A stretch of DNA of 57,028 bases, taken from positions 1 to 57,028 of IMG/VR virus record IMGVR_UViG_3300036716_000382. One strand, given 5' to 3'. The number at the start of each line of letters is the position of its first letter. Within the stretch, counting starts at the first letter, position 1. The translations under genes and the position numbers were made by a program. Below the pieces are notes generated by a model that saw nothing but the letters and a program-made list of their open reading frames with translations, was not told the DNA's origin and did no database searches. This document shows, piece by piece, positions 1-57,028 of the stretch. Source of the DNA: a virus.

Positions 1-280
1 TTTCAAGTTGAGCTGTAGTTAAAGGCCAGTCATAAAATCTGTCCTTGATATTATTAAACAACAATATAATCCAGTAGTAACTTTGGTCTCCATACTGCGA
101 TTCTGATACTGATTCAGGTGTATCTTCGCCACCTATATCATACTCGTCAAATACAGCTGCAATCTCTTTTAATCCAGCTGTCATTTGCACTCGTCTTAAT
201 AGGTTTGTAACAAGTTTAAAGTTACCTTTACCAGCGGCGTCATAATATATCTTAGGAAAATGAGTAAAATATTCTGGCAT
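1..280 (-). CDS. gp53: Baseplate wedge protein gp53 (3' end missing, cut by window edge)
   Basis: Translating the minus strand from the ATG at 280 gives about 93 residues, open to the window edge. It begins MPEYFTHFPKI, has a conserved NLLRR segment, and later DTPES, a YWIILLFNNI stretch and a DWPLT motif. This N-terminal pattern is typical of the T4 gp53 family, a wedge component of the baseplate rim. The start overlaps the stop of gp48 by one base (TAATG), so the two genes are translationally coupled. The gp48-gp53 order fits marine T4-like phages. The C-terminal half lies outside the window. Confidence 0.85.
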   Translation of the reverse strand, partial: MPEYFTHFPKIYYDAAGKGNFKLVTNLLRRVQMTAGLKEIAAVFDEYDIGGEDTPESVSESQYGDQSYYWIILLFNNIKDRFYDWPLTTAQLE

Positions 281-1380
281 TATGTTCTACTTTCAGAAGC
301 ACTTTGTCTTAATTGGTTATATCTACTTCTTTCCATTAGTTCTAATTCTTTAAAAGTTAGTGTTGCGTCTATTGACACAGGATCACCAGCAACGTGTGTT
401 GAAAACTTATCACTACCATAATCTATATCAACACCTGTACAAGCACACAATCCGATTTGGTCTATGTATGGGTTAATATTAGTGCCTTTCATAAATCTAA
501 TTACAAATTCGTGTGGTACACGATAGGCTGCAACAGATGGACCTTTGCCAAATTTCATAGGTAACATGGCGTCTTTTATAGTGTGTAGCATACTATTTAC
601 AACATCGGATTCTTTTTTGCTTCTAGGTGTAAATTTAAATGTGAAACTAAATGTTCGGTAATCTATACCATTAAATACCATTTCTGTCATAGCTGCTGGT
701 GCAATACCAGTTCTACGTTGCAAGGCCGCTCCAGCACCTGCCAGTAATCCACCACTTGCAAAGGAGGCAATATTTGCTACTAACCCTTGTGACGCTACAG
801 CTATAGACTTTATATCCTCGCCCCAAAATTTATCGCCAGCAAGGGCGTCTTTTAGTTTTGCAAACGCACCTATAGCAAAACCTACTTCTTCAGCGCCATA
901 GTCTGCCTGCATATTAAATTTAAGTGTTTGTGGCATATAGACTGCAATTGTATGTTTTACAACTCTATGATTGCCTTTACCTGTAGGCATCCCCCATATA
1001 AGATTACCTGTACCTTCAGAAAAAAATCTATTTGTACCATATACAACCTTGCTTAAATTGTCTTGGTGTTTTGAATGACCTGCACCTTGAACCACGTTAA
1101 ATTCAACTCCTGATTTATCTGGTATACGCTCTATGATATCAAATAAAATGTAATGCTCTTGGTCTTTGTGGTCTAATGGATAAACATAAAACTTATCAGA
1201 TCCTGAATGCACATGGCCTGAATAGTCCATATCAGTAGGGTTGTAATGAATAATACCTCTTTTATTTGGTGCTATTGTCTTTTTATTCCATCCACCTATA
1301 GTAGGTCCTTGTAAAACAGACGAAGGTTGTTTCAGTCCATTTATTATTGTTTTTAATGCTTTGAAAGGTTGAAATCCCAT
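280..1380 (-). CDS. gp48: Baseplate tail-tube cap gp48
   Basis: 366 residues, close to T4 gp48 (364). The N-terminus begins MGFQPFKALK and contains a VYPLD...YILFDI segment. The C-terminal part has the tube-like strand pattern YRTFSFTFKFTPRSKKESDVV, shared by gp48, gp54 and gp19, and a YRVPHEFVIRF strand. A central Ala/Gly-rich helix lies near residues 200-225. In T4, gp48 caps the central baseplate hub and seeds tube polymerisation with gp54. It sits between the tape measure and gp53, as expected. The region upstream of the ATG holds an ACTAAATA octamer five bases before the start and no clear Shine-Dalgarno. Confidence 0.85.
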   Translation of the reverse strand: MGFQPFKALKTIINGLKQPSSVLQGPTIGGWNKKTIAPNKRGIIHYNPTDMDYSGHVHSGSDKFYVYPLDHKDQEHYILFDIIERIPDKSGVEFNVVQGAGHSKHQDNLSKVVYGTNRFFSEGTGNLIWGMPTGKGNHRVVKHTIAVYMPQTLKFNMQADYGAEEVGFAIGAFAKLKDALAGDKFWGEDIKSIAVASQGLVANIASFASGGLLAGAGAALQRRTGIAPAAMTEMVFNGIDYRTFSFTFKFTPRSKKESDVVNSMLHTIKDAMLPMKFGKGPSVAAYRVPHEFVIRFMKGTNINPYIDQIGLCACTGVDIDYGSDKFSTHVAGDPVSIDATLTFKELELMERSRYNQLRQSASESRT

Positions 1381-1398
1381 AATACTATTTAGTTAATC

Positions 1399-3171
1399 CT
1401 ACTTTATTTGACTAAATTCAGATACCAGCCCATCTGGATTTTCTGATTTGATTGATGTAGTTTTATTATCAATTATTGTTGTTTTACTTGTGTTGTCTAT
1501 GTTGTTTTGATTGTTTACATTGAATGGCAATTTACTGCCGTTGTATATAATATCTAATTTCTCAACGTTATCTAATTTCATCTCCTCTACTTTTGCCAAT
1601 TTAGATTTGTCATTTTTAGCCATTGGATGATTCCATGCCTTGTTGTACAAGTTCGCCCTTGAATGTGATTGAGTTAATTCTATTTGATCCTGATTCAGGT
1701 GGTCTTTACCAGCAAACCATTTAGCAGTTTTCTCTTGGTTTATAAGACCTATTGTTACACCAGATAAGAATGAAGCAAAACTTGCTGATGCTTTATCTCT
1801 TGTAGTTACCTCGTCACCTTCTTCTTTACCTAATATTTCACCTGCATTTGCATAACCACTAGCAGCGTCAAATGCTCCCATAACAGCTGCAACTGGCCAT
1901 AACCATTTACCACCTACTCTAACTGCATTTCCAGCAAACTTGGCTGACTTGGCAAGGGCACTTCCTTTTTTAGCGGCATTAGCTACTACCTTGGTGTTTT
2001 TTACGTTAGCTACTTTTGAATCTTTTATCTTTAAGTTTTTCTTACTCTGGTCGGTTAAAAGAAGTGGTGGTTTGACAGGTTTTTTAAATGTCTTGGTCTT
2101 ACTTCGCATATGAGCATTGGTTGCCCCACCTTTTACATTCCCACCTTTTACATTTGTTTTAGGGAACCCAAGCGCACTTCTCACCGAATTGGCAATGGAT
2201 GCTCCCATTGTCGCCAATGGCGCAAGCAATGGCGTCATTGCTAAACCTATGGCCGCACCTATTCCTCCTATAGCCAATGCCAATGTTGCCATTTTTTGTA
2301 AAAAGCTTTTACCTTGTTTTTTCTCTGCCCCTAGTAATTCATTTGTTAATTCACTCTCCTCAAGTATTCTTTCTAATAGGCCAGATGATGTATCAAATTG
2401 TTTATCTGACTCTCGTTCTTCTTCAACATCTTTTTCTGGATCTCCAGTACTCTTTGCACCCATACCTAATATGCCTGAAGTGGCTGCTCTTCCAGCCAAA
2501 TCTTCTCTACCACCTGATGATTTTGGAGACGCTAAATCAGCCTGATTAAATCCACCTGATTTAAACTCGGCCTTTTGTCCTTTTCTACGCAATTGCCTTT
2601 TCATTCCTAAGGCTTTAGATTCAGCTCTTTCGTCTGCTTCAATTGCTCTTTCTATTTTCTTACCAAGTATTGGTATTCTTGTCATACCAAATCGTTGTGC
2701 TAATTTAAGTGGTTTTAATTCTTTTTTGAAATCTCTAAATGATAATGATAATCTGGTTGAAAGACCTAACACCTTTTTTAATTCAGCATTTGTTCTACCA
2801 ACAGTTTCTTTTATGTAAACAATTTCTTCATCATTTAATACACCTTTTTTATGTAAACCTTCATACTCTTTAATGGTCTTTTCTGTAACCTTTTGTTGTG
2901 TTTTGGCTTCATCAAAGTCCATACCTTTTAATTGGTCAAGGTCGCCAACAGTATAATCAATAACAAAATTAATTACATCTTGTCTAATATTCGCCTTATC
3001 AAGCTTGACTTGGTTCTGATAACCAGCTGACTTTTCTAATTGTTGCTGGTATTCTTGTAAAGAATCAGATATGGCAAACTTCGGATCGGACTCTTCCAGT
3101 TTTTGCTTTTTAAGAATCTTATTAAAATTATCTGCTGTTCCTTTTTTAAAGATTGCTGATTTAACTGCCAT
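1399..3171 (-). CDS. gp29: Tail tape-measure / baseplate hub protein, gp29-like
   Basis: 590 residues, the same length as T4 gp29. The N-terminal 270 residues are charged and helical, rich in Lys, Gln and Glu. A hydrophobic Gly/Ala/Leu segment spans about residues 285-330, and a second weaker hydrophobic stretch lies near 425-480. The C-terminus is Asn/Lys-rich. Long helical proteins with internal hydrophobic segments, placed directly downstream of the tail chaperone and upstream of gp48, are typical of tape-measure proteins, which set tail length and are thought to enter the host membrane on ejection. Assignment rests on length, composition and gene order rather than a sharp motif. Confidence 0.7.
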   Translation of the reverse strand: MAVKSAIFKKGTADNFNKILKKQKLEESDPKFAISDSLQEYQQQLEKSAGYQNQVKLDKANIRQDVINFVIDYTVGDLDQLKGMDFDEAKTQQKVTEKTIKEYEGLHKKGVLNDEEIVYIKETVGRTNAELKKVLGLSTRLSLSFRDFKKELKPLKLAQRFGMTRIPILGKKIERAIEADERAESKALGMKRQLRRKGQKAEFKSGGFNQADLASPKSSGGREDLAGRAATSGILGMGAKSTGDPEKDVEEERESDKQFDTSSGLLERILEESELTNELLGAEKKQGKSFLQKMATLALAIGGIGAAIGLAMTPLLAPLATMGASIANSVRSALGFPKTNVKGGNVKGGATNAHMRSKTKTFKKPVKPPLLLTDQSKKNLKIKDSKVANVKNTKVVANAAKKGSALAKSAKFAGNAVRVGGKWLWPVAAVMGAFDAASGYANAGEILGKEEGDEVTTRDKASASFASFLSGVTIGLINQEKTAKWFAGKDHLNQDQIELTQSHSRANLYNKAWNHPMAKNDKSKLAKVEEMKLDNVEKLDIIYNGSKLPFNVNNQNNIDNTSKTTIIDNKTTSIKSENPDGLVSEFSQIK

Positions 3172-3176
3172 TTAAC

Positions 3177-3491
3177 TTAACCTATTGTTGTATCTTTTTT
3201 CTTCTCTGGTTTCTTATTAACTCCACCACTATTAACATATAAACCAAACCAGGCAGCGCCAGCACCAACAACTACTGATACAAAACCAGCCTGTGCGTTG
3301 TTAGGTTCAGGTAATGCCATAAACCAGTTCATAGTACTATAGAAAGCATAACAATATAATAACATCATTGCTCTTGGAACAAATCTCCAATTAGATAGCA
3401 CGTGTGGTATTTCATCTGTAAAGAATTCCCACACCAACTTAATGGTATCTATTCCTGTTTTCTTTGCTTTTGTTATAGTTCCTTCTAACAT
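3177..3491 (-). CDS. Small membrane protein of the tail operon, holin-like
   Basis: 104 residues with two hydrophobic segments, about residues 40-60 (AMMLLYCYAFYSTMNWFMAL) and 68-88, and a Lys-rich C-terminus. It lies between the tail chaperone and the tape measure, starting just after the frameshift-product stop at 3493. Related small membrane proteins occur at this position in marine T4-like phages and are sometimes annotated as holins. The charged tail and two segments fit that idea, but a better holin candidate sits next to the spanins at 43464-43625. Confidence 0.6.
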   Translation of the reverse strand: MLEGTITKAKKTGIDTIKLVWEFFTDEIPHVLSNWRFVPRAMMLLYCYAFYSTMNWFMALPEPNNAQAGFVSVVVGAGAAWFGLYVNSGGVNKKPEKKKDTTIG

Positions 3492-3492
3492 T

Positions 3493-3690
3493 TTAATTTC
3501 CCCTTTGTTTCTCTCTTAACTTTTCGTTTTCTTCTCTAATGTGCTGTATCAGTAAATCTACATATATCTCCCTCTCATACGGTAGCATTGACTCTAAATC
3601 GTTCAATGAGTATTTATGGTATTGCATTAAAGCAAAATTCGTCCTATAAAAACTCTCTAGGCTTTCGTGTAAGAGGGTAACTGAAAAAAA
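3493..3690 (-). CDS. Frameshift extension of the tail assembly chaperone (GT-like C-terminal part)
   Basis: Downstream of the gp26-like gene, the -1 frame stays open from the T run at 3684-3690 to a TAA at 3493-3495, adding 63 residues. The added segment contains FYRTNFALMQYHKY and MLPYEREIYVDLLIQHI, a pattern like the T domain of tail-assembly chaperones. An ATG at 3627 could also give a free 44-residue product, but it has no good ribosome binding site. A -1 slip at TTTTTTT after GAT TTT TTT would give a fusion of about 294 residues. I infer programmed frameshifting as in lambda G/GT; the open frame and slippery site are seen directly. Confidence 0.7.
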   Translation of the reverse strand, partial: FFSVTLLHESLESFYRTNFALMQYHKYSLNDLESMLPYEREIYVDLLIQHIREENEKLREKQRGN

Positions 3691-4376
3691 TCAGCCGCAC
3701 CTTGTAACAACATTTCGTGTTCAGCACCAGATTTAGGATTCTTATACTTAATTGTATGAGATATGATTGGCAACTCCTCAAAATATGCTCTTATCTTTTT
3801 AAATTGAGGCATTGTCAAATTATCTATAAATTCGTCTAGTTCCTTTGGTTCAATATCCTTAACTTCAAATATCTCCTCTCCGTTATAAATCTGTGCAATA
3901 CACTCCTTCATCAAATTAACTGTTAAATCCATTATGGTTTTCTTATTTGCTACTTCTTTAACAGTTGGCACTTTCATAATTACACCATAATTTTCTGAAA
4001 ACTTTATATTAGTTTCCACTTCTTTATTAAAATCTGGTTTAACTTGGTCAATGTTAAAATTATAATCAACCACTTGTGTTTCATCATCTGGACATTTCAG
4101 TTTTAAATCTATAACCTCACCAATTGATTTTGACCTTATGTTTAACCATAACCATTCAAAATCATAAACTGGTAATTTTGTAACATCAATATCTTTAGTC
4201 ACCATACAAGTTTGTACAGTTTGAATTAATATATTGATCATCTCCTCTTCGTTGTTGTTCTCTATCGCCATTAGTAAAATCTTTTCTTCTTTTACTAAAA
4301 ACGGTCTAAATTTCACCTTTATATTCCTTGATAAAGTCAATTCATATTCTGGTGTATTCATTAATGGTAAACTCAT
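3657..4376 (-). CDS. gp26: Baseplate hub assembly / tail chaperone, gp26-like
   Basis: 239 residues beginning MSLPLMNTPEYELTLS, followed by a FRPFLVKEEKILLMA segment (about 27-41), which is the hallmark of the T4 gp26/gp51 baseplate-protein family. It also has VKEVANKKTIMDLTVNLM and EFIDNLTMPQFKKI segments further on. T4 gp26 is a hub assembly factor. Its position directly before the tape measure, and the -1 open frame at its end, suggest it acts as the tape-measure chaperone. The zero-frame product ends QLPSYTKA after the slippery FF. Confidence 0.8.
   Translation of the reverse strand: MSLPLMNTPEYELTLSRNIKVKFRPFLVKEEKILLMAIENNNEEEMINILIQTVQTCMVTKDIDVTKLPVYDFEWLWLNIRSKSIGEVIDLKLKCPDDETQVVDYNFNIDQVKPDFNKEVETNIKFSENYGVIMKVPTVKEVANKKTIMDLTVNLMKECIAQIYNGEEIFEVKDIEPKELDEFIDNLTMPQFKKIRAYFEELPIISHTIKYKNPKSGAEHEMLLQGAADFFQLPSYTKA
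3684..3690 (-). promoter_or_regulatory. Slippery T7 heptamer, probable -1 ribosomal frameshift site
   Basis: Seven consecutive T on the minus strand (GAT TTT TTT CAG in the zero frame), eight codons before the zero-frame stop. It matches the X XXY YYZ form of -1 slippery sites. The zero frame ends at 3657; the -1 frame runs on without a stop for 63 codons. Confidence 0.65.
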
Positions 4377-4395
4377 TGTTTCACTCCTTTAAATA

Positions 4396-5493
4396 TTAAT
4401 ATAGTATATCTCGTATAATTTTAGGATCTGGTAAACCCTTAGGAAATACTCGTCCTCCTGTTACTCGCCCTATAGGCAAATTTCTTTTTATTTTTTCATA
4501 GACCTCTCTGCCTACTCTACCAATTTCATTACCAATACCAAATGGTAAATTATCTAAAAAACTAGCCTGTATGGCTGTAGTGTTATTTCTATATTCTTGC
4601 CTATTTTTTTTCTTTTCTCTATTCATTGGTGCGGCTCTATCTGCCATCCAATTCCATGCTGTTGTAGCAAAGTTTCTGTATGTAAATGTAACACTTGTTT
4701 TAATTATTGCATTTTGAGAATCATATGATAATGGTGTAGCAGCAATAGTTTTAGGCCATACCTCATACATTTGCACTTGATAAGATGAGTAACCAGAAGT
4801 ATTACCTAAACTTTTTCTTATTTGCTGTCTATCTTCAGTAGGGTTGCCAGTCGGTTGAAAATTAGCTAGGGCTGCTGTAAATGTTTTTGTTAATGGTGTT
4901 ATAGTAATCATACAAGGTTCAGCATAATCATCATAGTAACCTACGTTATGGCTAATAGGATCAATTATACAGTTTTGCCATGCCTCAAAATATAATCTTT
5001 CGTCATAGTTTATACTCGTATAAAACTCTAATGTTACTTCTTCATATTGAACATTCTTTGCGTGAGCTCTTTTAGGACCATAGTATGTTTCGTTTACATC
5101 ATCTGTAATTGTTCTGGATGGTAAACTTACGTTTGAGCAAAATAGGTCCATTCTTAATTGTAAATTCTTTTTAATTGCATTAGCTAATGCCGCACTCTTG
5201 TCCATACGGATATCTTGTTTTTTACTATTAAAGTCAGGATAAATAGAAATGCCACGTTGTAATCTAACTGGAGGTCCATCAATCGTACAAAGGAATTGTG
5301 AAGGTCTTGCAAACCCACCTGCTGATGTTATACCTGACCTGAATATGTTATATTGTGAATTGTAATTAGATGTAACGTTATTGTATGATATTCTTTTGTT
5401 GATATCTGAAACGCCAAAATGTGGCTTTGATGGTGGGATACCTAATCTGATATCCATATCACCTATTCTTTTACCTACACTAATAATTGACAT
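4396..5493 (-). CDS. gp54: Baseplate-tail tube initiator, gp54-like
   Basis: 365 residues. The core has the tail-tube fold pattern: ARPSQFLCTIDG near residue 60, LFCSNVSLPSRTI near 117, EEVTLEFYTSINYDERLYFEAW near 150, and a C-terminal VWPKTI...SYDSQNAIIKTSVTFTYR segment, matching the T4 gp54 ending around its tube domain. gp54 starts tube growth on the baseplate. The gene has a GGAG ribosome binding site and its start abuts the preceding gene's stop. The choice between gp54 and another tube-like protein rests on the last motif and on the separate presence of gp48. Confidence 0.7.
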   Translation of the reverse strand: MSIISVGKRIGDMDIRLGIPPSKPHFGVSDINKRISYNNVTSNYNSQYNIFRSGITSAGGFARPSQFLCTIDGPPVRLQRGISIYPDFNSKKQDIRMDKSAALANAIKKNLQLRMDLFCSNVSLPSRTITDDVNETYYGPKRAHAKNVQYEEVTLEFYTSINYDERLYFEAWQNCIIDPISHNVGYYDDYAEPCMITITPLTKTFTAALANFQPTGNPTEDRQQIRKSLGNTSGYSSYQVQMYEVWPKTIAATPLSYDSQNAIIKTSVTFTYRNFATTAWNWMADRAAPMNREKKKNRQEYRNNTTAIQASFLDNLPFGIGNEIGRVGREVYEKIKRNLPIGRVTGGRVFPKGLPDPKIIRDILY

Positions 5494-6047
5494 TAAATAA
5501 ATCTCCTACTATCTGAATAAACTTGTCCCACACTTGCCTTTTTAAATCTTTGTACAGGCAACATTATTGCTATTGCAGCCTCATCAACATTAATTCTTAA
5601 AAATCCTGTTTGTAAATGTGACCACAGATATTTCTTAATTGTTGGTTTAACCATTTTTATACTTTTTACATCATCATAAGCCACTTCAAATCTTGTGTTT
5701 TTATTAAATCGTTGGTCAGACGCTGTTGCTTGCATTTTCTCTAACAACCTAAATCTTAACAACGGTGGTAAATAATGAAAGTTCATACCCATAAACCCAG
5801 CTGGTATTGGCTCTAATGGCAACACTAAAGGAAATATGTCATAGTAGGGTAGTGTTGCTCTCCCTTTAGGATTATAACCAAATAAATTTAGTCTTCCTAT
5901 ACTAGGTCTTCCGTTAAGTCTACCTGCTCTAAACAGTTGTCTAGCAGTAGTACCACTTGCTATCTTATTTACTTGTTGTCTATACCAAGTAGCAGACCTA
6001 TCACTATCTCCTGCTTTTAGTTTAATTCTGTCAAATACACTTGCCAT
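5493..6047 (-). CDS. Conserved phage structural-operon protein, function unassigned
   Basis: 184 residues. The middle carries a striking YYDIFPLVLPLEP segment, then GFMGMNFHYLPP and LRFRLLEKM (about 80-120). This combination recurs in tailed-phage proteins of the tail/head-completion region, but I cannot name its function with confidence. The protein is basic at the N-terminus (RLNGRPSIGRLN). The ATG is preceded by only five bases after a CATAAATA octamer and has no Shine-Dalgarno, so the late mRNA may be leaderless. It lies upstream of gp54 and divergent from gp4. Confidence 0.75.
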   Translation of the reverse strand: MASVFDRIKLKAGDSDRSATWYRQQVNKIASGTTARQLFRAGRLNGRPSIGRLNLFGYNPKGRATLPYYDIFPLVLPLEPIPAGFMGMNFHYLPPLLRFRLLEKMQATASDQRFNKNTRFEVAYDDVKSIKMVKPTIKKYLWSHLQTGFLRINVDEAAIAIMLPVQRFKKASVGQVYSDSRRFI

Positions 6048-6052
6048 ACTAC

Positions 6053-6073
6053 TATTTATGTTGTTAATAAATA
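6053..6073. promoter_or_regulatory. Divergent late-type promoter octamers
   Basis: Minus strand CATAAATA at 6060-6053 and plus strand AATAAATA at 6066-6073 resemble the T4 late promoter TATAAATA. Each ends exactly five bases before an ATG (6047 minus, 6079 plus). T4 late transcripts start about six bases after the octamer, so both mRNAs would begin at or next to the start codon. Such octamers arise by chance in AT-rich DNA, so this is moderate evidence. Confidence 0.45.
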
Positions 6074-6078
6074 GATTT

Positions 6079-6540
6079 ATGAAGAAATTGAAGAATATAG
6101 ATAAACGTCCCTATACAGGTATATTCAAACCATTGAACATAAAAAAGTACAAAGGCAATGTTAACAACATTATTTATAGGTCTAGTTGGGAGAAAAGGTT
6201 TATGCTCTATTGTGATAAGAACAAAGATGTGGTAGAATGGGGTAGTGAAGAAATTGTTATTTGGTATCGCTCAATTGATAATAAGCCTCATAGATACTAT
6301 CCTGATTTCTATATGAAAGTAAGACTAGCAAATAAGTCACTTAAAAAATATGTTGTTGAAATCAAACCTAAAAAACAGACACGTAAACCTAAAAAACCTC
6401 TACGTGAAAGTAGGGTTTATAAAAATGCGTTATTGACTTTTGAGAGAAATATGAGAAAGTGGTCAACGGCGGCTGCTTGGTGTACAAAACGTGATATGAA
6501 TTTTATTATACTAACCGAAGACCATCTTAAAACGTTTTAA
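6079..6540 (+). CDS. gp4: Head completion protein gp4 (gp50/gp65)
   Basis: About 153 residues from the ATG at 6079 (an upstream in-frame ATG at 6058 would add seven). The protein has YRSSWEKRFMLYCD, VVEWGSEEIVIWYRS, RRYYPDF-like HRYYPDFYMKV and VVEIKPKKQT segments, which form the nuclease-like core of the T4 gp4 family with E, D and ExK residues as in TnsA-type endonucleases. gp4 acts in the last step of head maturation before tail joining. It is one of only two clear plus-strand genes here. Its 3' end overlaps the convergent restriction-like gene by 14 bases. Confidence 0.85.
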   Translation: MKKLKNIDKRPYTGIFKPLNIKKYKGNVNNIIYRSSWEKRFMLYCDKNKDVVEWGSEEIVIWYRSIDNKPHRYYPDFYMKVRLANKSLKKYVVEIKPKKQTRKPKKPLRESRVYKNALLTFERNMRKWSTAAAWCTKRDMNFIILTEDHLKTF

Positions 6541-7162
6541 AATCTTTTAATATTTGTAGTAAATCTATATCTGCCATTTGATTTATATATTCAAATGCTT
6601 TATCTTGTGTATAGGTTTTACCATACTTTCCATAATAGTTTATAATTTGTGTTTGAGATTTTAATGAACGTTCTAGCTCTGGCATAAAAAATGTTAATCT
6701 AATAGGTGTATAACCTTGTTCAACAAGTAAATCTACTTTTCTAAACTCTTTATTTGTATGGTCGCCATCTGTGCCTGCGTCACGCCATTTGATTTCATAT
6801 GCTATTTTTTTATCGTGGTTGATAACATCAATTTCAAATCTGGAAGGGTGTTGGTTAGGGTTATTAATGTATTCACTTTTACCACCTTCAACGTCTGTTA
6901 TAATAAATTTAACTGCTGTGTCAAATATTCGTCCTGCGTTTGTACTTAATATTCTTGCTCTATTGTGATATTTCTCCATTAGTTTTAATTCCTTTTTATC
7001 GTAAAAAAGTTCATAAACTAAATGGTGTTCATTGATGAAACTATCCATTTTATTTTGAGTTTCAGTAATATTAGTCATAATCTTATTATGATAATCCGAA
7101 ACTATCTTATGGATATTATTTTTAAAGTAATCTTTAGGTCTGTCTATTTTTATTGGTAACAT
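6527..7162 (-). CDS. PD-(D/E)XK restriction endonuclease-like protein (ApaLI-type)
   Basis: 211 residues. A conserved AGRIFDTAVKFIIT helix at 76-89 precedes E110-x-D112 and, ten residues on, E123-x-K125-W-R, a good PD-(D/E)XK active site, followed by GTDGDH. From memory this resembles the ApaLI-like restriction endonuclease family. No methyltransferase gene is seen in the window, so it is not an obvious restriction-modification pair. Possible roles are host DNA degradation, competitor exclusion or homing. The nuclease fold is likely; the subfamily is less certain. Confidence 0.6.
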   Translation of the reverse strand: MLPIKIDRPKDYFKNNIHKIVSDYHNKIMTNITETQNKMDSFINEHHLVYELFYDKKELKLMEKYHNRARILSTNAGRIFDTAVKFIITDVEGGKSEYINNPNQHPSRFEIDVINHDKKIAYEIKWRDAGTDGDHTNKEFRKVDLLVEQGYTPIRLTFFMPELERSLKSQTQIINYYGKYGKTYTQDKAFEYINQMADIDLLQILKDFKTF

Positions 7163-7177
7163 ATTAGAGAAGTATTA

Positions 7178-7199
7178 TGGGTAGCCCGAAGGCTACCCA
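7178..7199 (-). terminator. Stable hairpin terminator after gp32
   Basis: A perfect 9-bp stem (TGGGTAGCC / GGCTACCCA) closes a four-base loop, read as TTCG on the minus strand, a very stable C(UUCG)G tetraloop. It lies 24 bases after the gp32 stop, with AT-rich sequence beyond. This is the expected place for transcription termination or mRNA 3'-end protection of an abundant message. Confidence 0.75.
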
Positions 7200-7222
7200 A
7201 TTGAGAAAGTGAGAGAGATAGA

Positions 7223-8125
7223 TTAGGAATCGTCCTCAGCTAATTTACTAAAATACGATAGGTCATCGCTACCGTTGGACGTAGTTCCAACTTTCTCTAC
7301 CGAGTTGTTAGAAGACGTTGGTATGTCGTTTGTGACAGGTGGGAGGTCAATATCTTCCACAGACTCGGTACTTCTTTGTCCAGTAAGCGTCTTATTCAGT
7401 TTCTCTTTGAGTTCCTCATAAGATTTAAAATTACTAGGATCAACGAAGGGCTTTAGAGCGTGTTGAGATTTCCATACTTTGTCAATCTCATCATCAGTAT
7501 TTTTCAATTTACTAATTGGCTCAAATTCGGATTTATCATAATTCCAATAGCCATCAACTTTTCTGATTTTTAGTTTAAAGTTTGCACCTTCCCAAAAATC
7601 AAATGGGTTTGTGGCCTTTTCATCTTCAAATGCTGGGTTCATTGCTTCAGTAATCTTATCAAAAATCTTTTTACCAAATTTGTATAAGAATATTTTACCA
7701 TCATTTTCAGGATGTTTAGGATCACTTACTACAAAAATATTAGAATAGTATTGTAACTTTCTTTTTCTTTTTCTAGCAATTTCTTTATCGGCTTCTATGC
7801 CTGTATTCCACAACCTAGTATTTTCTTCACTAACAGGATCCTTTTTGTTTAAAGTTGTTAATGAGTTTTCAATGTACCATTGACCACCTGGTCCTTGGAA
7901 AGCGTGGTGCCAGACTCGTTGCCATGGCATATCTTCACCTTCTATTGCAGGTAAAAATCTGATTACAGCGTAACCATTACCTGATTTATCAAGTTCAGGT
8001 TTCCATAACCTGTCGTCTTGGTATTTGTTTTTTCTATCGGGTTGATCTATTGTTTTTTCTAACTGTTTTGTTAGAGAGTCAAAATTGGACTTTGACTTTT
8101 TTAGGGCTTCTAATGCACTTGACAT
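7223..8125 (-). CDS. gp32: Single-stranded DNA-binding protein gp32
   Basis: 300 residues, the T4 gp32 size (301). The N-terminal region is basic and begins MSSALEALKKSKSNFDSLTK. The core has YAVIRFLPA and a W-HHAF-GPGGQWYIENSLTT stretch typical of marine T4-like gp32, then GKIFLYKFGKKIFDKI and PFDFWEGANFKLKI. The C-terminus is acidic and ends KLAEDDS, as needed for protein-protein contacts. The classic zinc site of T4 gp32 is not obvious. It coats ssDNA in replication and recombination. An early promoter (8258-8286) and a late-type octamer (8186-8193) lie upstream, and a strong hairpin follows. Confidence 0.9.
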   Translation of the reverse strand: MSSALEALKKSKSNFDSLTKQLEKTIDQPDRKNKYQDDRLWKPELDKSGNGYAVIRFLPAIEGEDMPWQRVWHHAFQGPGGQWYIENSLTTLNKKDPVSEENTRLWNTGIEADKEIARKRKRKLQYYSNIFVVSDPKHPENDGKIFLYKFGKKIFDKITEAMNPAFEDEKATNPFDFWEGANFKLKIRKVDGYWNYDKSEFEPISKLKNTDDEIDKVWKSQHALKPFVDPSNFKSYEELKEKLNKTLTGQRSTESVEDIDLPPVTNDIPTSSNNSVEKVGTTSNGSDDLSYFSKLAEDDS

Positions 8126-8185
8126 TGTATTTTCTCCTTGTATATATTGTTGTACGTATTAATTGTATTAATGTAAGTATGTTAT

Positions 8186-8193
8186 TATTTATA
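8186..8193 (-). promoter_or_regulatory. Late-type promoter octamer upstream of gp32
   Basis: Exact TATAAATA on the minus strand in the 138-bp gap before gp32, about 60 bases upstream of its ATG. A GGAG ribosome binding site precedes the ATG. Confidence 0.45.
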
Positions 8194-8257
8194 CTTTTGT
8201 TATACTATTAACCCTTTTTTTTATCTCATAATTAAGATAAAATTCTATTATTATTAT

Positions 8258-8286
8258 ATAATATCACCATTTACTCATTTTGTCAA
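8258..8286 (-). promoter_or_regulatory. Early sigma70-like promoter for gp32
   Basis: Minus strand TTGACA, 17-base spacer, TATTAT, with an extended TGA just before the -10 and GC just before the -35 (GCTTGACA). The -35 lies inside the 3' end of the upstream gene. It belongs to a set of eight similar promoters in this window. Confidence 0.7.
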
Positions 8287-9103
8287 GCAGCTGTGCTTGG
8301 GTGATATACTCTAAATTCTTGTCTTCCTGTACTGCGAATCTCTCTACTTTTTGATTAGTAGGTTTATCATCAAATGCCTTATTCACTTTGTAAAACTTAA
8401 CGTTAGGGTTGTTCTGCATAAGTGTGAGCCATTCTGTTTCCCATATACCTGACGGATTGGGCTCAAAATGTTCTGATACATAATACCTTGTAGATTTGTA
8501 TAGATTGTTAACTGTCTTTGTATCTGATATAAGGTCTTGTCCTATTAGATACATTTCATCTGGTGCTTCAACTAGACTAGCAACATACCCACTTGTAGTA
8601 CCTGCACACCAACCTAAATCTTCAGCGCCAAAACAACATTCAGATATATTGTGTGACTTGTCTGGTTCTTTTATCCAAGACACATATATGTGAGCATTGT
8701 CTATATTTTTTTTCTCTCTATCATCATTTGCTTTTCGTATGACAACAGGACCTTTAATAGTATGAGCGTTCATAACAAAGTGGTCGCTCTCACCTCTTTC
8801 GTTCTCTACAACCAAATCAGCCTGTTCTTTGTTTTGTGTTTGTAGCATACTTTGTAACATTGTATCATACATATGAATAGGTACTTTGGTCCATTCTCTA
8901 AAATAGCAAGGCACATCAGCACACATACCATTATGATATAATTCGTGTATCATACCAGCGTCAACAGCTATCAATGCGTCACATAGGTCAGGATGGTCTC
9001 TATAAATGGCATTACAACCATATATCTTGCCATAAGGTTTCAATACATTTAAATCAAAGTCTTTACGACTCTCACCATTACCAATTAAAAATGTTCTAAT
9101 CAT
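8264..9103 (-). CDS. Glycosyltransferase-like / DUF115-like protein
   Basis: 279 residues. The N-terminus has FLIGNGESRKDFDL followed by YGCNAIYRDHP, a combination found in phage and bacterial proteins related to the DUF115/MptE-like and sialyltransferase-like Rossmann families. A LIAVDAGM segment follows, and later GTTSGYVASLVEAP with DEMYLIGQDL. These match a nucleotide-sugar or pterin-type binding fold. The substrate cannot be told from sequence. It overlaps the next upstream gene by four bases. Confidence 0.5.
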   Translation of the reverse strand: MIRTFLIGNGESRKDFDLNVLKPYGKIYGCNAIYRDHPDLCDALIAVDAGMIHELYHNGMCADVPCYFREWTKVPIHMYDTMLQSMLQTQNKEQADLVVENERGESDHFVMNAHTIKGPVVIRKANDDREKKNIDNAHIYVSWIKEPDKSHNISECCFGAEDLGWCAGTTSGYVASLVEAPDEMYLIGQDLISDTKTVNNLYKSTRYYVSEHFEPNPSGIWETEWLTLMQNNPNVKFYKVNKAFDDKPTNQKVERFAVQEDKNLEYITQAQLLDKMSKW

Positions 9104-9465
9104 AAAAAATAATAATTCGTCAATCCTAATAATAATAAAGATACCAATATTGCATTCAAAAATAATAATGCTCTATCGTGCCATAAGAATCCTACGTATG
9201 CCCAACCTGCTGTACCAAACAAACCTAACCACATATCATACTGTGGTATTGTACCTACACTTCTGGCCATAGTTGCAAACAGTATAAGAAAAACTGATAC
9301 CCATTTTACATACCAAGACAGGTCACCTTTTGGTGTAACCTTTTTATATACACGGCTGCTGTTTAGTTTAGCAATCTTCTCATCTAGTTTTTCTTCAATA
9401 GGGTCAATCTTCTCTTTGATTTTACCAAATGCTCTTTCTTCTGCTGTAGGGAATCTATCTGACAT
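9100..9465 (-). CDS. Three-segment membrane protein
   Basis: 121 residues. A charged N-terminal part with a short coiled coil (about 12-40) is followed by three hydrophobic segments: 52-65 (VKWVSVFLILFATM), 78-95 and 100-118. Similar proteins with this layout occur in marine phages; the function is unknown. It overlaps its upstream neighbour by 11 bases and the downstream gene by four. Confidence 0.6.
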   Translation of the reverse strand: MSDRFPTAEERAFGKIKEKIDPIEEKLDEKIAKLNSSRVYKKVTPKGDLSWYVKWVSVFLILFATMARSVGTIPQYDMWLGLFGTAGWAYVGFLWHDRALLFLNAILVSLLLLGLTNYYFL

Positions 9466-9619
9466 CTTTTTCTTTTATGTGTTTATAATTTAAATAACCT
9501 GAGCACCATTCATAGAAGGCACGATTTGTATCAGGCCAACATTGTGCAAATGCTTTATCTTTTCTGTGGTCTTTATATTCTTTTCTAACTTCTTTTTCTG
9601 TAAGTTTCTTTTCACTCAT
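9455..9619 (-). CDS. Small conserved-looking protein, 54 residues
   Basis: The frame runs ATG 9619 to TAG 9455, coding MSEKKLTEKEVRKEYKDH at the N-terminus and a CWPDTNRAFYEWCSGYLNYK centre. Its start overlaps the gp59 stop by four bases (ATGA) and its end overlaps the next gene by 11. This tight coupling and the Trp/Cys/Tyr-rich centre argue that it is real. Function unknown. Confidence 0.6.
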   Translation of the reverse strand: MSEKKLTEKEVRKEYKDHRKDKAFAQCWPDTNRAFYEWCSGYLNYKHIKEKDVR

Positions 9620-10218
9620 ACAAAAATCTCTTTCATAATAAATTTACACTTTGTTAAATTGAAGTTTATAAATGGTTGTAGTTTTTTGACTTTAAATGAT
9701 TTTTCAGGCCAGATAATATTCTCAGCAATCTCCTTATCCCATTTTTTAATAAAGGATAAAACTTTATCTAGTATGATTAACGTTTGGATTGATATTTTTT
9801 GTGATAGAAATAGTCGTAGCAATTTTGGATGCTGACCTTTAGAAACACTAAACAGATCATCAAACTGAATACTACCATCATTGATAGTATTAGAAAGAAG
9901 TACACAATCGCCTCTAAAATTGTACGTAAATGATTGATTATACTTTTTCCATTTATTGTAAATAGTTTCTCCATCTGCTCTAACTAAATCTCCAATCCAA
10001 GTCTTTGAATTGTGAAAGAAATTACATACAAAATAATCTAACATCTCTTCCTTATTGTATTTAGTTGTAAGTTTGTGAAAAAAGAATCTATCATTGCGTT
10101 TCAAAAATGTATTAAATGATGAATTGACTTTAGCATTGTGTTTGTAGAAATCATAAGAATCAGAAGTAAAGTGAAGTTTAATGGCTAAATATAATGTATA
10201 TGCTTCATAACTATTCAT
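9616..10218 (-). CDS. gp59: Helicase loader gp59
   Basis: 200 residues (T4 gp59 is 217). It follows the family pattern closely: YTLYLAIKLHF near the start, YDFYKHNAKVN, then RNDRFFFHKLTTKY and WIGDLV, and C-terminal LLRLFLSQKISIQTLIILD. gp59 places the gp41 replicative helicase on gp32-coated DNA. The neighbours gp32 and gp33 reproduce the T4 32-59-33 order, which strongly supports the call. Start codon overlaps the end of gp33 by four bases. Confidence 0.88.
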   Translation of the reverse strand: MNSYEAYTLYLAIKLHFTSDSYDFYKHNAKVNSSFNTFLKRNDRFFFHKLTTKYNKEEMLDYFVCNFFHNSKTWIGDLVRADGETIYNKWKKYNQSFTYNFRGDCVLLSNTINDGSIQFDDLFSVSKGQHPKLLRLFLSQKISIQTLIILDKVLSFIKKWDKEIAENIIWPEKSFKVKKLQPFINFNLTKCKFIMKEIFV

Positions 10219-10436
10219 AGGGGTAAGATTGCTGTACTTGATTTCTCAACCAAGTTTAGGTTTTCTGCCTCTTCTTTTATCTTCTCTTTTAATACTTTGT
10301 TGACTAAAGGTCCTACAGACGCTGTATCAATATCATTATCTCCACAATATTTGACTACAGCATCCATATAGGACATTTTTTTTTCTTTGACAATACCTTC
10401 TATTATCAGAGCAAACTTTTTACTATTCATTAGCAT
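10215..10436 (-). CDS. gp33: Late transcription co-activator gp33
   Basis: 73 residues. The helical core MSYMDAVVKYCGDNDID and VNKVLKEKIKEEAENLNLV is typical of gp33 in marine T4-like phages, and the hydrophobic C-terminus (STAILPL) matches the sliding-clamp-binding tail. gp33 bridges the gp45 clamp and host RNA polymerase to activate late promoters with gp55. Synteny with gp59 and gp32 supports it. It is shorter than T4 gp33 (112). Confidence 0.75.
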   Translation of the reverse strand: MLMNSKKFALIIEGIVKEKKMSYMDAVVKYCGDNDIDTASVGPLVNKVLKEKIKEEAENLNLVEKSSTAILPL

Positions 10437-10650
10437 TAGTTCTAACTATGTGCTTTCTTAATGCTCTAACTAATTCTTCAATCTTATCAATAACAGCAAT
10501 CAATGATTTGTCTTTGATAAAATGTTGTTCTTCTTTTAATTTGTCGTATTCTCTTAATGGGATAGTAACCGTTCTTCTGGAAGTCACCTCGTCTTCATAG
10601 GTAGCTGCATTTGCTCGGTCTTGTTCATCATCATTCATAAATGTACTCAT
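10423..10650 (-). CDS. Small acidic N-terminal / helical protein next to gp33
   Basis: 75 residues. An acidic N-terminus (FMNDDEQDRANAATYEDE) leads to TVTIPLREYDKL and a helix ending LVRALRKHIVRTN. In T4 the equivalent position holds dsbA, a small dsDNA-binding protein, but I see no sequence reason to equate them. It is the first gene after the promoter at 10675-10702, with a GAGG ribosome binding site, so it heads the gp33-gp59 early operon. Confidence 0.65.
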   Translation of the reverse strand: MSTFMNDDEQDRANAATYEDEVTSRRTVTIPLREYDKLKEEQHFIKDKSLIAVIDKIEELVRALRKHIVRTNANE

Positions 10651-10674
10651 ATAATTTTTACCTCTTATTAATAT

Positions 10675-10702
10675 ATTATATCATATTAGCGTAAAATGTC
10701 AA
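10675..10702 (-). promoter_or_regulatory. Early sigma70-like promoter for the gp33-gp59 operon
   Basis: TTGACA (10702-10697), 16-base spacer ending TGA, TATAAT (10680-10675) on the minus strand. The -35 directly abuts the last hairpin of the tmRNA gene. Confidence 0.8.
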
Positions 10703-10937
10703 GCCTGTTTCTGTTGCAAGGTACAGGCAAACCCCGACTGCCTAAGCAGCCATACGATAATCTATGTGATTGTCGTTTATAGTTTTAACAGTACGCTGTC
10801 AGCGATTTAACTCCAAATAGTTTTAGTAGCAGTCGAATCTACTCACCCCCTTAAAGCACACTATAATGTGTTTTGAATTGGTGGAGGTGGTGGGAATCGC
10901 ACCCACGTCCTCACTAGTTATTGTCTATTCTTCAACG
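10703..10937 (-). ncRNA. ssrA: Circularly permuted (two-piece) tmRNA
   Basis: On the minus strand the 3' piece comes first: a T-arm (GTGGG stem, loop TGCGATT) and the acceptor strand CACCTCC with encoded A-CCA ending at 10879. After a 28-base spacer the 5' piece starts GGGGGTG at 10850. The two acceptor strands pair over all seven positions (one G-U). The tag frame at 10783-10742 reads TINDNHIDYRMAA then TAG, with the NDN and AA end usual for alphaproteobacterial tags. A GCCTGT/ACAGGC hairpin (10703-10728) closes the 5' piece. tmRNA rescues stalled ribosomes and tags products for proteolysis. The outer boundary near 10937 is approximate. Confidence 0.9.
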
Positions 10938-10944
10938 TCAAATT

Positions 10945-11388
10945 TCAAGTTTGGAGCTCCAATATTGAAGTCCCCTTTGTTAAAGGTGATTTTCTAAACT
11001 GTAAATCAAAACCTCTTAACATTATACACGATTCTGTTAATGTCAATGTTGTTGTTACTGACAAAGATTGTTTCATATCTTGCGTTACATATTCACTTAT
11101 CAAGTAAACTGGTTCGCCAGTATCTTTACCACCTTGTTTACCAACACCAACATAAACTAATATAAATTTATGTTCATCAATATAATCTTTTACTGTTTTA
11201 GTAGTACCACAAACAACTGGCATTTGCATCCAATAAAGTCTGCCTTCTTCATATGGCGTTACTTCAGGTGATTCTCTCTTTATCTTTGGTTCTTCATCAA
11301 GTAGTTTTGGTTCTTCAGCATTCGCAAATTGCATTACAACAAATATTAATAAAACTGACATTAATATAGAAGCTAGAAATTTCTTCAT
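10945..11388 (-). CDS. Secreted protein of unknown function
   Basis: 147 residues with a clear signal peptide (MKKFLASILMSVLLIFVV, cleavage probably after ANA near residue 24). The mature part starts with an acidic linker, then YEEGRLYWMQMPVVCG, LVYVGVGKQGG and ESCIMLRGFD, with two cysteines that could form a disulfide. I do not recognise the family. An AATAAATA octamer lies about 60 bases upstream, and the gene ends just before the tmRNA. Confidence 0.7.
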   Translation of the reverse strand: MKKFLASILMSVLLIFVVMQFANAEEPKLLDEEPKIKRESPEVTPYEEGRLYWMQMPVVCGTTKTVKDYIDEHKFILVYVGVGKQGGKDTGEPVYLISEYVTQDMKQSLSVTTTLTLTESCIMLRGFDLQFRKSPLTKGTSILELQT

Positions 11389-11468
11389 TTCGTTTCCTCT
11401 TTGCTGATATTTTTGAATATCTTTTGGTTTAATCTTTATTAAACTATTTATTAAAGATGTGTGCTAAA

Positions 11469-12179
11469 TCAATAGGTAGAATTGAAGGAATGACTATCTA
11501 AAAAATCTTTTGCGTGTTTATAAAACAACTCTTGGTGTTCTTTTACCTTATCTACTCCGTGTATCCACTCTTGTACAAATCCGTCTTCACAAGCAGCTAA
11601 AATAACAGTTTGTTCTATTTTCTTATCGGGAAATAATTCTTCAAACATTTTAGCATATGCTGAAGTCTGTAAGAAGTTACCGTAATTGTAATCTGCGTCC
11701 CTTCTCTTTGTAGAAGTTTTAAAATCAACTACAGATAACTTACCTTTATATTCTGCAATACAATCTACCTGACCTGCTACACCTATTTCTTTTGAATATA
11801 GGTATTCTTCTAAACAATGTATGTTATCTAGTCTAGCAAGATAAGGTCTCATAATTCTAAAAAGACCTAATGGTGTCACAGCAGTTATGCCGTTAGATTT
11901 TTTATCTTCGTTTCTTAAATGGTTTTCTATGAGAGTGTGGGTAGTTTTACCCCTTGTTGTAGCCGTCACAGAAATATATTTAGCCATCTTCTCACCAACA
12001 GCTGTTCTCCATGCGTCTAATATTTTTTTCTTTTCGGGTAATTGTCCTAATATTGAGGTAACGGAAGGCATATTAACACCGTCAATAGTATAATATCTTA
12101 CACCATCTCGGTTCTTACCTTTCACACCTAAAGATTTAGGCAATACATCTTCATTCAGTTTTATATAATTAAAAGCCAT
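11469..12179 (-). CDS. RecB/Cas4-like PD-(D/E)XK exonuclease
   Basis: 236 residues. The RecB-family signature is complete: RGKTTHTLIE with H81, GQVD139, then VVDFKTST with D152 and K154, and Q170 in FLQTSAYAKM. Such nucleases occur in marine T4-like phages and act in DNA recombination or host DNA turnover. It is driven by the promoter at 12208-12236 and has an AAGGAAGG ribosome binding site. Closest T4 function is uncertain; it is not gp46/47. Confidence 0.8.
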   Translation of the reverse strand: MAFNYIKLNEDVLPKSLGVKGKNRDGVRYYTIDGVNMPSVTSILGQLPEKKKILDAWRTAVGEKMAKYISVTATTRGKTTHTLIENHLRNEDKKSNGITAVTPLGLFRIMRPYLARLDNIHCLEEYLYSKEIGVAGQVDCIAEYKGKLSVVDFKTSTKRRDADYNYGNFLQTSAYAKMFEELFPDKKIEQTVILAACEDGFVQEWIHGVDKVKEHQELFYKHAKDFLDSHSFNSTY

Positions 12180-12207
12180 AATATACCTTCCTTAATTTTA
12201 TATAACA

Positions 12208-12236
12208 ATTATATCACACTATTTCAAGCGTGTCAA
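12208..12236 (-). promoter_or_regulatory. Early sigma70-like promoter for the RecB-like nuclease
   Basis: TTGACA (12236-12231), 17-base spacer ending TGA, TATAAT (12213-12208), minus strand, preceded by GC. Consensus-quality promoter in a 110-bp gap. Confidence 0.82.
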
Positions 12237-12288
12237 GCTGTCATTATACACCCTTCTCGGTGTATAAATTATTAATTTCTTCTGCCGT

Positions 12289-12789
12289 TCACTCACTAGC
12301 TGGCTTAGGTTTTGCGTGAACCCTATATGAGTATTCCTCATACTTCGTTTTGCCATTATGATCTCTATATGCTCTTAAAAATTGCTTTCTATTATCTTCT
12401 TTATTTTTAAAAGAGCAATGAATCCAACCACTACTAGGTTCTTCTGGTTTCCAATACTCCAAGATAAGCTGATCATAGTCTAAATTTTTATCTATGTAAT
12501 GTGCTAATTCCTGATTAGACACTCCAAAGATTTCAAAATCAGCGGCTTGGCCTTTTGCGTGTTGTGAGTTTATAGATGATCCTATTGCCACACATAAATC
12601 GGGACTTCTAAATCCACTTGATACTGTGACAGGTGTAGCATATTGGTCACGGACTGGTTGTAAAATATTTTCACATAATCTTTGTAATCCTTCAATCTGA
12701 TCCTCGTTAGGGTTATTATTAATACCCTTACGTTCAGCAGTTTGACTGGTTACTAACTCTTTAAGCGTGAAATTTTTGCTTAATCTCAT
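12289..12789 (-). CDS. M15-family peptidase, probable endolysin
   Basis: 166 residues of the Peptidase_M15_3 type: FTLKELVTSQTA at the start, VTVSSGFRSP (55-63), SQHAKGQAADFE with H77 and D84, E111 and WIHCSF with H124. These are the zinc ligands and catalytic acid. It should cleave peptide cross-links in peptidoglycan. No signal peptide, so it would need the holin. It is far from the spanin cassette at 43 kb. The start overlaps the DUF465-like gene by 29 bases. Confidence 0.82.
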   Translation of the reverse strand: MRLSKNFTLKELVTSQTAERKGINNNPNEDQIEGLQRLCENILQPVRDQYATPVTVSSGFRSPDLCVAIGSSINSQHAKGQAADFEIFGVSNQELAHYIDKNLDYDQLILEYWKPEEPSSGWIHCSFKNKEDNRKQFLRAYRDHNGKTKYEEYSYRVHAKPKPASE

Positions 12790-12934
12790 TTAATTTATCC
12801 TTTGCTTGTAGTTTAATCTTCTTTAGGGTTCTTAAATCAAACCACGATTTAAAAGACCTGTCGTTTAATCTTTTTGTTTCAATTTCGTTGACTGCTCTTT
12901 TAAGTTCTTTATGATGTGCCTTTTGCTCTAACAT
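12761..12934 (-). CDS. DUF465/YdcH-like small protein
   Basis: 57 residues from ATG 12934 to TAA 12761. HHKELKRAVNEIE and TLKKIKLQAKDKLNEI give the two-helix, LKKxKLxxKDxL pattern of DUF465 proteins, which are common in alphaproteobacteria. The function of the family is unknown. The overlap with the M15 gene is out of frame. Confidence 0.6.
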   Translation of the reverse strand: MLEQKAHHKELKRAVNEIETKRLNDRSFKSWFDLRTLKKIKLQAKDKLNEIKQKFHA

Positions 12935-12937
12935 ATA

Positions 12938-13336
12938 TTACCCCCTTGTTAGTTTTAATAATTTATCCATTTGTGCCTTAATAATTGGACCTCTATTTGG
13001 CCAATGTATATATGGTTCACTGGATTTTGAAAGATTGTATAAAAATGGTAGTACAATCTTTTCAATCTCTTTAAATCTTCCTACGATATCAGCGTCCTGT
13101 ATTTCTTTATTAACAGTATCTTTCTCAGCTACAATCTGCATAACTTCGTTCATCATACTTTTAATATCAGAAACATCACCCTTTACTTTTGCTAATTCTA
13201 AACTTTGGCTATCAATTGCTTTCGGGTCAATAGCTGGCTGTGTTGTTTCGTCAGCTGGTTTCTGTGATACAGGAGTAAAACCATAATCTACATCCGTATC
13301 AAATTCCCTCATAAAATCTGGAATATCTTTTGCCAT
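12938..13336 (-). CDS. Conserved phage protein, unknown
   Basis: 132 residues. A Pro/Asp-rich N-terminus (DIPDFMREFDTDVDYGFTP) is followed by a helical segment and a C-terminal SSEPYIHWPNRGPIIKAQMDKLLKLTRG region that looks strongly constrained and recurs in marine T4-like phages as far as I recall. Likely soluble. It is coupled to its upstream gene by a one-base overlap. Confidence 0.7.
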   Translation of the reverse strand: MAKDIPDFMREFDTDVDYGFTPVSQKPADETTQPAIDPKAIDSQSLELAKVKGDVSDIKSMMNEVMQIVAEKDTVNKEIQDADIVGRFKEIEKIVLPFLYNLSKSSEPYIHWPNRGPIIKAQMDKLLKLTRG

Positions 13337-13776
13337 TATTTTTTCTCCTTGTTTTTGTTAATTGTGGTGCCGTCTGGTGCGTGTACTTTTATGCTTTGAC
13401 ATACTGCTTCTAAGCCTTCATCTAATACTCTACTAACCTTACAATCATAGCCTGTTATCTTGGATAGGGCATAATCGTTGGTGGTAGGCATATCATTTGC
13501 GGCTAAAGCAATATCGGCTCCTGTTTTTGTAAATGTTATTGTTTTGTACGTTTCATATGTACTGGCACTAGTACCAACAAACGCTGGTAAACTACCACAA
13601 CCCGACAATAATAGACCAACCATAGCTATGGGCAGGACTCTCTTGTGTTTTAAGCAGGATAACTCCTGCCCTATGAGATTATACAATAAGCGGATTGACC
13701 TACTAGACTCTGGTATACGACCGTTGCGTTTCAGTTGCTCGCTTTGTATTATATCTCTATTATTTAGTTTTTGCAC
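13336..13776 (-). CDS. Lipoprotein; start uncertain
   Basis: The C-terminal 95 residues are convincing: PIAMVGLLLSGCGS (a lipobox), then ALSKITGYDCKVSRVLDEG and a Lys-rich tail. The upstream frame is open back to a GTG at 13776, which would put over 50 residues before the lipobox, unusual for a lipoprotein. The first internal ATG (13623) gives a very short signal region without the KHKR lysines and has no ribosome binding site close by. The 13630-13671 segment forms competing hairpins, so initiation may be controlled or the upstream part may be non-coding. Confidence 0.55.
   Translation of the reverse strand: MQKLNNRDIIQSEQLKRNGRIPESSRSIRLLYNLIGQELSCLKHKRVLPIAMVGLLLSGCGSLPAFVGTSASTYETYKTITFTKTGADIALAANDMPTTNDYALSKITGYDCKVSRVLDEGLEAVCQSIKVHAPDGTTINKNKEKK
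13630..13671 (-). repeat. Competing hairpins around the lipoprotein start
   Basis: GGGCAGGA (13630-13637) is the perfect complement of TCCTGCCC (13664-13671), and GCAGGA at 13654-13659 can instead pair with TCCTGC (13664-13669) across a four-base loop. The two foldings exclude one another. The segment is more GC-rich than its surroundings and lies just upstream of the lipobox codons. Confidence 0.5.
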
Positions 13777-14074
13777 TTTGCCTAGCCTTATGCTTTTTCA
13801 TAACTTGTTGTGTTTTGATTTGTTTTGTTGACCGTGTACCCATTTCTCCTGCTAATGGGCTCAATGGGTGTGCTTCTGCAACCTTTGATAGTGTTTCTTT
13901 CCAACCTGAATCGCTTCTATAACTTTGACCACTAACCCCAGCAACAATATTAAGCTTTGTTATTTCTTGTGTAATGTGTTTATTTTTAGACAAGTATTCT
14001 TCCTTATCAGCAATGCTCATCATATCAGTAAATACTTTACCTGTCTTCTTATTTTTAAATGTGTATGTTGGCAT
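13760..14074 (-). CDS. Conserved marine-phage protein, zinc-ribbon-like N-terminus without cysteines
   Basis: 104 residues, MPTYTFKNKKTGKVF then MMSIADKEEYLSKN, GVSGQSYRSDSGWKETLSKVAEAHPLSPLA, and a basic C-terminus. The MPTYxF start resembles FmdB-type regulatory zinc ribbons, but the cysteines are absent. Similar proteins are common in cyanophages and pelagiphages. Function unknown. Confidence 0.7.
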   Translation of the reverse strand: MPTYTFKNKKTGKVFTDMMSIADKEEYLSKNKHITQEITKLNIVAGVSGQSYRSDSGWKETLSKVAEAHPLSPLAGEMGTRSTKQIKTQQVMKKHKARQSAKTK

Positions 14075-14460
14075 TATTTACAGATTAAGGTTAAATGATA
14101 TAGTAACTGATTGGTACATAAAAGCATATCTTCTAATACACTTTCTAAATCTATTTGGCCTTGCACCTCTTTTAATTTAGAAAATTCTTCTATACTTAAA
14201 GCTTGTCTTTGTACATCTCCTGAAACTTGTCTGTTATCAGCATAGTTCATTATGCCTGGTCTTAACTCGGCACTAAAATTAACTCGTTGGCCTGTTTTGC
14301 CTTGCCATGCTTCCACAAACTCATCATTTAATCTATTAAACTTTTCGTGGTATTCAGTTAAAGTTTCGTGTTCAGAATATGACCTAGTCTGCCAATGATA
14401 ACTTTGTATGTTATTTAAAAAGTTTATATTATCTTGTATAAATTCAATTATCTTATCCAT
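14074..14460 (-). CDS. Ferritin-like helical protein (DUF5856-like)
   Basis: 128 residues, mostly helical. NIQSYHWQTRSYSEHETLTEYHEKF and NDEFVEAWQGK give spaced His/Glu residues on helices as in Dps/ferritin-like proteins (H22, E30, H31, E37 and E48 region). A C-terminal amphipathic helix follows. The DUF5856 link is from memory. A role in iron handling would fit the neighbouring SufE/SufT genes but is inference. Confidence 0.6.
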   Translation of the reverse strand: MDKIIEFIQDNINFLNNIQSYHWQTRSYSEHETLTEYHEKFNRLNDEFVEAWQGKTGQRVNFSAELRPGIMNYADNRQVSGDVQRQALSIEEFSKLKEVQGQIDLESVLEDMLLCTNQLLYHLTLICK

Positions 14461-14464
14461 ATGT

Positions 14465-14878
14465 TTATTTAGTACTCGCTATTGATACTATCCTTTCAAT
14501 TAAACTGCCTAGACCATTCTGTCTTTGCATTGTTAATAACTCTCTAATCCCTAAAGGTAGAAAATCATCAATTGTTAAACTAGCAACTTCATCTTTAGGA
14601 CAATCTTGTACAAGATCAGTTACAAGTTTAGCTGTACCTTTTGTTATAAAGGCTTCAGCGTCTATTTTATATATCATTGTATTATCTTCGTTACACCCAC
14701 CTATTAACCATAAATTACTAGCACAACCACGTATTCTATTTTCCTCTATTTTAACTTCATTAGGAAGTGGTGTTACATCTTTAGCAATGTCTATGAGGTA
14801 ATGCAATCTGTCGTGTCCTTCTAACATTTTTAAATCAGCACCTTTTTGTTCTATTCGTTCTTTTATTATACTATTCAC
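14465..14878 (-). CDS. sufE: SufE-like sulfur acceptor for Fe-S cluster assembly
   Basis: 137 residues covering the full SufE fold. NRIRGCASNLWLI carries the sulfur-accepting C52; GTAKLVTDLVQ, LTIDDFLPLGI and LLTMQRQNGLGSLIERI are the other conserved blocks. SufE takes persulfide from the desulfurase SufS and stimulates it. No SufS or scaffold gene is in the window, so it would act with the host machinery. It lies two genes from sufT. Confidence 0.85.
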   Translation of the reverse strand: MNSIIKERIEQKGADLKMLEGHDRLHYLIDIAKDVTPLPNEVKIEENRIRGCASNLWLIGGCNEDNTMIYKIDAEAFITKGTAKLVTDLVQDCPKDEVASLTIDDFLPLGIRELLTMQRQNGLGSLIERIVSIASTK

Positions 14879-15197
14879 TTATTGGTTCCAACTCCTCTTG
14901 CATTTTTTCTGACGGTGTTTTTACTCTTTTTTCTGCCTCTTTAATAATAGCGTGTGTATCAGACACACTTTCTTCCTTCATTTTACCTTCTGCTCTAATT
15001 TTATCCATTTCTTTTCTAACATACTCTTGGTGTCTGGAAGATTTCATAGATGACTCTAATTCTTCTTGTTCTTTTTTGGCGTGTTCTAAAAAATCTTTAT
15101 CTGTTGTTTTCATAAAACAATTTGATACCTTGGCAAAAAAATTAGTAATTGTAGTTCCTTCTAATATTCTCAACACTTCACTTTTTTTATGTGTCAT
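14871..15197 (-). CDS. Charged helical protein between sufE and sufT
   Basis: 108 residues. After MTHKKSEVLRILEG and a short NFFAKVSNCF segment, the protein is highly charged and coiled-coil-like (FLEHAKKEQEELESSM, EYVRKEMDKIRAEGKM). It overlaps both neighbours by four to eight bases, so it is translated with them. No family recognised. Confidence 0.65.
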   Translation of the reverse strand: MTHKKSEVLRILEGTTITNFFAKVSNCFMKTTDKDFLEHAKKEQEELESSMKSSRHQEYVRKEMDKIRAEGKMKEESVSDTHAIIKEAEKRVKTPSEKMQEELEPISE

Positions 15198-15487
15198 AAA
15201 TTTAATATTAATTTTGCTTCTTCACTTAACATTTCTCTAGTAAATGGTGGTGTATGTGTAAGTATAACCTTTACAGTACCGACACCTTCTACTCGCTCTG
15301 CAGCTTCTTTAATGTCTTTGCTTATTTGATCTGCCATAGGACAAAGCATGGATGTTAATGTATGTGTAATAGTAACATCTTTATCCTTAATGTCAATGTC
15401 ATATATCAATCCTAGATTAAACACATCAATTGATGGCATTTCTGGATCATAAACCTTTTTTAATTCTTCTATAACTTTATCTTTCAT
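15194..15487 (-). CDS. sufT: SufT / MIP18-family (DUF59) Fe-S assembly protein
   Basis: 97 residues of the complete DUF59 domain: VYDPEMPSIDVFNLGLIYDI, TITHTLTSMLCPMADQI with the conserved CP motif (C49), and VKVILTHTPPFTREML at the end. The family assists Fe-S cluster maturation (SufT, PaaD, MIP18). With sufE nearby this makes a phage iron-sulfur maturation set. Class Ia reductase needs no Fe-S cluster, so the client is unclear. Confidence 0.85.
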   Translation of the reverse strand: MKDKVIEELKKVYDPEMPSIDVFNLGLIYDIDIKDKDVTITHTLTSMLCPMADQISKDIKEAAERVEGVGTVKVILTHTPPFTREMLSEEAKLILNL

Positions 15488-15623
15488 AACGTTTGTGTAA
15501 AATTGTTCTTACCCTTTCCCAATTAATTCTATCTATTTTTTGTTTTCTACTTCTTGGTTCTCTTAAAGCCTTCTTGTCTAATATTTTTTTTAACTTTAAT
15601 ATTCTTTTGTGTATTTTTGACAT
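15477..15623 (-). CDS. Small basic protein, 48 residues
   Basis: ATG 15623 to TAA 15477: MSKIHKRILKLKKILDKK followed by INWERVRTILHKRYER. Very basic and helical. It overlaps sufT by 11 bases and the preceding small gene by 77 bases in another frame. The overlap pattern makes it less certain than its neighbours. Confidence 0.45.
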   Translation of the reverse strand: MSKIHKRILKLKKILDKKALREPRSRKQKIDRINWERVRTILHKRYER

Positions 15624-15696
15624 TAAAGATTCTATTATAATTATCTTTATATTTTTTAGTTGGTATTCTACTTTTCCCGTCCCATTTACCTGGCAT
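15547..15696 (-). CDS. Small conserved phage protein, 49 residues
   Basis: ATG 15696 to TAG 15547. MPGKWDGKSRIPTKKYKDNY then NRIFNV matches a pattern (KWDGKSR...YxxxYNxIF) I recall in many small marine-phage proteins. Basic. Function unknown. Confidence 0.6.
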   Translation of the reverse strand: MPGKWDGKSRIPTKKYKDNYNRIFNVKNTQKNIKVKKNIRQEGFKRTKK

Positions 15697-15698
15697 AA

Positions 15699-15881
15699 CT
15701 ACATTACAATGGAACTAGCCATTTCGTCCTCAAAGTCCCTTACTTGTTTTTCATATTTATCTATTTTATTTTGAACACTTTTTAAAACGTCATACGTTTC
15801 CTTTTGTGCTAACAATTTACCTTTATGTAATTGTTCTTTAATTTCTTTTAATTCTTCTATAAATTTTAATAGTTCAATCAT
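15699..15881 (-). CDS. Small coiled-coil protein
   Basis: 60 residues, MIELLKFIEELKEIKEQL at the start and a second heptad helix. The N-terminus is nearly the same as that of the gene at 24681-24878 (MIEILKFIEELELL), so the two are related. Preceded by a good start context. Function unknown. Confidence 0.55.
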   Translation of the reverse strand: MIELLKFIEELKEIKEQLHKGKLLAQKETYDVLKSVQNKIDKYEKQVRDFEDEMASSIVM

Positions 15882-15890
15882 AATATACTC

Positions 15891-16064
15891 CTAGTTAATT
15901 AATCGTTTTGGTAGTTTCTTCATAAGTTCTCTTAACTTATCTGTCCATACCGCTTTAAAATCTATACTTTGGGCATTCTCAATTGCCTTCTCTAGGTTTT
16001 CAACTCTATGCCAAAATAATATTTCTGTATCACTCATACCTTGTCTTTCTGCCCACACTAGCAT
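15891..16064 (-). CDS. Small protein, 57 residues
   Basis: ATG 16064 to TAG 15891: MLVWAERQGMSDTEILFWHR, then ENLEKAIENAQSIDF and a basic end (MKKLPKRLIN). Overlaps the upstream small membrane gene by seven bases. Function unknown. Confidence 0.5.
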   Translation of the reverse strand: MLVWAERQGMSDTEILFWHRVENLEKAIENAQSIDFKAVWTDKLRELMKKLPKRLIN

Positions 16065-16165
16065 TGTTTAAATTTATCCCATTTCATTTTTAAATAACTA
16101 ATAATTTCATTTCTTGTTGCTATAATATATCCCAGCAACATACATATTAATATTAACCAAAGCAT
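16058..16165 (-). CDS. Very small single-pass membrane protein
   Basis: 35 residues from ATG 16165: MLWLILICMLLGYIIA forms one transmembrane helix, followed by a basic tail. It sits directly after the next small membrane gene with a one-base gap. Typical of accessory phage membrane peptides; function unknown. Confidence 0.45.
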   Translation of the reverse strand: MLWLILICMLLGYIIATRNEIISYLKMKWDKFKQC

Positions 16166-16166
16166 A

Positions 16167-16322
16167 TTATTTACCCCTTATATCTTTTAATGATTGTTGT
16201 ACAGTTGTTAATTTCTCTTTTGGTTTAAGTGATTTACTTCCTATGTGTAAAGCAATACCAAATCCAATTACTGTTAATGTACACCCTATAAAAAATAGTA
16301 ATATTCCATCTGCAATTGTCAT
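16167..16322 (-). CDS. Small single-pass membrane protein
   Basis: 51 residues from ATG 16322, coupled by TGATG to the stop of the glucosaminidase gene. ILLFFIGCTLTVIGFGIAL is a membrane segment (residues 7-25), with a Lys-rich cytoplasmic tail. Position next to a cell-wall hydrolase allows a lysis role, but nothing proves it. Confidence 0.55.
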   Translation of the reverse strand: MTIADGILLFFIGCTLTVIGFGIALHIGSKSLKPKEKLTTVQQSLKDIRGK

Positions 16323-17014
16323 CATTTGTTCACCTCAAGTTTTCTTATCTTCATAATCATTCTAGTAACTCTTTTATCATAGTCAGCAGTTGTAGAAAAT
16401 TTATCAAGTGTCTTTATTAAGACCAAACTATCTAATTGTTTATTTTGTTTAAGCATATTTGCTCTGATTTCTCTAAATTCTTTATAAGCAGGATGTTCAT
16501 TTAATAATCTAATATATTCTTTTACACTATCACACTTACTAGCAAATACTTTAACACCCCAACCAGGCCATTTCTTAATACCTAAAGGCATAAGGTGTGG
16601 CACTTCTTTGGTCCAAGTTCTTATCCCGAATAAATTATTACCTTCTGTTCCAAATCTACTAGTTCCCCAACCAGACTCTAATGCAGCCTGACCTATAATC
16701 ATTTCATATGGAACTCTTTTAGTTTTAGGTAATGAAAAATTTATATAATTTATACATTTGTGCATAGCACGTACAAATTGAATATCGTTATTGTATGTAA
16801 ATTCAGGTTCTCGTAGGTCCATATCTTTTATCTTCTGCATATAAAACTGATCCAGTTTTAAATTGACGTTCTTCACAGCAGTTTGATTGGGATAAAAAGT
16901 ACCCCACGTAAAAGCAACTCCACACATAATACATAGAATAGCAAATACTTTGGTCAAAAACCAGGTTCTATCTAATACTTTTTGCCACTTCATTGTTAGT
17001 TTAAATTTGGCCAT
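16322..17014 (-). CDS. Membrane-anchored glucosaminidase (Bax/GH73-like)
   Basis: 230 residues. An uncleaved N-terminal anchor (about 19-38, WFLTKVFAILCIMCGVAF) is followed by a lysozyme-like domain: MIIGQAALESGWGTSRFG with catalytic E113, then GNNLFGIRTW, and GVKVFASKCDSVKEYIRLL. This is the E. coli Bax / flagellar FlgJ-type fold that cuts the glycan strand. The membrane tether suggests a signal-arrest endolysin or a periplasmic remodelling enzyme. A second cell-wall enzyme (M15) lies at 12.3 kb. Confidence 0.8.
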   Translation of the reverse strand: MAKFKLTMKWQKVLDRTWFLTKVFAILCIMCGVAFTWGTFYPNQTAVKNVNLKLDQFYMQKIKDMDLREPEFTYNNDIQFVRAMHKCINYINFSLPKTKRVPYEMIIGQAALESGWGTSRFGTEGNNLFGIRTWTKEVPHLMPLGIKKWPGWGVKVFASKCDSVKEYIRLLNEHPAYKEFREIRANMLKQNKQLDSLVLIKTLDKFSTTADYDKRVTRMIMKIRKLEVNK

Positions 17015-17285
17015 TTTTAATTACCTTTTTTAAATCCTTTACAGTTTTCTTTTTGTCTATCATAACATCATACCATTTAAACCTTACTAGGTGTTCGTTA
17101 GAAGGACCTATAAGGGGGATGTCGTATTGTCTTTGAAAGGAAAGAAGACCTGCAAGGTACAACGGTACAAGCAAGTTAATGTTTCCATCCGTATGGTCTT
17201 TAGGTACAATCGGCGTCTTATAGAAGCCTTTACCTTTAACCAATAGTTTCAATATGTCTTTAGATTTTTTATCAAGTTTTTTCAT
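17001..17285 (-). CDS. Unknown small protein
   Basis: 94 residues, basic, beginning MKKLDKKSKDILKLLVKG with a possible helix-turn-helix-like helical start, then LLVPLYLAGLLSFQRQYD and LVRFKWYDVMIDKKKTVK. Overlaps both neighbours by one to 14 bases. It could be a small winged-helix protein, but I do not recognise a family. Confidence 0.6.
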   Translation of the reverse strand: MKKLDKKSKDILKLLVKGKGFYKTPIVPKDHTDGNINLLVPLYLAGLLSFQRQYDIPLIGPSNEHLVRFKWYDVMIDKKKTVKDLKKVIKNGQI

Positions 17286-17566
17286 TATATACCTCTCTTT
17301 ACATAATATTCATATCCGTTATGTTCAAACTTCTTTTGAACAAACAAAAGTTTATTATTATCCAAATGTGCTCTATAGCCTTTGAATATCTTTTTACTAG
17401 TTCTGCCTGGAAAATTATTGAAAATGTCTTTTTGTAAATGACCTGTATAATATAATTCCCACTTATTATTATTGTTTCTTAAAACATTATCAATGATTTC
17501 AATACCTTTTTTAATTTGTATTTTTAACCATTCGTCAATGTGGTTTTTTTCATCTTTATTTTTCAT
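17285..17566 (-). CDS. Unknown small protein
   Basis: 93 residues, MKNKDEKNHIDEWLKIQI, then NKWELYYTGHLQKDIFNNF and FKGYRAHLDNNKLLFVQKKF and YEYYVKRGI. Rich in aromatic and Lys residues. Stop and next start overlap at 17285. No family recognised. Confidence 0.6.
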   Translation of the reverse strand: MKNKDEKNHIDEWLKIQIKKGIEIIDNVLRNNNNKWELYYTGHLQKDIFNNFPGRTSKKIFKGYRAHLDNNKLLFVQKKFEHNGYEYYVKRGI

Positions 17567-17583
17567 AATATAAACTTCTTTTG

Positions 17584-18012
17584 TTATAGTCGTAAACCTA
17601 CGTAGTTTACTTTTGGTTCAAACGACCAAAACAAATCGTTATGGTTTCCTGTATCTCCTAAATTTTGCATTTGATATAAATGTACCATTTCGTGTACTAA
17701 AGTATCTAAAAAATCCTTCTTTTCAGGATAGTCAGGTAACATCTCTAATCTAAAAAGTCTTGTTCCTTTTCTTTTCCATTCCAAGGTCACTACTTGTCCT
17801 ATACATTTTTCTCTTGCTAAATCTTTTATTTCTACCTGTCCGAATGGAGATAGTTTACCTTCAAATACGGTGTCATTAAATTGTTTAAACCAAATCCTAA
17901 TATCTTTGTAGGTGGTCTTATATTTTCTTTTTAAAGAAAATTCTCTTTTAAGTTTTTTCTTTAACTTAATTGCCTTCTTTTTTCTAGTTTTTTTAGTTAC
18001 TGTTTTCGCCAT
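17584..18012 (-). CDS. SprT-like zinc metallopeptidase
   Basis: 142 residues. A Lys-rich N-terminal tail (1-30) precedes a SprT-like core: IRIWFKQFNDTVFEGKL, then FLDTLVHEMVHLYQMQN with H107, E108 and H111, and GNHNDLFW with H124 as likely third zinc ligand. SprT/Spartan proteins cleave DNA-bound proteins; the basic tail fits DNA binding. The substrate is unknown. Confidence 0.8.
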   Translation of the reverse strand: MAKTVTKKTRKKKAIKLKKKLKREFSLKRKYKTTYKDIRIWFKQFNDTVFEGKLSPFGQVEIKDLAREKCIGQVVTLEWKRKGTRLFRLEMLPDYPEKKDFLDTLVHEMVHLYQMQNLGDTGNHNDLFWSFEPKVNYVGLRL

Positions 18013-18313
18013 TTAAAATTTCCTTTTTGTATTTTTCGTCAAGTTTTAATCTTAAATCACTCGCAACACCTTCTAATATTTGTGGAAGGTATGCCTGCAA
18101 AATATATACTGAATCAATAGCAAACTTATGTACAAGTTTTTCTATCTCTTGCTCCATTATATATGACGTATCAATATTTGTGCCTTTAATTTTTTCAGAT
18201 ATAACGTGTCCAATAACTGCGGTGTTATAGTCGTCAGCCTTGACAGCATTAAATATTGCCCAAGACCAAGTATAAATGAATACTAGAAATAATATTAAAA
18301 ATGATTTACGCAT
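17993..18313 (-). CDS. Secreted or membrane-anchored protein
   Basis: 106 residues from the ATG at 18313 (an ATG at 18337 would add eight and overlap the upstream gene more). MRKSFLILFLVFIYTWSWAIF is a signal peptide or anchor; the rest is helical (YIMEQEIEKLVHKFAIDSVY, LRLKLDEKYKKEIL). Unknown periplasmic role. Confidence 0.65.
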   Translation of the reverse strand: MRKSFLILFLVFIYTWSWAIFNAVKADDYNTAVIGHVISEKIKGTNIDTSYIMEQEIEKLVHKFAIDSVYILQAYLPQILEGVASDLRLKLDEKYKKEILNGENSN

Positions 18314-18500
18314 TAGCGGCCTCATCAATAACTTCATCTATATTAAATTCGTCAATACCTACTAGACCTAAATTTACATCTAACTTCATAATTTCAGTTT
18401 TAGCAACTTCTTTATTGATTAATCCTTTTGTCAATTTAACAAGGACAGTATCAACTGCTTTTTCGGCTGTATCTTCAGCCCATTGTTTTACTTTACCCAT
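18306..18500 (-). CDS. Small acidic protein
   Basis: 64 residues, MGKVKQWAEDTAEKAVDTVL with an amphipathic helix, then VNLGLVGIDEFNIDEVIDEA. It is the first gene after the promoter at 18542-18570. Function unknown. Confidence 0.6.
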   Translation of the reverse strand: MGKVKQWAEDTAEKAVDTVLVKLTKGLINKEVAKTEIMKLDVNLGLVGIDEFNIDEVIDEAANA

Positions 18501-18541
18501 AATATATATCTCTCCTTATAATTATTTGATTTCATAGTACT

Positions 18542-18570
18542 AATATATCAGATATTGCACTATAAATCAA
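18542..18570 (-). promoter_or_regulatory. Early sigma70-like promoter
   Basis: TTGATT (18570-18565), 17-base spacer ending TGA, TATATT (18547-18542), minus strand, preceded by GC as in the other early promoters. Drives 18500 and the run of genes below it. Confidence 0.6.
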
Positions 18571-18609
18571 GCAAAAAATGGAGTAAATAATTGTGTAAAA
18601 TCAAAGGGT

Positions 18610-18665
18610 TATAGGGTGCGACAATCTGTCAAGTAGAATGTTCTACTTTTGTTCTACACCCTATA
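18610..18665 (-). repeat. Nested perfect hairpins in a 200-bp intergenic gap
   Basis: An outer perfect 9-bp inverted repeat (18610-18618 and 18657-18665, TATAGGGTG / CACCCTATA) encloses an inner perfect 8-bp one (18631-18638 and 18641-18648, AAGTAGAA / TTCTACTT) with a two-base loop. TGTTCTAC occurs twice (18639-18646 and 18650-18657), allowing alternative pairing. It lies after the stop of the 18702 gene and before the promoter at 18542-18570, so it could be a terminator, a small RNA or an operator. Confidence 0.7.
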
Positions 18666-18701
18666 GTTGAAATATTATAGAATCACTCTACAATATTTAT
18701 A

Positions 18702-19190
18702 TTAGGATGTTTTGTAATCTGCATTCCATCCAAATGCTTCTTTAACCACAGCGTCTGTTAACCCTTTATATACGAGATTCAGTTCTTTTTCTTTAACTGA
18801 AATCATAAGTTTAGCGTCATTAGCGTGTAATCCTTCAAGCAATTGAATAAACATCATTTCTTTCTTCGTTCTGGAAGTTTTCTTATCTGCTCCCTCTACA
18901 AAGTGCCATAATCTTTTGGCTTCTGTAAATAGGGACGTGTGTTCTGTACCTGCTGGTGCGTCATTTTCTCTATATGGTGGCGTACCTTCTGGTAAATCCC
19001 ACTTGATACTAGGATCAAAAGCACCTTTTAAAATTTGTCTTAAAGGTACTGAATCGTTCTTTTTCAGAGCCTCAATTTTTTGGGATTTGTCTTTTGCGTT
19101 GTTTACTTTTAGTAAGATTTCGTGTAGTAGTGGAGCACCTGATCCTGATGTGTCCATACCTGCGTTTAATTGTGCGGATGTCATTGGCAT
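18702..19190 (-). CDS. Conserved marine T4-like phage protein (DUF6433-like)
   Basis: 162 residues: PLLHEILLKVNNAKDKSQKI, VPLRQILKGAFDPSIKWDLP, LFTEAKRLWHFVEGADKKTS and KKEMMFIQLLEGLHANDAKL. I recall this pattern as a widely conserved, uncharacterised cyanophage/pelagiphage protein. It stands alone between structured intergenic regions, behind a late-type octamer and a GAGGAGG ribosome binding site, which suggests strong expression. Confidence 0.7.
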   Translation of the reverse strand: MPMTSAQLNAGMDTSGSGAPLLHEILLKVNNAKDKSQKIEALKKNDSVPLRQILKGAFDPSIKWDLPEGTPPYRENDAPAGTEHTSLFTEAKRLWHFVEGADKKTSRTKKEMMFIQLLEGLHANDAKLMISVKEKELNLVYKGLTDAVVKEAFGWNADYKTS

Positions 19191-19219
19191 ATTTGCCTCC
19201 TCATTTTGTTATGTGTAAA

Positions 19220-19255
19220 GGGGTAAGTCTCCCTACCCCTATACCTCTATTTATA
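19220..19255 (-). promoter_or_regulatory. Late-type promoter and adjoining hairpin
   Basis: TATAAATA at 19255-19248 on the minus strand, followed by a GGGGTA/TACCCC hairpin at 19239-19220 ending in TTTA. The hairpin would be at the 5' end of the 18702 gene's transcript or may terminate the upstream one. Confidence 0.45.
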
Positions 19256-19266
19256 CTCAATGAGTA

Positions 19267-19599
19267 TTAGGCAGTTTTATATGCGTACGGAGTACCATAT
19301 AATTTTTTGATCCCAGCAGCGATTATCGCTTTTGTAGGTTCACCTATTCTATAAGATGTTCCTTTTGCTGATTTGTTAACATAGATCATATTACCTTCTG
19401 ATCTCAATGTGTCAACTAGTGCTCTTGGAGACACTAGATCAAATCTGCTTCTTAAAGTCTTCCAAGTAACAGATTCGCCTTTGTTTAAAAGATTTAAAAC
19501 TTTAACTCTTTTTGATAAAGTTTTTCTACCTCTAGTAGATTTTCTTTTAGATTTTGATACAACTCTTAATGAGTCGTTTTTAAATAAAAATTTAAACAT
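19267..19599 (-). CDS. Winged-helix DNA-binding protein
   Basis: 110 residues. A very basic N-terminal arm (SKSKRKSTRGRKTLSKR) leads to a helix-turn-helix: VLNLLNKGESVTWKTLRSRF then SPRALVDTLRSEGNMIYVN, with a wing-like KGTSYRIGEP. This reads as a phage-encoded winged-helix regulator of about the size of other marine-phage ones. It has an AAAGGAG ribosome binding site and lies directly after the structured RNA at 19694-19938. Confidence 0.65.
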   Translation of the reverse strand: MFKFLFKNDSLRVVSKSKRKSTRGRKTLSKRVKVLNLLNKGESVTWKTLRSRFDLVSPRALVDTLRSEGNMIYVNKSAKGTSYRIGEPTKAIIAAGIKKLYGTPYAYKTA

Positions 19600-19637
19600 T
19601 GTTTAAATCTCCTTTTCTATTGTGGCATTATAATTAG

Positions 19638-19666
19638 AATTGCTAACTTTGCCAGTACTAGCAATT
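19638..19666 (-). repeat. Hairpin upstream of the winged-helix gene
   Basis: Perfect 8-bp inverted repeat AATTGCTA (19638-19645) / TAGCAATT (19659-19666) with a 13-base loop, 40 bases before the winged-helix ATG. It may terminate the upstream structured RNA or shape the leader. Confidence 0.5.
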
Positions 19667-19693
19667 ATCCCAAAGTGCTTTATGGAATTCTGT

Positions 19694-19938
19694 AATTTTA
19701 AATTAGATAACAATATGTGTCTGTCGTGGGATTTGTTGGAACTCACCCACAATCTTCCAGGAAGAGTCCATCTATTGCAAGATAGGTCCCTACTCAAAAC
19801 TGCCCAAGGTGTCTTCAGGCATTCGCCCATAACCCTCCTTGTCCATGCGTTTAGTCCTCTTAAACTATGTTCAGCCAGACAGATTAATATATTTGCAATT
19901 ATATAAATGTTACGCATATTGTTATCTAATTTAAAATT
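19694..19938 (-). ncRNA. Candidate structured RNA closed by a perfect 24-bp inverted repeat
   Basis: Bases 19694-19717 are the exact reverse complement of 19915-19938. The 197 bases between are more GC-rich than the genome and, read on the minus strand, contain several local hairpins: GTTTA/TAAAC with loop AGAGGAC, CAAGG/CCTTG, TCTTC/GAAGA, GTGGG/CCCAC, and TCTGTC pairing with GACAGA next to the closing repeat. Both strands have open frames here but neither looks like a protein. The outer arm overlaps the last codons of the upstream gene. It does not match RNase P, SRP, tmRNA or group I intron signatures I know. It could also be a small inverted-repeat-bounded insertion. Confidence 0.6.
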
Positions 19939-20356
19939 TGTTATAGTCAATGGTAATGGCATATACGTCCTTACCTTCTCCTTGTTTACATTTGACCGCC
20001 CTATCTACACGTTGTTGTAATGGGTGTTTCATATGTACTGCCCTAAGCAACATAGACTTAAGCGCCTCTAGTGACAACTTATAGTCACTTAAAAATTCTT
20101 TTGTTGTTATGTTAATGTTTTCTTCTCTTAATCTTAATAACATCTGTTCAGTTAATTGTTCTGTAATGGCCTGTACGTAAACCTGATTGTGTTGTCTTCT
20201 CAACATATCTTGTTTTTTAGCGTCTAATTTTTGTTGTGCCCAATTAGGTCTTCGTAAAGGTATTTTAGGAAATAATATTACATTATCGGGTATTTTAGAT
20301 TCTAACCCAAAATCAAATTCTAATTGTCCATCATCACTCATATTATATTTTTTCAC
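19931..20356 (-). CDS. Unknown protein with a possible sliding-clamp motif
   Basis: 141 residues. The N-terminus has GQLEFDFG, which resembles clamp-binding peptides, then VILFPKIPLRRPNWAQQKLD, and a helical part with AITEQLTEQMLLRLREENI and EFLSDYKLSLEALKSMLLRA. The protein is probably DNA-metabolism related in marine T4-like phages, but this is inference. The 3' end carries one arm of the 24-bp inverted repeat. Confidence 0.65.
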   Translation of the reverse strand: MKKYNMSDDGQLEFDFGLESKIPDNVILFPKIPLRRPNWAQQKLDAKKQDMLRRQHNQVYVQAITEQLTEQMLLRLREENINITTKEFLSDYKLSLEALKSMLLRAVHMKHPLQQRVDRAVKCKQGEGKDVYAITIDYNKF

Positions 20357-20618
20357 CTTTGTAATTTACTAACTTCTTATCGGCAAAATACTCTATTAAT
20401 TCGTTATAGCCGCCGATATGTTTATCTTCTATAACAATTTGAGGCATAGTTCGTACTTGTTTACCTATTGCCTCAAATAACTGTTCAGGTGTAGTAAAAT
20501 CTTTCCCAAACATATGTTCTTCGTATTCAAAGCCTAACGTTTTCATCAAGTGTTTTGATTTTGTACAATAAGTACAATTAGGCTTTGAGTATATTTGGAT
20601 TTTACTGCTCATTAGCAA
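20343..20618 (-). CDS. nrdC: Glutaredoxin
   Basis: 91 residues, IQIYSKPNCTYCTKSKHLM with the redox pair C15 and C18, TMPQIVIEDKHIGGYNEL carrying the cis-Pro and GG binding motif. It is a complete glutaredoxin and would reduce ribonucleotide reductase (NrdA at 28-30 kb), as T4 NrdC does. Overlaps both neighbours by 14-17 bases. Confidence 0.88.
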   Translation of the reverse strand: MLMSSKIQIYSKPNCTYCTKSKHLMKTLGFEYEEHMFGKDFTTPEQLFEAIGKQVRTMPQIVIEDKHIGGYNELIEYFADKKLVNYKGEKI

Positions 20619-21210
20619 TTATCTCTACTTCATCATACGATTTTTCAGCAAGTTCTTTTAACTTGTAAGCGTCAACTATTTCTTCTAAAGAATAATTGTA
20701 CATCTTGTTGTATGGTCCCATAGGCAATCTTAATCCTATCCAAGCACGGTAGTAACCATTTTTCGTTAAAGTTACCTCTTGCTTAAATACTTCATAACCA
20801 CGTACTGGTGTATTCTTAATAATGTTTACTATAGTTGTTTCAACATCTGTTACAACAGTTTTGGTTTGAGATTTACCTAACTCGGTAGTAAAAATCTTTG
20901 CCTTCTTATTCATCTCCCCTTTTATCTTATCAGCAACTTCAGCCTTAGCGATCATTGTCGCCTTGTCAATTGCCAATTCTAGGTCAGGTGATGTAGAAGT
21001 TCCGACACCGAAGACACATTTTTTGTCTTTCTTTTTGCCGAACATTTTAGTACCACATTCTTTATTCTCGGAATAGTCTTTCATATACCAAGAAGGAACT
21101 TTTAGTACCTGATTCTTGCTTTCTTTTTTGATTTTATAAGTATTGCTTGAACAATTTGCAAGCGTGACACTTAATAAACCAATTATTATATATTTGAGTA
21201 CTTTACTCAT
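20602..21210 (-). CDS. LPP20-family lipoprotein
   Basis: 202 residues. Signal peptide and lipobox LANC with C20. The mature part has VPSWYMKDY, CVFGVGTSTSPDLELAIDKA and a long helix, then YYRAWIGLRLP, the usual LPP20 layout of a short 'P-W' start and FGVG. An outer-membrane or periplasmic lipoprotein. It heads a cluster of secreted proteins (20.6-22.7 kb) that may alter the host envelope. Confidence 0.75.
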   Translation of the reverse strand: MSKVLKYIIIGLLSVTLANCSSNTYKIKKESKNQVLKVPSWYMKDYSENKECGTKMFGKKKDKKCVFGVGTSTSPDLELAIDKATMIAKAEVADKIKGEMNKKAKIFTTELGKSQTKTVVTDVETTIVNIIKNTPVRGYEVFKQEVTLTKNGYYRAWIGLRLPMGPYNKMYNYSLEEIVDAYKLKELAEKSYDEVEIIANEQ

Positions 21211-21364
21211 TTTTCACTTTCTCCTTCGCTTTATTAAACACATTATACACTAATTCCTTAGTTTTGTCAACAGCCTGTGTTTTCTCAACTGTTGATACAA
21301 ATGGATCCCAAGTAAAAGCTATGATTATCCATAGTACTACTAGGGTTATTATACCTTTTATCAT
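21203..21364 (-). CDS. Small membrane-anchored protein
   Basis: 53 residues from the ATG at 21364, chosen because GGAGGT lies upstream and the stop of the preceding gene overlaps it (TAATG). IITLVVLWIIIAF is a membrane segment; a Lys-rich amphipathic tail follows (ELVYNVFNKAKEKVKNE). Unknown function. Confidence 0.6.
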   Translation of the reverse strand: MIKGIITLVVLWIIIAFTWDPFVSTVEKTQAVDKTKELVYNVFNKAKEKVKNE

Positions 21365-21789
21365 TATTTTTTTACCTCCCAGTTTCCATTTTTGTCTAAA
21401 CATACTTTACCAGGTTTATGGTATGCGTGTTTAGGTCGTTCATAATGCCTACAATAGGCAGGTGTATTCATATCACCATAATAAAACATAGCGAATAACT
21501 CCCAATAACTTGGTCCATCATACGCCTTTCTACCATCGGCACATTCAACAACTTCTTCTTTGATGATTTCACCATCAACTTCTGTAATTTTTACTTTTAT
21601 GAAACAATACTGGTCTTTTAAAGGTTGTATTTTATCATAAGTGACTTCATTGTTTCCATTTTCTAATATGTTTATTTTTTTAATTGTGTTTTCAAATGAA
21701 TCTTCAGCGTATAATATATTACATATTAATAATAGTGCTATAATTGTAAATGTAAACATAACAATTCTTTTAAAATTATTATTCATCAT
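21364..21789 (-). CDS. Secreted Cys-containing protein
   Basis: 141 residues. Signal peptide (IVMFTFTIIALLLICNILYA). The mature protein has YCFIKVKITEVDGEII, YWELFAMFYYGDMNTPAYC and GKVCLDKNGNWEV. The C-terminal pattern recurs in marine-phage secreted proteins, as I recall. Three or four Cys may form disulfides in the periplasm. Function unknown. Confidence 0.65.
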   Translation of the reverse strand: MMNNNFKRIVMFTFTIIALLLICNILYAEDSFENTIKKINILENGNNEVTYDKIQPLKDQYCFIKVKITEVDGEIIKEEVVECADGRKAYDGPSYWELFAMFYYGDMNTPAYCRHYERPKHAYHKPGKVCLDKNGNWEVKK

Positions 21790-22247
21790 ACTGCCTCCGC
21801 TCTAGCTTTTAATATATGATTTTCCCAATCATAATTCCAATGTGGATTGTTATCTATAGGACAAGGTATCATTCCGTCTTTTGCTGAAATGATTGCAAGT
21901 CTTTCAAATGCACCTTCACCGTTTATACTATCCAACAACTTATTTTGGTGGCATAGATATAGATGAACATTCCAATTGAAGTCTGATTTTTCAATCTTCC
22001 CAGAGCCGTTAAGACCTTTCATTAGGTCATAATACATTTTAGTATCTGGATTACCATCCCATTTAGGACAATCTTCATATTTCAAACATTGTTTATCTAC
22101 TAAAGGTATTGGTGTTGCATTTTGCAATAGTTTATCAAAAAAGTTATCCATTGCTTTTAATTCTATTTGTTTTGCTTTCGTATCGTTACCACCACATTGT
22201 GATACACAAATTAATAACAGTACAAAAATTATAATATTTTTAATCAT
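21786..22247 (-). CDS. Lipoprotein, unknown
   Basis: 153 residues. Signal sequence with lipobox VSQC (C18). Mature part contains KQCLKYEDCPKWDGNPDTKM and NWNVHLYLCHQNKLL, with five Cys. Part of the lipoprotein cluster; four-base overlap with its neighbours. Confidence 0.7.
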   Translation of the reverse strand: MIKNIIIFVLLLICVSQCGGNDTKAKQIELKAMDNFFDKLLQNATPIPLVDKQCLKYEDCPKWDGNPDTKMYYDLMKGLNGSGKIEKSDFNWNVHLYLCHQNKLLDSINGEGAFERLAIISAKDGMIPCPIDNNPHWNYDWENHILKARAEAV

Positions 22248-22731
22248 TTATCATCATCCACCTTCCATCGGGCATTTTACAAACTTCGTGTAATTGTATT
22301 TGTCTATATGGATTTCCATATAATATTGAATCAAAAAATCTTGTATTATCTAAATTCTGATTATGTGTAACTTCAACCATTGAACATTTAATAGGTCCCT
22401 TTAAATAGAAACCTGTAGTTTTAATTATACCATTACTATTTGTTTTAGGATTCATCCACGTTGTAAAACCTGGACTATTAGGTGCATTGTCTAAATGATC
22501 CACAAATGCTCTTGTCATTAATTGATCATCCGTTTCACTATTCATCATATCGGCACCTTTAAATGAACCTACAACAGCACAAGTCGCCACAACTGCAGGA
22601 TTGTCACTTATATACTGCCAACACGCTGTACCAGCAACAGCTGCGGTGGTGCTAGCACCTATATAAGACTGCTTACTGGCACAATTTGTAAGTAACAACA
22701 AACAACTAATTAATAGTAATTTCTTTAACAT
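22240..22731 (-). CDS. Lipoprotein, surface-antigen-like
   Basis: 163 residues. Lipobox LTNC (C17), then a Gly/Ala-rich zipper (IGASTTAAVAGTACW) and a C-terminal LHEVCKMPDGRWMMIND, which resembles the end of 17-kDa surface-antigen-type lipoproteins. Likely outer-membrane associated. Role unknown. Confidence 0.65.
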   Translation of the reverse strand: MLKKLLLISCLLLLTNCASKQSYIGASTTAAVAGTACWQYISDNPAVVATCAVVGSFKGADMMNSETDDQLMTRAFVDHLDNAPNSPGFTTWMNPKTNSNGIIKTTGFYLKGPIKCSMVEVTHNQNLDNTRFFDSILYGNPYRQIQLHEVCKMPDGRWMMIND

Positions 22732-23098
22732 CTTCAGCTTTTTGTTTCTTTAATTCTTCTTTTTCTTTTTTTCTACGTCTTTCATCTTTTTCTTTTTGTA
22801 ATTCTGTCATATCTTCAACTCTTTTAGACTCATTATATTGAGTAAATGTCTTATTGAATACTGTCTTATAGAATGCGTCAATAGGTACAGGTGACGAATA
22901 AGCAAGTATTAGATTATCAAAATTTACTTGTAAATGTCTGTACACTTTTGGATTTGTTATTTTTGCGTCCCTATGAGATTTTAATAACTTTAATCTGTTT
23001 TTAAAACAGTTCTCATAAGGTGGTTTTGTTGTTGATTTTGCAATGTCTTTTTGTTTTGCAATCTTAAATTCTTCAAATATTTCTTCTTTAGTTACCAT
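22706..23098 (-). CDS. Charged helical protein
   Basis: 130 residues from the ATG at 23098, preferred over ATG 23125 because GAGAAGGA lies seven bases before it and the promoter at 23138-23166 would leave almost no leader for the upstream ATG. MVTKEEIFEEFKIAKQKD, then KNRLKLLKSHRDAKI and a long Lys/Glu helix (ELQKEKDERRRKKEKEELKK). No family recognised. Confidence 0.65.
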   Translation of the reverse strand: MVTKEEIFEEFKIAKQKDIAKSTTKPPYENCFKNRLKLLKSHRDAKITNPKVYRHLQVNFDNLILAYSSPVPIDAFYKTVFNKTFTQYNESKRVEDMTELQKEKDERRRKKEKEELKKQKAEDVKEITIN

Positions 23099-23137
23099 AG
23101 TATCGTCCTTCTCACTTATTTTCATTGTATGTAATAT

Positions 23138-23166
23138 ATTCTATCATAATATAACAGATTTGTCAA
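23138..23166 (-). promoter_or_regulatory. Early sigma70-like promoter for the lipoprotein cluster
   Basis: TTGACA (23166-23161), 17-base spacer ending TGA, TAGAAT (23143-23138), minus strand, with GC before the -35. Confidence 0.75.
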
Positions 23167-23188
23167 GCTCTCTAAAAACGTTGATTTT

Positions 23189-23380
23189 TCAACCTTTTTG
23201 ATAGGGTGTCTTATCTGCACCAACGATTTTACACGTTGATTGTATATCTTCTATTAAATGGTTAATCTCAGCATCCCGACCAGGCGTTTTAGTGTTGTTA
23301 TACTTTAAATTATACAACTTATCCGCCTGGGCTTTGATACTATCAATCTTTTTACAGAAATCACTAATCCTGTGTAACAT
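23189..23380 (-). CDS. Small protein, unknown
   Basis: 63 residues, MLHRISDFCKKIDSIKAQAD, then TPGRDAEINHLIEDIQSTCK. Helical with two Cys. Overlaps the upstream secreted protein by 17 bases. Last gene before the promoter at 23138-23166. Confidence 0.55.
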   Translation of the reverse strand: MLHRISDFCKKIDSIKAQADKLYNLKYNNTKTPGRDAEINHLIEDIQSTCKIVGADKTPYQKG

Positions 23381-23570
23381 TAGTTACCTTGTGAAATAGG
23401 TCTATAATAGATTGTTTTGTGTTTGCTAATTGCACTTTGCCATCAGCCCACGATTTCTTTTGAAACTCAATTGTTTTGTTTTTTTCAGTTTCAAACCAGT
23501 TCAATACTGGATTTGCGTTAGCACTAACTGTTAAACAGATTAATACTAATATTGACATTAAAGTTTTCAT
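23364..23570 (-). CDS. Small secreted protein
   Basis: 68 residues with a signal peptide (MKTLMSILVLICLTVSANA) and a helical mature part of about 49 residues (VLNWFETEKNKTIEFQKKSW). Similar small secreted proteins occur in marine phages. Unknown function. Confidence 0.65.
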   Translation of the reverse strand: MKTLMSILVLICLTVSANANPVLNWFETEKNKTIEFQKKSWADGKVQLANTKQSIIDLFHKVTNVTQD

Positions 23571-23579
23571 TTTCCTCCA

Positions 23580-24029
23580 TTAATGTATTTGTGGTTTAGT
23601 AAACGGTTCAATTCTGTCCTTCGACTCATAGACGTTGTCCATAATTGAATCGTATTGGTGTTTAGGCATTGCCGATTTCATAATCTTCAACGTTTGTCCT
23701 AAAATTGTCATTAGTACCATAACAGGTTCATATCTATCCATTTGTTTCATATTCCACTCGTGGAAATTATCAACTACTGTTTGTTGTGGGTCTAAAATTT
23801 CTGTATTTTTTTCAAGTCCTTGTAATATTTTTTCACCTGTCTCCTGTAATTCTAAAATATTGATATCTCTTTTTGCTAAATATTCTTGTAATTGATTTAA
23901 GTAATCTTTAGCAGATTCAGTTTTACCTTCATCCATTGTATCTTTAATCATATTAATTACATCTGGTAAAGTCTCCATACCATTAATGTATAATTCTGGT
24001 GCTTCTGTTTTCATATCAATGTCTTTCAT
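23580..24029 (-). CDS. Helical acidic protein, unknown
   Basis: 149 residues: APELYINGMETLPDVINMIK, ESAKDYLNQLQEYLAKRDI, FHEWNMKQMDRYEPVMVLMT and LKIMKSAMPKHQYDSIMDNV. Mostly alpha-helical; no motif recognised. Confidence 0.65.
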   Translation of the reverse strand: MKDIDMKTEAPELYINGMETLPDVINMIKDTMDEGKTESAKDYLNQLQEYLAKRDINILELQETGEKILQGLEKNTEILDPQQTVVDNFHEWNMKQMDRYEPVMVLMTILGQTLKIMKSAMPKHQYDSIMDNVYESKDRIEPFTKPQIH

Positions 24030-24171
24030 ATTTCCTCAATTCTTCAATACTTTGATTTGTATTATAGATACTCTCATCTATATCATTAATTCTTGCTTGA
24101 GAATTGGTAATCTTTTTTTCTTCTTCCAACTCTTTAACTTCTTTTTGTAATTCTTTTATTTTTTCACTCAT
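24016..24171 (-). CDS. Small coiled-coil protein, 51 residues
   Basis: ATG 24171 to TGA 24016: MSEKIKELQKEVKELEEEKK, then NDIDESIYNTNQSIEELRK. Overlaps the 2H phosphoesterase by eight bases and the next gene by 14. Confidence 0.55.
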   Translation of the reverse strand: MSEKIKELQKEVKELEEEKKITNSQARINDIDESIYNTNQSIEELRKYERH

Positions 24172-24586
24172 ATGATATCCATTTAACTGTACCTTTCAAA
24201 TATCCCAATTCGTGTGTATGGTCTACTGGAACAAGGTGGTCTGGATCTTTAAACATACTATTTGCGTCACCAGATTTAAAATCTTTCTTATGTGATATTG
24301 TAACGTGTGCTGGGCCTGGATTAAATCTTTTTAATTTTATTGATGGAAATCTAGTTAAGTTCATTTCGTCAACCCACAATGCTTCTATATTTTTATTTGA
24401 TCTTATCTCACTAATATAAGCGTCAACATCCTCATTAACCAATCCGTTTAACTGTTCATAAGTTTTATCATCTGGTTTATATGCAAGTGTAATATGGTCT
24501 CCTTTTACATCTTCCATCGTGGAATATTTCCTCACAGCATCACAGCTCTCTTTATTCAATACAACTGCAAAATATCCGTTTCTCAT
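24164..24586 (-). CDS. 2H phosphoesterase
   Basis: 140 residues, two copies of the H-x-T/S signature: H31-I-T33 (GDHITLAYKP) and H94-V-T96 (AHVTISHKKDF), 63 residues apart as in LigT, CPDase and related 2H enzymes. The family hydrolyses 2',3'-cyclic phosphates or cyclic oligonucleotides. T4 Acb1 (57B) is a 2H enzyme that blocks CBASS by degrading cyclic nucleotides, so an anti-defence role is possible, as is tRNA repair. ATGA overlap with the gene before it. Confidence 0.75.
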   Translation of the reverse strand: MRNGYFAVVLNKESCDAVRKYSTMEDVKGDHITLAYKPDDKTYEQLNGLVNEDVDAYISEIRSNKNIEALWVDEMNLTRFPSIKLKRFNPGPAHVTISHKKDFKSGDANSMFKDPDHLVPVDHTHELGYLKGTVKWISYE

Positions 24587-24681
24587 TGTTTCCTCATATT
24601 TCCGTGGAATAATCCTCTCATAGCCGCCTCCTGGGACGGTTTAAGAGCTGTCTGTGTATGATTGTATCCCCCTAATTTCAC
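24583..24681 (-). CDS. Small protein with GTG start, 32 residues
   Basis: GTG at 24681 overlaps the stop of the upstream gene (TAGTG) and the TGA at 24583 overlaps the next ATG (ATGA), so it is coupled on both sides. KLGGYNHTQTALKPSQEAAM then RGLFHGNMRKQ. Too short to assign. Confidence 0.45.
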   Translation of the reverse strand: MKLGGYNHTQTALKPSQEAAMRGLFHGNMRKQ

Positions 24682-24878
24682 TATTTTCCTAACTTACTTT
24701 CATTTTCTAAATTTAAATGAATGTCAAAATCTGACTCTATTTTTTTATACTTCGCAAGCAATTCTCTAATTTTACCTCTAGTAAAAATCTTCCTTGGGTC
24801 ATCATCTATTGAATTGTCAACAGTAAGCATTTTATGTAATAGTTCTAGTTCTTCTATAAATTTTAATATTTCAATCAT
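24681..24878 (-). CDS. Small coiled-coil protein
   Basis: 65 residues, MIEILKFIEELELLHKMLTV then IRELLAKYKKIESDF. Shares its first 11 residues almost exactly with the gene at 15699-15881. TAATG coupling with its upstream gene. Unknown. Confidence 0.55.
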   Translation of the reverse strand: MIEILKFIEELELLHKMLTVDNSIDDDPRKIFTRGKIRELLAKYKKIESDFDIHLNLENESKLGK

Positions 24879-25321
24879 TATAATATTGCCTTAATTGGTT
24901 TGTGTTCATCAACAATTTTTTTTAAATCGTCTAAAGGTTTAATTTCTTTTTCTTTAGCAACACAATCTCCCTTTTCGTTGATTATGTCATCTTCTAAAGC
25001 ATAGGTATCTAATTCTACAAAACCATCTTCTTTAGCAAATTCATCATCTTCATAACAAACTTTAGCAACATATTCAGTATCACCTGAATCTGTATAGTTG
25101 GCGTCTACCATATAGGTTTCAACACCTTGATTTTCATCTGTTAAATCTCTACCAATGTTTGAATGGTTTATTCCACCACCGTCCATAAATTTATTATCAG
25201 CGTCATCTTTATTTTTTGCCAATACTTCTTGTTCTACACATAAGGTGTAGTAAGTTTTCTTTCTGTATAGGTTCTTTCCTAAATCCTCTTTAAAAGGATG
25301 TATGTTTGTATCTAAACTCAT
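24878..25321 (-). CDS. Acidic protein, unknown
   Basis: 147 residues: KKTYYTLCVEQEVLAKNKDD, FMDGGGINHSNIGRDLT and YVAKVCYEDDEFAKEDGF. The strand-rich, acidic layout suggests a small globular protein. No family recognised. Confidence 0.6.
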   Translation of the reverse strand: MSLDTNIHPFKEDLGKNLYRKKTYYTLCVEQEVLAKNKDDADNKFMDGGGINHSNIGRDLTDENQGVETYMVDANYTDSGDTEYVAKVCYEDDEFAKEDGFVELDTYALEDDIINEKGDCVAKEKEIKPLDDLKKIVDEHKPIKAIL

Positions 25322-25322
25322 A

Positions 25323-25742
25323 TTATATTACTCTCCATTTCTCTAATTGTTTTTCGGTAAAATTACCGTATTGTGATACTCTTTTTATAGTATCTTCTTT
25401 CTCTTTTTTTTCAGCAGCAATTTGTTCTTCTTGTTCTTTGAACATAGCGTCATTTTCTGCTTCAATTTCTTCTGTAGTCATTAAATGATATTGCATAAAT
25501 CTAGGTCTTACTCCATTGATAGATTTGTATAAATCCCAATGTGTAGATTCAGCCATATAATGTTTAAATTCTTTTAGGGTGTAAATTTTGTAATTTGCCC
25601 AATGTTTTGGGTCTTCTGTAATCATTGAAGACCATCTATGTTTTGGGTCTTCATCAACCCACTTTTGGGATTTGATGTTCATCTGTTTAAGATGTTCTAA
25701 TAATTCTTTGGAAACTTGTTTTTTCATAGTGTTTTTTATCAT
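25323..25742 (-). CDS. Unknown protein, possibly leaderless
   Basis: 139 residues (ATG 25742; an in-frame ATG at 25727 is an alternative). KEFKHYMAESTHWDLYKSIN and GVRPRFMQYHLMTTEEIEAE look conserved, then a charged helix and a short C-terminal FTEKQLEKWRVI. The -10 at 25753-25758 leaves a leader of only about four bases. Confidence 0.6.
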   Translation of the reverse strand: MIKNTMKKQVSKELLEHLKQMNIKSQKWVDEDPKHRWSSMITEDPKHWANYKIYTLKEFKHYMAESTHWDLYKSINGVRPRFMQYHLMTTEEIEAENDAMFKEQEEQIAAEKKEKEDTIKRVSQYGNFTEKQLEKWRVI

Positions 25743-25752
25743 TTATACGTAT

Positions 25753-25781
25753 ATAATACACTAAAAACATAAGAAAGTCAA
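25753..25781 (-). promoter_or_regulatory. Early sigma70-like promoter
   Basis: TTGACT (25781-25776), 17-base spacer, TATTAT (25758-25753), minus strand, with GC before the -35. Confidence 0.72.
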
Positions 25782-25843
25782 GCACAAAAAGCGTTGATTT
25801 TACTAGGTTTTTAGGAATAATTATAAGAACAAAATGAGAACAT

Positions 25844-26413
25844 CTATGATTCTGACCCATATTTTGTGATATAATACGAGTCAACTATGTCTGTAACTGG
25901 ATTGTTGAGTTTTGTCTGATCAAATTCTTTCATTAAATCAATATTAGTATCTTTTACAAACTGCTCATACATTTTAAGTTTGTCTGCATTACCTTTGCCT
26001 GTAGCGTTCTTTTTAATTCTACCTGGCACTATCATATCAAATCGTTTATTGAGTTTGTATAGTTTATGTTTGAGAGCACCCATATTCTCTGCTAGGTTGA
26101 ATACAAGTCCTTTACTTCCAAATGAGTAACCTTCTATAAAAATATTACCAATAGCAGTATCAATAATAGAAAGCGCCCAATCTGAAATTTGGTCGTGTCG
26201 TTGTGTCTGGGAGGTATAGGGTAAATGTAGTCTGCCATTTATCTGTCCATTATAAAAATTACCTTCATATTTTTTCACATTTGTTAAATAATATATCTTA
26301 CAGTTTTTAAACTTAAATTGTCCTTTACAAATACAAATTGCAGGACTACTTAAACTATAATCAATTCCAACTATCTTGGTCTTCGTCTTCATCATCAAAT
26401 ATCGCATCCTCAT
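25844..26413 (-). CDS. RuvC-like Holliday junction resolvase
   Basis: About 183-189 residues; the ATGs at 26395/26392 are likely starts because the segment before overlaps the upstream gene. IVGIDYSLSSPAICI with D18 opens the RNase H-like fold; IFIEGYSFGSKG carries the second acid and LAENMGALKHKLY a helix; IKKNATGKGNADKLKM and NPVTDIVDSYYI give the last acids. It resolves branched DNA during packaging and recombination, replacing T4 gp49. Confidence 0.8.
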   Translation of the reverse strand: MRMRYLMMKTKTKIVGIDYSLSSPAICICKGQFKFKNCKIYYLTNVKKYEGNFYNGQINGRLHLPYTSQTQRHDQISDWALSIIDTAIGNIFIEGYSFGSKGLVFNLAENMGALKHKLYKLNKRFDMIVPGRIKKNATGKGNADKLKMYEQFVKDTNIDLMKEFDQTKLNNPVTDIVDSYYITKYGSES

Positions 26414-26552
26414 CTTCTGTTATTGTGGCGTCAGCACCACAAAAAGGACAATGTTCTGGTTCAGCTTCTTCTTCAATCTTCCATTTTACCCAATAAGATA
26501 CATCACAATTGCTACAGCTGATTTGTATTTTTTTTGATTCGTCTTCTGGCAT
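26361..26552 (-). CDS. Zinc-ribbon protein with acidic tail
   Basis: 63 residues. Two Cys pairs, CSNC and CPFC (about residues 13-16 and 34-37), form a zinc ribbon. The C-terminus is a run of Asp/Glu. The phage may use it as a small transcription or DNA-mimic factor; this is speculation. Confidence 0.65.
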   Translation of the reverse strand: MPEDESKKIQISCSNCDVSYWVKWKIEEEAEPEHCPFCGADATITEDEDAIFDDEDEDQDSWN

Positions 26553-26872
26553 TATTTTTTATTTATACTATAAAAACTATATTTTACGGTTAATTCCTCA
26601 CCACCAGTTATATCTTTTATTGTTTTTAAATAATACTTATGGCCTTCTTTCACTTTAGTACAGTTAGGGTCTTCACTATGATTAATAAAACCACCTAATG
26701 GTGTTCTTATGATTTCATCTGGAAATTGGTTGTGTTGCCCTTGGTTAAAAATTATATGAGATACTCCTAAATTTGTATCTTTCTTTAGAAACATCAAAGT
26801 AAATAAACCTTGTCCTTCTATTTCACTCTTTTCTATTCTTAAACTTGCTGGTAATGGTTCGTATGATGGCAT
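26552..26872 (-). CDS. SET-domain protein (lysine methyltransferase-like)
   Basis: 106 residues, a minimal SET domain: GQGLFTLMFLKKDTNLG, then GGFINHSEDPNC with N64-H65, the SAM-binding NHS motif, KYYLKTIKDITGGEELTVKY with Y98 in the catalytic place. SET proteins methylate lysines; bacterial and phage forms are rare. The target is unknown. Coupled to nrdB by a one-base overlap. Confidence 0.8.
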   Translation of the reverse strand: MPSYEPLPASLRIEKSEIEGQGLFTLMFLKKDTNLGVSHIIFNQGQHNQFPDEIIRTPLGGFINHSEDPNCTKVKEGHKYYLKTIKDITGGEELTVKYSFYSINKK

Positions 26873-27978
26873 TATAGTTTAAACTTTTTAAATTGATCCT
26901 TTATAACATCTTGTTTAACACCACCAATTACATAACTTTCTATTTCAGTTTCTTGTGGTGCGTTTTGTTGTGATCTACTATTCAACCAATGTGTCGTCCA
27001 AGGTAATGGATTATTTGCTGATGATTGCTCATACTTTTGTTCTAATCCTATTGCTCTCATTCTTCTATTTGCTATATATTCAACATATTGGTGTAATAAT
27101 TTTTCTGATAATCCAATCATACTGCCTTGTGAAAACAAATGGGTCGCCCAACGTTTTTCTTCTTGTACAGCTTCATCATAAATTTTATAAACTTCTTTTT
27201 CTGTATCTTTAATTATTTTTAACATCACTTTATCGTTCTCTTTGTTTTTATATAAGTTAAGAATTTGTTGTGACATTGCAAGGTGTTGACTCTCATCTCT
27301 AGCAATCATTGAAATAATTTTTGCTGAACCTTCTAATAATTTAAGTTCTCCAAATGCAAATGAGCAAGCAAATGAAACATAAAATCTTATTCCTTCTAAT
27401 ACATTTACAGTTATCATTGCTAAATATAATGCTTTCTTTAAATCATATTCATTAACTGATTTAGGATTTAATTGATACTTATAACCTAAATGAATCAAAT
27501 GGTCATATGCTTCTGTAACTGACTTTGATCTTTTCTCTATCTTTTCATCTTCTATTATAGTATCAAAAACTTCACTAGGATTTGAATATAAATTTTTGAT
27601 AATATATGTGTAACTTCTACTATGGATTGTTTCAAAGAAATCCCAAGCAACTATACAACCTTCTAGTTCTGGTAAAGAAACAAAAGGTAAGAATGCTAAA
27701 CAAGGTCCTCTACCTTGTACACTATCTAACATTGTTTGATATTTTAAATTACTTGTAAATATAAACTTTTGTGCTTCAGATAATTCATTATAATCGTTTC
27801 TATCTTTTTGTAAAGATACTTCTTCTGGTCTCCAAAAGAACCCTAATTGTTGTTGTGCCAATCTATCAAAGACAGGATATTTAAACGTATCATATCTTTG
27901 TACTGCTAAATCAGGACCAAAAAACATTTGTTGTTTTGTAGCGTCTAGTTTTTTACTTTTATTAAATACACTTTTCAT
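26872..27978 (-). CDS. nrdB: Ribonucleotide reductase class Ia small subunit NrdB
   Basis: 368 residues. Metal ligands and radical site are present: TMLDSVQGRGP (D), LPELEG...WDFFETIHSRSYTYI (E, E, H and the Tyr of SYTYI), and MIARDESQHLAMSQ (E, H). The pair makes dNTPs from NDPs for phage replication. Start overlaps the stop of the metallothionein-like gene (TAATG), and nrdA follows two small genes upstream. Confidence 0.95.
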   Translation of the reverse strand: MKSVFNKSKKLDATKQQMFFGPDLAVQRYDTFKYPVFDRLAQQQLGFFWRPEEVSLQKDRNDYNELSEAQKFIFTSNLKYQTMLDSVQGRGPCLAFLPFVSLPELEGCIVAWDFFETIHSRSYTYIIKNLYSNPSEVFDTIIEDEKIEKRSKSVTEAYDHLIHLGYKYQLNPKSVNEYDLKKALYLAMITVNVLEGIRFYVSFACSFAFGELKLLEGSAKIISMIARDESQHLAMSQQILNLYKNKENDKVMLKIIKDTEKEVYKIYDEAVQEEKRWATHLFSQGSMIGLSEKLLHQYVEYIANRRMRAIGLEQKYEQSSANNPLPWTTHWLNSRSQQNAPQETEIESYVIGGVKQDVIKDQFKKFKL

Positions 27979-28115
27979 TATTGTACTATTTCATCTCCTG
28001 TTTTAACATTTGGTCTTGGTTTCTCACAAACCGAACAATCACATTTCTTACACTTGCAATTCATACAAGTTTCGGGACAATGAGCTTCACATTTACAGTT
28101 CTTACATTTTTCCAT
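27978..28115 (-). CDS. Metallothionein-like Cys-rich protein
   Basis: 45 residues from ATG 28115 to TAA 27978, ten Cys in the first 30 (C4, 7, 9, 13, 17, 20, 22, 25, 27, 30), including CKNCKC, CMNCKCKKCDC and SVC. The pattern of CxC and CxxC is typical of metal-chelating proteins. It is coupled to nrdB by TAATG, so a link to metal supply for the Fe-dependent reductase or to redox protection is plausible. Confidence 0.7.
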   Translation of the reverse strand: MEKCKNCKCEAHCPETCMNCKCKKCDCSVCEKPRPNVKTGDEIVQ

Positions 28116-28292
28116 TTAAATACTTTCTCTATTATCGTAATACTTTTTAAATCCCATATCTTCAAAGTAAAATGCTATATCTTCAGCTGGTACTTGGTCT
28201 GATACTATACAATCATATAGACTTTCATATGAATGTGGATGTGGCCAAGAGTCACATACAACCTTATTTATTTTTTTGTTTTTTCTTTTCAT
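28116..28292 (-). CDS. Small protein in the nrd operon
   Basis: 58 residues, ATG 28292 to TAA 28116: KINKVVCDSWPHPHSYESLY, then QVPAEDIAFYFEDMGFKKYY. It follows the nrdA stop with no gap. Aromatic-rich and conserved-looking; function unknown. Confidence 0.6.
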   Translation of the reverse strand: MKRKNKKINKVVCDSWPHPHSYESLYDCIVSDQVPAEDIAFYFEDMGFKKYYDNRESI

Positions 28293-30620
28293 TTAAATTG
28301 TACACGTATCACAGTTTTCTGGATCGTCTTCCTCTTTTACTTCTTGTTTATCATCTAACACATTGTCATGGAACCCAATAGGATGTGCTGGTTCATCTTC
28401 ATCTCTCTTACTATCATAAGTGTTTTGATAATAAGAAGTCTTCCAACCTAATTTATAGGTTGTCAATAAATCTTCGGCCATTTTTGATATTGGCACTTGA
28501 CCTTCTGTATAATGTTCAGGATTGTATGACCAATTACCACTAATTGCTTGGTCAAAATATTTTTGCATTACTGCAACGATATTTATGTATCCTTCATTCC
28601 CTTTCATATCCCAAAGAAGGGTATAAAAGTTTTTTAATTTATTATATTCAGGTACAATCTGTTTTAATGGTCCCTTTTTAGATTTCTTAACAGACAAATA
28701 ATCTCTAGGTGGTTCAATACCATTTGTAGCATTTGAAACAACACTAGACGACTCACTTGGCATTTGTGCTGATAATGTACTATGTCTTAATCCGTGTTCT
28801 TTAATTTGTTTTCTTAACCATTCCCAATCATATGTTAAATCTCGTTTAACTATATCATCAACATCTTTCTTATATGTATCAATAGGTAATATACCATCAG
28901 CATATTTTGTTTGTTTAAATGCTGAGCAAGGTCCTTTTTCTTTTGCAAGTTTAACACTAGCACTTAATAAGAAATATTGGAATGCTTCTGATAATTTATC
29001 AACTTCTCTCCAAGCTAATTTCTGGTCATATTTGTATCCTTTTTTAGCAAGATAATGAGCAAGTCCAATATAACCAACACCTAAACTTCTTCTCGCTTTT
29101 GTAGAAACTTCAGCTGCATTAATTGGATATTTTTGGTGATCTATAATTTCATCTAAAGCCCTAACTGCTAAATCACACAATGATTGTAAGTCATCATATT
29201 GGTTTATTTTACCCACATTGATGGCAGATAAAATACATAAAGCAATTTCACCTTCTCCATCAATGTGTTGTATTGGAGTGGTTGGTAAAGTAATTTCTTG
29301 GCATAGGTTACTCATAGTCACCTTATCTTTAAAAGAGGAGTGAGTATTACAATGGTCAATATTCATTATGTATATACGACCTGTTTCTGCTCTTTCTTTT
29401 AAAATATCAAAAAATAAAGTTTGTGCTGATACTTTCTTTTTATTAACACTTATTTTTCTTTCTGCCTTTACATAAAGTTCATCAAACTCTGGTGTACCCC
29501 ACGCTTCATATAATTCAGGAACTTCGTGTGGTGAGAATAATGTTATTTCTTCTTCATTAATAAATCTTTCATAAAATAATTTAGATAGTTGTATAGAGTA
29601 GTCTAATTTTCTAACTCTATTATCTTCACTACCTTTATTATTTTTTAAGACTATAATGTCTGCTATTTCTTGGTGCCAGATAGGGAAGTGTACAGTTGCT
29701 GAACCGCCTCTAACTCCATTTTGAGTGCAACACTTAACCGTAGCTTCAAACTTTTTAAGAAAAGGTATAACTCCAGTATGTTGGACCTCTCCCCCTCGGA
29801 TCCTGCTATTGATACCTCGTATTCTTCCAGCATTGATTCCGATTCCAGCTCTTTGTGCGATATACCTTCCAATGGCCATATCGCCAGAGAAAATAGAAGG
29901 TAAGGTATCATCAATATCAACCAATACACAACTCGCATACTGCCGAAGAGGAGTACGAACACCAGCCATAACAGGCGTAGGTATATTGATTTTGAATTGA
30001 CTAATTGCGTCATAATATTTTTTAACATATGACATTCTCCTTTCTGTTGGATATTTTGCAAAGAGAGTAGCAGCAATCATCATATACATAAACTGCGGTG
30101 TTTCATATATTGTATTAATGCTCCTATCTTGTACTAAATATTTGTCTATAACTTGTCTTAAACCTGCATAGGTAAAATCATAATCTCTATTATGATTAAT
30201 CCAGTTCTCCATTCTATCAAAATCTTTTCTTTGATAATGTGTAGTTACTTCTTTATCATATAAACCTGAATCTACAACTTTTTTTACGTGGTCATAAAAG
30301 TGTGGATGGTCCCATAATTTGTGTATAACTTGTTTTCTTAAACTGTAAAGTAGTAATCTGGATGCTACATAAGTGTAGTTAGGAGTTTCTAATGAAATTA
30401 AATCTGCAGCTGATTTTATTAAAATTTGTTGTATTTCGTTGGTAGATATTCCATCATAAAATTGTAAGCCACTATTCATTTCTACCTGTGAAGCTGATAC
30501 ACCTGTTATATCTTCACAAGCATACTCCACCATTTCGTGTATCTTATCAATGTTAAGGGGTTCGCTTTTTCTTCCATTTCTTTTATTGACATTAATAGAC
30601 TCGTATCCTGTGCTTACCAT
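28293..30620 (-). CDS. nrdA: Ribonucleotide reductase class Ia large subunit NrdA
   Basis: 775 residues. An ATP-cone (about 10-100), then the core with YASCVLVDIDDTL (substrate-site Cys), NLCQEITLPT, and RRSLGVGYIGLAHYL. SSVVSNATNGIEPPR is the conserved loop. The C-terminal CDTC pair (ending CDTCTI) passes electrons from glutaredoxin. Complete. It forms the holoenzyme with NrdB and is likely recharged by the phage glutaredoxin at 20.3 kb. Confidence 0.95.
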   Translation of the reverse strand: MVSTGYESINVNKRNGRKSEPLNIDKIHEMVEYACEDITGVSASQVEMNSGLQFYDGISTNEIQQILIKSAADLISLETPNYTYVASRLLLYSLRKQVIHKLWDHPHFYDHVKKVVDSGLYDKEVTTHYQRKDFDRMENWINHNRDYDFTYAGLRQVIDKYLVQDRSINTIYETPQFMYMMIAATLFAKYPTERRMSYVKKYYDAISQFKINIPTPVMAGVRTPLRQYASCVLVDIDDTLPSIFSGDMAIGRYIAQRAGIGINAGRIRGINSRIRGGEVQHTGVIPFLKKFEATVKCCTQNGVRGGSATVHFPIWHQEIADIIVLKNNKGSEDNRVRKLDYSIQLSKLFYERFINEEEITLFSPHEVPELYEAWGTPEFDELYVKAERKISVNKKKVSAQTLFFDILKERAETGRIYIMNIDHCNTHSSFKDKVTMSNLCQEITLPTTPIQHIDGEGEIALCILSAINVGKINQYDDLQSLCDLAVRALDEIIDHQKYPINAAEVSTKARRSLGVGYIGLAHYLAKKGYKYDQKLAWREVDKLSEAFQYFLLSASVKLAKEKGPCSAFKQTKYADGILPIDTYKKDVDDIVKRDLTYDWEWLRKQIKEHGLRHSTLSAQMPSESSSVVSNATNGIEPPRDYLSVKKSKKGPLKQIVPEYNKLKNFYTLLWDMKGNEGYINIVAVMQKYFDQAISGNWSYNPEHYTEGQVPISKMAEDLLTTYKLGWKTSYYQNTYDSKRDEDEPAHPIGFHDNVLDDKQEVKEEDDPENCDTCTI

Positions 30621-30628
30621 ATTACTCC

Positions 30629-31651
30629 TTAACTTATGCGTTTGTATGAATTTAGTTGTGTGATTGCTGATAAACCTGAATAGGTATTATCTGATATAAT
30701 ATTTTGTATTTCTTCTTTTGTCTTGCCGTTCACTATCATTTCGTTAATATCTTTTTCCTTTGTACCTTCTGGCCATATTACTATCATATAAGTCTTATCA
30801 ATCATTTTATACATTCTATCTATTATCTCTTTATTTCTCGGCTCATTATCAAATATAAAAACAACATCCTTTTTTTCAACAGGTAGTTGTAAGTCAGCCC
30901 CACCAGCAGCAAGACAATTATCTAAAAATAAACTATCTAACGGACCTTCAACTATGTATAAAGTATTATGAAGATTTACTCGTTCAAGTCCAAATATTTT
31001 TTGTTTGTTTTCCTGTAGTTTAATTGTTAGATATTTTGGCTGTTCTTTCCCAAATGATCGTCCTTGCAAAGCAAAGACTTCATTGTCAACATCATAAAAT
31101 GGTATAATCAATCTCGGATGTTCGTATCTTGTAAGTGTATTTAGGGAGGTGAAAGTCCCTGGACGCACCTTATTTACAAAGGCTTGAAACTTGTCGCAAT
31201 AATATAATCTATCAAAGTAATCCTTTGGTATTTTTCTTTTTAGCAAATATTTTTTTGCAGGATGTGTATCCTCCAAAGTACTAAAGGCTGTAAGGCCTTG
31301 TAGGGGTGTAGATTTTAATTTTGCTTTTGTGTCTGTTTTGAATTTATCAAATAGACTTTGTTCATTGGTAGGTTTACTACCCTTATATCTTTCTAAAATA
31401 TATTCATCATATAGAGGTCTGTCAACTAATTTTATAAGATTAGCCAAATTGTGTGAAGCACTACAATTATGACATTTAAAAAACATATCATTTTTAACTC
31501 TATAAAGATATGCTCTTGCTTTTGTTTTAGATTTTTTAGAATCTCCGCAAACTGGACATCTAAAATTGAAAAGATAATCTCTTTTCTTTTTAAACTGTTG
31601 TAATCTCGGCTGTATTTTAGATATATAATTTAAATCAATGTAACCACTCAT
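30629..31651 (-). CDS. gp61: DNA primase gp61
   Basis: 340 residues. A zinc finger (CPVC at 32-35, CHNC near 60) is followed by a TOPRIM domain: LYIVEGPLDSLFLDN, then AAGGADLQLP and VVFIFDNEPRNKEIIDRM. These are the primase Zn and metal-binding elements. It primes lagging strands with the gp41 helicase, which is outside the window. The start is about eight bases after the promoter -10, so the mRNA would be nearly leaderless. Confidence 0.88.
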   Translation of the reverse strand: MSGYIDLNYISKIQPRLQQFKKKRDYLFNFRCPVCGDSKKSKTKARAYLYRVKNDMFFKCHNCSASHNLANLIKLVDRPLYDEYILERYKGSKPTNEQSLFDKFKTDTKAKLKSTPLQGLTAFSTLEDTHPAKKYLLKRKIPKDYFDRLYYCDKFQAFVNKVRPGTFTSLNTLTRYEHPRLIIPFYDVDNEVFALQGRSFGKEQPKYLTIKLQENKQKIFGLERVNLHNTLYIVEGPLDSLFLDNCLAAGGADLQLPVEKKDVVFIFDNEPRNKEIIDRMYKMIDKTYMIVIWPEGTKEKDINEMIVNGKTKEEIQNIISDNTYSGLSAITQLNSYKRIS

Positions 31652-31658
31652 AACAAAA

Positions 31659-31687
31659 AGTATATACTATATATGTGAAAAAGTCAA
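31659..31687 (-). promoter_or_regulatory. Early sigma70-like promoter for primase and nrd genes
   Basis: TTGACT (31687-31682), 17-base spacer, TATACT (31664-31659), minus strand, with GC before the -35. Confidence 0.72.
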
Positions 31688-31692
31688 GCAGT

Positions 31693-32151
31693 TTACCCTA
31701 CTATCTTTAAGACACTTAATATAGATGGCATAGACAGTCCTATGATGATTGAGGCACCTATGATGATATATCTATATTTCTCAAACACGCCGATCCTACC
31801 GTCTAAATTTGACGCTAAAGTCTTAATTTCACACATTAAACGCTTTTCTGATAGTTCAACTTCTTGTCTTAAATTATCAACAGACTTATTCAATCTGCCG
31901 TGTATATCTTCAAATTTATTGTCACTTTCAACTCTACGATTTTCTAATAAATTGAATATCGCTTTATCTATTTCTTCTTGCTTTGCTAATTTTTCTTCGT
32001 GTACAGCCAACATAGATTTAATACTAGCAGAAATATCTGTTAGTTTATCTATTGCCTGATCAAGTTTTGAGTTAACAGTTGATACTTGTCCTACTTCATT
32101 TTTTAAGACTTGTAATTGTGTGTTTAATTTTTGAATATCACTATCCGCCAT
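31693..32151 (-). CDS. Coiled-coil protein with C-terminal membrane anchor
   Basis: 152 residues. Heptad-rich from 6 to 115 (KLNTQLQVLKNEVGQV, KLDQAIDKLTDISASI, LRQEVELSEKRLMCEIK) and a C-terminal transmembrane helix (YIIIGASIIIGLSMPSIL). Tail-anchored coiled coils of this type occur in marine phages. It is last in the curli-FecR operon by position. Confidence 0.65.
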   Translation of the reverse strand: MADSDIQKLNTQLQVLKNEVGQVSTVNSKLDQAIDKLTDISASIKSMLAVHEEKLAKQEEIDKAIFNLLENRRVESDNKFEDIHGRLNKSVDNLRQEVELSEKRLMCEIKTLASNLDGRIGVFEKYRYIIIGASIIIGLSMPSILSVLKIVG

Positions 32152-32244
32152 TTAAAAATTCCTATCTATCCATTTGTTAATAGACCAATTCATCCAAATT
32201 AATAAACCGAATATTATTAATAAATTTATAGTTCCGTAGTCCAT
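32152..32244 (-). CDS. Very small membrane protein
   Basis: 30 residues, ATG 32244 to TAA 32152: TINLLIIFGLLIWMNWSINK is one transmembrane segment. It fills the gap between the FecR-domain gene and the coiled-coil gene exactly. Confidence 0.5.
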   Translation of the reverse strand: MDYGTINLLIIFGLLIWMNWSINKWIDRNF

Positions 32245-32246
32245 AG

Positions 32247-34403
32247 TTAGTCCGTCTGTATTATTGTTATGTATGGGTATCCAGGAGGTATAATATCGCC
32301 AACATCTATATTCTGTGCTTCTGAATCTTGTAAAATTTGAATATCAGCTGTCTTGGAAGTTTCAACCTTAATATAAGCCCTATGATTGTCGTTATATCTA
32401 TTTATGATTGTGTAATCACCAGAGGTTGAAGCTGTTGCGTTAAAGTCGTTATCTAACGTTGAAACTCTTCCTGTTGAAGTGGTACTTGTTGACACACCAC
32501 CACTTGTTGTAGTTAAAGTTTGAGTTACATCTCCAGTAGTATAATTTAAAGTTTCACCACTAGCAGTTACCTGTGTTTCTGAACCACTATTGTCAACCCA
32601 TTCTGTACCACAGGATTGATTTGCATTGTCCCAATAGTATCCATAATTTAAACAATCTTCCTCATCATAACTTGCTAATAATATTTCCAATTCTGCGTCT
32701 ATATCATAGTCATCTTCATAAGAATATTCATCTTCCCAATTACTCTCATCATCTTCATTATTATAATCGTAACCTGTCCACCACCAATCGTATAATGCGT
32801 CCCAATATATGTCCCAATCGTCCCAACTCCAATTAGTTATATAAGTCTTCTTTAAGTCTTTCATCTTCCAAGGTTTAGGCTGGTCATCACACATTTTATA
32901 GTTTGGCCAACTTCCACACCAACCATATAGTTTACCAAATATCTTTTTAGATTCTTTAGTCCAACTATCATTGGTTACTTTTAAAGTCCAATCATCTTTG
33001 TACCAGTCATTTAGATAATCAACATAATCTTGGTTACACCAGTAATCATCATAGCCATTGTACTCACAATAGTTTTGTACTGTTAATGTCGGAGGACCAC
33101 CTGCGTTTTTGTATTCATTATTATTATAATAGTCATCATCTAAAGCAAAATCTTCCCAAGTATATCCTTCAACAACAGTTGCTTCTGTTTCATCTTTTGT
33201 ATCTTCAACAACATCTTGTTCATCTACATCAACATTCCAAGAAGTTAAACCATAGTCTTCTAATAGTTCATTATATTTGTCCGAATATTCGTCCCAATCT
33301 ACAGCGTCCCAATCAATAGTATCCCAATCAATAGTATCCCAGGTACAATCTGAACAACCAATAGCGTCAAAGTATGCTTGGTCCATTTCAGCATACATTT
33401 TCTTTGCGTCATCCCAATCCATAGTTTTTTCACCTTCGGCATCCCAAACTGAAATCTGGTTGTCTTCATCTATATAACCCCAATCTTTTAAATCATCTTC
33501 CCATTCATCATAGTAAGATGTATCAACTTCATCTACTTCAACTAAAGTATTTTCTTCTACTGATTTTGTTTCAATCATTGTATCTGCTTCACTAGCAGAT
33601 AAATCTGTAGCAACAATTGTATCACTATTTTCTACAATACTTGCCTCTTCATTTATTATCGCCTCTTCCATTTCCTGAGCTTCTTGTTCGTCTTTAGACA
33701 ATTCAGATTTTTTATCTACATCACCAAAAGTTTTTGTTGATTCATCTTTTATATCTTCTTCAAATTCTTCTAACTCAATAATGTCTGATTTATTAGTTTC
33801 TATCTTTGGAGGAGTTGGTGTCAGGTCGTTTGACACAACTGTTACTGAATTGTATGCGTTAGTTATGGTTTGAGAACCTGCGTCATTAGAGACCGTTACA
33901 GACCCTATATCACCATCACTATCTGGTAGTAAGGTAATTGTAACCTCACCACTAGTGTCAACTGTTCCTGAAAAGGCAGTACCTTGTACTGTAACTGTAG
34001 CGAATCCAGCATTGATATTAACTTCACCACCTAAATTGGATACTTGACCTGATTCATATGTAAATGAACCTACATTAACTGATATGTTCATTGCAATTTC
34101 AATTGGTACAGAAGAAGTATCAAAAGCAAATTCATCAATAACTAATTCTGTATTTGGTCCCATTGTAAATTTAGTATCATCAACGTAAGATAAAATCATA
34201 CCACCATCTTCTCCAGTTTGGAGAAAGTCGTTCATCTGCAACTCATAACCCATTGCTGTATTTTCAGTTTGACCATCACGCTCATTCCAAGTAGTACCCA
34301 TTTGGCCTGATACAGTACCTACTTTAGGTCCTGTTATTTGTGCTGAGGAAAGACTAGTACATAAAAGTACCAAGATTGATACTAATAAAAATAACTTCTT
34401 CAT
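32247..34403 (-). CDS. FecR-domain secreted protein with Trp/Asp-rich region
   Basis: 718 residues. Signal peptide (LFLLVSILVLLCTSLSSA), then a FecR domain (about 25-190: LQMNDFLQTGEDGGMILSYV, FTMGPNTELVIDEF, GEVNINAGFATVTVQGTAFS). A Glu/Asp-rich linker follows, then about residues 290-600 are packed with Trp, Asp and Tyr, including tandem WDTIDWDTIDWDAVDWDEY and YDWWWTGYDYNN. A Ser/Thr-rich end (TTTSGGVSTSTTSTG) and a C-terminal domain with DVGDIIPPGYPYITI close it. FecR domains sense and bind in the periplasm; the WD-rich part has no family I know. It follows the curlin-like gene with a one-base gap. Confidence 0.8.
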   Translation of the reverse strand: MKKLFLLVSILVLLCTSLSSAQITGPKVGTVSGQMGTTWNERDGQTENTAMGYELQMNDFLQTGEDGGMILSYVDDTKFTMGPNTELVIDEFAFDTSSVPIEIAMNISVNVGSFTYESGQVSNLGGEVNINAGFATVTVQGTAFSGTVDTSGEVTITLLPDSDGDIGSVTVSNDAGSQTITNAYNSVTVVSNDLTPTPPKIETNKSDIIELEEFEEDIKDESTKTFGDVDKKSELSKDEQEAQEMEEAIINEEASIVENSDTIVATDLSASEADTMIETKSVEENTLVEVDEVDTSYYDEWEDDLKDWGYIDEDNQISVWDAEGEKTMDWDDAKKMYAEMDQAYFDAIGCSDCTWDTIDWDTIDWDAVDWDEYSDKYNELLEDYGLTSWNVDVDEQDVVEDTKDETEATVVEGYTWEDFALDDDYYNNNEYKNAGGPPTLTVQNYCEYNGYDDYWCNQDYVDYLNDWYKDDWTLKVTNDSWTKESKKIFGKLYGWCGSWPNYKMCDDQPKPWKMKDLKKTYITNWSWDDWDIYWDALYDWWWTGYDYNNEDDESNWEDEYSYEDDYDIDAELEILLASYDEEDCLNYGYYWDNANQSCGTEWVDNSGSETQVTASGETLNYTTGDVTQTLTTTSGGVSTSTTSTGRVSTLDNDFNATASTSGDYTIINRYNDNHRAYIKVETSKTADIQILQDSEAQNIDVGDIIPPGYPYITIIQTD
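33309..33338 (-). repeat. 15-bp perfect tandem repeat
   Basis: CCAATCAATAGTATC occurs twice in tandem (33309-33323 and 33324-33338), coding the repeated DTIDW unit of the FecR-domain protein. Further imperfect copies follow in the same Trp/Asp run. Confidence 0.85.
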
Positions 34404-34404
34404 T

Positions 34405-35499
34405 TTAACAACCGTTTGATACTGTAGCAGTTACGTCTGCTGTTTGATTATTTCTATTATATGAGTATGTACAATTATCTGAACCGTCTTGTGAAAAGTT
34501 TAATGTGTAATCGTAAATTGAATCACCTGTGATAGTTACCTTACCAGTATTACCACCACCCACTTGAGCAAAGTTTATTACTGAATCATCTGTATAAAGG
34601 AAAATTCTAGCAGTATTATTTCCACCTGCCATATGTAATCTTATTGTGTTATCATCACCATTTATTATTGTTCTTAACCAATTGCTATCACCTAATATCG
34701 TCATTGTATCTCCATATGGGTCGCTATCGGCACTAGTATAACTAGAATGAATATCTAAAAGATTATCATTACCTATAATATCGTGTAGTTGATAATTGCC
34801 TGTACCGTATGATGAAGTGTGTAGTGTATTGGAATTACCAATAATATAAATGTCGGCACTTGCGCCTTCACTACCTGAACTATCTGCAAATTGTCCGTGT
34901 GATGTTGTTTGTGGACCAATAGCCTTATTGGAGTTTGTATTAAATCCTACTGAATCTGCTGTGGTATAAATTTGTACATTATTTGAGTCGCCAGACATAA
35001 GAACATACCAGAAATGACCATCACCTCTACTACGCACCCAAAAAACATTTGAGTCACCTGTAATATCTAAATCAACATTAGTTTTCTGTACATCATCGGC
35101 CGTCCAAGTATCAAAATCTACATTGTTTGAATCACCTGTAATATCTATGTCATAATAATGACCATCAGCACCTGTATCATCAATATCTGGTCTCAATGTA
35201 TTAGAATCACCAGTTGCTGTATAATCAAAAGTCATATCATCACCTTTAAAAGAGTTATGATTTGACCAATCAGTTTTATTATTGTCGCCTATTTGTTTAA
35301 TGATGATGGTGATGTTCTCTCCATCTATTTTAAATGGATATGATGTGCTATAACCAACCGTGTTGCCTGTACCATCTTGTTTTATAAAGATAGAGTTGTT
35401 GCTGTTTTGGTTATCTTGCTGAATCCAAACTGAATTACCTGCCCAGCAATTACTGGTTAGGGTTACCAGAGTCACTAGAATCATTATCAGTTTTTTCAT
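34405..35499 (-). CDS. Curlin-repeat protein (CsgA/CsgB-like)
   Basis: 364 residues. Signal peptide (LIMILVTLVTLTSNCWA), then many curlin-like units of Asn/Gly/Ser with IxIxQxGxxN cores: NSIFIKQDGTGN, ITIIIKQIGDNN, VINFAQVGGGN, plus repeated GDSN(N/T)... turns about every 20-25 residues. A beta-solenoid amyloid-like subunit is the natural reading. It overlaps csgG by 50 bases in another frame, so translation is linked. Confidence 0.75.
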   Translation of the reverse strand: MKKLIMILVTLVTLTSNCWAGNSVWIQQDNQNSNNSIFIKQDGTGNTVGYSTSYPFKIDGENITIIIKQIGDNNKTDWSNHNSFKGDDMTFDYTATGDSNTLRPDIDDTGADGHYYDIDITGDSNNVDFDTWTADDVQKTNVDLDITGDSNVFWVRSRGDGHFWYVLMSGDSNNVQIYTTADSVGFNTNSNKAIGPQTTSHGQFADSSGSEGASADIYIIGNSNTLHTSSYGTGNYQLHDIIGNDNLLDIHSSYTSADSDPYGDTMTILGDSNWLRTIINGDDNTIRLHMAGGNNTARIFLYTDDSVINFAQVGGGNTGKVTITGDSIYDYTLNFSQDGSDNCTYSYNRNNQTADVTATVSNGC

Positions 35500-36487
35500 C
35501 TTGCTCCTCCTCGTCTGTATCTATTTGGTTCCATTCTTCTTCAGCAGCTTCTGTTTTTAATTTCTCGTCTGCTACTTCGTTTTCTTCTTTTAATTTCTTT
35601 TCTTCAAGGTATTCTTCGTAAGTCTTTTCCTCTTTTACCACTCCCATATCAACGTGTACACCTATTTCAGTATTATTTGTATAATCTATTACTTTTTTTT
35701 CAGTAATTTCTACAACTGGTATATCAAATTCCCATAAATCTTTTTTAGCACCTTCATTAATTAATTCTACTACACCTTTTTCAATTGCTTTTCTTACTGC
35801 ATAAGTAACAGGTTCATTTCTAGCAACACCAGCTTCAACTTCTAATAACATTGTATCAGTATCTAAATATTTAAATATATCGCCACCAGTTTCACCTGAA
35901 ATTATAGTTTTCTCAACAGTAATTGATACAACTACTTCACCAGTTTGTACATTAACTAGTCTTAATATAACAGTAACTACATCTTGTCGCCATTGTTTAT
36001 GTGCTTGTATGCCTAAAATTCTAGCACCAACACCACCAGATTTAATATCTGAATCGTAACCTACTATACCACCTGTGATATATGCACCTGCAAATAATAA
36101 TGGTGGTAAAGGTTCTGCACCTTCTCCATTAACTTGTTGTCTTGTAGACCTAATTAGTTTTCTTTCTTGTAATAGACTTGGGAGACTTGTTCTTTCTACT
36201 ACTTTAAACCAATTACCATCACCTGCATCCTGTAATGCTTTAATTAATAACTGATATGATCCTTGAGTAACCGCTGTACTCATTGAGGCAAAGTTACCAC
36301 CTGGTTTCTTTTGTCCTGTCATATCTAGGAAATCATAAACTGCAATCACTATTGGATCGCCTTTTGGTGATTTGATTTCAGTTAAATCTTTATATTGTAC
36401 AGGTTGGGTTCGTACATCAAAATCAGGTCTTCCAGCACAACTAACTAACAACAATGTTAATAAAAATATTCCTATTGCTCTTAACAT
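35450..36487 (-). CDS. csgG: Curli secretion channel CsgG
   Basis: 345 residues. Lipobox LLVSC (C17), then IVIAVYDFLDMTGQ, GNWFKVVERTSLPSLLQERK, and GARILGIQAHKQWRQDVVTVILRLV, the CsgG core, in order and nearly full length (E. coli CsgG is 277). A C-terminal extension of about 80 residues is Glu/Asp/Lys-rich and not found in the usual protein. CsgG forms the outer-membrane channel for curli subunits. Confidence 0.88.
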   Translation of the reverse strand: MLRAIGIFLLTLLLVSCAGRPDFDVRTQPVQYKDLTEIKSPKGDPIVIAVYDFLDMTGQKKPGGNFASMSTAVTQGSYQLLIKALQDAGDGNWFKVVERTSLPSLLQERKLIRSTRQQVNGEGAEPLPPLLFAGAYITGGIVGYDSDIKSGGVGARILGIQAHKQWRQDVVTVILRLVNVQTGEVVVSITVEKTIISGETGGDIFKYLDTDTMLLEVEAGVARNEPVTYAVRKAIEKGVVELINEGAKKDLWEFDIPVVEITEKKVIDYTNNTEIGVHVDMGVVKEEKTYEEYLEEKKLKEENEVADEKLKTEAAEEEWNQIDTDEEEQDEKTDNDSSDSGNPNQ

Positions 36488-36951
36488 TATGAATTGTCCT
36501 CTTTAGGCATTGTAAATGTTGTTACGGTACCATCTGATTCTGTAACAGTTACGGTTACAGTATCATTATTACCTGTTGTTGTTGTTGCCCAAGTAACTAC
36601 TTCACCACCAATTGGTGATGTAAATGTACCAGAGTCTTGTTGTAGACCATCTGTACCGAAAACATTATCTGTAAGCTGTTTAGCAAGTGCTGTATAGAAT
36701 CTTGCCTCTACATTTGCTTTGAATTTTGCTATGGCTGTTGCCTTGGCGTCTGCTATTACTTTATCTGCTGCTGCTTTATTCGCAGCCTTAATTGCGTCTT
36801 TTCTTGTTTTCTCTATATTTTCAATTGTTAAATAATGTGATGACTTTCCTTGACCAGAAAACGATGGACTATCAAATTTAAATCCTAATTCACTAGCATT
36901 CGTCATAGAAAACATAGAAAACCACACTAAAATTGTTAGTATAATTCTCAT
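36487..36951 (-). CDS. csgF: Curli assembly protein CsgF
   Basis: 154 residues. Signal peptide (IILTILVWFSMFSMTNA), then LGFKFDSPSFSGQ, the FxFxxPxFGG-type start that enters the CsgG pore, followed by an Ala/Lys helix and a strand-rich C-terminus (TVTVTVTESDGTVTTF). CsgF caps CsgG and anchors the fibre. Coupled to csgG by TAATG. Ala/Lys content of the middle helix is higher than in enteric CsgF. Confidence 0.78.
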   Translation of the reverse strand: MRIILTILVWFSMFSMTNASELGFKFDSPSFSGQGKSSHYLTIENIEKTRKDAIKAANKAAADKVIADAKATAIAKFKANVEARFYTALAKQLTDNVFGTDGLQQDSGTFTSPIGGEVVTWATTTTGNNDTVTVTVTESDGTVTTFTMPKEDNS

Positions 36952-36973
36952 ATTTCTCCCCTTATGATACTAT

Positions 36974-37003
36974 TATTTATATGATAAGTTGGCTAAATAA
37001 ATA
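36974..37003. promoter_or_regulatory. Divergent late-type promoter region
   Basis: Minus strand TATAAATA (36981-36974) lies 22 bases before the csgF ATG with AGGGGAG as ribosome site. Plus strand AATAAATA (36996-37003) ends six bases before the ATG of the cyclase gene, which has no Shine-Dalgarno. The region is the only divergent start between the curli genes and the cyclase. Confidence 0.5.
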
Positions 37004-37009
37004 GATAAT

Positions 37010-38647
37010 ATGATAAAACTGCTAACTAATAAATGGTCTGTATGGATGATTGCTTTAATATTGATTATAATCTATATTTCTAATCCTGTATTGATACAAA
37101 AAACAAGACTTTCTGCTTTAGATAATTATCAAAATTTTGGGAATAACTACGAATCCAAAAGTCTAGTACTCCTGGATATTTCGGATGAAGCTTTAGTTAA
37201 ATCTGGTCAATGGCCTTGGAAAAGAGATTTATTAGGTCGTACTATAATCAACGCATATAAAAATGGTGCAGCTCTAGTCTTCTTAAATGTAGTCTTTGTA
37301 CATAAAGATAGATTAGGTGGTGATGAAATGTTTTTGAAGATGATTACCAAGTACCCTATCATATTAACTGAAACAAGTCAAGCAAAAAACCTAAAAAGTA
37401 TAGAGAGAAAAGCACTTGCTGTAGGAAATGTAGAAGTGCCTATTGATATTGATGGTACTATTAGAAAATTACCGCTTGACAAATCCGTCCCAAGTGTTAT
37501 ACTGAAAGTCATTAAATTTCCAATACCTAACCAAGACGATATTTGGATTGATTTCAGACACCAGATACCTAGAATAGATTATACTGATAAAGATTGGTCA
37601 TCTATGAAGGGTAAAATAGTTTTTATTGGAACAACCTTTAAAGGTTCTACTTTCGTTCTTACTCCAAACGGTTTAAAAAACACACACGAAATAATGGCAT
37701 TGTCAACAGAAACTTTATTGTCTGGTAAGTTTATTACAAGACCTAATTGGTTGTATATAAGTGAAATAGGAATAACTATAATTGCTTTATTATTCCTTTT
37801 GATTATAATGCCTAGATTAGGATTACTATGGTCTGCATTATGTTTAGTAGGTTTCTATTTTGATATAGCACTTGCAAGTGGTTATCTATGGACTCAACAT
37901 ATGATAATGGTTGATTGGATAACTCCTATGATTATAGGAAGTATTATATGGTCTCATTTAATCTATAATAATTTTGCTAGAGAGAATAGATTAAAACTAC
38001 AAATCAAAAAACAATTTGAGCATTACCTTGCACCTGGTATGGTTAAAAAATTACAAAAAGATCCTTCTCTATTAAAACTAGGTGGGGAAAGAAAAGAATT
38101 AACATTTTTATTTTCAGATATTAGAGGTTTTACTCCTATATCGGAAAGGTTTAAAGATAATCCTGAACAACTTACTCGTTATGTTAATAAGTTTCTAACT
38201 GCAATGACAAATATTATATTAAAAAATGAAGGGACAATAGACAAGTATATGGGTGATTGTATTATGGCATTTTGGAACGCACCATTAGATTGTAAAAATC
38301 ATAGAGAGATGGCAGTTAAATCTGCTAAAGAGATGAAACAAAAACTAGCATTAATGAATAAAACTAAAGAGTTTGATCCACCTTTAAACATAGGTATAGG
38401 TATCAATACTGGTCAATGTCTTGTAGGTAATATGGGGTCTGAACAAAGGTTTGATTATTCAGTAATAGGAGACGCTGTTAATTTAGCAAGTAGATTGGAA
38501 AGTTCAAGTAAAACTTTAGGACAAGATATTGTTATATCTGAAAATACTAGAGAACCTTTATTTGAAAGATTTAATTTTAAATATATTGATGAGATTAAAG
38601 TAAAAGGTAAAGAAGAACCTATAAACGTCTATACTATTAAATTTTAG
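37010..38647 (+). CDS. CHASE2-domain class III adenylate/guanylate cyclase
   Basis: 545 residues. TM at about 8-27, then a periplasmic CHASE2 domain (about 35-240: VLLDISDEALVKSGQWPWKR, KIVFIGTTFKGS), three membrane helices (about 245-325) and a complete class III cyclase domain (about 350-545). FSDIRGFT and KYMGDCIMAFW carry the two metal Asp residues and the base-contact Lys; VIGDAVNLASRLE gives the transition-state Asn and Arg. A Ser sits where Thr or Asp specifies adenine, so cAMP is the likelier product. Full length and intact. It is one of the few plus-strand genes and converges on the next gene by 11 bases. Confidence 0.92.
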   Translation: MIKLLTNKWSVWMIALILIIIYISNPVLIQKTRLSALDNYQNFGNNYESKSLVLLDISDEALVKSGQWPWKRDLLGRTIINAYKNGAALVFLNVVFVHKDRLGGDEMFLKMITKYPIILTETSQAKNLKSIERKALAVGNVEVPIDIDGTIRKLPLDKSVPSVILKVIKFPIPNQDDIWIDFRHQIPRIDYTDKDWSSMKGKIVFIGTTFKGSTFVLTPNGLKNTHEIMALSTETLLSGKFITRPNWLYISEIGITIIALLFLLIIMPRLGLLWSALCLVGFYFDIALASGYLWTQHMIMVDWITPMIIGSIIWSHLIYNNFARENRLKLQIKKQFEHYLAPGMVKKLQKDPSLLKLGGERKELTFLFSDIRGFTPISERFKDNPEQLTRYVNKFLTAMTNIILKNEGTIDKYMGDCIMAFWNAPLDCKNHREMAVKSAKEMKQKLALMNKTKEFDPPLNIGIGINTGQCLVGNMGSEQRFDYSVIGDAVNLASRLESSSKTLGQDIVISENTREPLFERFNFKYIDEIKVKGKEEPINVYTIKF

Positions 38648-39251
38648 GTTCTATATCAAATCTGTTAGATTGCACACCATTATTAAAATGCAACACAGTA
38701 TGAAGTTCACTTACTATTTCAACATTTTTAAAAACATTAGCCTTTTTAATTTTTTTATATAAACGAGCAAATGATCTTATATATTTTTCAGGACCTATAC
38801 CGTGTATGTCAGCGTCACCACACATTGGTAATACTATCTGTACAAAATGGCCTGCTTGAGCCCATTTTACTGCTGAATAAGGCATAGATTCAAAGACACA
38901 ACCTGTTGTATTACAACCTGCTACAATAACATTCTGAATATTATAACCTTGGACATCTGCTATAGAGTAGATATCTTCCATTGTTGTTTTGATTGGTGTA
39001 ATATTCACAATGGAATGTGTATGTGTTCTTCTACTATCTTGTAAATGATCTAATATTGCGGCTATTCTAGTATTTGCTCTTCGGTGGTCTGATAGAATAA
39101 GTAAAGAAGTTGCTGGGTGCTCAAATAGTAATCTTTTTAGATAACTATACCTAATCTCATCAAGTAGATTGTCGGCTTGTGCTTCTGGAACGCCTTCAAA
39201 CTCAATTAATAATAATAAAGTTTTATCTTTTTTAATTATATTTTTTTTCAT
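38637..39251 (-). CDS. Isochorismatase/nicotinamidase-like hydrolase (tentative)
   Basis: 204 residues from ATG 39251, which overlaps the stop of a small upstream gene (TAATG). KTLLLLIEFEGVPEAQ at the start, IQNVIVAGCNTTGCVFESMPYSAVKWAQAGH in the middle place of the cis-peptide and catalytic Cys of isochorismatase-like enzymes, and IVLPMCGDADIHG after. The first Asp of the triad is not clear, so activity is uncertain. Confidence 0.5.
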   Translation of the reverse strand: MKKNIIKKDKTLLLLIEFEGVPEAQADNLLDEIRYSYLKRLLFEHPATSLLILSDHRRANTRIAAILDHLQDSRRTHTHSIVNITPIKTTMEDIYSIADVQGYNIQNVIVAGCNTTGCVFESMPYSAVKWAQAGHFVQIVLPMCGDADIHGIGPEKYIRSFARLYKKIKKANVFKNVEIVSELHTVLHFNNGVQSNRFDIEPKI

Positions 39252-39343
39252 TAGAATAAAAAACTGAATAGCCAAATAAGAGTGATACTTAAAGTAATTA
39301 CTATACCGATAATACCTGCGTAGAAGTAAATCTTATCTAGCAT
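39251..39343 (-). CDS. Very small membrane protein
   Basis: 30 residues, ATG 39343 to TAA 39251: YAGIIGIVITLSITLIWLFS forms one membrane helix. It overlaps the SGNH-like gene by 11 bases and the next ATG by one, so it is probably translated with both. Confidence 0.5.
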   Translation of the reverse strand: MLDKIYFYAGIIGIVITLSITLIWLFSFLF

Positions 39344-40151
39344 TTGGATCAAAGCCAGTCATTTGTCCTATTATAAAATCTGCCATTGCTTTATGACCTT
39401 CTTTATTCGGATGATCATCTAATTCTGATACGGATCTTTGTCTTCTTTTTATTTCTACCCTATCTTTACCTATTATTTGATCGTGCATAGTAAATCCTTT
39501 TTTACCAGCTAACTGCCAATTAAATCCTCTATACTTATCTTGTAGGCCTGGCCAACCAATAAAATTCTTTATGTGAGGATCATATGACGTAATTCTACCA
39601 AGTATATGTTGTTCATCTCTATCTCTTTTTCCTGGATATTCCATTGTATCATTTTCATCTGTCTTGCCTAATAATCTGTCATTTTCAGTAGGTTGTAATC
39701 CGTTCAAATAACATTCAAATAAATCACCCATTTGGAAATGATAGTATGGTAGACTATATCTTTCACACATTATTTGAAAACTTAAATAGTGTCTTAAAGT
39801 TTTACTTACCCAATGTAATAAGTCGCCATCCTGATCTACTCTTTTGGAATGCCAACAATTATTCATCCAACCTGTTTCATAATCTTTTCTATGACATTGT
39901 GACCAACCAGCCATAACTAAACCTATGTCTTCTTTAGGTGTATTTGTAACTTCTTCTAATAGTGTGTGATATATGTATTGATTGCCTTGTCCGCCTCTAG
40001 CTAAATTAATTAACTTCAAACCAAAATGTTCGGCTACATATTCAGGCCATTTTGGATAATTAAAATCCCAAGTAGGATGACAATTAGACCAAAATTCTGC
40101 TTCGGTGCAACTATCACCACTTACTATCATTCTTTTCAAGTTCGTTCCCAT
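39333..40151 (-). CDS. SGNH-hydrolase-like protein
   Basis: 272 residues. MIVSGDSCTEAEF (block I GDS), INLARGGQGNQYI (block II GGQGN), and SELDDHPNKEGHKAMADF with the D-x-H pair of block V. This is the layout of SGNH esterases acting on lipids or carbohydrates. The role may be surface-polymer deacetylation; it is inferred. Close relatives occur in marine phages. Confidence 0.7.
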   Translation of the reverse strand: MGTNLKRMIVSGDSCTEAEFWSNCHPTWDFNYPKWPEYVAEHFGLKLINLARGGQGNQYIYHTLLEEVTNTPKEDIGLVMAGWSQCHRKDYETGWMNNCWHSKRVDQDGDLLHWVSKTLRHYLSFQIMCERYSLPYYHFQMGDLFECYLNGLQPTENDRLLGKTDENDTMEYPGKRDRDEQHILGRITSYDPHIKNFIGWPGLQDKYRGFNWQLAGKKGFTMHDQIIGKDRVEIKRRQRSVSELDDHPNKEGHKAMADFIIGQMTGFDPNAR

Positions 40152-40165
40152 AATATAATATTTAT

Positions 40166-40333
40166 TTATTTTTTATCTTGTAACTTATTAATTAAATCAA
40201 AAGCTGTCTTAACTTTTTCCTCTAATACCTTAATTCTGTAATGAGATTGTGCTAGGTTAATAATTAGGATAATAAATGCCACAAAGATTGGCCATAATCT
40301 GGATATTGTCAATATTGTATCATTATCTATCAT
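40166..40333 (-). CDS. Small membrane protein, 55 residues
   Basis: ATG 40333 to TAA 40166: LWPIFVAFIILIINLAQ is one membrane helix, followed by a coiled-coil tail (YRIKVLEEKVKTAFDLINK). Unknown. Confidence 0.55.
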   Translation of the reverse strand: MIDNDTILTISRLWPIFVAFIILIINLAQSHYRIKVLEEKVKTAFDLINKLQDKK

Positions 40334-40339
40334 TGTAAA

Positions 40340-40810
40340 TTATTCGTCCTTTTTATGTTTACCTAAAATTTCTATAATTTCCCAAGTACCATCTTCATAA
40401 TGATGTACTTGAGCATCCACTAAATCACACATAAATGCTAAACTTTCTCCATCAATCTTGTAAGTAATACCATTTATTTCAACACTATCTGTTTCTTCTG
40501 ATTTATTTCTCCAAGCCTTTTCAACTTCTCTTTTAGTCTTTAAGCAATCGGACATTGAGTTAGCACCTTTATGGTCTATCAATGAGCCATCTGCAAATAC
40601 ACAAACAGCAAATACTACTTCGGGTTTTGGTGCGTGTGAATGTTCATTGCCGTCTAATGGACATTGTTGATGACCATCATCTCCACAACCTGTGCAGTCT
40701 GCTTTAGCAGCTGAAAAACTAACACATAATAATACAGCAAGACAAATTATCACAGCCCATTTTTCCCATGGATTGTGAAATTTAATTGCGTCTTTAATTT
40801 TTTTAAACAT
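40340..40810 (-). CDS. Secreted Cys-rich protein
   Basis: 156 residues. A signal or anchor sequence (WAVIICLAVLLCVSFSA) precedes a Cys/His-rich stretch (CTGCGDDGHQQC), then SMSDCLKTKREVEKAW and a strand-rich C-terminus ending HYEDGTWEIIEIL. The DCLKTKREVEK segment recurs in the gene at 41851-42153, on the other side of the amino-acid-binding protein. Function unknown. Confidence 0.65.
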   Translation of the reverse strand: MFKKIKDAIKFHNPWEKWAVIICLAVLLCVSFSAAKADCTGCGDDGHQQCPLDGNEHSHAPKPEVVFAVCVFADGSLIDHKGANSMSDCLKTKREVEKAWRNKSEETDSVEINGITYKIDGESLAFMCDLVDAQVHHYEDGTWEIIEILGKHKKDE

Positions 40811-40811
40811 A

Positions 40812-41846
40812 TTATCTGATTGGTGGTACGTACATCACGCCACCATCCTTCCATAGTTTATTTAGTCCTCTTTCTAATGCAAGAGGTGTTTTTGGTCCTA
40901 CGTTTCTTTCAAAAGATTCTCCGTAATTACCAACTTGTTTGATAATATTATAACCAAATTTCATACCAAGTCCTAACATAGGACCGATATAACCTTCTTC
41001 ACCTAAAATTCTTAAAACTTCTTTGTTCTTACTATCTAACATTGAGTCAACATTTTCAGAAGTAATACCTGCCTCTTCAGCATTTATCATAATGAAATGT
41101 GTCCATCTTATTACATCTTCCCACTCTTGGTCGCCTTGTCTTACAAGTGGACCTAATGGTTCTTTAGATATAATTTCTGGTAAGACTACCCATTTACTAG
41201 GGTCTTCTGCACCTGCTCTTGCGGATGCTAAACCAGAAGCGTCTGTAGTAAATACATCACACTCGCCAGCAAATAGTTTTGCCTTTGCGTCTTTATTACC
41301 TTCAACATAAATTGGTTGATATTGCATATTATTTTCTGCAAAATAATCATTTAGATTTAATTCACTTGTAGTTTCTTTTGTAATACAAACAAACGCACCA
41401 TCTAATTGTGTTGCACTTCTAATCTCTAAATGTGTTGGTACTAAAAATCCTTGACCATCATAATAATTAACACCTGCAAATTCAAACATTAAGTTCACAT
41501 CTCTACTGATTGTCCAAGTTGTGTTTCTTGCAAGTACATCAATATTGCCAGACGCTAATGTTGGAAATCTTTGAGCAGCATTTAATCCTACAAATTCTAC
41601 TTTACTTGAATCTCCAAATATGCCAGCGGATACTGCTTTACAGAAGTCAACATCTAAACCACTCCAGTTTCCTGCGTCATCCTGAGCAGAGAAACCAGGC
41701 AAGCCTGCATTAACTCCACATACAACATAACCTCGTTCTTTTACAGTTTGAAGTAAACCTACTTCTTGTTCTATTTTAATACTTTTATTTGTATTACAAC
41801 CTACTAATAATAGAGTTGTAAATAATATCATTAATAATTTTTTCAT
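40812..41846 (-). CDS. Periplasmic amino-acid-binding protein (AapJ/YhdW-like)
   Basis: 344 residues. Lipobox LLVGC (C17). LQTVKERGYVVCGVNAGLPG starts a type II binding protein, with GNWSGLDVDFCKAVSAGIFG, LNAAQRFPTLASGNIDVLARNTTWT and VGNYGESFERNVGP at the end, which match general L-amino-acid-binding proteins of ABC transporters. It is full length. The permease and ATPase are not in the window, so it would load the host transporter. Confidence 0.88.
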   Translation of the reverse strand: MKKLLMILFTTLLLVGCNTNKSIKIEQEVGLLQTVKERGYVVCGVNAGLPGFSAQDDAGNWSGLDVDFCKAVSAGIFGDSSKVEFVGLNAAQRFPTLASGNIDVLARNTTWTISRDVNLMFEFAGVNYYDGQGFLVPTHLEIRSATQLDGAFVCITKETTSELNLNDYFAENNMQYQPIYVEGNKDAKAKLFAGECDVFTTDASGLASARAGAEDPSKWVVLPEIISKEPLGPLVRQGDQEWEDVIRWTHFIMINAEEAGITSENVDSMLDSKNKEVLRILGEEGYIGPMLGLGMKFGYNIIKQVGNYGESFERNVGPKTPLALERGLNKLWKDGGVMYVPPIR

Positions 41847-41850
41847 ATAA

Positions 41851-42153
41851 TTAATCCTGTGTTAACACTTCTGTTTGTTTCTTCTTTTTCTTTTCAGTAA
41901 GTGACTTCGCTGTACCACCAAGTTTTAAACTACCTGATTGGTCTGGCATTTTATTTTTAATACTGACAATGTTACCGTCTGCGTCAATTTCTGCCATGGA
42001 TGGACCACAAATTGCTCTACGACCATCTTTTTTCTTTTCTATGGCTCTTTTGTCTTTAAGACAATCCATTAATCCATCATATTTTATAAATTCGCTTGAT
42101 GTATTTGTCACAACAAACATTGTTATTATAGTGACTAAAGTTGTTGCGTCCAT
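41851..42153 (-). CDS. Small protein related to the secreted Cys-rich protein
   Basis: 100 residues. LMDCLKDKRAIEKKKDGRRAIC resembles SMSDCLKTKREVEKAWRNK of the gene at 40340-40810. The N-terminus is only weakly signal-like. The C-terminus is Lys-rich. It lies four bases before the binding-protein gene. Confidence 0.55.
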   Translation of the reverse strand: MDATTLVTIITMFVVTNTSSEFIKYDGLMDCLKDKRAIEKKKDGRRAICGPSMAEIDADGNIVSIKNKMPDQSGSLKLGGTAKSLTEKKKKKQTEVLTQD

Positions 42154-42156
42154 ATG

Positions 42157-42606
42157 TTATTCTCCTGTGTTATAGCCGTTCTTGGCTTCTCTTAATTTGT
42201 CCTTTAATTTTTCTATATCTTCTAAAGCTTTATCCATATCTGTCTGTAACCTTTCAATGTTAACCTTATTGTTCATCATTCCTTCAAGTTGCTTCTGTAT
42301 AGATTCCACCTGGCCACTTAAAAATTCAATCAGCATAAATTGCTCTGAATCAGCAGGTGGAGAACCTAAATCTCCCCTTGGCCATTTAATCCTAAATTCG
42401 TTATTCTGTTCAATATCAGTTGTAAGCGCTTCCTCTGTCTGTATTAAATCTTTTTCTAATAGTGTTGTATTAGTTTCCAATTTGTTCAATCGCTCAATCA
42501 CACCGAAGTAAGCCCACACTCCCATAGCTACTGCTCCAACAATAGCAATTAAGTTTTTCATTGGCATACTTACTGCCGATTCACTTGATATATTTAATCT
42601 ACCCAT
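42157..42606 (-). CDS. Membrane-anchored coiled-coil protein
   Basis: 149 residues. An N-terminal membrane segment (LIAIVGAVAMGVWAYFGVI, about 18-36), then coiled coil (LNKLETNTTLLEKDLIQTEE, DMDKALEDIEKLKDKLREAK) with IKWPRGDLGSPPADSEQFML between. The layout fits a virion- or envelope-associated protein; similar ones occur in marine phages. Confidence 0.6.
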   Translation of the reverse strand: MGRLNISSESAVSMPMKNLIAIVGAVAMGVWAYFGVIERLNKLETNTTLLEKDLIQTEEALTTDIEQNNEFRIKWPRGDLGSPPADSEQFMLIEFLSGQVESIQKQLEGMMNNKVNIERLQTDMDKALEDIEKLKDKLREAKNGYNTGE

Positions 42607-42630
42607 ATTATATTGTCCGTCTTTTTCAGC

Positions 42631-42655
42631 AAAAAGCTACTCCGCTTTTGGAGCG
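42631..42655 (-). terminator. Weak intrinsic terminator after o-spanin
   Basis: On the minus strand GCTCC, AAAAGC, GGAG then TAGC and five T. The stem is short (about four pairs), so this is a marginal call, but its place just beyond the last gene of the lysis cassette fits. Confidence 0.35.
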
Positions 42656-42672
42656 ACATCTTTTTTCCTGGT

Positions 42673-43065
42673 TTACTTTGAGTCTCCCTCTTTCTTCTCG
42701 TCTTCTCCTTCGTAATACTCTTTATATTTATCTAGTAAATCATTTGTAATCTTCATTTGATTTCTAATTCTTGCGAAGTTTTTTGCTAATAATTCAAAGT
42801 CTTTGTCTGTTAATCCCCATAATACTGGGTCTATACCCTTTTCCTCTAGTTTTTTGAACACTTCCTCAGCGTTCTCACTAGTAATAATAATCCATTGTAA
42901 TTGTTCTAATTGTAGTGGCGTAGGTTTATCTAAATTAAGTTGTGCTCTAGGCACCTCTTCTTTGAAGATACTTAATTTTTTAACACCCGAGCAACTAGTA
43001 AGGAACGTAATTAGGATTAGCGATACTAGGACATTCAGGATTAATTTCGGACTTCTTTGTAGCAT
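42673..43065 (-). CDS. o-spanin (Rz1-like outer-membrane lipoprotein)
   Basis: 130 residues. Signal and lipobox FLTSC (C25), then a short PTPLQLEQLQWIII region, typical of phage o-spanins, and a helical C-terminus. It overlaps the i-spanin gene by 71 bases in a different frame, as in lambda Rz/Rz1. The pair fuses inner and outer membranes at lysis. Confidence 0.75.
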   Translation of the reverse strand: MLQRSPKLILNVLVSLILITFLTSCSGVKKLSIFKEEVPRAQLNLDKPTPLQLEQLQWIIITSENAEEVFKKLEEKGIDPVLWGLTDKDFELLAKNFARIRNQMKITNDLLDKYKEYYEGEDEKKEGDSK

Positions 43066-43462
43066 TCTTTTCTTTTTCTGTTAATTCAGCACCACTTGCT
43101 ATTTCCATACATCTATTAGCATTTTTAGAACCATTGTTTGTAATTCGTTCTATTGCTTTTGTTTTTGAAATTGCAAGCTTGCCTACATCTCTATTTTTTT
43201 TGTTAAATCTTTTATCTAAATCATCAAGGTCTTTTTTCAAAACACCTACTAACTCGTTCATCTTTTGATTTGCGACTAGTATTTCTTCAAAGTCCTTCTG
43301 TTGATTTTCTATGAGTTGTTGTTGTTCAGCGACTGCTGATTCTAATTTGATTTGATTTAGTTTCAAAATAGCATTATCACTTCTCAACTTCATCACATAG
43401 AAGCCACCGCCAGCAATGGCGGTAGCAACTATTCCTATAAAAAATAATCTAAGGCCAAACAT
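42995..43462 (-). CDS. i-spanin (Rz-like)
   Basis: 155 residues. N-terminal anchor (LFFIGIVATAIAGGGFYVM) and a long coiled coil (about 25-125: EQQQLIENQQKDFEEILVAN, LKKDLDDLDKRFNKK), then a short Cys-containing tail. This is the inner-membrane spanin layout, beside the o-spanin and a holin-like gene. Confidence 0.75.
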   Translation of the reverse strand: MFGLRLFFIGIVATAIAGGGFYVMKLRSDNAILKLNQIKLESAVAEQQQLIENQQKDFEEILVANQKMNELVGVLKKDLDDLDKRFNKKNRDVGKLAISKTKAIERITNNGSKNANRCMEIASGAELTEKEKNATKKSEINPECPSIANPNYVPY

Positions 43463-43463
43463 T

Positions 43464-43625
43464 TTAGCCTTTTTTCCAAATTGCCCACAAGCCCCAAGCG
43501 ATAGCAGCCCATGCAGCCATTTTAGCTATAGGTCCAGCAAACAATATTATTAGACCCATTGCAATTAAAGCACCGCCATGCCATGATGATACTTCTTTTA
43601 CTCTATTTGTAATCCAACTTAACAT
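43464..43625 (-). CDS. Holin-like membrane protein
   Basis: 53 residues from the ATG at 43625, chosen for its AAAGGAG ribosome site. ALIAMGLIILFAGPIAKMAAWAAIAWGLWAIW makes two close membrane segments with a basic end. It precedes the spanin pair with a one-base gap, so it is the best holin candidate. The start at 43691 would run into the DUF1353 gene. Confidence 0.6.
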   Translation of the reverse strand: MLSWITNRVKEVSSWHGGALIAMGLIILFAGPIAKMAAWAAIAWGLWAIWKKG

Positions 43626-43641
43626 ATTTTTTATCTCCTTT

Positions 43642-44223
43642 TTAAAGTTTAATATTTCTTCTTCTATGACCATTCCAAGCGAGCCAACCACCTAATCTTA
43701 ATGACCAGTACGCCAAGTAGTTCATAAAATAGAAGCCGTTTACCTCTATGTTTATATCTCTAAAGATTTGATCTGCTTTCTTTTGATCAACTAATAGAAG
43801 TGAACCTTTTTTAGCTGCAGGTTTTAAAGCAGCATACTTGTACATAAAATCGTGTACAAGACCACCAATTAGTAATACACCAACTGGTGAAAAAAACGAT
43901 CTTAAAAATTTAGGAATACTTGCACCGTCAAATGTAAAACCTTCAGGTATCACATAATCTATACCGTGCATAGTATATCTAAAATCAGTTAAAAGTTTCC
44001 AATTTCTTGTGCTTAATAACCACATCACTATACCTCTAAAAAAACCTTTATCTTTTGTAGGCATAACAAGTGGTTGTAAGTGTGGTAACTTTTCATAAGA
44101 AAAATTTAAGCTCGTTGTTTTTCTTTTATCTAGTAAATTAATAACAAAACCTATAACAACAAATAATATTAATAATGACCACATCCAAAACTTCATTGCT
44201 AATGCGATTAATGTTTCTATCAT
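43642..44223 (-). CDS. DUF1353-family phage protein
   Basis: 193 residues. N-terminal membrane segment (MWSLLILFVVIGFVINLL), then YVIPEGFTFDGASIPKFLRSFF, GGLVHDFMYKYAA and KADQIFRDINIEV, the DUF1353 core with conserved D and H. The family is common in tailed phages and near lysis genes; its function is unknown. The His/Asp pattern suggests a hydrolase. Confidence 0.78.
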   Translation of the reverse strand: MIETLIALAMKFWMWSLLILFVVIGFVINLLDKRKTTSLNFSYEKLPHLQPLVMPTKDKGFFRGIVMWLLSTRNWKLLTDFRYTMHGIDYVIPEGFTFDGASIPKFLRSFFSPVGVLLIGGLVHDFMYKYAALKPAAKKGSLLLVDQKKADQIFRDINIEVNGFYFMNYLAYWSLRLGGWLAWNGHRRRNIKL

Positions 44224-44229
44224 ATATGA

Positions 44230-44397
44230 TTAGTCCTTTTTGTTTTCTTCTTTGTCTTCTTTATTAGGATTTTTAATTAAAATTTCTGAAATTACTTCGT
44301 CTTTAACTTCAGCTTTTTTAACTTTTTCCTTAGGCGCTACTGCGGCTTTTGCTTTGTAAGGAACGCCACCAGCGCCATATCTAATTTCTTCTGACAT
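44230..44397 (-). CDS. Small Lys/Glu-rich protein, 55 residues
   Basis: ATG 44397 to TAA 44230: MSEEIRYGAGGVPYKAKAAV, then a charged low-complexity tail. Overlaps the preceding gene by 17 bases. Unknown. Confidence 0.5.
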   Translation of the reverse strand: MSEEIRYGAGGVPYKAKAAVAPKEKVKKAEVKDEVISEILIKNPNKEDKEENKKD

Positions 44398-44638
44398 CTT
44401 TATCTCCCTTTTTGTTTTTCTTTTTGTTTGCAGTCAACATACTTGCTGACGGTTTAATTGTTCCCAACCCAGGTCCCTTTGCCGTTGCTGTTAAAGCAGG
44501 CATTGTAGTTGCGTATCTTCTGTTTGGAAAAAATTGACCAGATGAACCCATAGAGTTCATAGGTTTTAATGTATCTAAAGGACCTATTCCAAACCCTCTC
44601 ATATAACTCTCTCCTCTTATTTCTTTAAATGTTTTCAT
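44381..44638 (-). CDS. Small basic protein with prohead-like leader
   Basis: 85 residues. Starts MKTFKEIRGES, like the leaders of the T4 internal capsid proteins, then MRGFGIGPLDTLKPMNSMGS, PNRRYATTMPALTATAKGPG and a Lys-rich end. It could be a small head-core or DNA-condensing protein. The ΦxE cleavage motif is less clear here than in the other leader-bearing genes. Confidence 0.6.
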   Translation of the reverse strand: MKTFKEIRGESYMRGFGIGPLDTLKPMNSMGSSGQFFPNRRYATTMPALTATAKGPGLGTIKPSASMLTANKKKNKKGDKDVRRN

Positions 44639-45042
44639 ACGTGTTTTGAAAGTAATTGAGAAGCAACCTGATTTCTAAATTTTTCAGATACAGTTGATGT
44701 GATTTGACTATCTACCACATATCTAAATGCAGCCATACCAAATTGTTCAGTATATGTACCTTGTTGTTTTTTAGATTTTATATTGTTTTTGATAGGTTCA
44801 ATTTGAGTTAATTGTACCTCTTGGCTACTTTCAATCTTGTTAATTAAGTTTTCAACCTCTATCTTATTATAGTCTTCCTTTACTTTAAATCTACTGATTA
44901 ATCTTGTTAAAGGATTCTCTTTCTTTTTCTTCTTTACGTGAACACCAGGCTCGTGTGATGGTGGCATTGCAACATTTGATCCATCGCCTACTGCATTTGT
45001 AGGAGCGTCTTCTGAAATTCTAAATTCTTTAAACGATTTCAT
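44635..45042 (-). CDS. Prohead-internal-like protein with capsid-targeting leader
   Basis: 135 residues. MKSFKEFRISE (I-S-E site at 9-11) then DAPTNAVGDGSNVAMPPSHE and a Lys-rich segment (VKKKKKENPLTRLISRF). The TNAVGDGS...HEP motif is shared with the gene at 45995. The C-terminus is a helical domain (FRYVVDSQITSTVSEKF). Likely packaged in the head; role unknown. Confidence 0.65.
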   Translation of the reverse strand: MKSFKEFRISEDAPTNAVGDGSNVAMPPSHEPGVHVKKKKKENPLTRLISRFKVKEDYNKIEVENLINKIESSQEVQLTQIEPIKNNIKSKKQQGTYTEQFGMAAFRYVVDSQITSTVSEKFRNQVASQLLSKHV

Positions 45043-45633
45043 TTACAATTTTATCCTCTCTATATTATCCTCGGATACTATAATCTGTTTTCTTGTATCT
45101 TCGTTTATAACATGGTAAAGATTAACTCCAAAATAATTCTCAAAAGGTTTTTGGTTTTCAGTTGTATAAACAACATCACCTACATCACCAGTTGTATCAC
45201 CTTCTAAATCTTCCAATCTATCTGTCATTATATATTTACCTTCTGGTAAGAAATCAAATCCAACAGACTCTTTTACATCATCATCATATGCTATTAAATT
45301 ATTCTCAACAAGATGTTTGTACAATGCTTTTTCTATTTCAATAGCATTTACATCTTTGTTTTCTTTTAATAATAAAGCCAAAGCAGCTGCATATGAAGCA
45401 AACTTTGATTTACCTCCAGGTAATAACCCTAGTAATCTTTTCAAATTAAAAACAAATCTATGAAGTATAGTATAAGAATCTTTCTCTTTAGCTATCTTCA
45501 GGTCTCTCATTCTTCGTAATATTTTTCCATTATCATCAATAATCCCATACTTATATGCGTCATGGCTCGTCCAAGGTGTAACCAACATTTTGATTACTCT
45601 ATATGTTATTAATAAATCTATGGCTCGTCCCAT
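45043..45633 (-). CDS. Conserved phage protein of the virion region
   Basis: 196 residues. MGRAIDLLITYRVIKMLVTP, YKYGIIDDNGKILRRMRDLK, YTILHRFVFNLKRLLGLLPG, ASYAAALALLLKE are strongly patterned and recur in T4-like phages as I recall. Its C-terminal 80 residues are acidic. Function unknown, probably structural or assembly related. Confidence 0.75.
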   Translation of the reverse strand: MGRAIDLLITYRVIKMLVTPWTSHDAYKYGIIDDNGKILRRMRDLKIAKEKDSYTILHRFVFNLKRLLGLLPGGKSKFASYAAALALLLKENKDVNAIEIEKALYKHLVENNLIAYDDDVKESVGFDFLPEGKYIMTDRLEDLEGDTTGDVGDVVYTTENQKPFENYFGVNLYHVINEDTRKQIIVSEDNIERIKL

Positions 45634-45995
45634 TATAATTTCTCCAAACTTGACAACAAAGTTTTATGTACTTTTATGTTTGGCAACTCATCTATTGTAA
45701 TTACATTTAAATATTGTAAGAAAGTTTTTAATACCGACCAATACTCTCTTTCAACTTTAAATAATAATAATGTAGCCGCTGCCTCATTACCAAATACATT
45801 TGTTAATACTATAATATGATTTAATACTAATCTAGTTTTCAGTTCGCCTGTGGTTTTATATTTACGAAATAGACGTTTAAGATATTTAAATCTTTTTACA
45901 TCCTCATAAAACTCCTGTTCACTATCTAAATTAGGAACATTGTAGTTTTTTATAGCGTAAAATAACCAATTTTTCTTTGTTATCCTATCAAACAT
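45633..45995 (-). CDS. Conserved phage protein
   Basis: 120 residues, FDRITKKNWLFYAIKNY, FKYLKRLFRKYKTTGELKTR, LVLNHIIVLTNVFGNEAAAT. The RFKYLKRLFRKY/TGELK and NHIIVLTNVFG blocks form a family seen in many T4-like phages. Overlaps both neighbours by one base. Function unknown. Confidence 0.72.
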   Translation of the reverse strand: MFDRITKKNWLFYAIKNYNVPNLDSEQEFYEDVKRFKYLKRLFRKYKTTGELKTRLVLNHIIVLTNVFGNEAAATLLLFKVEREYWSVLKTFLQYLNVITIDELPNIKVHKTLLSSLEKL

Positions 45996-46420
45996 TAGCC
46001 AAGCTCTGCATAAACTTTAACAGCGCCGTTCTTTAATGTTTCGTAATTACCTTTTAGTTTTATACTATTACCTTTATGAGATATACCATCATCATTTAAA
46101 TCAGAACCGTCAGTATCTTTTCCGAAACGGCCTCCAGCATAAACTAATGCACTTTCAAAGTTACCCTTTTTATCTTTAATTTCAATTTTATCTTTTACTG
46201 TCACACCAATTGTACTTAATTTTGCACTTAATTGATTAAGAGCAGCCTCAGGTTTGATGTATTCTCCATTAGCAATAGAGCCAACAAAAGCATTTACTTT
46301 ATTCAAAATTGCAGGTTCATGGATGTTATGAACACCAATAGAACCATCTTCAACTGCGTTAGATGTGGCTGTGCCAACCATCTTACCATCTTCTTTTATA
46401 TGTTGTTTAAATGTTTTCAT
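45995..46420 (-). CDS. Prohead-internal-like protein with capsid-targeting leader
   Basis: 141 residues. MKTFKQHIKED (I-K-E site at 8-10), then TATSNAVEDGSIGVHNIHEP, echoing the 44635 gene, and ILNKVNAFVGSIANGEYIKP, GRFGKDTDGSDLNDDGISHK. Likely a minor capsid-internal protein; function unknown. Confidence 0.65.
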   Translation of the reverse strand: MKTFKQHIKEDGKMVGTATSNAVEDGSIGVHNIHEPAILNKVNAFVGSIANGEYIKPEAALNQLSAKLSTIGVTVKDKIEIKDKKGNFESALVYAGGRFGKDTDGSDLNDDGISHKGNSIKLKGNYETLKNGAVKVYAELG

Positions 46421-46593
46421 TTTTCTCCTCTGTTTACTTCGTCCTTTAATTTCTTAAAAGTTTTACCACCCACAAGGTCTTCTTCAACCTCTTTCATATT
46501 ACTTTCCTTCAACTTATCAACATCTTTAAACTGATCTACGTGTGGTGTGTTGTTAGCCAGTTCTTCTAAAAAATTGTTGATATCTTCTTTCAT
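46417..46593 (-). CDS. Small acidic protein, 58 residues
   Basis: ATG 46593 to TGA 46417: MKEDINNFLEELANNTPHVD, then DKLKESNMKEVEEDLVGGKT. ATGA overlaps on both sides, so it is co-translated with its neighbours. Confidence 0.6.
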   Translation of the reverse strand: MKEDINNFLEELANNTPHVDQFKDVDKLKESNMKEVEEDLVGGKTFKKLKDEVNRGEK

Positions 46594-46931
46594 TTTTCTT
46601 GCTCTTTCTTTTCATTTAAAAGATGAGCCTCCTCTTTAGGTTTAATATCTAAAGATGACCCTTTATTCAATACATTAAGAGCGTCATCAAAAGGAGCTGG
46701 TGGACCGTTTTCAATTTCTTTTATCGGTGCTTGTGTTCCATCATCTCTTCCATGTTCAGCGTCAAGTTTAATTAGTTTCTCACATTGTTGTAAAGCTCCG
46801 TGTACAGCATTCATATTATTTTTCATCTGCGTCACTTCCTTTTCAATCACTTGTATTTTGCCGTTCATATCGCTCAGCGTTTTTTGTAATGTAAATCTTT
46901 CTTTCATTAACGTTTGTGTAGTTATACCCAT
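46590..46931 (-). CDS. Coiled-coil protein
   Basis: 113 residues. MKERFTLQKTLSDMNGKIQV and EKEVTQMKNNMNAVHGALQQ form a coiled coil, with an acidic and Pro-rich C-terminus. Possibly a chaperone or fibre-associated protein of the decoration cluster. Confidence 0.6.
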   Translation of the reverse strand: MGITTQTLMKERFTLQKTLSDMNGKIQVIEKEVTQMKNNMNAVHGALQQCEKLIKLDAEHGRDDGTQAPIKEIENGPPAPFDDALNVLNKGSSLDIKPKEEAHLLNEKKEQEK

Positions 46932-46948
46932 AATATTCTCCTATAAAA

Positions 46949-47407
46949 TTATGCAACAACGTAACCGTGTCCTGCGATTACATTCCAATTTGAATTTTTA
47001 AATAACAAAGTCACATTTTCACCTTCAGCGTTCAAAGTAACTGTAGAACCACCTCTTAAATTAGTTGGTGTAATTACTACGTTGTTTGTACCTGATGTTG
47101 AAGTGTTTATACAAGTTTTAATTTGTCCATCTGAACCATCTGCTAATGAGATAGCACCTGTTGCACTTGTAGCGTTGATTTCAGTTACAGCGCTTGTTAT
47201 GTTAGCAACTTGTGATGAAGCGTCAGCAGTAATTGACTGTGAAGTCTGTGCTAAACCTAACCACGATGGTATATTGTTAAACACATTTTCTGCTGATATT
47301 TTTTTATTGATTGGTGTACCTGACGGATCGTCAACTACATGGAGCAAGTCAGCTGCTGCCAACGAGTCTCCCAAATCGGTCAATGCCGTTATCTTTTTGT
47401 CTGCCAT
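46949..47407 (-). CDS. Virion decoration/fibre-type protein
   Basis: 152 residues. KKITALTDLGDSLAAADLLH then VVDDPSGTPINKKISAENVF is a motif common at the N-terminus of marine-phage fibre and head-decoration proteins. The rest is Ser/Thr/Ala-rich strands (TEINATSATGAISLADGSDG) ending WNVIAGHGYVVA. It has its own late-type octamer and GGAG site. Confidence 0.7.
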   Translation of the reverse strand: MADKKITALTDLGDSLAAADLLHVVDDPSGTPINKKISAENVFNNIPSWLGLAQTSQSITADASSQVANITSAVTEINATSATGAISLADGSDGQIKTCINTSTSGTNNVVITPTNLRGGSTVTLNAEGENVTLLFKNSNWNVIAGHGYVVA

Positions 47408-47440
47408 TTATTCTCCTTTAAACCCTTTCGGGAATGCTAC

Positions 47441-47480
47441 TCTAGGTAATTGCCTAGATCACTTTGTTAATATATTTATA
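47441..47480 (-). promoter_or_regulatory. Late-type promoter with leader hairpin
   Basis: TATAAATA (47480-47473) on the minus strand, then a 6-bp hairpin TCTAGG/CCTAGA (47441-47458) in the leader of the 46949 gene. Confidence 0.5.
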
Positions 47481-47481
47481 A

Positions 47482-47498
47482 GGGCGGATTGACCGCCC
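47482..47498 (-). terminator. GC-rich hairpin terminator
   Basis: GGGCGG (47482-47487), loop ATTGA, CCGCCC (47493-47498), just beyond the stop of the 47524 gene and just before the next late-type octamer. Placed to separate two late transcripts. Confidence 0.72.
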
Positions 47499-47523
47499 CT
47501 AAATTGTTAATAATTATGTTCTA

Positions 47524-48138
47524 CTACGCAGCTACTGTATGTGTAACTCTTATACCAGCAGCAATAGTTCTTTGCGAATTAATAGTACCTGAAGCAGTAT
47601 CTTTGATTGTTGCTCCACCTGGTAATGTTACTGCGTCATGGAGAGCAGTTCCTAATGAAAGAACATTGCCAGTTGCAAGTGTTTGACTCGCTACTGTAAA
47701 TCTCTTTCTGTTAGCTGTTGAACCAGTTGCAGTATAAACACAATCGTGTGTTCCACCGCCACCATTTACAACTTTCATTACTGGTGCTCCAGTAACTGTA
47801 ACTGCTTCATCCCAAGTTACCTCTATTTGAACTGTTTGACTAGATGAACCAGCAGTTAAGTCTGTAGCTGCAGTAGTGCCTGCTACAAATCTTACATTTG
47901 TAATAGTTGCTTCCTGTAGTCCAGTCGTTGCTGATGTACCTGCAAGCCCTCGTATAGCGACCAAGACTTCTGGTTGTGCGTTGGCATTATCGTTACCAGA
48001 CGCTTTCGTACCAGCTCTTTGTACCCAACCTGAATTGGTTGCGTAAACATCTTGCTTTTTATACTGGGAGTTCTCGTTAGTAGATAAATGTTTTGGTTTA
48101 TTTGTAGCGGTATCCGCTCCTTTTGCCCATCCACTCAT
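47524..48138 (-). CDS. Virion surface/Ig-like structural protein
   Basis: 204 residues, Gly/Ala/Thr/Val-rich with few charged residues. GWAKGADTATNKPKHLSTNE, KKQDVYATNSGWVQRAG at the N-terminus are typical of marine-phage virion proteins; TVQIEVTWDEAVTVTGAPVM suggests a beta-sandwich domain. Likely abundant: it has a TATAAATA octamer, AAAGGAG site and a strong terminator. Confidence 0.7.
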   Translation of the reverse strand: MSGWAKGADTATNKPKHLSTNENSQYKKQDVYATNSGWVQRAGTKASGNDNANAQPEVLVAIRGLAGTSATTGLQEATITNVRFVAGTTAATDLTAGSSSQTVQIEVTWDEAVTVTGAPVMKVVNGGGGTHDCVYTATGSTANRKRFTVASQTLATGNVLSLGTALHDAVTLPGGATIKDTASGTINSQRTIAAGIRVTHTVAA

Positions 48139-48188
48139 ATCTTTTCTCCTTTTAAATTAATTAATTTATTCTGTTATATAACTAGTAC

Positions 48189-48196
48189 TATTTATA
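48189..48196 (-). promoter_or_regulatory. Late-type promoter octamer
   Basis: TATAAATA on the minus strand in the gap upstream of the 47524 gene, about 50 bases before its ATG. Confidence 0.5.
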
Positions 48197-48206
48197 AGGA
48201 ATGAGA

Positions 48207-48695
48207 TTAGTAACCCAACTTTTTCAGTTGAGAAATAGTCTTTGATGTACTAGTGTGGTGAATACCAACGCCGCCTGATCGTGTAAATTCTCTAACATTC
48301 TTCTCATAATCATCAATTAAGATTGCAGGTTGGCCTCTTTTAGCAAAGAGTTTCTTTTCTTTTCTTGTTACTAAATTGATTTTTGAACTACCAATACCTA
48401 AACGACTTCTTGCCCATTGAGTTTTGCCAGGTATACAATTTGGATCAAATGATCCTTCTACGTATGCTGATAATATATGTGGGTCAAACTTTGATATGTA
48501 AGTCCATAGTTGTCTTCCCCCAGCCATCCAAGGAAGAGTAGACCAAAAATTCTTATTAGCTTTAATAGGTGCCCACTTTTCTTTTGAAGATGGTATGTTC
48601 ATCCATTTATTAATGGACATACCTGTAGTTCTTTGTGCGGCTGTTTTGAAATCTGCTAATACTCCGTCCATGTCACAGTAAATAATAGGCTTCAT
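48207..48695 (-). CDS. HAD-family 5'(3')-deoxyribonucleotidase-like phosphatase
   Basis: 162 residues. IIYCDMDGVLADFKTAAQR (motif I D-x-D), LVTRKEKKLFA with the Lys, and ILIDDYEKNVREF (DD motif). This is a deoxyribonucleotidase-like HAD. It may dephosphorylate dNMPs or act on other small substrates. It sits in the late region rather than with nrd genes. Confidence 0.78.
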   Translation of the reverse strand: MKPIIYCDMDGVLADFKTAAQRTTGMSINKWMNIPSSKEKWAPIKANKNFWSTLPWMAGGRQLWTYISKFDPHILSAYVEGSFDPNCIPGKTQWARSRLGIGSSKINLVTRKEKKLFAKRGQPAILIDDYEKNVREFTRSGGVGIHHTSTSKTISQLKKLGY

Positions 48696-48711
48696 ATTAG
48701 ACTACTACTTC

Positions 48712-49425
48712 CTAGATTGGACGAGATGACGGTTCTACATCAATAACTGCAGCTTTTTTTCCTGTTGCAGTCTTTCCCTTTACTTTGTCACCTGTCTTAA
48801 CTAACTTCTGTTCTTTACGTATATCTGAAAAAGACTTTTTATCTTTCTTACCAACAATTTTTTTATCAGAAGCAACATTGCTCATTAACTCAGCAGCTTT
48901 ATTTACTGCTGTTTCGCCTGCGGCTGCACCAGCAGCTGCGGCTGCAGTTCTTCCTAAAGCCATTAATGGATTTTCTTTTACAACTGATTCATTAGCTCTC
49001 TTTAATGCGTTTGCAACATCTGGATGGTCTGATAAACCTTTTGCAAGTTTTTCAATTGCCTTAACAGCACCTGAATAATTACCTTGTTTGTATCTAGGAT
49101 CATTCAATATGCCATACGCTTGTTTGATTTGTTGTGTTGTAAATTCTACAATAGTTTCTTCTTTAACTGGATGATGATCTTTACCACACGCCTTGCATGG
49201 AGATTTACCACATTTGCATTCACAGTCTTCTTTAATTTCTTTACCTTCACTTACGACTTTAGCAGCTGCGTCTGCAAGTGATCCTGGTTTGACATCAAAG
49301 TAAGTTTTATCTACTGTTAATTTAACTTTTGGTTCTTGTTTTTTTATTGTCGGCTGCTCGGTAGCAATTTTTGTAGAAACTTCTTCTAAGCTGCCAGACT
49401 TTGTTTCAAAGTATTTCTTATTCAT
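48712..49425 (-). CDS. Virion/core-type protein with internal duplication and Cys cluster
   Basis: 237 residues. Two related repeats: KKYFETKSGSLEEVSTKI (3-20) and KTYFDVKPGSLADAAAKV (about 40-58). A CECKCGKSPCKACGK cluster lies near 68-82, and later an Ala-rich helix (RTAAAAAGAAAGETAV). The FETKxGSLEE motif recurs in cyanophage structural proteins, as I recall. The Cys cluster could bind zinc. Confidence 0.65.
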   Translation of the reverse strand: MNKKYFETKSGSLEEVSTKIATEQPTIKKQEPKVKLTVDKTYFDVKPGSLADAAAKVVSEGKEIKEDCECKCGKSPCKACGKDHHPVKEETIVEFTTQQIKQAYGILNDPRYKQGNYSGAVKAIEKLAKGLSDHPDVANALKRANESVVKENPLMALGRTAAAAAGAAAGETAVNKAAELMSNVASDKKIVGKKDKKSFSDIRKEQKLVKTGDKVKGKTATGKKAAVIDVEPSSRPI

Positions 49426-50821
49426 TTTCTGTAATTTCCTTTTTCTTATTGGGTTTACCTGAACTATCTGTTTCAGGTTCGTTCTGAGCCGCCATTGCTC
49501 TCTGCTGTCTATCTGATCTCAACTTGTTTTTTAAATCTGCAAGTTTCAATTTCATATGATTGACATCAGCTTTATTAATTGCAATTTTAGGTTTATCAAC
49601 TAGGGGTATATCTCTTCCCCTAACTTCCGTATCTTTAATACGTGTTGTCAGGTCTGCAATTTTCTTTTGTGTACCTGTCGCTTTTGCTTGTGCCATATCA
49701 GAAGCGTCTTCGGTAACTATTTCTCCACCATGTTTTTTACGGTATAATAAAACATCATTATACTTACCTGTGAATACTACCTTACCATCTTTTTTTACTT
49801 TGTAAGTTGTATTACTAGCTTCTTCAATTTCTTCTACTAGTTTTGATAAGTGTGGAATATTTGCTTGTTTAATTGCTATTTGAGTTGGTATATCCATTTT
49901 CTTAATCATATCTTTAACAGCAGGAGTTACATCCGAAGCCTTTTTCATCTTCCATGTATTTTTAATATTGTTTATTTGGAAGGTAGTTAATTTACTTTTT
50001 AAATAATCAGTATCTTCTCTAACAGGTATGCCTTTTTGTACCATACGTGATAAAGCTAAACCTGATAAGAAAGGTATATGTTTTTTTCTTAAATCATTTA
50101 AAAAATGATTAGGTATCTTATCAAAAATTTTTCTTAATTTGTTTGCATTATCAATAGATATAGTTTTGCCTTTAAGGTCTGAATATTGTCTTGCCAAAGC
50201 GTCTAATTGAGACCTAGAAAATTCTTGTAGTTCTTGTTTGTCCCATTCTATTAATAGTTCTTCACTAATAACTTCTTCTTTTCTTAATATTGCTTTAGCA
50301 ATATCGTGTGCTTTTGTAATTGTACTTTTTTCTACAGGCGGTTCATCATTTTTCATATCTTTAGCTTTTGCCATACCGATTGCGTATGCACTATCTTTAG
50401 ATACATCTTCTTTTGACAAATCATATGGAGTAATCCAATCACCTGTTTGTTTTTTTCTTTCTAAATCTTTTGACATTAATTTCTGTGTATCAGCCTTGCC
50501 AAGATAAACTCTCTTACCTGACTTATCAAACCAACCAACTTTTTTATTATCATAACGAACAGCACCACCGCCTGTTCTAATAAGCTCTTGTAAATCTACT
50601 TCTTCTTTAAACTTACCTTTTAAATAATCTTTTGTAATTGATAACTGTCTAGCACCATCACCTTTTAATTGGTCACGTTTTTTCTTTGCGTCTGGTTCAG
50701 TTTTATATGGTATAGCAAATCTCTTACCATTTTTAGGGTCCAAATATCTTACAACATATGCTAATTGTATTTCGTGTAGATGATTTCTTATTTCTGTCCA
50801 AGTTGTTTTATACTTGCTCAT
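49418..50821 (-). CDS. Large prohead-core-like protein
   Basis: 467 residues from the ATG at 50821, which follows GGAG by seven bases; an ATG at 50872 has no such site. It includes VVRYLDPKNGKRFAIPY, GAVRYDNKKVGWFDKSGKRV, and a repeated-looking part KTISIDNANKLRKIFDKIPN, FLSGLALSRMVQKGI. Several L/I-x-E sites resemble prohead-protease cleavage points. Gene order puts it among head-internal proteins. Confidence 0.6.
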   Translation of the reverse strand: MSKYKTTWTEIRNHLHEIQLAYVVRYLDPKNGKRFAIPYKTEPDAKKKRDQLKGDGARQLSITKDYLKGKFKEEVDLQELIRTGGGAVRYDNKKVGWFDKSGKRVYLGKADTQKLMSKDLERKKQTGDWITPYDLSKEDVSKDSAYAIGMAKAKDMKNDEPPVEKSTITKAHDIAKAILRKEEVISEELLIEWDKQELQEFSRSQLDALARQYSDLKGKTISIDNANKLRKIFDKIPNHFLNDLRKKHIPFLSGLALSRMVQKGIPVREDTDYLKSKLTTFQINNIKNTWKMKKASDVTPAVKDMIKKMDIPTQIAIKQANIPHLSKLVEEIEEASNTTYKVKKDGKVVFTGKYNDVLLYRKKHGGEIVTEDASDMAQAKATGTQKKIADLTTRIKDTEVRGRDIPLVDKPKIAINKADVNHMKLKLADLKNKLRSDRQQRAMAAQNEPETDSSGKPNKKKEITENE

Positions 50822-53279
50822 TTTTAGTCTCCGATTGTGCCCAAAATTCTTTAAATGATTTCTTAATGACACTAGGTTGTCCCCCTAAATCTCTCTCCAT
50901 ATCGGCTTTAGATTTAGCATATTTTCTTTTAAATGTTTCTGGATCTAACCCGCCTTCTTCCTTAGATTTAAGGTCAATAGCGATGTCTTTCATTCTTCCT
51001 TCTTGCATATTTTTGCTGGTGTCAATCACTTTATTAAACATTTTATTGTATGTTTCTTCTATTTTTGATTTCCACTCTTCCCCATATCTTTCCTTATATT
51101 TATCTATTGTTTGTGCGTTACTTGCCCATTCCTCTATATCTTTTAGTTCAACTTTCTTATTCATTGGTTTTATATCCTTACCTGCGTTAACGTTGATTAA
51201 ATTATCACTATGTTTACTTGGTTTATAAGGACCACCTTGAAATTTAGGATTATAATTCTTCTCACCTGGGGTAATTGAAGATGTATATTTTGCCCAATCG
51301 TGGCCTATTTCGTATGCCTCTTGTGGTGCATTTAGGGACGCTAGTGGTCCACCTACATCTGCTTGAAATTCATTACCTCTTTTTTCAGGTTCTGACTCAC
51401 CTTTTTTTGTCTTTAATTCTTTATAAATTTCTTTAAATCGTTTGGTTTTACTTGCTTTAGTTTGTACTTTAAACCCTACAAGTTCGTTTGAATCTTTTAA
51501 TCCTTTATCTTTCGGTTGGTCTTTTTCTTCTTTCAACTTCTTTGCTCTTTCCTCTAAACTAGTAGGATAAACAGGAGTTTCCATTATATTATACAACCAA
51601 GCTTTGTGTAACTTCATATCAACATCTTCTAAAGTTACATAGTTTGTTCCTCTTCTTATGATAACACCAGTTATATTACTCTCTATATCATCAACTATAT
51701 CTCCTACATCATATAAATGTTCAGAAATATATTTGTCCCTTAATGTCATCTTTTCTAACTCCTCTTTTGTAGAGGCAGTTATAAATGGCTTAAATTTAAA
51801 TGCACCTAAAGTTGTGTAGTCCATACTTGAGGTTAACATCATTCCTTTTCTTACGTTTCTAAAAAGGTCTTGTGCATTTTTAGTTCTAGCAAAATTGGAT
51901 GGCAGACCTCTTTTAAATAATGTTAAGTCTTTTTCTTTTGCAGCCATTCTCATTTTACTAGCACTCATACCTGTGGCACCTTCAGCGTCTGGATCTCTTT
52001 CTCCTGCTGACGCCACATTTATACTATCAAAGTCATATAGACCATGACGGCTCTTAACGCCGTTATATTTTTTTAAGATAGTATCAAATTCTCTTACTCT
52101 ATCACTACCAACAACCATTGTTATGTCTGAATAACCTCGTTTATATAAATCAGTTGCAATATCTAAAATCATATTAGATGAATTGACTAACATATTTCTA
52201 GCGTGTCTAGGAAACATTTGTTTCATAGTTGCTAATTTAATTCTATGTGATAGTGGATTTTTAGATGTGTCTTCAGTTTTACTTAAATAAATTTTGTAAT
52301 CATCTGTTCTTTGTTGTGCCACTTTGTTAATAAGTTTTTCGTGTCCTATTGTAGGTGGATTAAAGCGACCAAAGGTAAATGCTATTGATCTACCCCCAGC
52401 CGCTTCCTTTATTTTTGATAGTGATTTCAGTTCATCTGGTGTAATTTTACCGTCTTCCATAATCTCGTTCAACTTTTTGAAAAATTTGAGATAATGATAC
52501 TTTTCTAACATTTTATAAATCACATTTTTCGGAAGTCGATTCTTCACACCGAACTTTCTGATTTCGTCTGGCGACATATCTTTATCAAAAGCAGCCTTTC
52601 GGTTTGCAATTGTCTTAGCGCCAATATCAATTAACGTGTTAATAGAATCTTTAATTTCATCTAACTTTTCGGATACTAATTTTGACAAGTTATCAATTTC
52701 GGAGCTCGTCAAACTCTTTAGTTCCTCATAATCAATCATATCCCTCACCAATTCACCTTTAACAACATCTATTTCAGAAACGTGTTTCTGAAAATCCGCA
52801 ACGTATTTTTCTGGCTCAAATTTACCAGGTTCTGGTCTTCTGATCCACTTGTTAGTGTCAATATCAAAAGTACCATCAGCCATGTCCCGAGCCTTACTAA
52901 ATGTTGCAGGATCTATGATAGAAAAGTAGTTGATAGGATGTTTTGTGCCTGGTATTACTTTACCATTTATCTCTCCTTGATATTCTCTTATACTATCGTG
53001 GACTTTTTCCTGTTCTGCTTGTGAACCAGGGATGTCAAATAGTATATTGATATCAAGGTCGGCGTCATCTCTATATTGTTTAGTTAGTATTGATCCTATT
53101 AAGGTATACTTAACTACTTTTCCAAATTTTTCAAACGTTTTAATTCCGTCTAATATTTGTTTTTTTACTGAAGGCTTTATTGTAGGTTTAGGTGTATCTG
53201 CTTTATCAAATACTCCTCCAGCATAAGTCTTTCTAGGTATGTCTATTATAGACTCTTTTATAAATTCTTTAAATCTCAT
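50808..53279 (-). CDS. Fused nucleotidyltransferases with capsid-targeting leader
   Basis: 823 residues. Leader MRFKEFIKES (I-K-E site). A pol-beta-like nucleotidyltransferase follows (about 40-200: LIGSILTKQYRDDADLDIN with GS 62-63 and the DADLD acids). A cytidylyltransferase-type domain starts FTFGRFNPPTIGHEKLI (304-313, TIGH as the HxGH motif), with ITMVVGSDRVREF and SASKMRMAAK (438-445). The C-terminal 300 residues are charged and end FKEFWAQSE. Two nucleotidyl-transfer activities on one polypeptide that looks head-packaged. Confidence 0.75.
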   Translation of the reverse strand: MRFKEFIKESIIDIPRKTYAGGVFDKADTPKPTIKPSVKKQILDGIKTFEKFGKVVKYTLIGSILTKQYRDDADLDINILFDIPGSQAEQEKVHDSIREYQGEINGKVIPGTKHPINYFSIIDPATFSKARDMADGTFDIDTNKWIRRPEPGKFEPEKYVADFQKHVSEIDVVKGELVRDMIDYEELKSLTSSEIDNLSKLVSEKLDEIKDSINTLIDIGAKTIANRKAAFDKDMSPDEIRKFGVKNRLPKNVIYKMLEKYHYLKFFKKLNEIMEDGKITPDELKSLSKIKEAAGGRSIAFTFGRFNPPTIGHEKLINKVAQQRTDDYKIYLSKTEDTSKNPLSHRIKLATMKQMFPRHARNMLVNSSNMILDIATDLYKRGYSDITMVVGSDRVREFDTILKKYNGVKSRHGLYDFDSINVASAGERDPDAEGATGMSASKMRMAAKEKDLTLFKRGLPSNFARTKNAQDLFRNVRKGMMLTSSMDYTTLGAFKFKPFITASTKEELEKMTLRDKYISEHLYDVGDIVDDIESNITGVIIRRGTNYVTLEDVDMKLHKAWLYNIMETPVYPTSLEERAKKLKEEKDQPKDKGLKDSNELVGFKVQTKASKTKRFKEIYKELKTKKGESEPEKRGNEFQADVGGPLASLNAPQEAYEIGHDWAKYTSSITPGEKNYNPKFQGGPYKPSKHSDNLINVNAGKDIKPMNKKVELKDIEEWASNAQTIDKYKERYGEEWKSKIEETYNKMFNKVIDTSKNMQEGRMKDIAIDLKSKEEGGLDPETFKRKYAKSKADMERDLGGQPSVIKKSFKEFWAQSETKNEQV

Positions 53280-53281
53280 CT

Positions 53282-53968
53282 CTATCTTCTCTTGGCCTTT
53301 CTCTCACCTGCCATCCATCTTTTTGCTATATAACTAGAGATAGGCGCCCTCATATATTTATTAACTTCCTTTCTTACTCTATTCATTATAACGGTTGTTA
53401 ATTCTAAATCTGATCTATTATTATCAACTACTAAAAAATTACCTTGGCCAAATAAATTTTGAAATCTCCCCATATTACTTTGTACAGTTTGCCAACTAGA
53501 TTTTGTAATGTATTCTGGTATAGTTCTTTCACGTCTAGCATTTCTTGCTAAAGCAACTTCTAAAGTTGAGTTAACAAATACCATATAACAATCATAACCT
53601 AATTGTCTAAGCATACTAGCGTTTCTAGCAATACCATCATAATCTCTACCTGTACTATCAATAACTAAACCTAATCTACCTTTAATGTATTGGTCTAATT
53701 GTGTAACAGCAAATTTCTTTGCGTGTGTTCTAATAATATTTCTAAAATATTCTTCATCATCTGGCATTTTTAATGACATACCAGCCTTCTTTAAATCTCT
53801 TTCAAATTTGTTATCTGAATTAACTAGTTTTAATCCTGTGCCTGAAAATGCACTTGAAGTTACAAATGATTTGCCAGACCCAGGACCTCCTGCTAAGAAG
53901 AATGCTTTAAATATACCTGGGTCATATAAACCTTCAGATATATTTTGCATAAAACTTTTTAATCTCAT
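53282..53968 (-). CDS. Zeta-toxin-like P-loop kinase with capsid-targeting leader
   Basis: 228 residues. Leader MRLKSFMQNISE (I-S-E site at 10-12). FFLAGGPGSGKSFVTSS is a Walker A (27-34), KLVNSDNKFERDL and LGLVIDSTGRDYDGIA follow as in zeta/UDP-GlcNAc kinases and chloramphenicol-kinase relatives. A basic C-terminus (KRWMAGERKAKRR). The substrate is unknown; zeta toxins phosphorylate UDP-GlcNAc, which would hit the wall. Confidence 0.75.
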   Translation of the reverse strand: MRLKSFMQNISEGLYDPGIFKAFFLAGGPGSGKSFVTSSAFSGTGLKLVNSDNKFERDLKKAGMSLKMPDDEEYFRNIIRTHAKKFAVTQLDQYIKGRLGLVIDSTGRDYDGIARNASMLRQLGYDCYMVFVNSTLEVALARNARRERTIPEYITKSSWQTVQSNMGRFQNLFGQGNFLVVDNNRSDLELTTVIMNRVRKEVNKYMRAPISSYIAKRWMAGERKAKRR

Positions 53969-54153
53969 AGGGTTTCTCCTGGCGGGTTAAGCCAGTTCAT
54001 AAGCTTGTGATATAAATCTGATTGATCACCTAATTGTAACCATAAAGACATTATATCCTGCTCTGTGACATATAACTTATACAATATGAATAATATTGCA
54101 AAAGTATTTACCCATAGTAATATAGTTTTAAATGTGCCGTTTTTCTTTATCAT
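53965..54153 (-). CDS. Small membrane protein
   Basis: 62 residues. TILLWVNTFAILFILYKLYV is one membrane helix, then IMSLWLQLGDQSDLYHKLMN. Overlaps the zeta-like kinase by four bases. Confidence 0.55.
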   Translation of the reverse strand: MIKKNGTFKTILLWVNTFAILFILYKLYVTEQDIMSLWLQLGDQSDLYHKLMNWLNPPGETL

Positions 54154-54161
54154 TTTTTTCC

Positions 54162-54314
54162 TTATCCTGATAATGATGTTTCTATCCTCTTTGGATATTT
54201 TTTTTTCTTTCTAGTATTAACTTTCTTTAATTTTGGTTTTGCTACTTTGTTTGTTTTGGGTCCAGCTTGTTTACCTTTACCCCAATCTTTCCATAAGCCT
54301 GTAAAAAATCCCAT
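54162..54314 (-). CDS. Small very basic protein, 50 residues
   Basis: ATG 54314 to TAA 54162: MGFFTGLWKDWGKGKQAGPK, then KPKLKKVNTRKKKKYPKR. Highly basic, so it may bind nucleic acid in the head. Follows adenylate kinase by one base. Confidence 0.55.
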   Translation of the reverse strand: MGFFTGLWKDWGKGKQAGPKTNKVAKPKLKKVNTRKKKKYPKRIETSLSG

Positions 54315-54315
54315 T

Positions 54316-54897
54316 TTATTCTCCTTCTATTCTGTTTATAATTTCGTTGGCCGTTTCTTTAGGTGTGCCACCCTCTGCTTTTATTTCAATAAATCCTGGT
54401 TGCTTTCTAAAGTATTCAACAACAGGACCTGTTTCTTTTTTATATAAAGCAATTCTATCATTAATAATATCAACTGTATCATCAGCACGACCTCTTGCTA
54501 ACAATCTTTTCATAACTTCCTCTTTACTTACGTTCAAAAATACTGCACGGTCGTAACCTATTTGTGCCTTTAGCATATCATTAACTTGTTCCATATATCT
54601 TGGCCATCCATCAAACACATAACCTTTAGGTGATTGATCAACTTTCTTTTTTATTAATTCTAAAACAATATCATTAGGAGCAAACTTACCTTTTGCCATT
54701 AAATCTTTTATTTCTTTTCCTATTTCACTCTTTTTTTCCATTTCTTTTCTTAACATATCACCTGGGTAAATATGTGTTATATCAAAGTGTTTAATTAAAT
54801 ATTCTGCATAAGTAGATTTACCTGAACCTGGTCCACCTAACATCACAATTCTCATACGACCTATTTGTTCAAATATAAAATCTCTAAAACCTTTCAT
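54316..54897 (-). CDS. adk: Adenylate kinase with capsid-targeting leader
   Basis: 193 residues. Leader MKGFRDFIFE (I-F-E site at 8-10), then a complete Adk: MRIVMLGGPGSGKSTYAEYL (P-loop 21-29), IYPGDMLRKEM, VFDGWPRYMEQ (96-100), RGRADDTVDIINDRI with the Arg residues that close the lid. The catalytic domain begins normally at M15, so the leader is an addition. Adk balances AMP, ADP and ATP. Phage-encoded copies are uncommon. ATGA coupling to the preceding gene. Confidence 0.9.
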   Translation of the reverse strand: MKGFRDFIFEQIGRMRIVMLGGPGSGKSTYAEYLIKHFDITHIYPGDMLRKEMEKKSEIGKEIKDLMAKGKFAPNDIVLELIKKKVDQSPKGYVFDGWPRYMEQVNDMLKAQIGYDRAVFLNVSKEEVMKRLLARGRADDTVDIINDRIALYKKETGPVVEYFRKQPGFIEIKAEGGTPKETANEIINRIEGE

Positions 54898-55061
54898 TTA
54901 CGTTCTACTCTATATTCAAAATGACTTTCACTATCTTTATCTTCCATTTGTTTAGCAAGGTCTTCTTCTCTTTGTTTCCCGCCTTCCATACCATCAACAT
55001 AAATCATATCAAATTCCCATTTGTCATTTGAATCCTTATATCTTTTTTCTACAGTAATCAT
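54894..55061 (-). CDS. Small acidic protein, 55 residues
   Basis: ATG 55061 to TGA 54894: TVEKRYKDSNDKWEFDMIYV, then GKQREEDLAKQMEDKDSESH. Overlaps the Adk start by four bases. Unknown. Confidence 0.55.
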   Translation of the reverse strand: MITVEKRYKDSNDKWEFDMIYVDGMEGGKQREEDLAKQMEDKDSESHFEYRVERK

Positions 55062-55062
55062 T

Positions 55063-55191
55063 TTACCATATCCATACTATTAGCAATGCTATTAGGAATC
55101 CTTCAACCCAAGCACCATAAGCACACCAAACAGGATACTTTCTGATTAGATTAATCTTCCAATTATATAATTTTTTTATAGACGTTATCAT
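55063..55191 (-). CDS. Small membrane protein, 42 residues
   Basis: ATG 55191 to TAA 55063: KYPVWCAYGAWVEGFLIALL continues into IVWIW, one membrane helix. ATGA overlap with the upstream 26-residue gene. Confidence 0.5.
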   Translation of the reverse strand: MITSIKKLYNWKINLIRKYPVWCAYGAWVEGFLIALLIVWIW

Positions 55192-55268
55192 TTCTTTCTC
55201 TTTCTTGGTTTTCTTTTCTTTTGCATTCTCTTTTTTTTCAAAAGAAAATAAGCGTATTGTTTATTCAT
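55188..55268 (-). CDS. Tiny basic protein, 26 residues
   Basis: ATG 55268 overlaps the ligase-like gene's stop (TAATG) and its own TGA overlaps the next ATG. MNKQYAYFLLKKKRMQKKRK then PRKRKK. The double coupling supports it despite its length. Confidence 0.4.
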   Translation of the reverse strand: MNKQYAYFLLKKKRMQKKRKPRKRKK

Positions 55269-56491
55269 TATCCTTTTACCCAATTTTTTGCTAAAGTAAA
55301 GTTTGCGGTACTAAACTCTAGTCTATCTACTAATTTTACTGCGTTACCCATTCTATCAACAGCAACATAACCTTCAGGATTTGTTACTACAAACCCATTG
55401 CCTTTTTGTAAAAATGTACCAATAGATTTTATTTGATTCATCTTACTTACAAGAAAAGTTTTAGCTCTTTGTAAGGTAACATAACTTGCAATTGCAAAGT
55501 AAATTTCATTATCATATCTATCAATAAATTTTAAACCATCATCTCTTATTGCTTTGTATTTTCTTTTAGCTGTATCTGTTTTTCTTTTAGACATTTCATC
55601 ATCTAAAACTGAAGCATAATATTTTCTAAAATCTGCTTGTAATCTTTTAACATTACTAACTGATTGACCTTGTCTAATCATTGTGTTAAAATATATTTTT
55701 AATCTTGCACCAACTGATAATATATTGGTTTGTCTTTTTAATAAATCTAAAATTCTTTTACCTTTTGATATTGATCCCATTGCCATTCTTAACATACCAT
55801 CATACTGAGCGCTTTCAGCAGTTGTAAATGTAGCAACACCAGATGAGTCTTTATAACTTGCGTCATCAAAAAATACTGATGGCGTCTTTGCTAATCGTTT
55901 TACATTGACGCCAAAGCCTGCTTTTAAGTCTGCCATTTTTCTTCCTGTGTAAGTAGTGTGAAAAATGATACCTAATTTAGCTCTTGTAATTCTTCTGGCA
56001 AGGTCAGTATTTTCTGGGACGGCATATGTTATAGTATTAGGTGTAAATGCAATAGCATCCTCACCTCTTATAGATACCGACTTAATATCACCTGGTGTAA
56101 ATAACAAGTCGCCTTGTACAACACCACTTATATTAAGTTTCGGCAATTCTTTTAAACAGATTGCTAATTTTTTTGCTAAACCACCACCGTGATTTCTTCT
56201 TATGTCTGCTTGTGTGTAATTGATTTTAGGAGTGACGTTGAATACAGATTTTGATCCAACAAAGAACTTTCCGTTTTCAGGATTGATACCACAGAATACT
56301 GCTGGTGCTCCATCCCATTTAACAGATACATTTAAACGTTTACGTGATGATCCTGTCAGCATATTTCTTAATGATTTAAGAAATTCTACTGCGTTAAGGC
56401 CACCTTCGTAACCGTTATTAATTATTTCGTCTTCTAAATGTTCTAAATGAGTGTTCTTTGCCTCATTTAAATATTGTTTAAAACTATACAT
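55268..56491 (-). CDS. Ligase-like nucleotidyltransferase with capsid-targeting leader
   Basis: 407 residues. Leader MYSFKQYLNEA (L-N-E site at 8-10). VSVKWDGAPAVFCG has the K58-x-D-G motif of ATP-dependent ligases and RNA ligases/capping enzymes; VVQGDLLFTPG and LGIIFHTTYTG are in the places of further ligase motifs, and EDAIAFTPNTITY lies between. The C-terminus has FLQKGNGFVVTNPEGYV. Likely a nucleic-acid ligase-fold enzyme, activity unproven. An early promoter and a late octamer both lie upstream. Confidence 0.65.
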   Translation of the reverse strand: MYSFKQYLNEAKNTHLEHLEDEIINNGYEGGLNAVEFLKSLRNMLTGSSRKRLNVSVKWDGAPAVFCGINPENGKFFVGSKSVFNVTPKINYTQADIRRNHGGGLAKKLAICLKELPKLNISGVVQGDLLFTPGDIKSVSIRGEDAIAFTPNTITYAVPENTDLARRITRAKLGIIFHTTYTGRKMADLKAGFGVNVKRLAKTPSVFFDDASYKDSSGVATFTTAESAQYDGMLRMAMGSISKGKRILDLLKRQTNILSVGARLKIYFNTMIRQGQSVSNVKRLQADFRKYYASVLDDEMSKRKTDTAKRKYKAIRDDGLKFIDRYDNEIYFAIASYVTLQRAKTFLVSKMNQIKSIGTFLQKGNGFVVTNPEGYVAVDRMGNAVKLVDRLEFSTANFTLAKNWVKG

Positions 56492-56509
56492 TTGTCTCCC
56501 ACTATGTCC

Positions 56510-56538
56510 ATTATAACAAATTTGACGCTTTTAGTCAA
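56510..56538 (-). promoter_or_regulatory. Early sigma70-like promoter
   Basis: TTGACT (56538-56533), 17-base spacer ending TGT, TATAAT (56515-56510), minus strand, preceded by GC. GGGAG ribosome site follows. Confidence 0.75.
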
Positions 56539-56582
56539 GCGAAAATCCACTAGTTCCATTAATAAATCACTACTTACTTGAC

Positions 56583-56590
56583 TATTTATA
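56583..56590 (-). promoter_or_regulatory. Late-type promoter octamer
   Basis: TATAAATA on the minus strand just after the stop of the 56591 gene, so the ligase-like gene may be read both early and late. Confidence 0.45.
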
Positions 56591-57028
56591 TTAATATATC
56601 TTTATGAAAGGGCCGTTTGTATCTGAAAACTCTTTTTTAGCACCATAATATAGAACACTTAACCATTCATTAAATTTTTTCTTCTGACTTATAGTTTGAT
56701 ACATTTTTATATGTCTTAATGTTACTAATTTTGAATACAATCTACCTAAAACATTTCTATCTTTGTCTTTATTTGCTAAACAATATTCTATTATTCTTTG
56801 AAAGGTAACACGTTTACTACCTAAATCTATTGGTGCATCCCAATTTACTTTCTCTTTTTCTATCGCAACATCTTTTATAGTTTTGTAAAATTTATCCCAA
56901 AAATTTATTTGAGCTTTTGTAAATTTACCATCAACTGCAATCATTGGATCTTGTGTTGGTGATAGAGGTCTTTGTAAATTAGCTTTTGTTAAAAACTGAA
57001 CCATTGCGTCAGCAGCTGCTTTACCTAA
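56591..57028 (-). CDS. Unknown phage protein, N-terminus outside window
   Basis: The frame is open to the window edge through LGKAAADAMVQFLTKANLQR, so the ATG at 57004 is probably internal. Continuing: PLSPTQDPMIAVDGKFTKAQ, INFWDKFYKTIKDVAIEKEK, PIDLGSKRVTFQRIIEYCL and a basic C-terminus. No enzyme motif seen. Confidence 0.65.
   Translation of the reverse strand, partial: LGKAAADAMVQFLTKANLQRPLSPTQDPMIAVDGKFTKAQINFWDKFYKTIKDVAIEKEKVNWDAPIDLGSKRVTFQRIIEYCLANKDKDRNVLGRLYSKLVTLRHIKMYQTISQKKKFNEWLSVLYYGAKKEFSDTNGPFIKIY

Follow-up and report, generated by a model that had tools for sequence, protein, structure and literature searches.

Curli genes occur in podo- and myo-pelagiphages, for which the arrangement CsgF-CsgG-CsgA/B-FecR-(CsgA/B)-AC was described (PMC9599517; this and the other papers are cited from excerpts of their text), and from their first description onwards their function there has been considered unclear (PMC7029224). 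The type VIII secretion system (T8SS) modules of HTVC023P-type podophages and of myo-pelagiphages consist of CsgF-CsgG-CsgA/B-FecR, often together with an adenylate cyclase (PMC9599517). In the T4-like pelagiphage HTVC008M (NC_020484 gp014-gp019), genes for CsgF, CsgG, curlin, FecR and a CHASE2 cyclase adjoin one another; the "hypothetical protein" of this island in the record is FecR by Pfam, and the cyclase is labelled adenylate/guanylyl cyclase. Methylophilales phage Melnitz (MZ577097 genes 99-104) holds the same families, with a "FecR domain protein" and a cyclase annotated. From bacteria, a biofilm operon combining FecR with a CHASE2 kinase is known: the Burkholderia BiofilmReg operon, in which an exported FecR-domain protein is encoded beside a CHASE2 receptor (PMC5192318).

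Here we analysed a stretch of 57,028 nt (hereafter the window; positions 1 to 57,028 of IMG/VR record IMGVR_UViG_3300036716_000382). A preliminary description had held a phage with the whole set to be undescribed; the annotated HTVC008M and Melnitz and the pelagiphages published in 2022 (PMC9599517) contradict this, and the window phage cannot be called the first phage with the set. The window and HTVC008M share T4-like genes in largely the same order (ribonucleotide reductase 76%, gp32-like 67%, primase 47% and others), and by these shared genes the marine, T4-like window phage is a probable pelagimyophage of the HTVC008M group.

The curli island and its conservation

Positions 32247-38647 hold intact csgF, csgG, a curlin-type gene and a FecR-domain gene in a tight operon, and head-to-head with them a gene for a CHASE2 class III cyclase (Table 1). 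This agrees with the operon and divergent cyclase of the preliminary description: the ORFs lie where it had placed them, and Pfam and the relatives concur. The csgG product, with a lipoprotein-like signal as judged by eye, is predicted to be the outer-membrane curli pore. The curlin-type protein reached 15.9 bits with Pfam Curlin_rpt (cut-off 20.7) and also aligned to the Melnitz curlins by BLASTP (curlin-2, E 9.0e-12), and the loci spanning the operon have a curlin-type gene in it. Its model is strand-rich with regular spacing (mean pLDDT 71), and the fold search with this model gave no match below E 0.001, the top rows being beta-helix enzymes and tailspikes. We regard the protein as a candidate curlin-type fibre subunit and the amyloid fibre as putative.

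Table 1 Features of the curli island in the window.
Feature	Position	Strand	Evidence or remark
FecR-domain protein, 718 aa	32247..34403	-	phrog_37870 1.1e-20; AlphaFold model vs 4m0n, 6ovk
Curlin-type protein, 364 aa	34405..35499	-	Curlin_rpt 0.012, below cut-off; Melnitz curlin-2 BLASTP 9.0e-12
csgG, 345 aa	35450..36487	-	Pfam CsgG 3.2e-49, above cut-off; phmmer to solved CsgG 3x2r 8.8e-49
csgF, 154 aa	36487..36951	-	Pfam CsgF 5.4e-10, above cut-off
TATAAATA, T4-type late promoter word	36974..36981	-	22 bp upstream of csgF start codon
CTAAATA, possible variant late promoter word	36993..36999	+	suggestive only; 10 bp before cyclase start codon
CHASE2 class III cyclase, 545 aa, divergent from csgF	37010..38647	+	Pfam CHASE2 6.9e-26, Guanylate_cyc 1.9e-25, both above cut-offs

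The island interrupts a gene order common to the window phage and HTVC008M, as an assembly chimera or a decaying passenger island might. Against this stand the intact frames and active-site residues; a CsgG that is 100% identical on two other contigs, L005 and L006 (170,818 bp), with a cyclase (L065) that is likewise 100% identical on the 170,818-bp contig holding the identical CsgG; 33 distinct cyclases, counting that of the window, that lie divergently at 15-98 bp from csgF; and, among 136 viral loci with curli or cyclase genes at their centre, homologues of primase in 50 and of ribonucleotide reductase in 49, a count in which some contigs were entered twice. Chimerism or decay is so improbable on this evidence that we reject it. 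Neither it nor the other two outcomes named beforehand as speaking against the preliminary description, lack of conservation and a cyclase inactive by its residues, was encountered.

Cyclase and late promoter words

The cyclase has the metal-binding D370 and D416, the base-contact residues K412 and S484 and the transition-state residues N491 and R495, and of 99 distinct phage cyclases spanning the catalytic region, 98 have the full set. By these residues the window enzyme appears intact and is predicted to be active, and the Lys/Ser base-contact pair suggests cAMP as product. For comparison, CyaD1 without CHASE2 is a constitutive producer of cAMP (PMC5498481). Two placements of the cyclase gene occur within the window clade, one divergent from csgF and one colinear after FecR, and a tree of 90 cyclases requires two changes between them; the gene keeps the company of the operon despite its changed place.

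Of 66 distinct stretches upstream of csgF, 45 have a late promoter word within 70 bp of the gene, compared with 1.57 expected from mononucleotide shuffling; the word was found before none of the other operon genes (csgG 0/63, curlin 0/77, fecR 0/57). TATAAATA itself stands before just 1 of 81 cyclase genes, and YTAAATA or TATAAATA before 39 of 81, which makes late expression less certain for the cyclase. A sigma-70 scan was uninformative (59 sites, 57.6 expected).

The FecR-domain protein and its C-terminus

The window FecR protein had no Pfam match at E 0.1 and was aligned to the Melnitz FecR protein by BLASTP (2.8e-19); among seven phage FecR proteins scanned, Pfam FecR scored above cut-off in six and below it in one (L045). 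Its AlphaFold model (mean pLDDT 72, pTM 0.33) matched the FecR-family structures 4m0n (Z 15.1) and 6ovk (PupR; Z 14.9), so that the protein, as modelled, has the FecR periplasmic signalling fold. A signal-like helix is followed by the FecR domain at about 25-217, an acidic linker, a helical part and a beta-rich C-terminus; fold searches, which test the helical and C-terminal parts poorly, gave no clear PDB match for them. According to model and sequence, the helix comprises residues 2-19 and the FecR strands start at residue 27, with no N-terminal anti-sigma part on the cytoplasmic side ahead of the membrane helix. No ECF sigma factor partner was detected among 10 island proteins scanned with Pfam.

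The protein finishes with ITIIQTD, and among 64 distinct C-termini of phage FecR proteins, 61 have a curlin-like strand motif. The motif is absent from the ends of CsgG (0/60), CsgF (0/60) and cyclases (0/85) and of bacterial FecR proteins (0/40), and 22 of 74 curlins finish in it; curlins of the window clade have a Cys-containing tail in its place. Profile comparison of the FecR ends with curlins was not significant (probability 3.9% and 7.2%), and we speak of a likeness in motif only.

Bacterial FecR/CHASE2 pairs

The preliminary description had stated that genes for FecR-domain proteins and CHASE2 cyclases are paired in bacteria. This was borne out: among the 80 nearest bacterial cyclase loci, 43 gave a FecR profile match, with FecR within 400 bp of the cyclase in 33. 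The profile found nothing in the other 37, 10 of which have less than 2 kb upstream. All nine bacterial partners scanned carry FecR near the N-terminus, and five of the nine also have RTX, cadherin, Ig or VWA domains; the excerpt of PMC8277102 held no mention of RTX retention with FecR. CsgG, CsgF and curlin were found near none of the 80 cyclases. A bacterial curli operon with FecR and a CHASE2 cyclase, as a donor, was not found in the genomes examined: of 385 alphaproteobacterial genomes, 5 had a CsgF match above cut-off and 6 had one at E 0.001, none of the five loci above cut-off (17 kb fetched) had a FecR or CHASE2 cyclase gene nearby, and CsgF was absent from the 20 genomes holding close cyclases that were searched (20 of the 80 loci).

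Probable host and the search for a nucleotide receiver

Two genomes of the G318 family, which is taken here to be SAR11, have contigs with related islands binned to them, and kinship suggests SAR11 as the host of the window phage. Another family (G056, n=52), chosen by the nearest solute-binding protein, was replaced by that of G318 after the SAR11 probe found 0/52; in it cNMP_binding, CHASE2 and, above cut-off, class III cyclases were each found in 0/52, and at E 0.001 one class III cyclase with two stops inside was detected (1/52). Among the 147 genomes of the probable SAR11 family, a cNMP-binding domain was found in 9 and a class III cyclase in 2; each of these two cyclases lies on a contig that carries the curli island. 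None of six phage records contains cNMP_binding. Among the papers listed in a literature search on cNMP signalling in SAR11 and on phage cyclases, nothing came up beyond PMC9599517. What would a phage-made cyclic nucleotide do where class III cyclases and cNMP-binding domains are so rare?

Discussion

Our tentative main reading, to which we give a probability of roughly 0.4, is that a late-expressed phage module exports a curli-like surface fibre and that its FecR protein, as the ligand of the CHASE2 sensor, reports on this fibre. The operon products would reach the periplasm, where the CsgG/CsgF pore would let through curlin and the FecR protein's tail; the last strands of this tail may join the fibre, while its N-terminal FecR domain would remain periplasmic and contact the CHASE2 domain, and through this proposed contact the state of the fibre or envelope would set cyclase activity. 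Late in infection, the cell surface would be remodelled and cells would perhaps aggregate, with a cyclic nucleotide being produced in their interior. Surface remodelling together with envelope sensing is plausible. Against this reading, no receiver was found in the six phage records, cNMP_binding is present in only 9 of the 147 probable-host-family genomes, and cultures of Melnitz showed no clumping (PMC9004378). A bolder reading, which we find unlikely, is a private envelope-reporting circuit: one end of the FecR protein belongs to the fibre, CHASE2 senses the other, and the nucleotide acts in cells mostly devoid of classical makers and binders. In that case either a novel type of protein, from phage or host, would receive the nucleotide, or its role would be other than to switch transcription.

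The published interpretation (PMC9599517) takes such genes for a complete type VIII secretion system, with FecR as an iron-dependent regulator and curli under the control of cAMP; aggregation, superinfection defence or cofactor uptake would be the outcome. The FecR fold is indeed common to true FecR-type regulators, but here the FecR domain comes right after the signal-like N-terminus without a cytoplasmic anti-sigma part, RTX/cadherin proteins are among its bacterial counterparts next to CHASE2 cyclases, a phage late promoter word stands at the operon and cNMP-binding domains are missing from the six phage records and scarce in the family of the probable host; we consider this interpretation improbable. 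There is as little to expect from a role in lysis timing, suggested for Melnitz (PMC9004378), in which CsgG/CsgF would be a gated outer-membrane pore that aids depolarisation or release and is tuned by the other genes. The late promoter word before csgF suits it, and no CsgE was matched among the 30 window proteins scanned, so that the pore may be ungated; yet a bare pore has no need of the curlin-type gene that the spanning loci include, and the CHASE2 cyclase and the FecR end motif would be left unexplained. The chance is slimmer still that the cyclase, rather than signalling to a transcription factor, acts by its product or its use of ATP, perhaps countering a nucleotide-based defence as an agent or decoy, and is linked to curli via the FecR sensor only: the lack of a classical receiver in the phage records and, mostly, in the probable host family would be accounted for, but a membrane sensor would be an odd design.

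Returning to the fibre-reporting module, comparison with bacterial FecR/CHASE2 systems turns the guess of an iron regulator, as which PMC9599517 takes FecR, into a testable contact between two proteins. Like the phage island, the bacterial pairs have an N-terminal FecR domain and an adjacent CHASE2 cyclase, sometimes head to head; they differ in that Csg genes are lacking from the 80 loci and the curlin-like end from the 40 FecR proteins compared, and in that FecR is often carried on large RTX/cadherin proteins. In Burkholderia BiofilmReg, the receptor is a histidine kinase and FecR is joined to LysM (PMC5192318). Among phages, the modules of PMC9599517 have a histidine kinase in the podophage form and, in the excerpted text, a cyclase that follows FecR and is not divergent. 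Melnitz is colinear and its cyclase is without the transition-state Asn. In HTVC008M all genes are colinear, a second curlin-type gene is added, FecR has 368 aa compared with 718 in the window, the cyclase is 35% identical to that of the window, and the island adjoins a gp32-like gene instead of primase. Added here are this different genome position, the divergent or colinear cyclase within one clade, the late promoter word before csgF, the bacterial FecR/CHASE2-cyclase pair without curli, the rarity of cNMP-binding domains and class III cyclases in the probable SAR11 family, and the curlin-like ends of the phage FecR proteins.

The curli island and its variants

The curli island of the window is real, intact and conserved. 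Its consecutive csgF, csgG, curlin-type and FecR-domain genes overlap or leave a one-base gap between neighbours, and the cyclase gene starts 58 bp from the csgF start on the opposite strand of the 57,028-bp virus record. The identities of the curlin-type and FecR-domain proteins are carried by BLASTP against proteins of the phages Melnitz and HTVC008M, by Pfam matches of relatives and by a structure model. All six catalytic residues are present in the window cyclase, whose top profile match among solved structures is CyaB (3r5g), which differs from it in having Thr at the site of Ser484. Of 99 distinct phage cyclases spanning those residues, 98 have the full set; the sole exception, the Melnitz cyclase, has no transition-state Asn and may, judging from its sequence, be inactive.

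Coordinates of the island genes and of related features (window unless stated otherwise)
Feature	Position	Strand	Support
csgF	36487-36951	minus	Pfam CsgF above cut-off
csgG	35450-36487	minus	Pfam CsgG above cut-off
Curlin-type gene	34405-35499	minus	Pfam curlin below cut-off
FecR-domain gene	32247-34403	minus	window protein without Pfam match
CHASE2 class III cyclase	37010-38647	plus	Pfam CHASE2 and cyclase above cut-off
Permuted (two-piece) alphaproteobacterial-type tmRNA	10700-10993	minus	Rfam RF04321 and RF01849
ApaLI-like restriction endonuclease	6527-7162	minus	PF09499, 5.1e-29
Solute-binding protein, amino-acid type	40812-41846	minus	SBP_bac_3, 3.1e-13; lipobox-like start
Melnitz (L003), cyclase	11908-13959
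L122, FecR-cadherin-RTX adhesin-like protein	131-4546
L122, CHASE2 cyclase	8001-9836
L126, cyclase	8004-9812
L251, full curli-FecR-cyclase island	7155-11920
L252, full curli-FecR-cyclase island	2593-7806

Two scans of viral contigs gave 60 loci via CsgG and at least 80, skewed to close relatives, via the cyclase. In the window clade, a locus has a single curlin (~360-370 aa), and its FecR protein measures 706-850 aa if complete. The HTVC008M-like loci are fully colinear; their curlin is shorter and usually joined by a second one, their cyclase is longer, and their FecR protein measures ~350-382 aa. Among the matches listed, the 102 distinct cyclases comprise 47 colinear, 33 divergent, 4 convergent and 18 unplaced ones. 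On a tree of 90 cyclases, built without those below 500 aa and with three orientation labels assigned by hand, divergent versus colinear placing takes two changes. The cyclase was relocated inside the module yet remained with it, and this speaks for a shared function.

A second CHASE2 cyclase lies inside or adjoining the island in the viral loci L052, L054, L055 (each at 12482) and L056 (at 3); it is convergent with FecR in the first three, and that of L054 clusters, on long branches, with the cyclase of L122, a 172-kb phage record. By eye in the alignment, the L126 cyclase looks like a chimera of an HTVC008M-type CHASE2 part and a window-like catalytic domain.

FecR beside CHASE2

The preliminary description mentioned a pairing of FecR-domain and CHASE2-cyclase genes in bacteria, and this was borne out: a FecR profile built from the phage proteins matched in 43 of 80 bacterial cyclase loci, mostly alphaproteobacterial, which were the closest among the matches listed in a scan of genome contigs, and the CsgG, CsgF and curlin profiles in none of these 80. 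FecR lay within 400 bp of the cyclase in 33 of the loci listed, upstream on the same strand in 29 of them; 10 of the 37 loci without a FecR match had less than 2 kb upstream. In all nine bacterial partners scanned with Pfam the FecR domain lies close to the N-terminus; RTX, cadherin, Ig or VWA domains accompany it in five. L122 encodes a 1471-aa FecR-cadherin-RTX protein 3.4 kb upstream of its cyclase, and the Csg profiles had no match in the 17.8 kb fetched of it. The predicted structure of the window FecR protein matches FecR-type signalling domains (Z about 15) and, possibly by chance, the 76-residue 'cell surface anchoring domain' 5ix9 (Z 7.5), which is presumably from an ice-binding RTX adhesin. 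Precedents are a biofilm operon in which FecR adjoins a CHASE2 kinase (PMC5192318) and CyaD1, which makes cAMP constitutively without CHASE2 (PMC5498481).

The FecR C-terminus

The pattern hydrophobic-x-hydrophobic-x-Q plus one or two residues (e.g. ITIIQTD) ends 61 of 64 distinct phage FecR proteins; of the other three, the ORF of L010 is interrupted, the protein of L122 is adhesin-like and that of L121 stops at the Gln itself. Across 18 diverse ends there is one invariant Arg, along with two almost invariant Gln columns spaced 21 residues apart. The motif also ends 22 of 74 curlins, none of them of the window clade, and by eye some alphaproteobacterial curlin-like ORFs have the same end; it was absent from the ends of 60 CsgG, 60 CsgF, 85 cyclase and 40 bacterial FecR proteins. 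Profile comparison aligned the FecR ends to curlin-1 ends without significance, and the likeness is one of motif, with homology unproven.

Promoter words

TATAAATA occurs 22 bp upstream of csgF in the window and within 70 bp upstream of csgF in 45 of 66 distinct stretches, versus 1.57 expected (mononucleotide shuffle); the same distance gave 0/63 for csgG, 0/77 for curlin, 0/57 for fecR and 1/81 for the cyclase. TATAAAT is the T4-like late promoter as used in PMC9004378, and we infer that the curli operon is probably transcribed late. Late transcription of the cyclase is only suggested by TATAAATA or YTAAATA upstream of 39 of 81 cyclase genes versus 6.05 expected (divergent 15/26, colinear 18/42).

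The receiver of the cyclic nucleotide

The most interesting point is the missing receiver. cNMP_binding (PF00027) had no match in six phage records, a 170-kb relative included. A SAR11 16S probe matched exactly in 2 of 385 class genomes, both in one genome family, which for this reason is taken as SAR11. In this probable host family, PF00027 exceeded the cut-off in 9 of 147 genomes and class III cyclase in 2 (3 at E 0.001); genome completeness is not given, so these absences are soft. By eye, two PF00027 proteins (L244 and L245) look like Cys-rich FNR-type regulators. Both cyclases above the cut-off sit on contigs, 23 and 15 kb long, that bear the full curli island, and one of the two contigs has homologues of the HTVC008M oxygenase cluster as well; we take these contigs (L251, L252) for phage DNA in host bins, useful for host assignment. 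The scarcity cuts against a plain cAMP-to-transcription-factor story, our own included.

Relation to known phages

The window phage is a T4-like relative of Pelagibacter phage HTVC008M (ribonucleotide reductase 76%, its small subunit 67%, gp32-like protein 67%, primase 47%), with gene order largely kept; its tmRNA is of a kind known in such phages (PMC9004378). The island adjoins the gp32-like gene in HTVC008M, whereas the window's genes at 32.2-42.2 kb adjoin the primase, between homologues of ~20.3 and ~20.5 kb in the HTVC008M stretch L004. Of 136 viral loci fetched around curli or cyclase genes (some contigs counted twice), 50 have a primase homologue and 49 a ribonucleotide reductase homologue, so this site is standard for the window's clade and no quirk. 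The ApaLI-like gene adjoins the window's gp32-like gene, near the place of the HTVC008M island. The solute-binding protein is 62% identical to one in a 1.6-Mb alphaproteobacterial genome and has homologues (87-94%) in three viral loci.

Fresh leverage comes from the pairing of FecR with CHASE2, from the motif at the FecR end, from the late promoter word and from the missing receiver. That a phage with the whole set is undescribed, as had been proposed, does not hold: the records of HTVC008M and Melnitz have the same families side by side. PMC7029224 reports csgF and csgG in pelagimyophages and asks whether neighbouring genes make fibres, PMC9004378 proposes a pore with a role in lysis, and PMC9599517 describes, for podo- and myophages, a CsgF-CsgG-CsgA/B-FecR set that often includes another CsgA/B and an adenylate cyclase. 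The island is a rearranged form of this published module.
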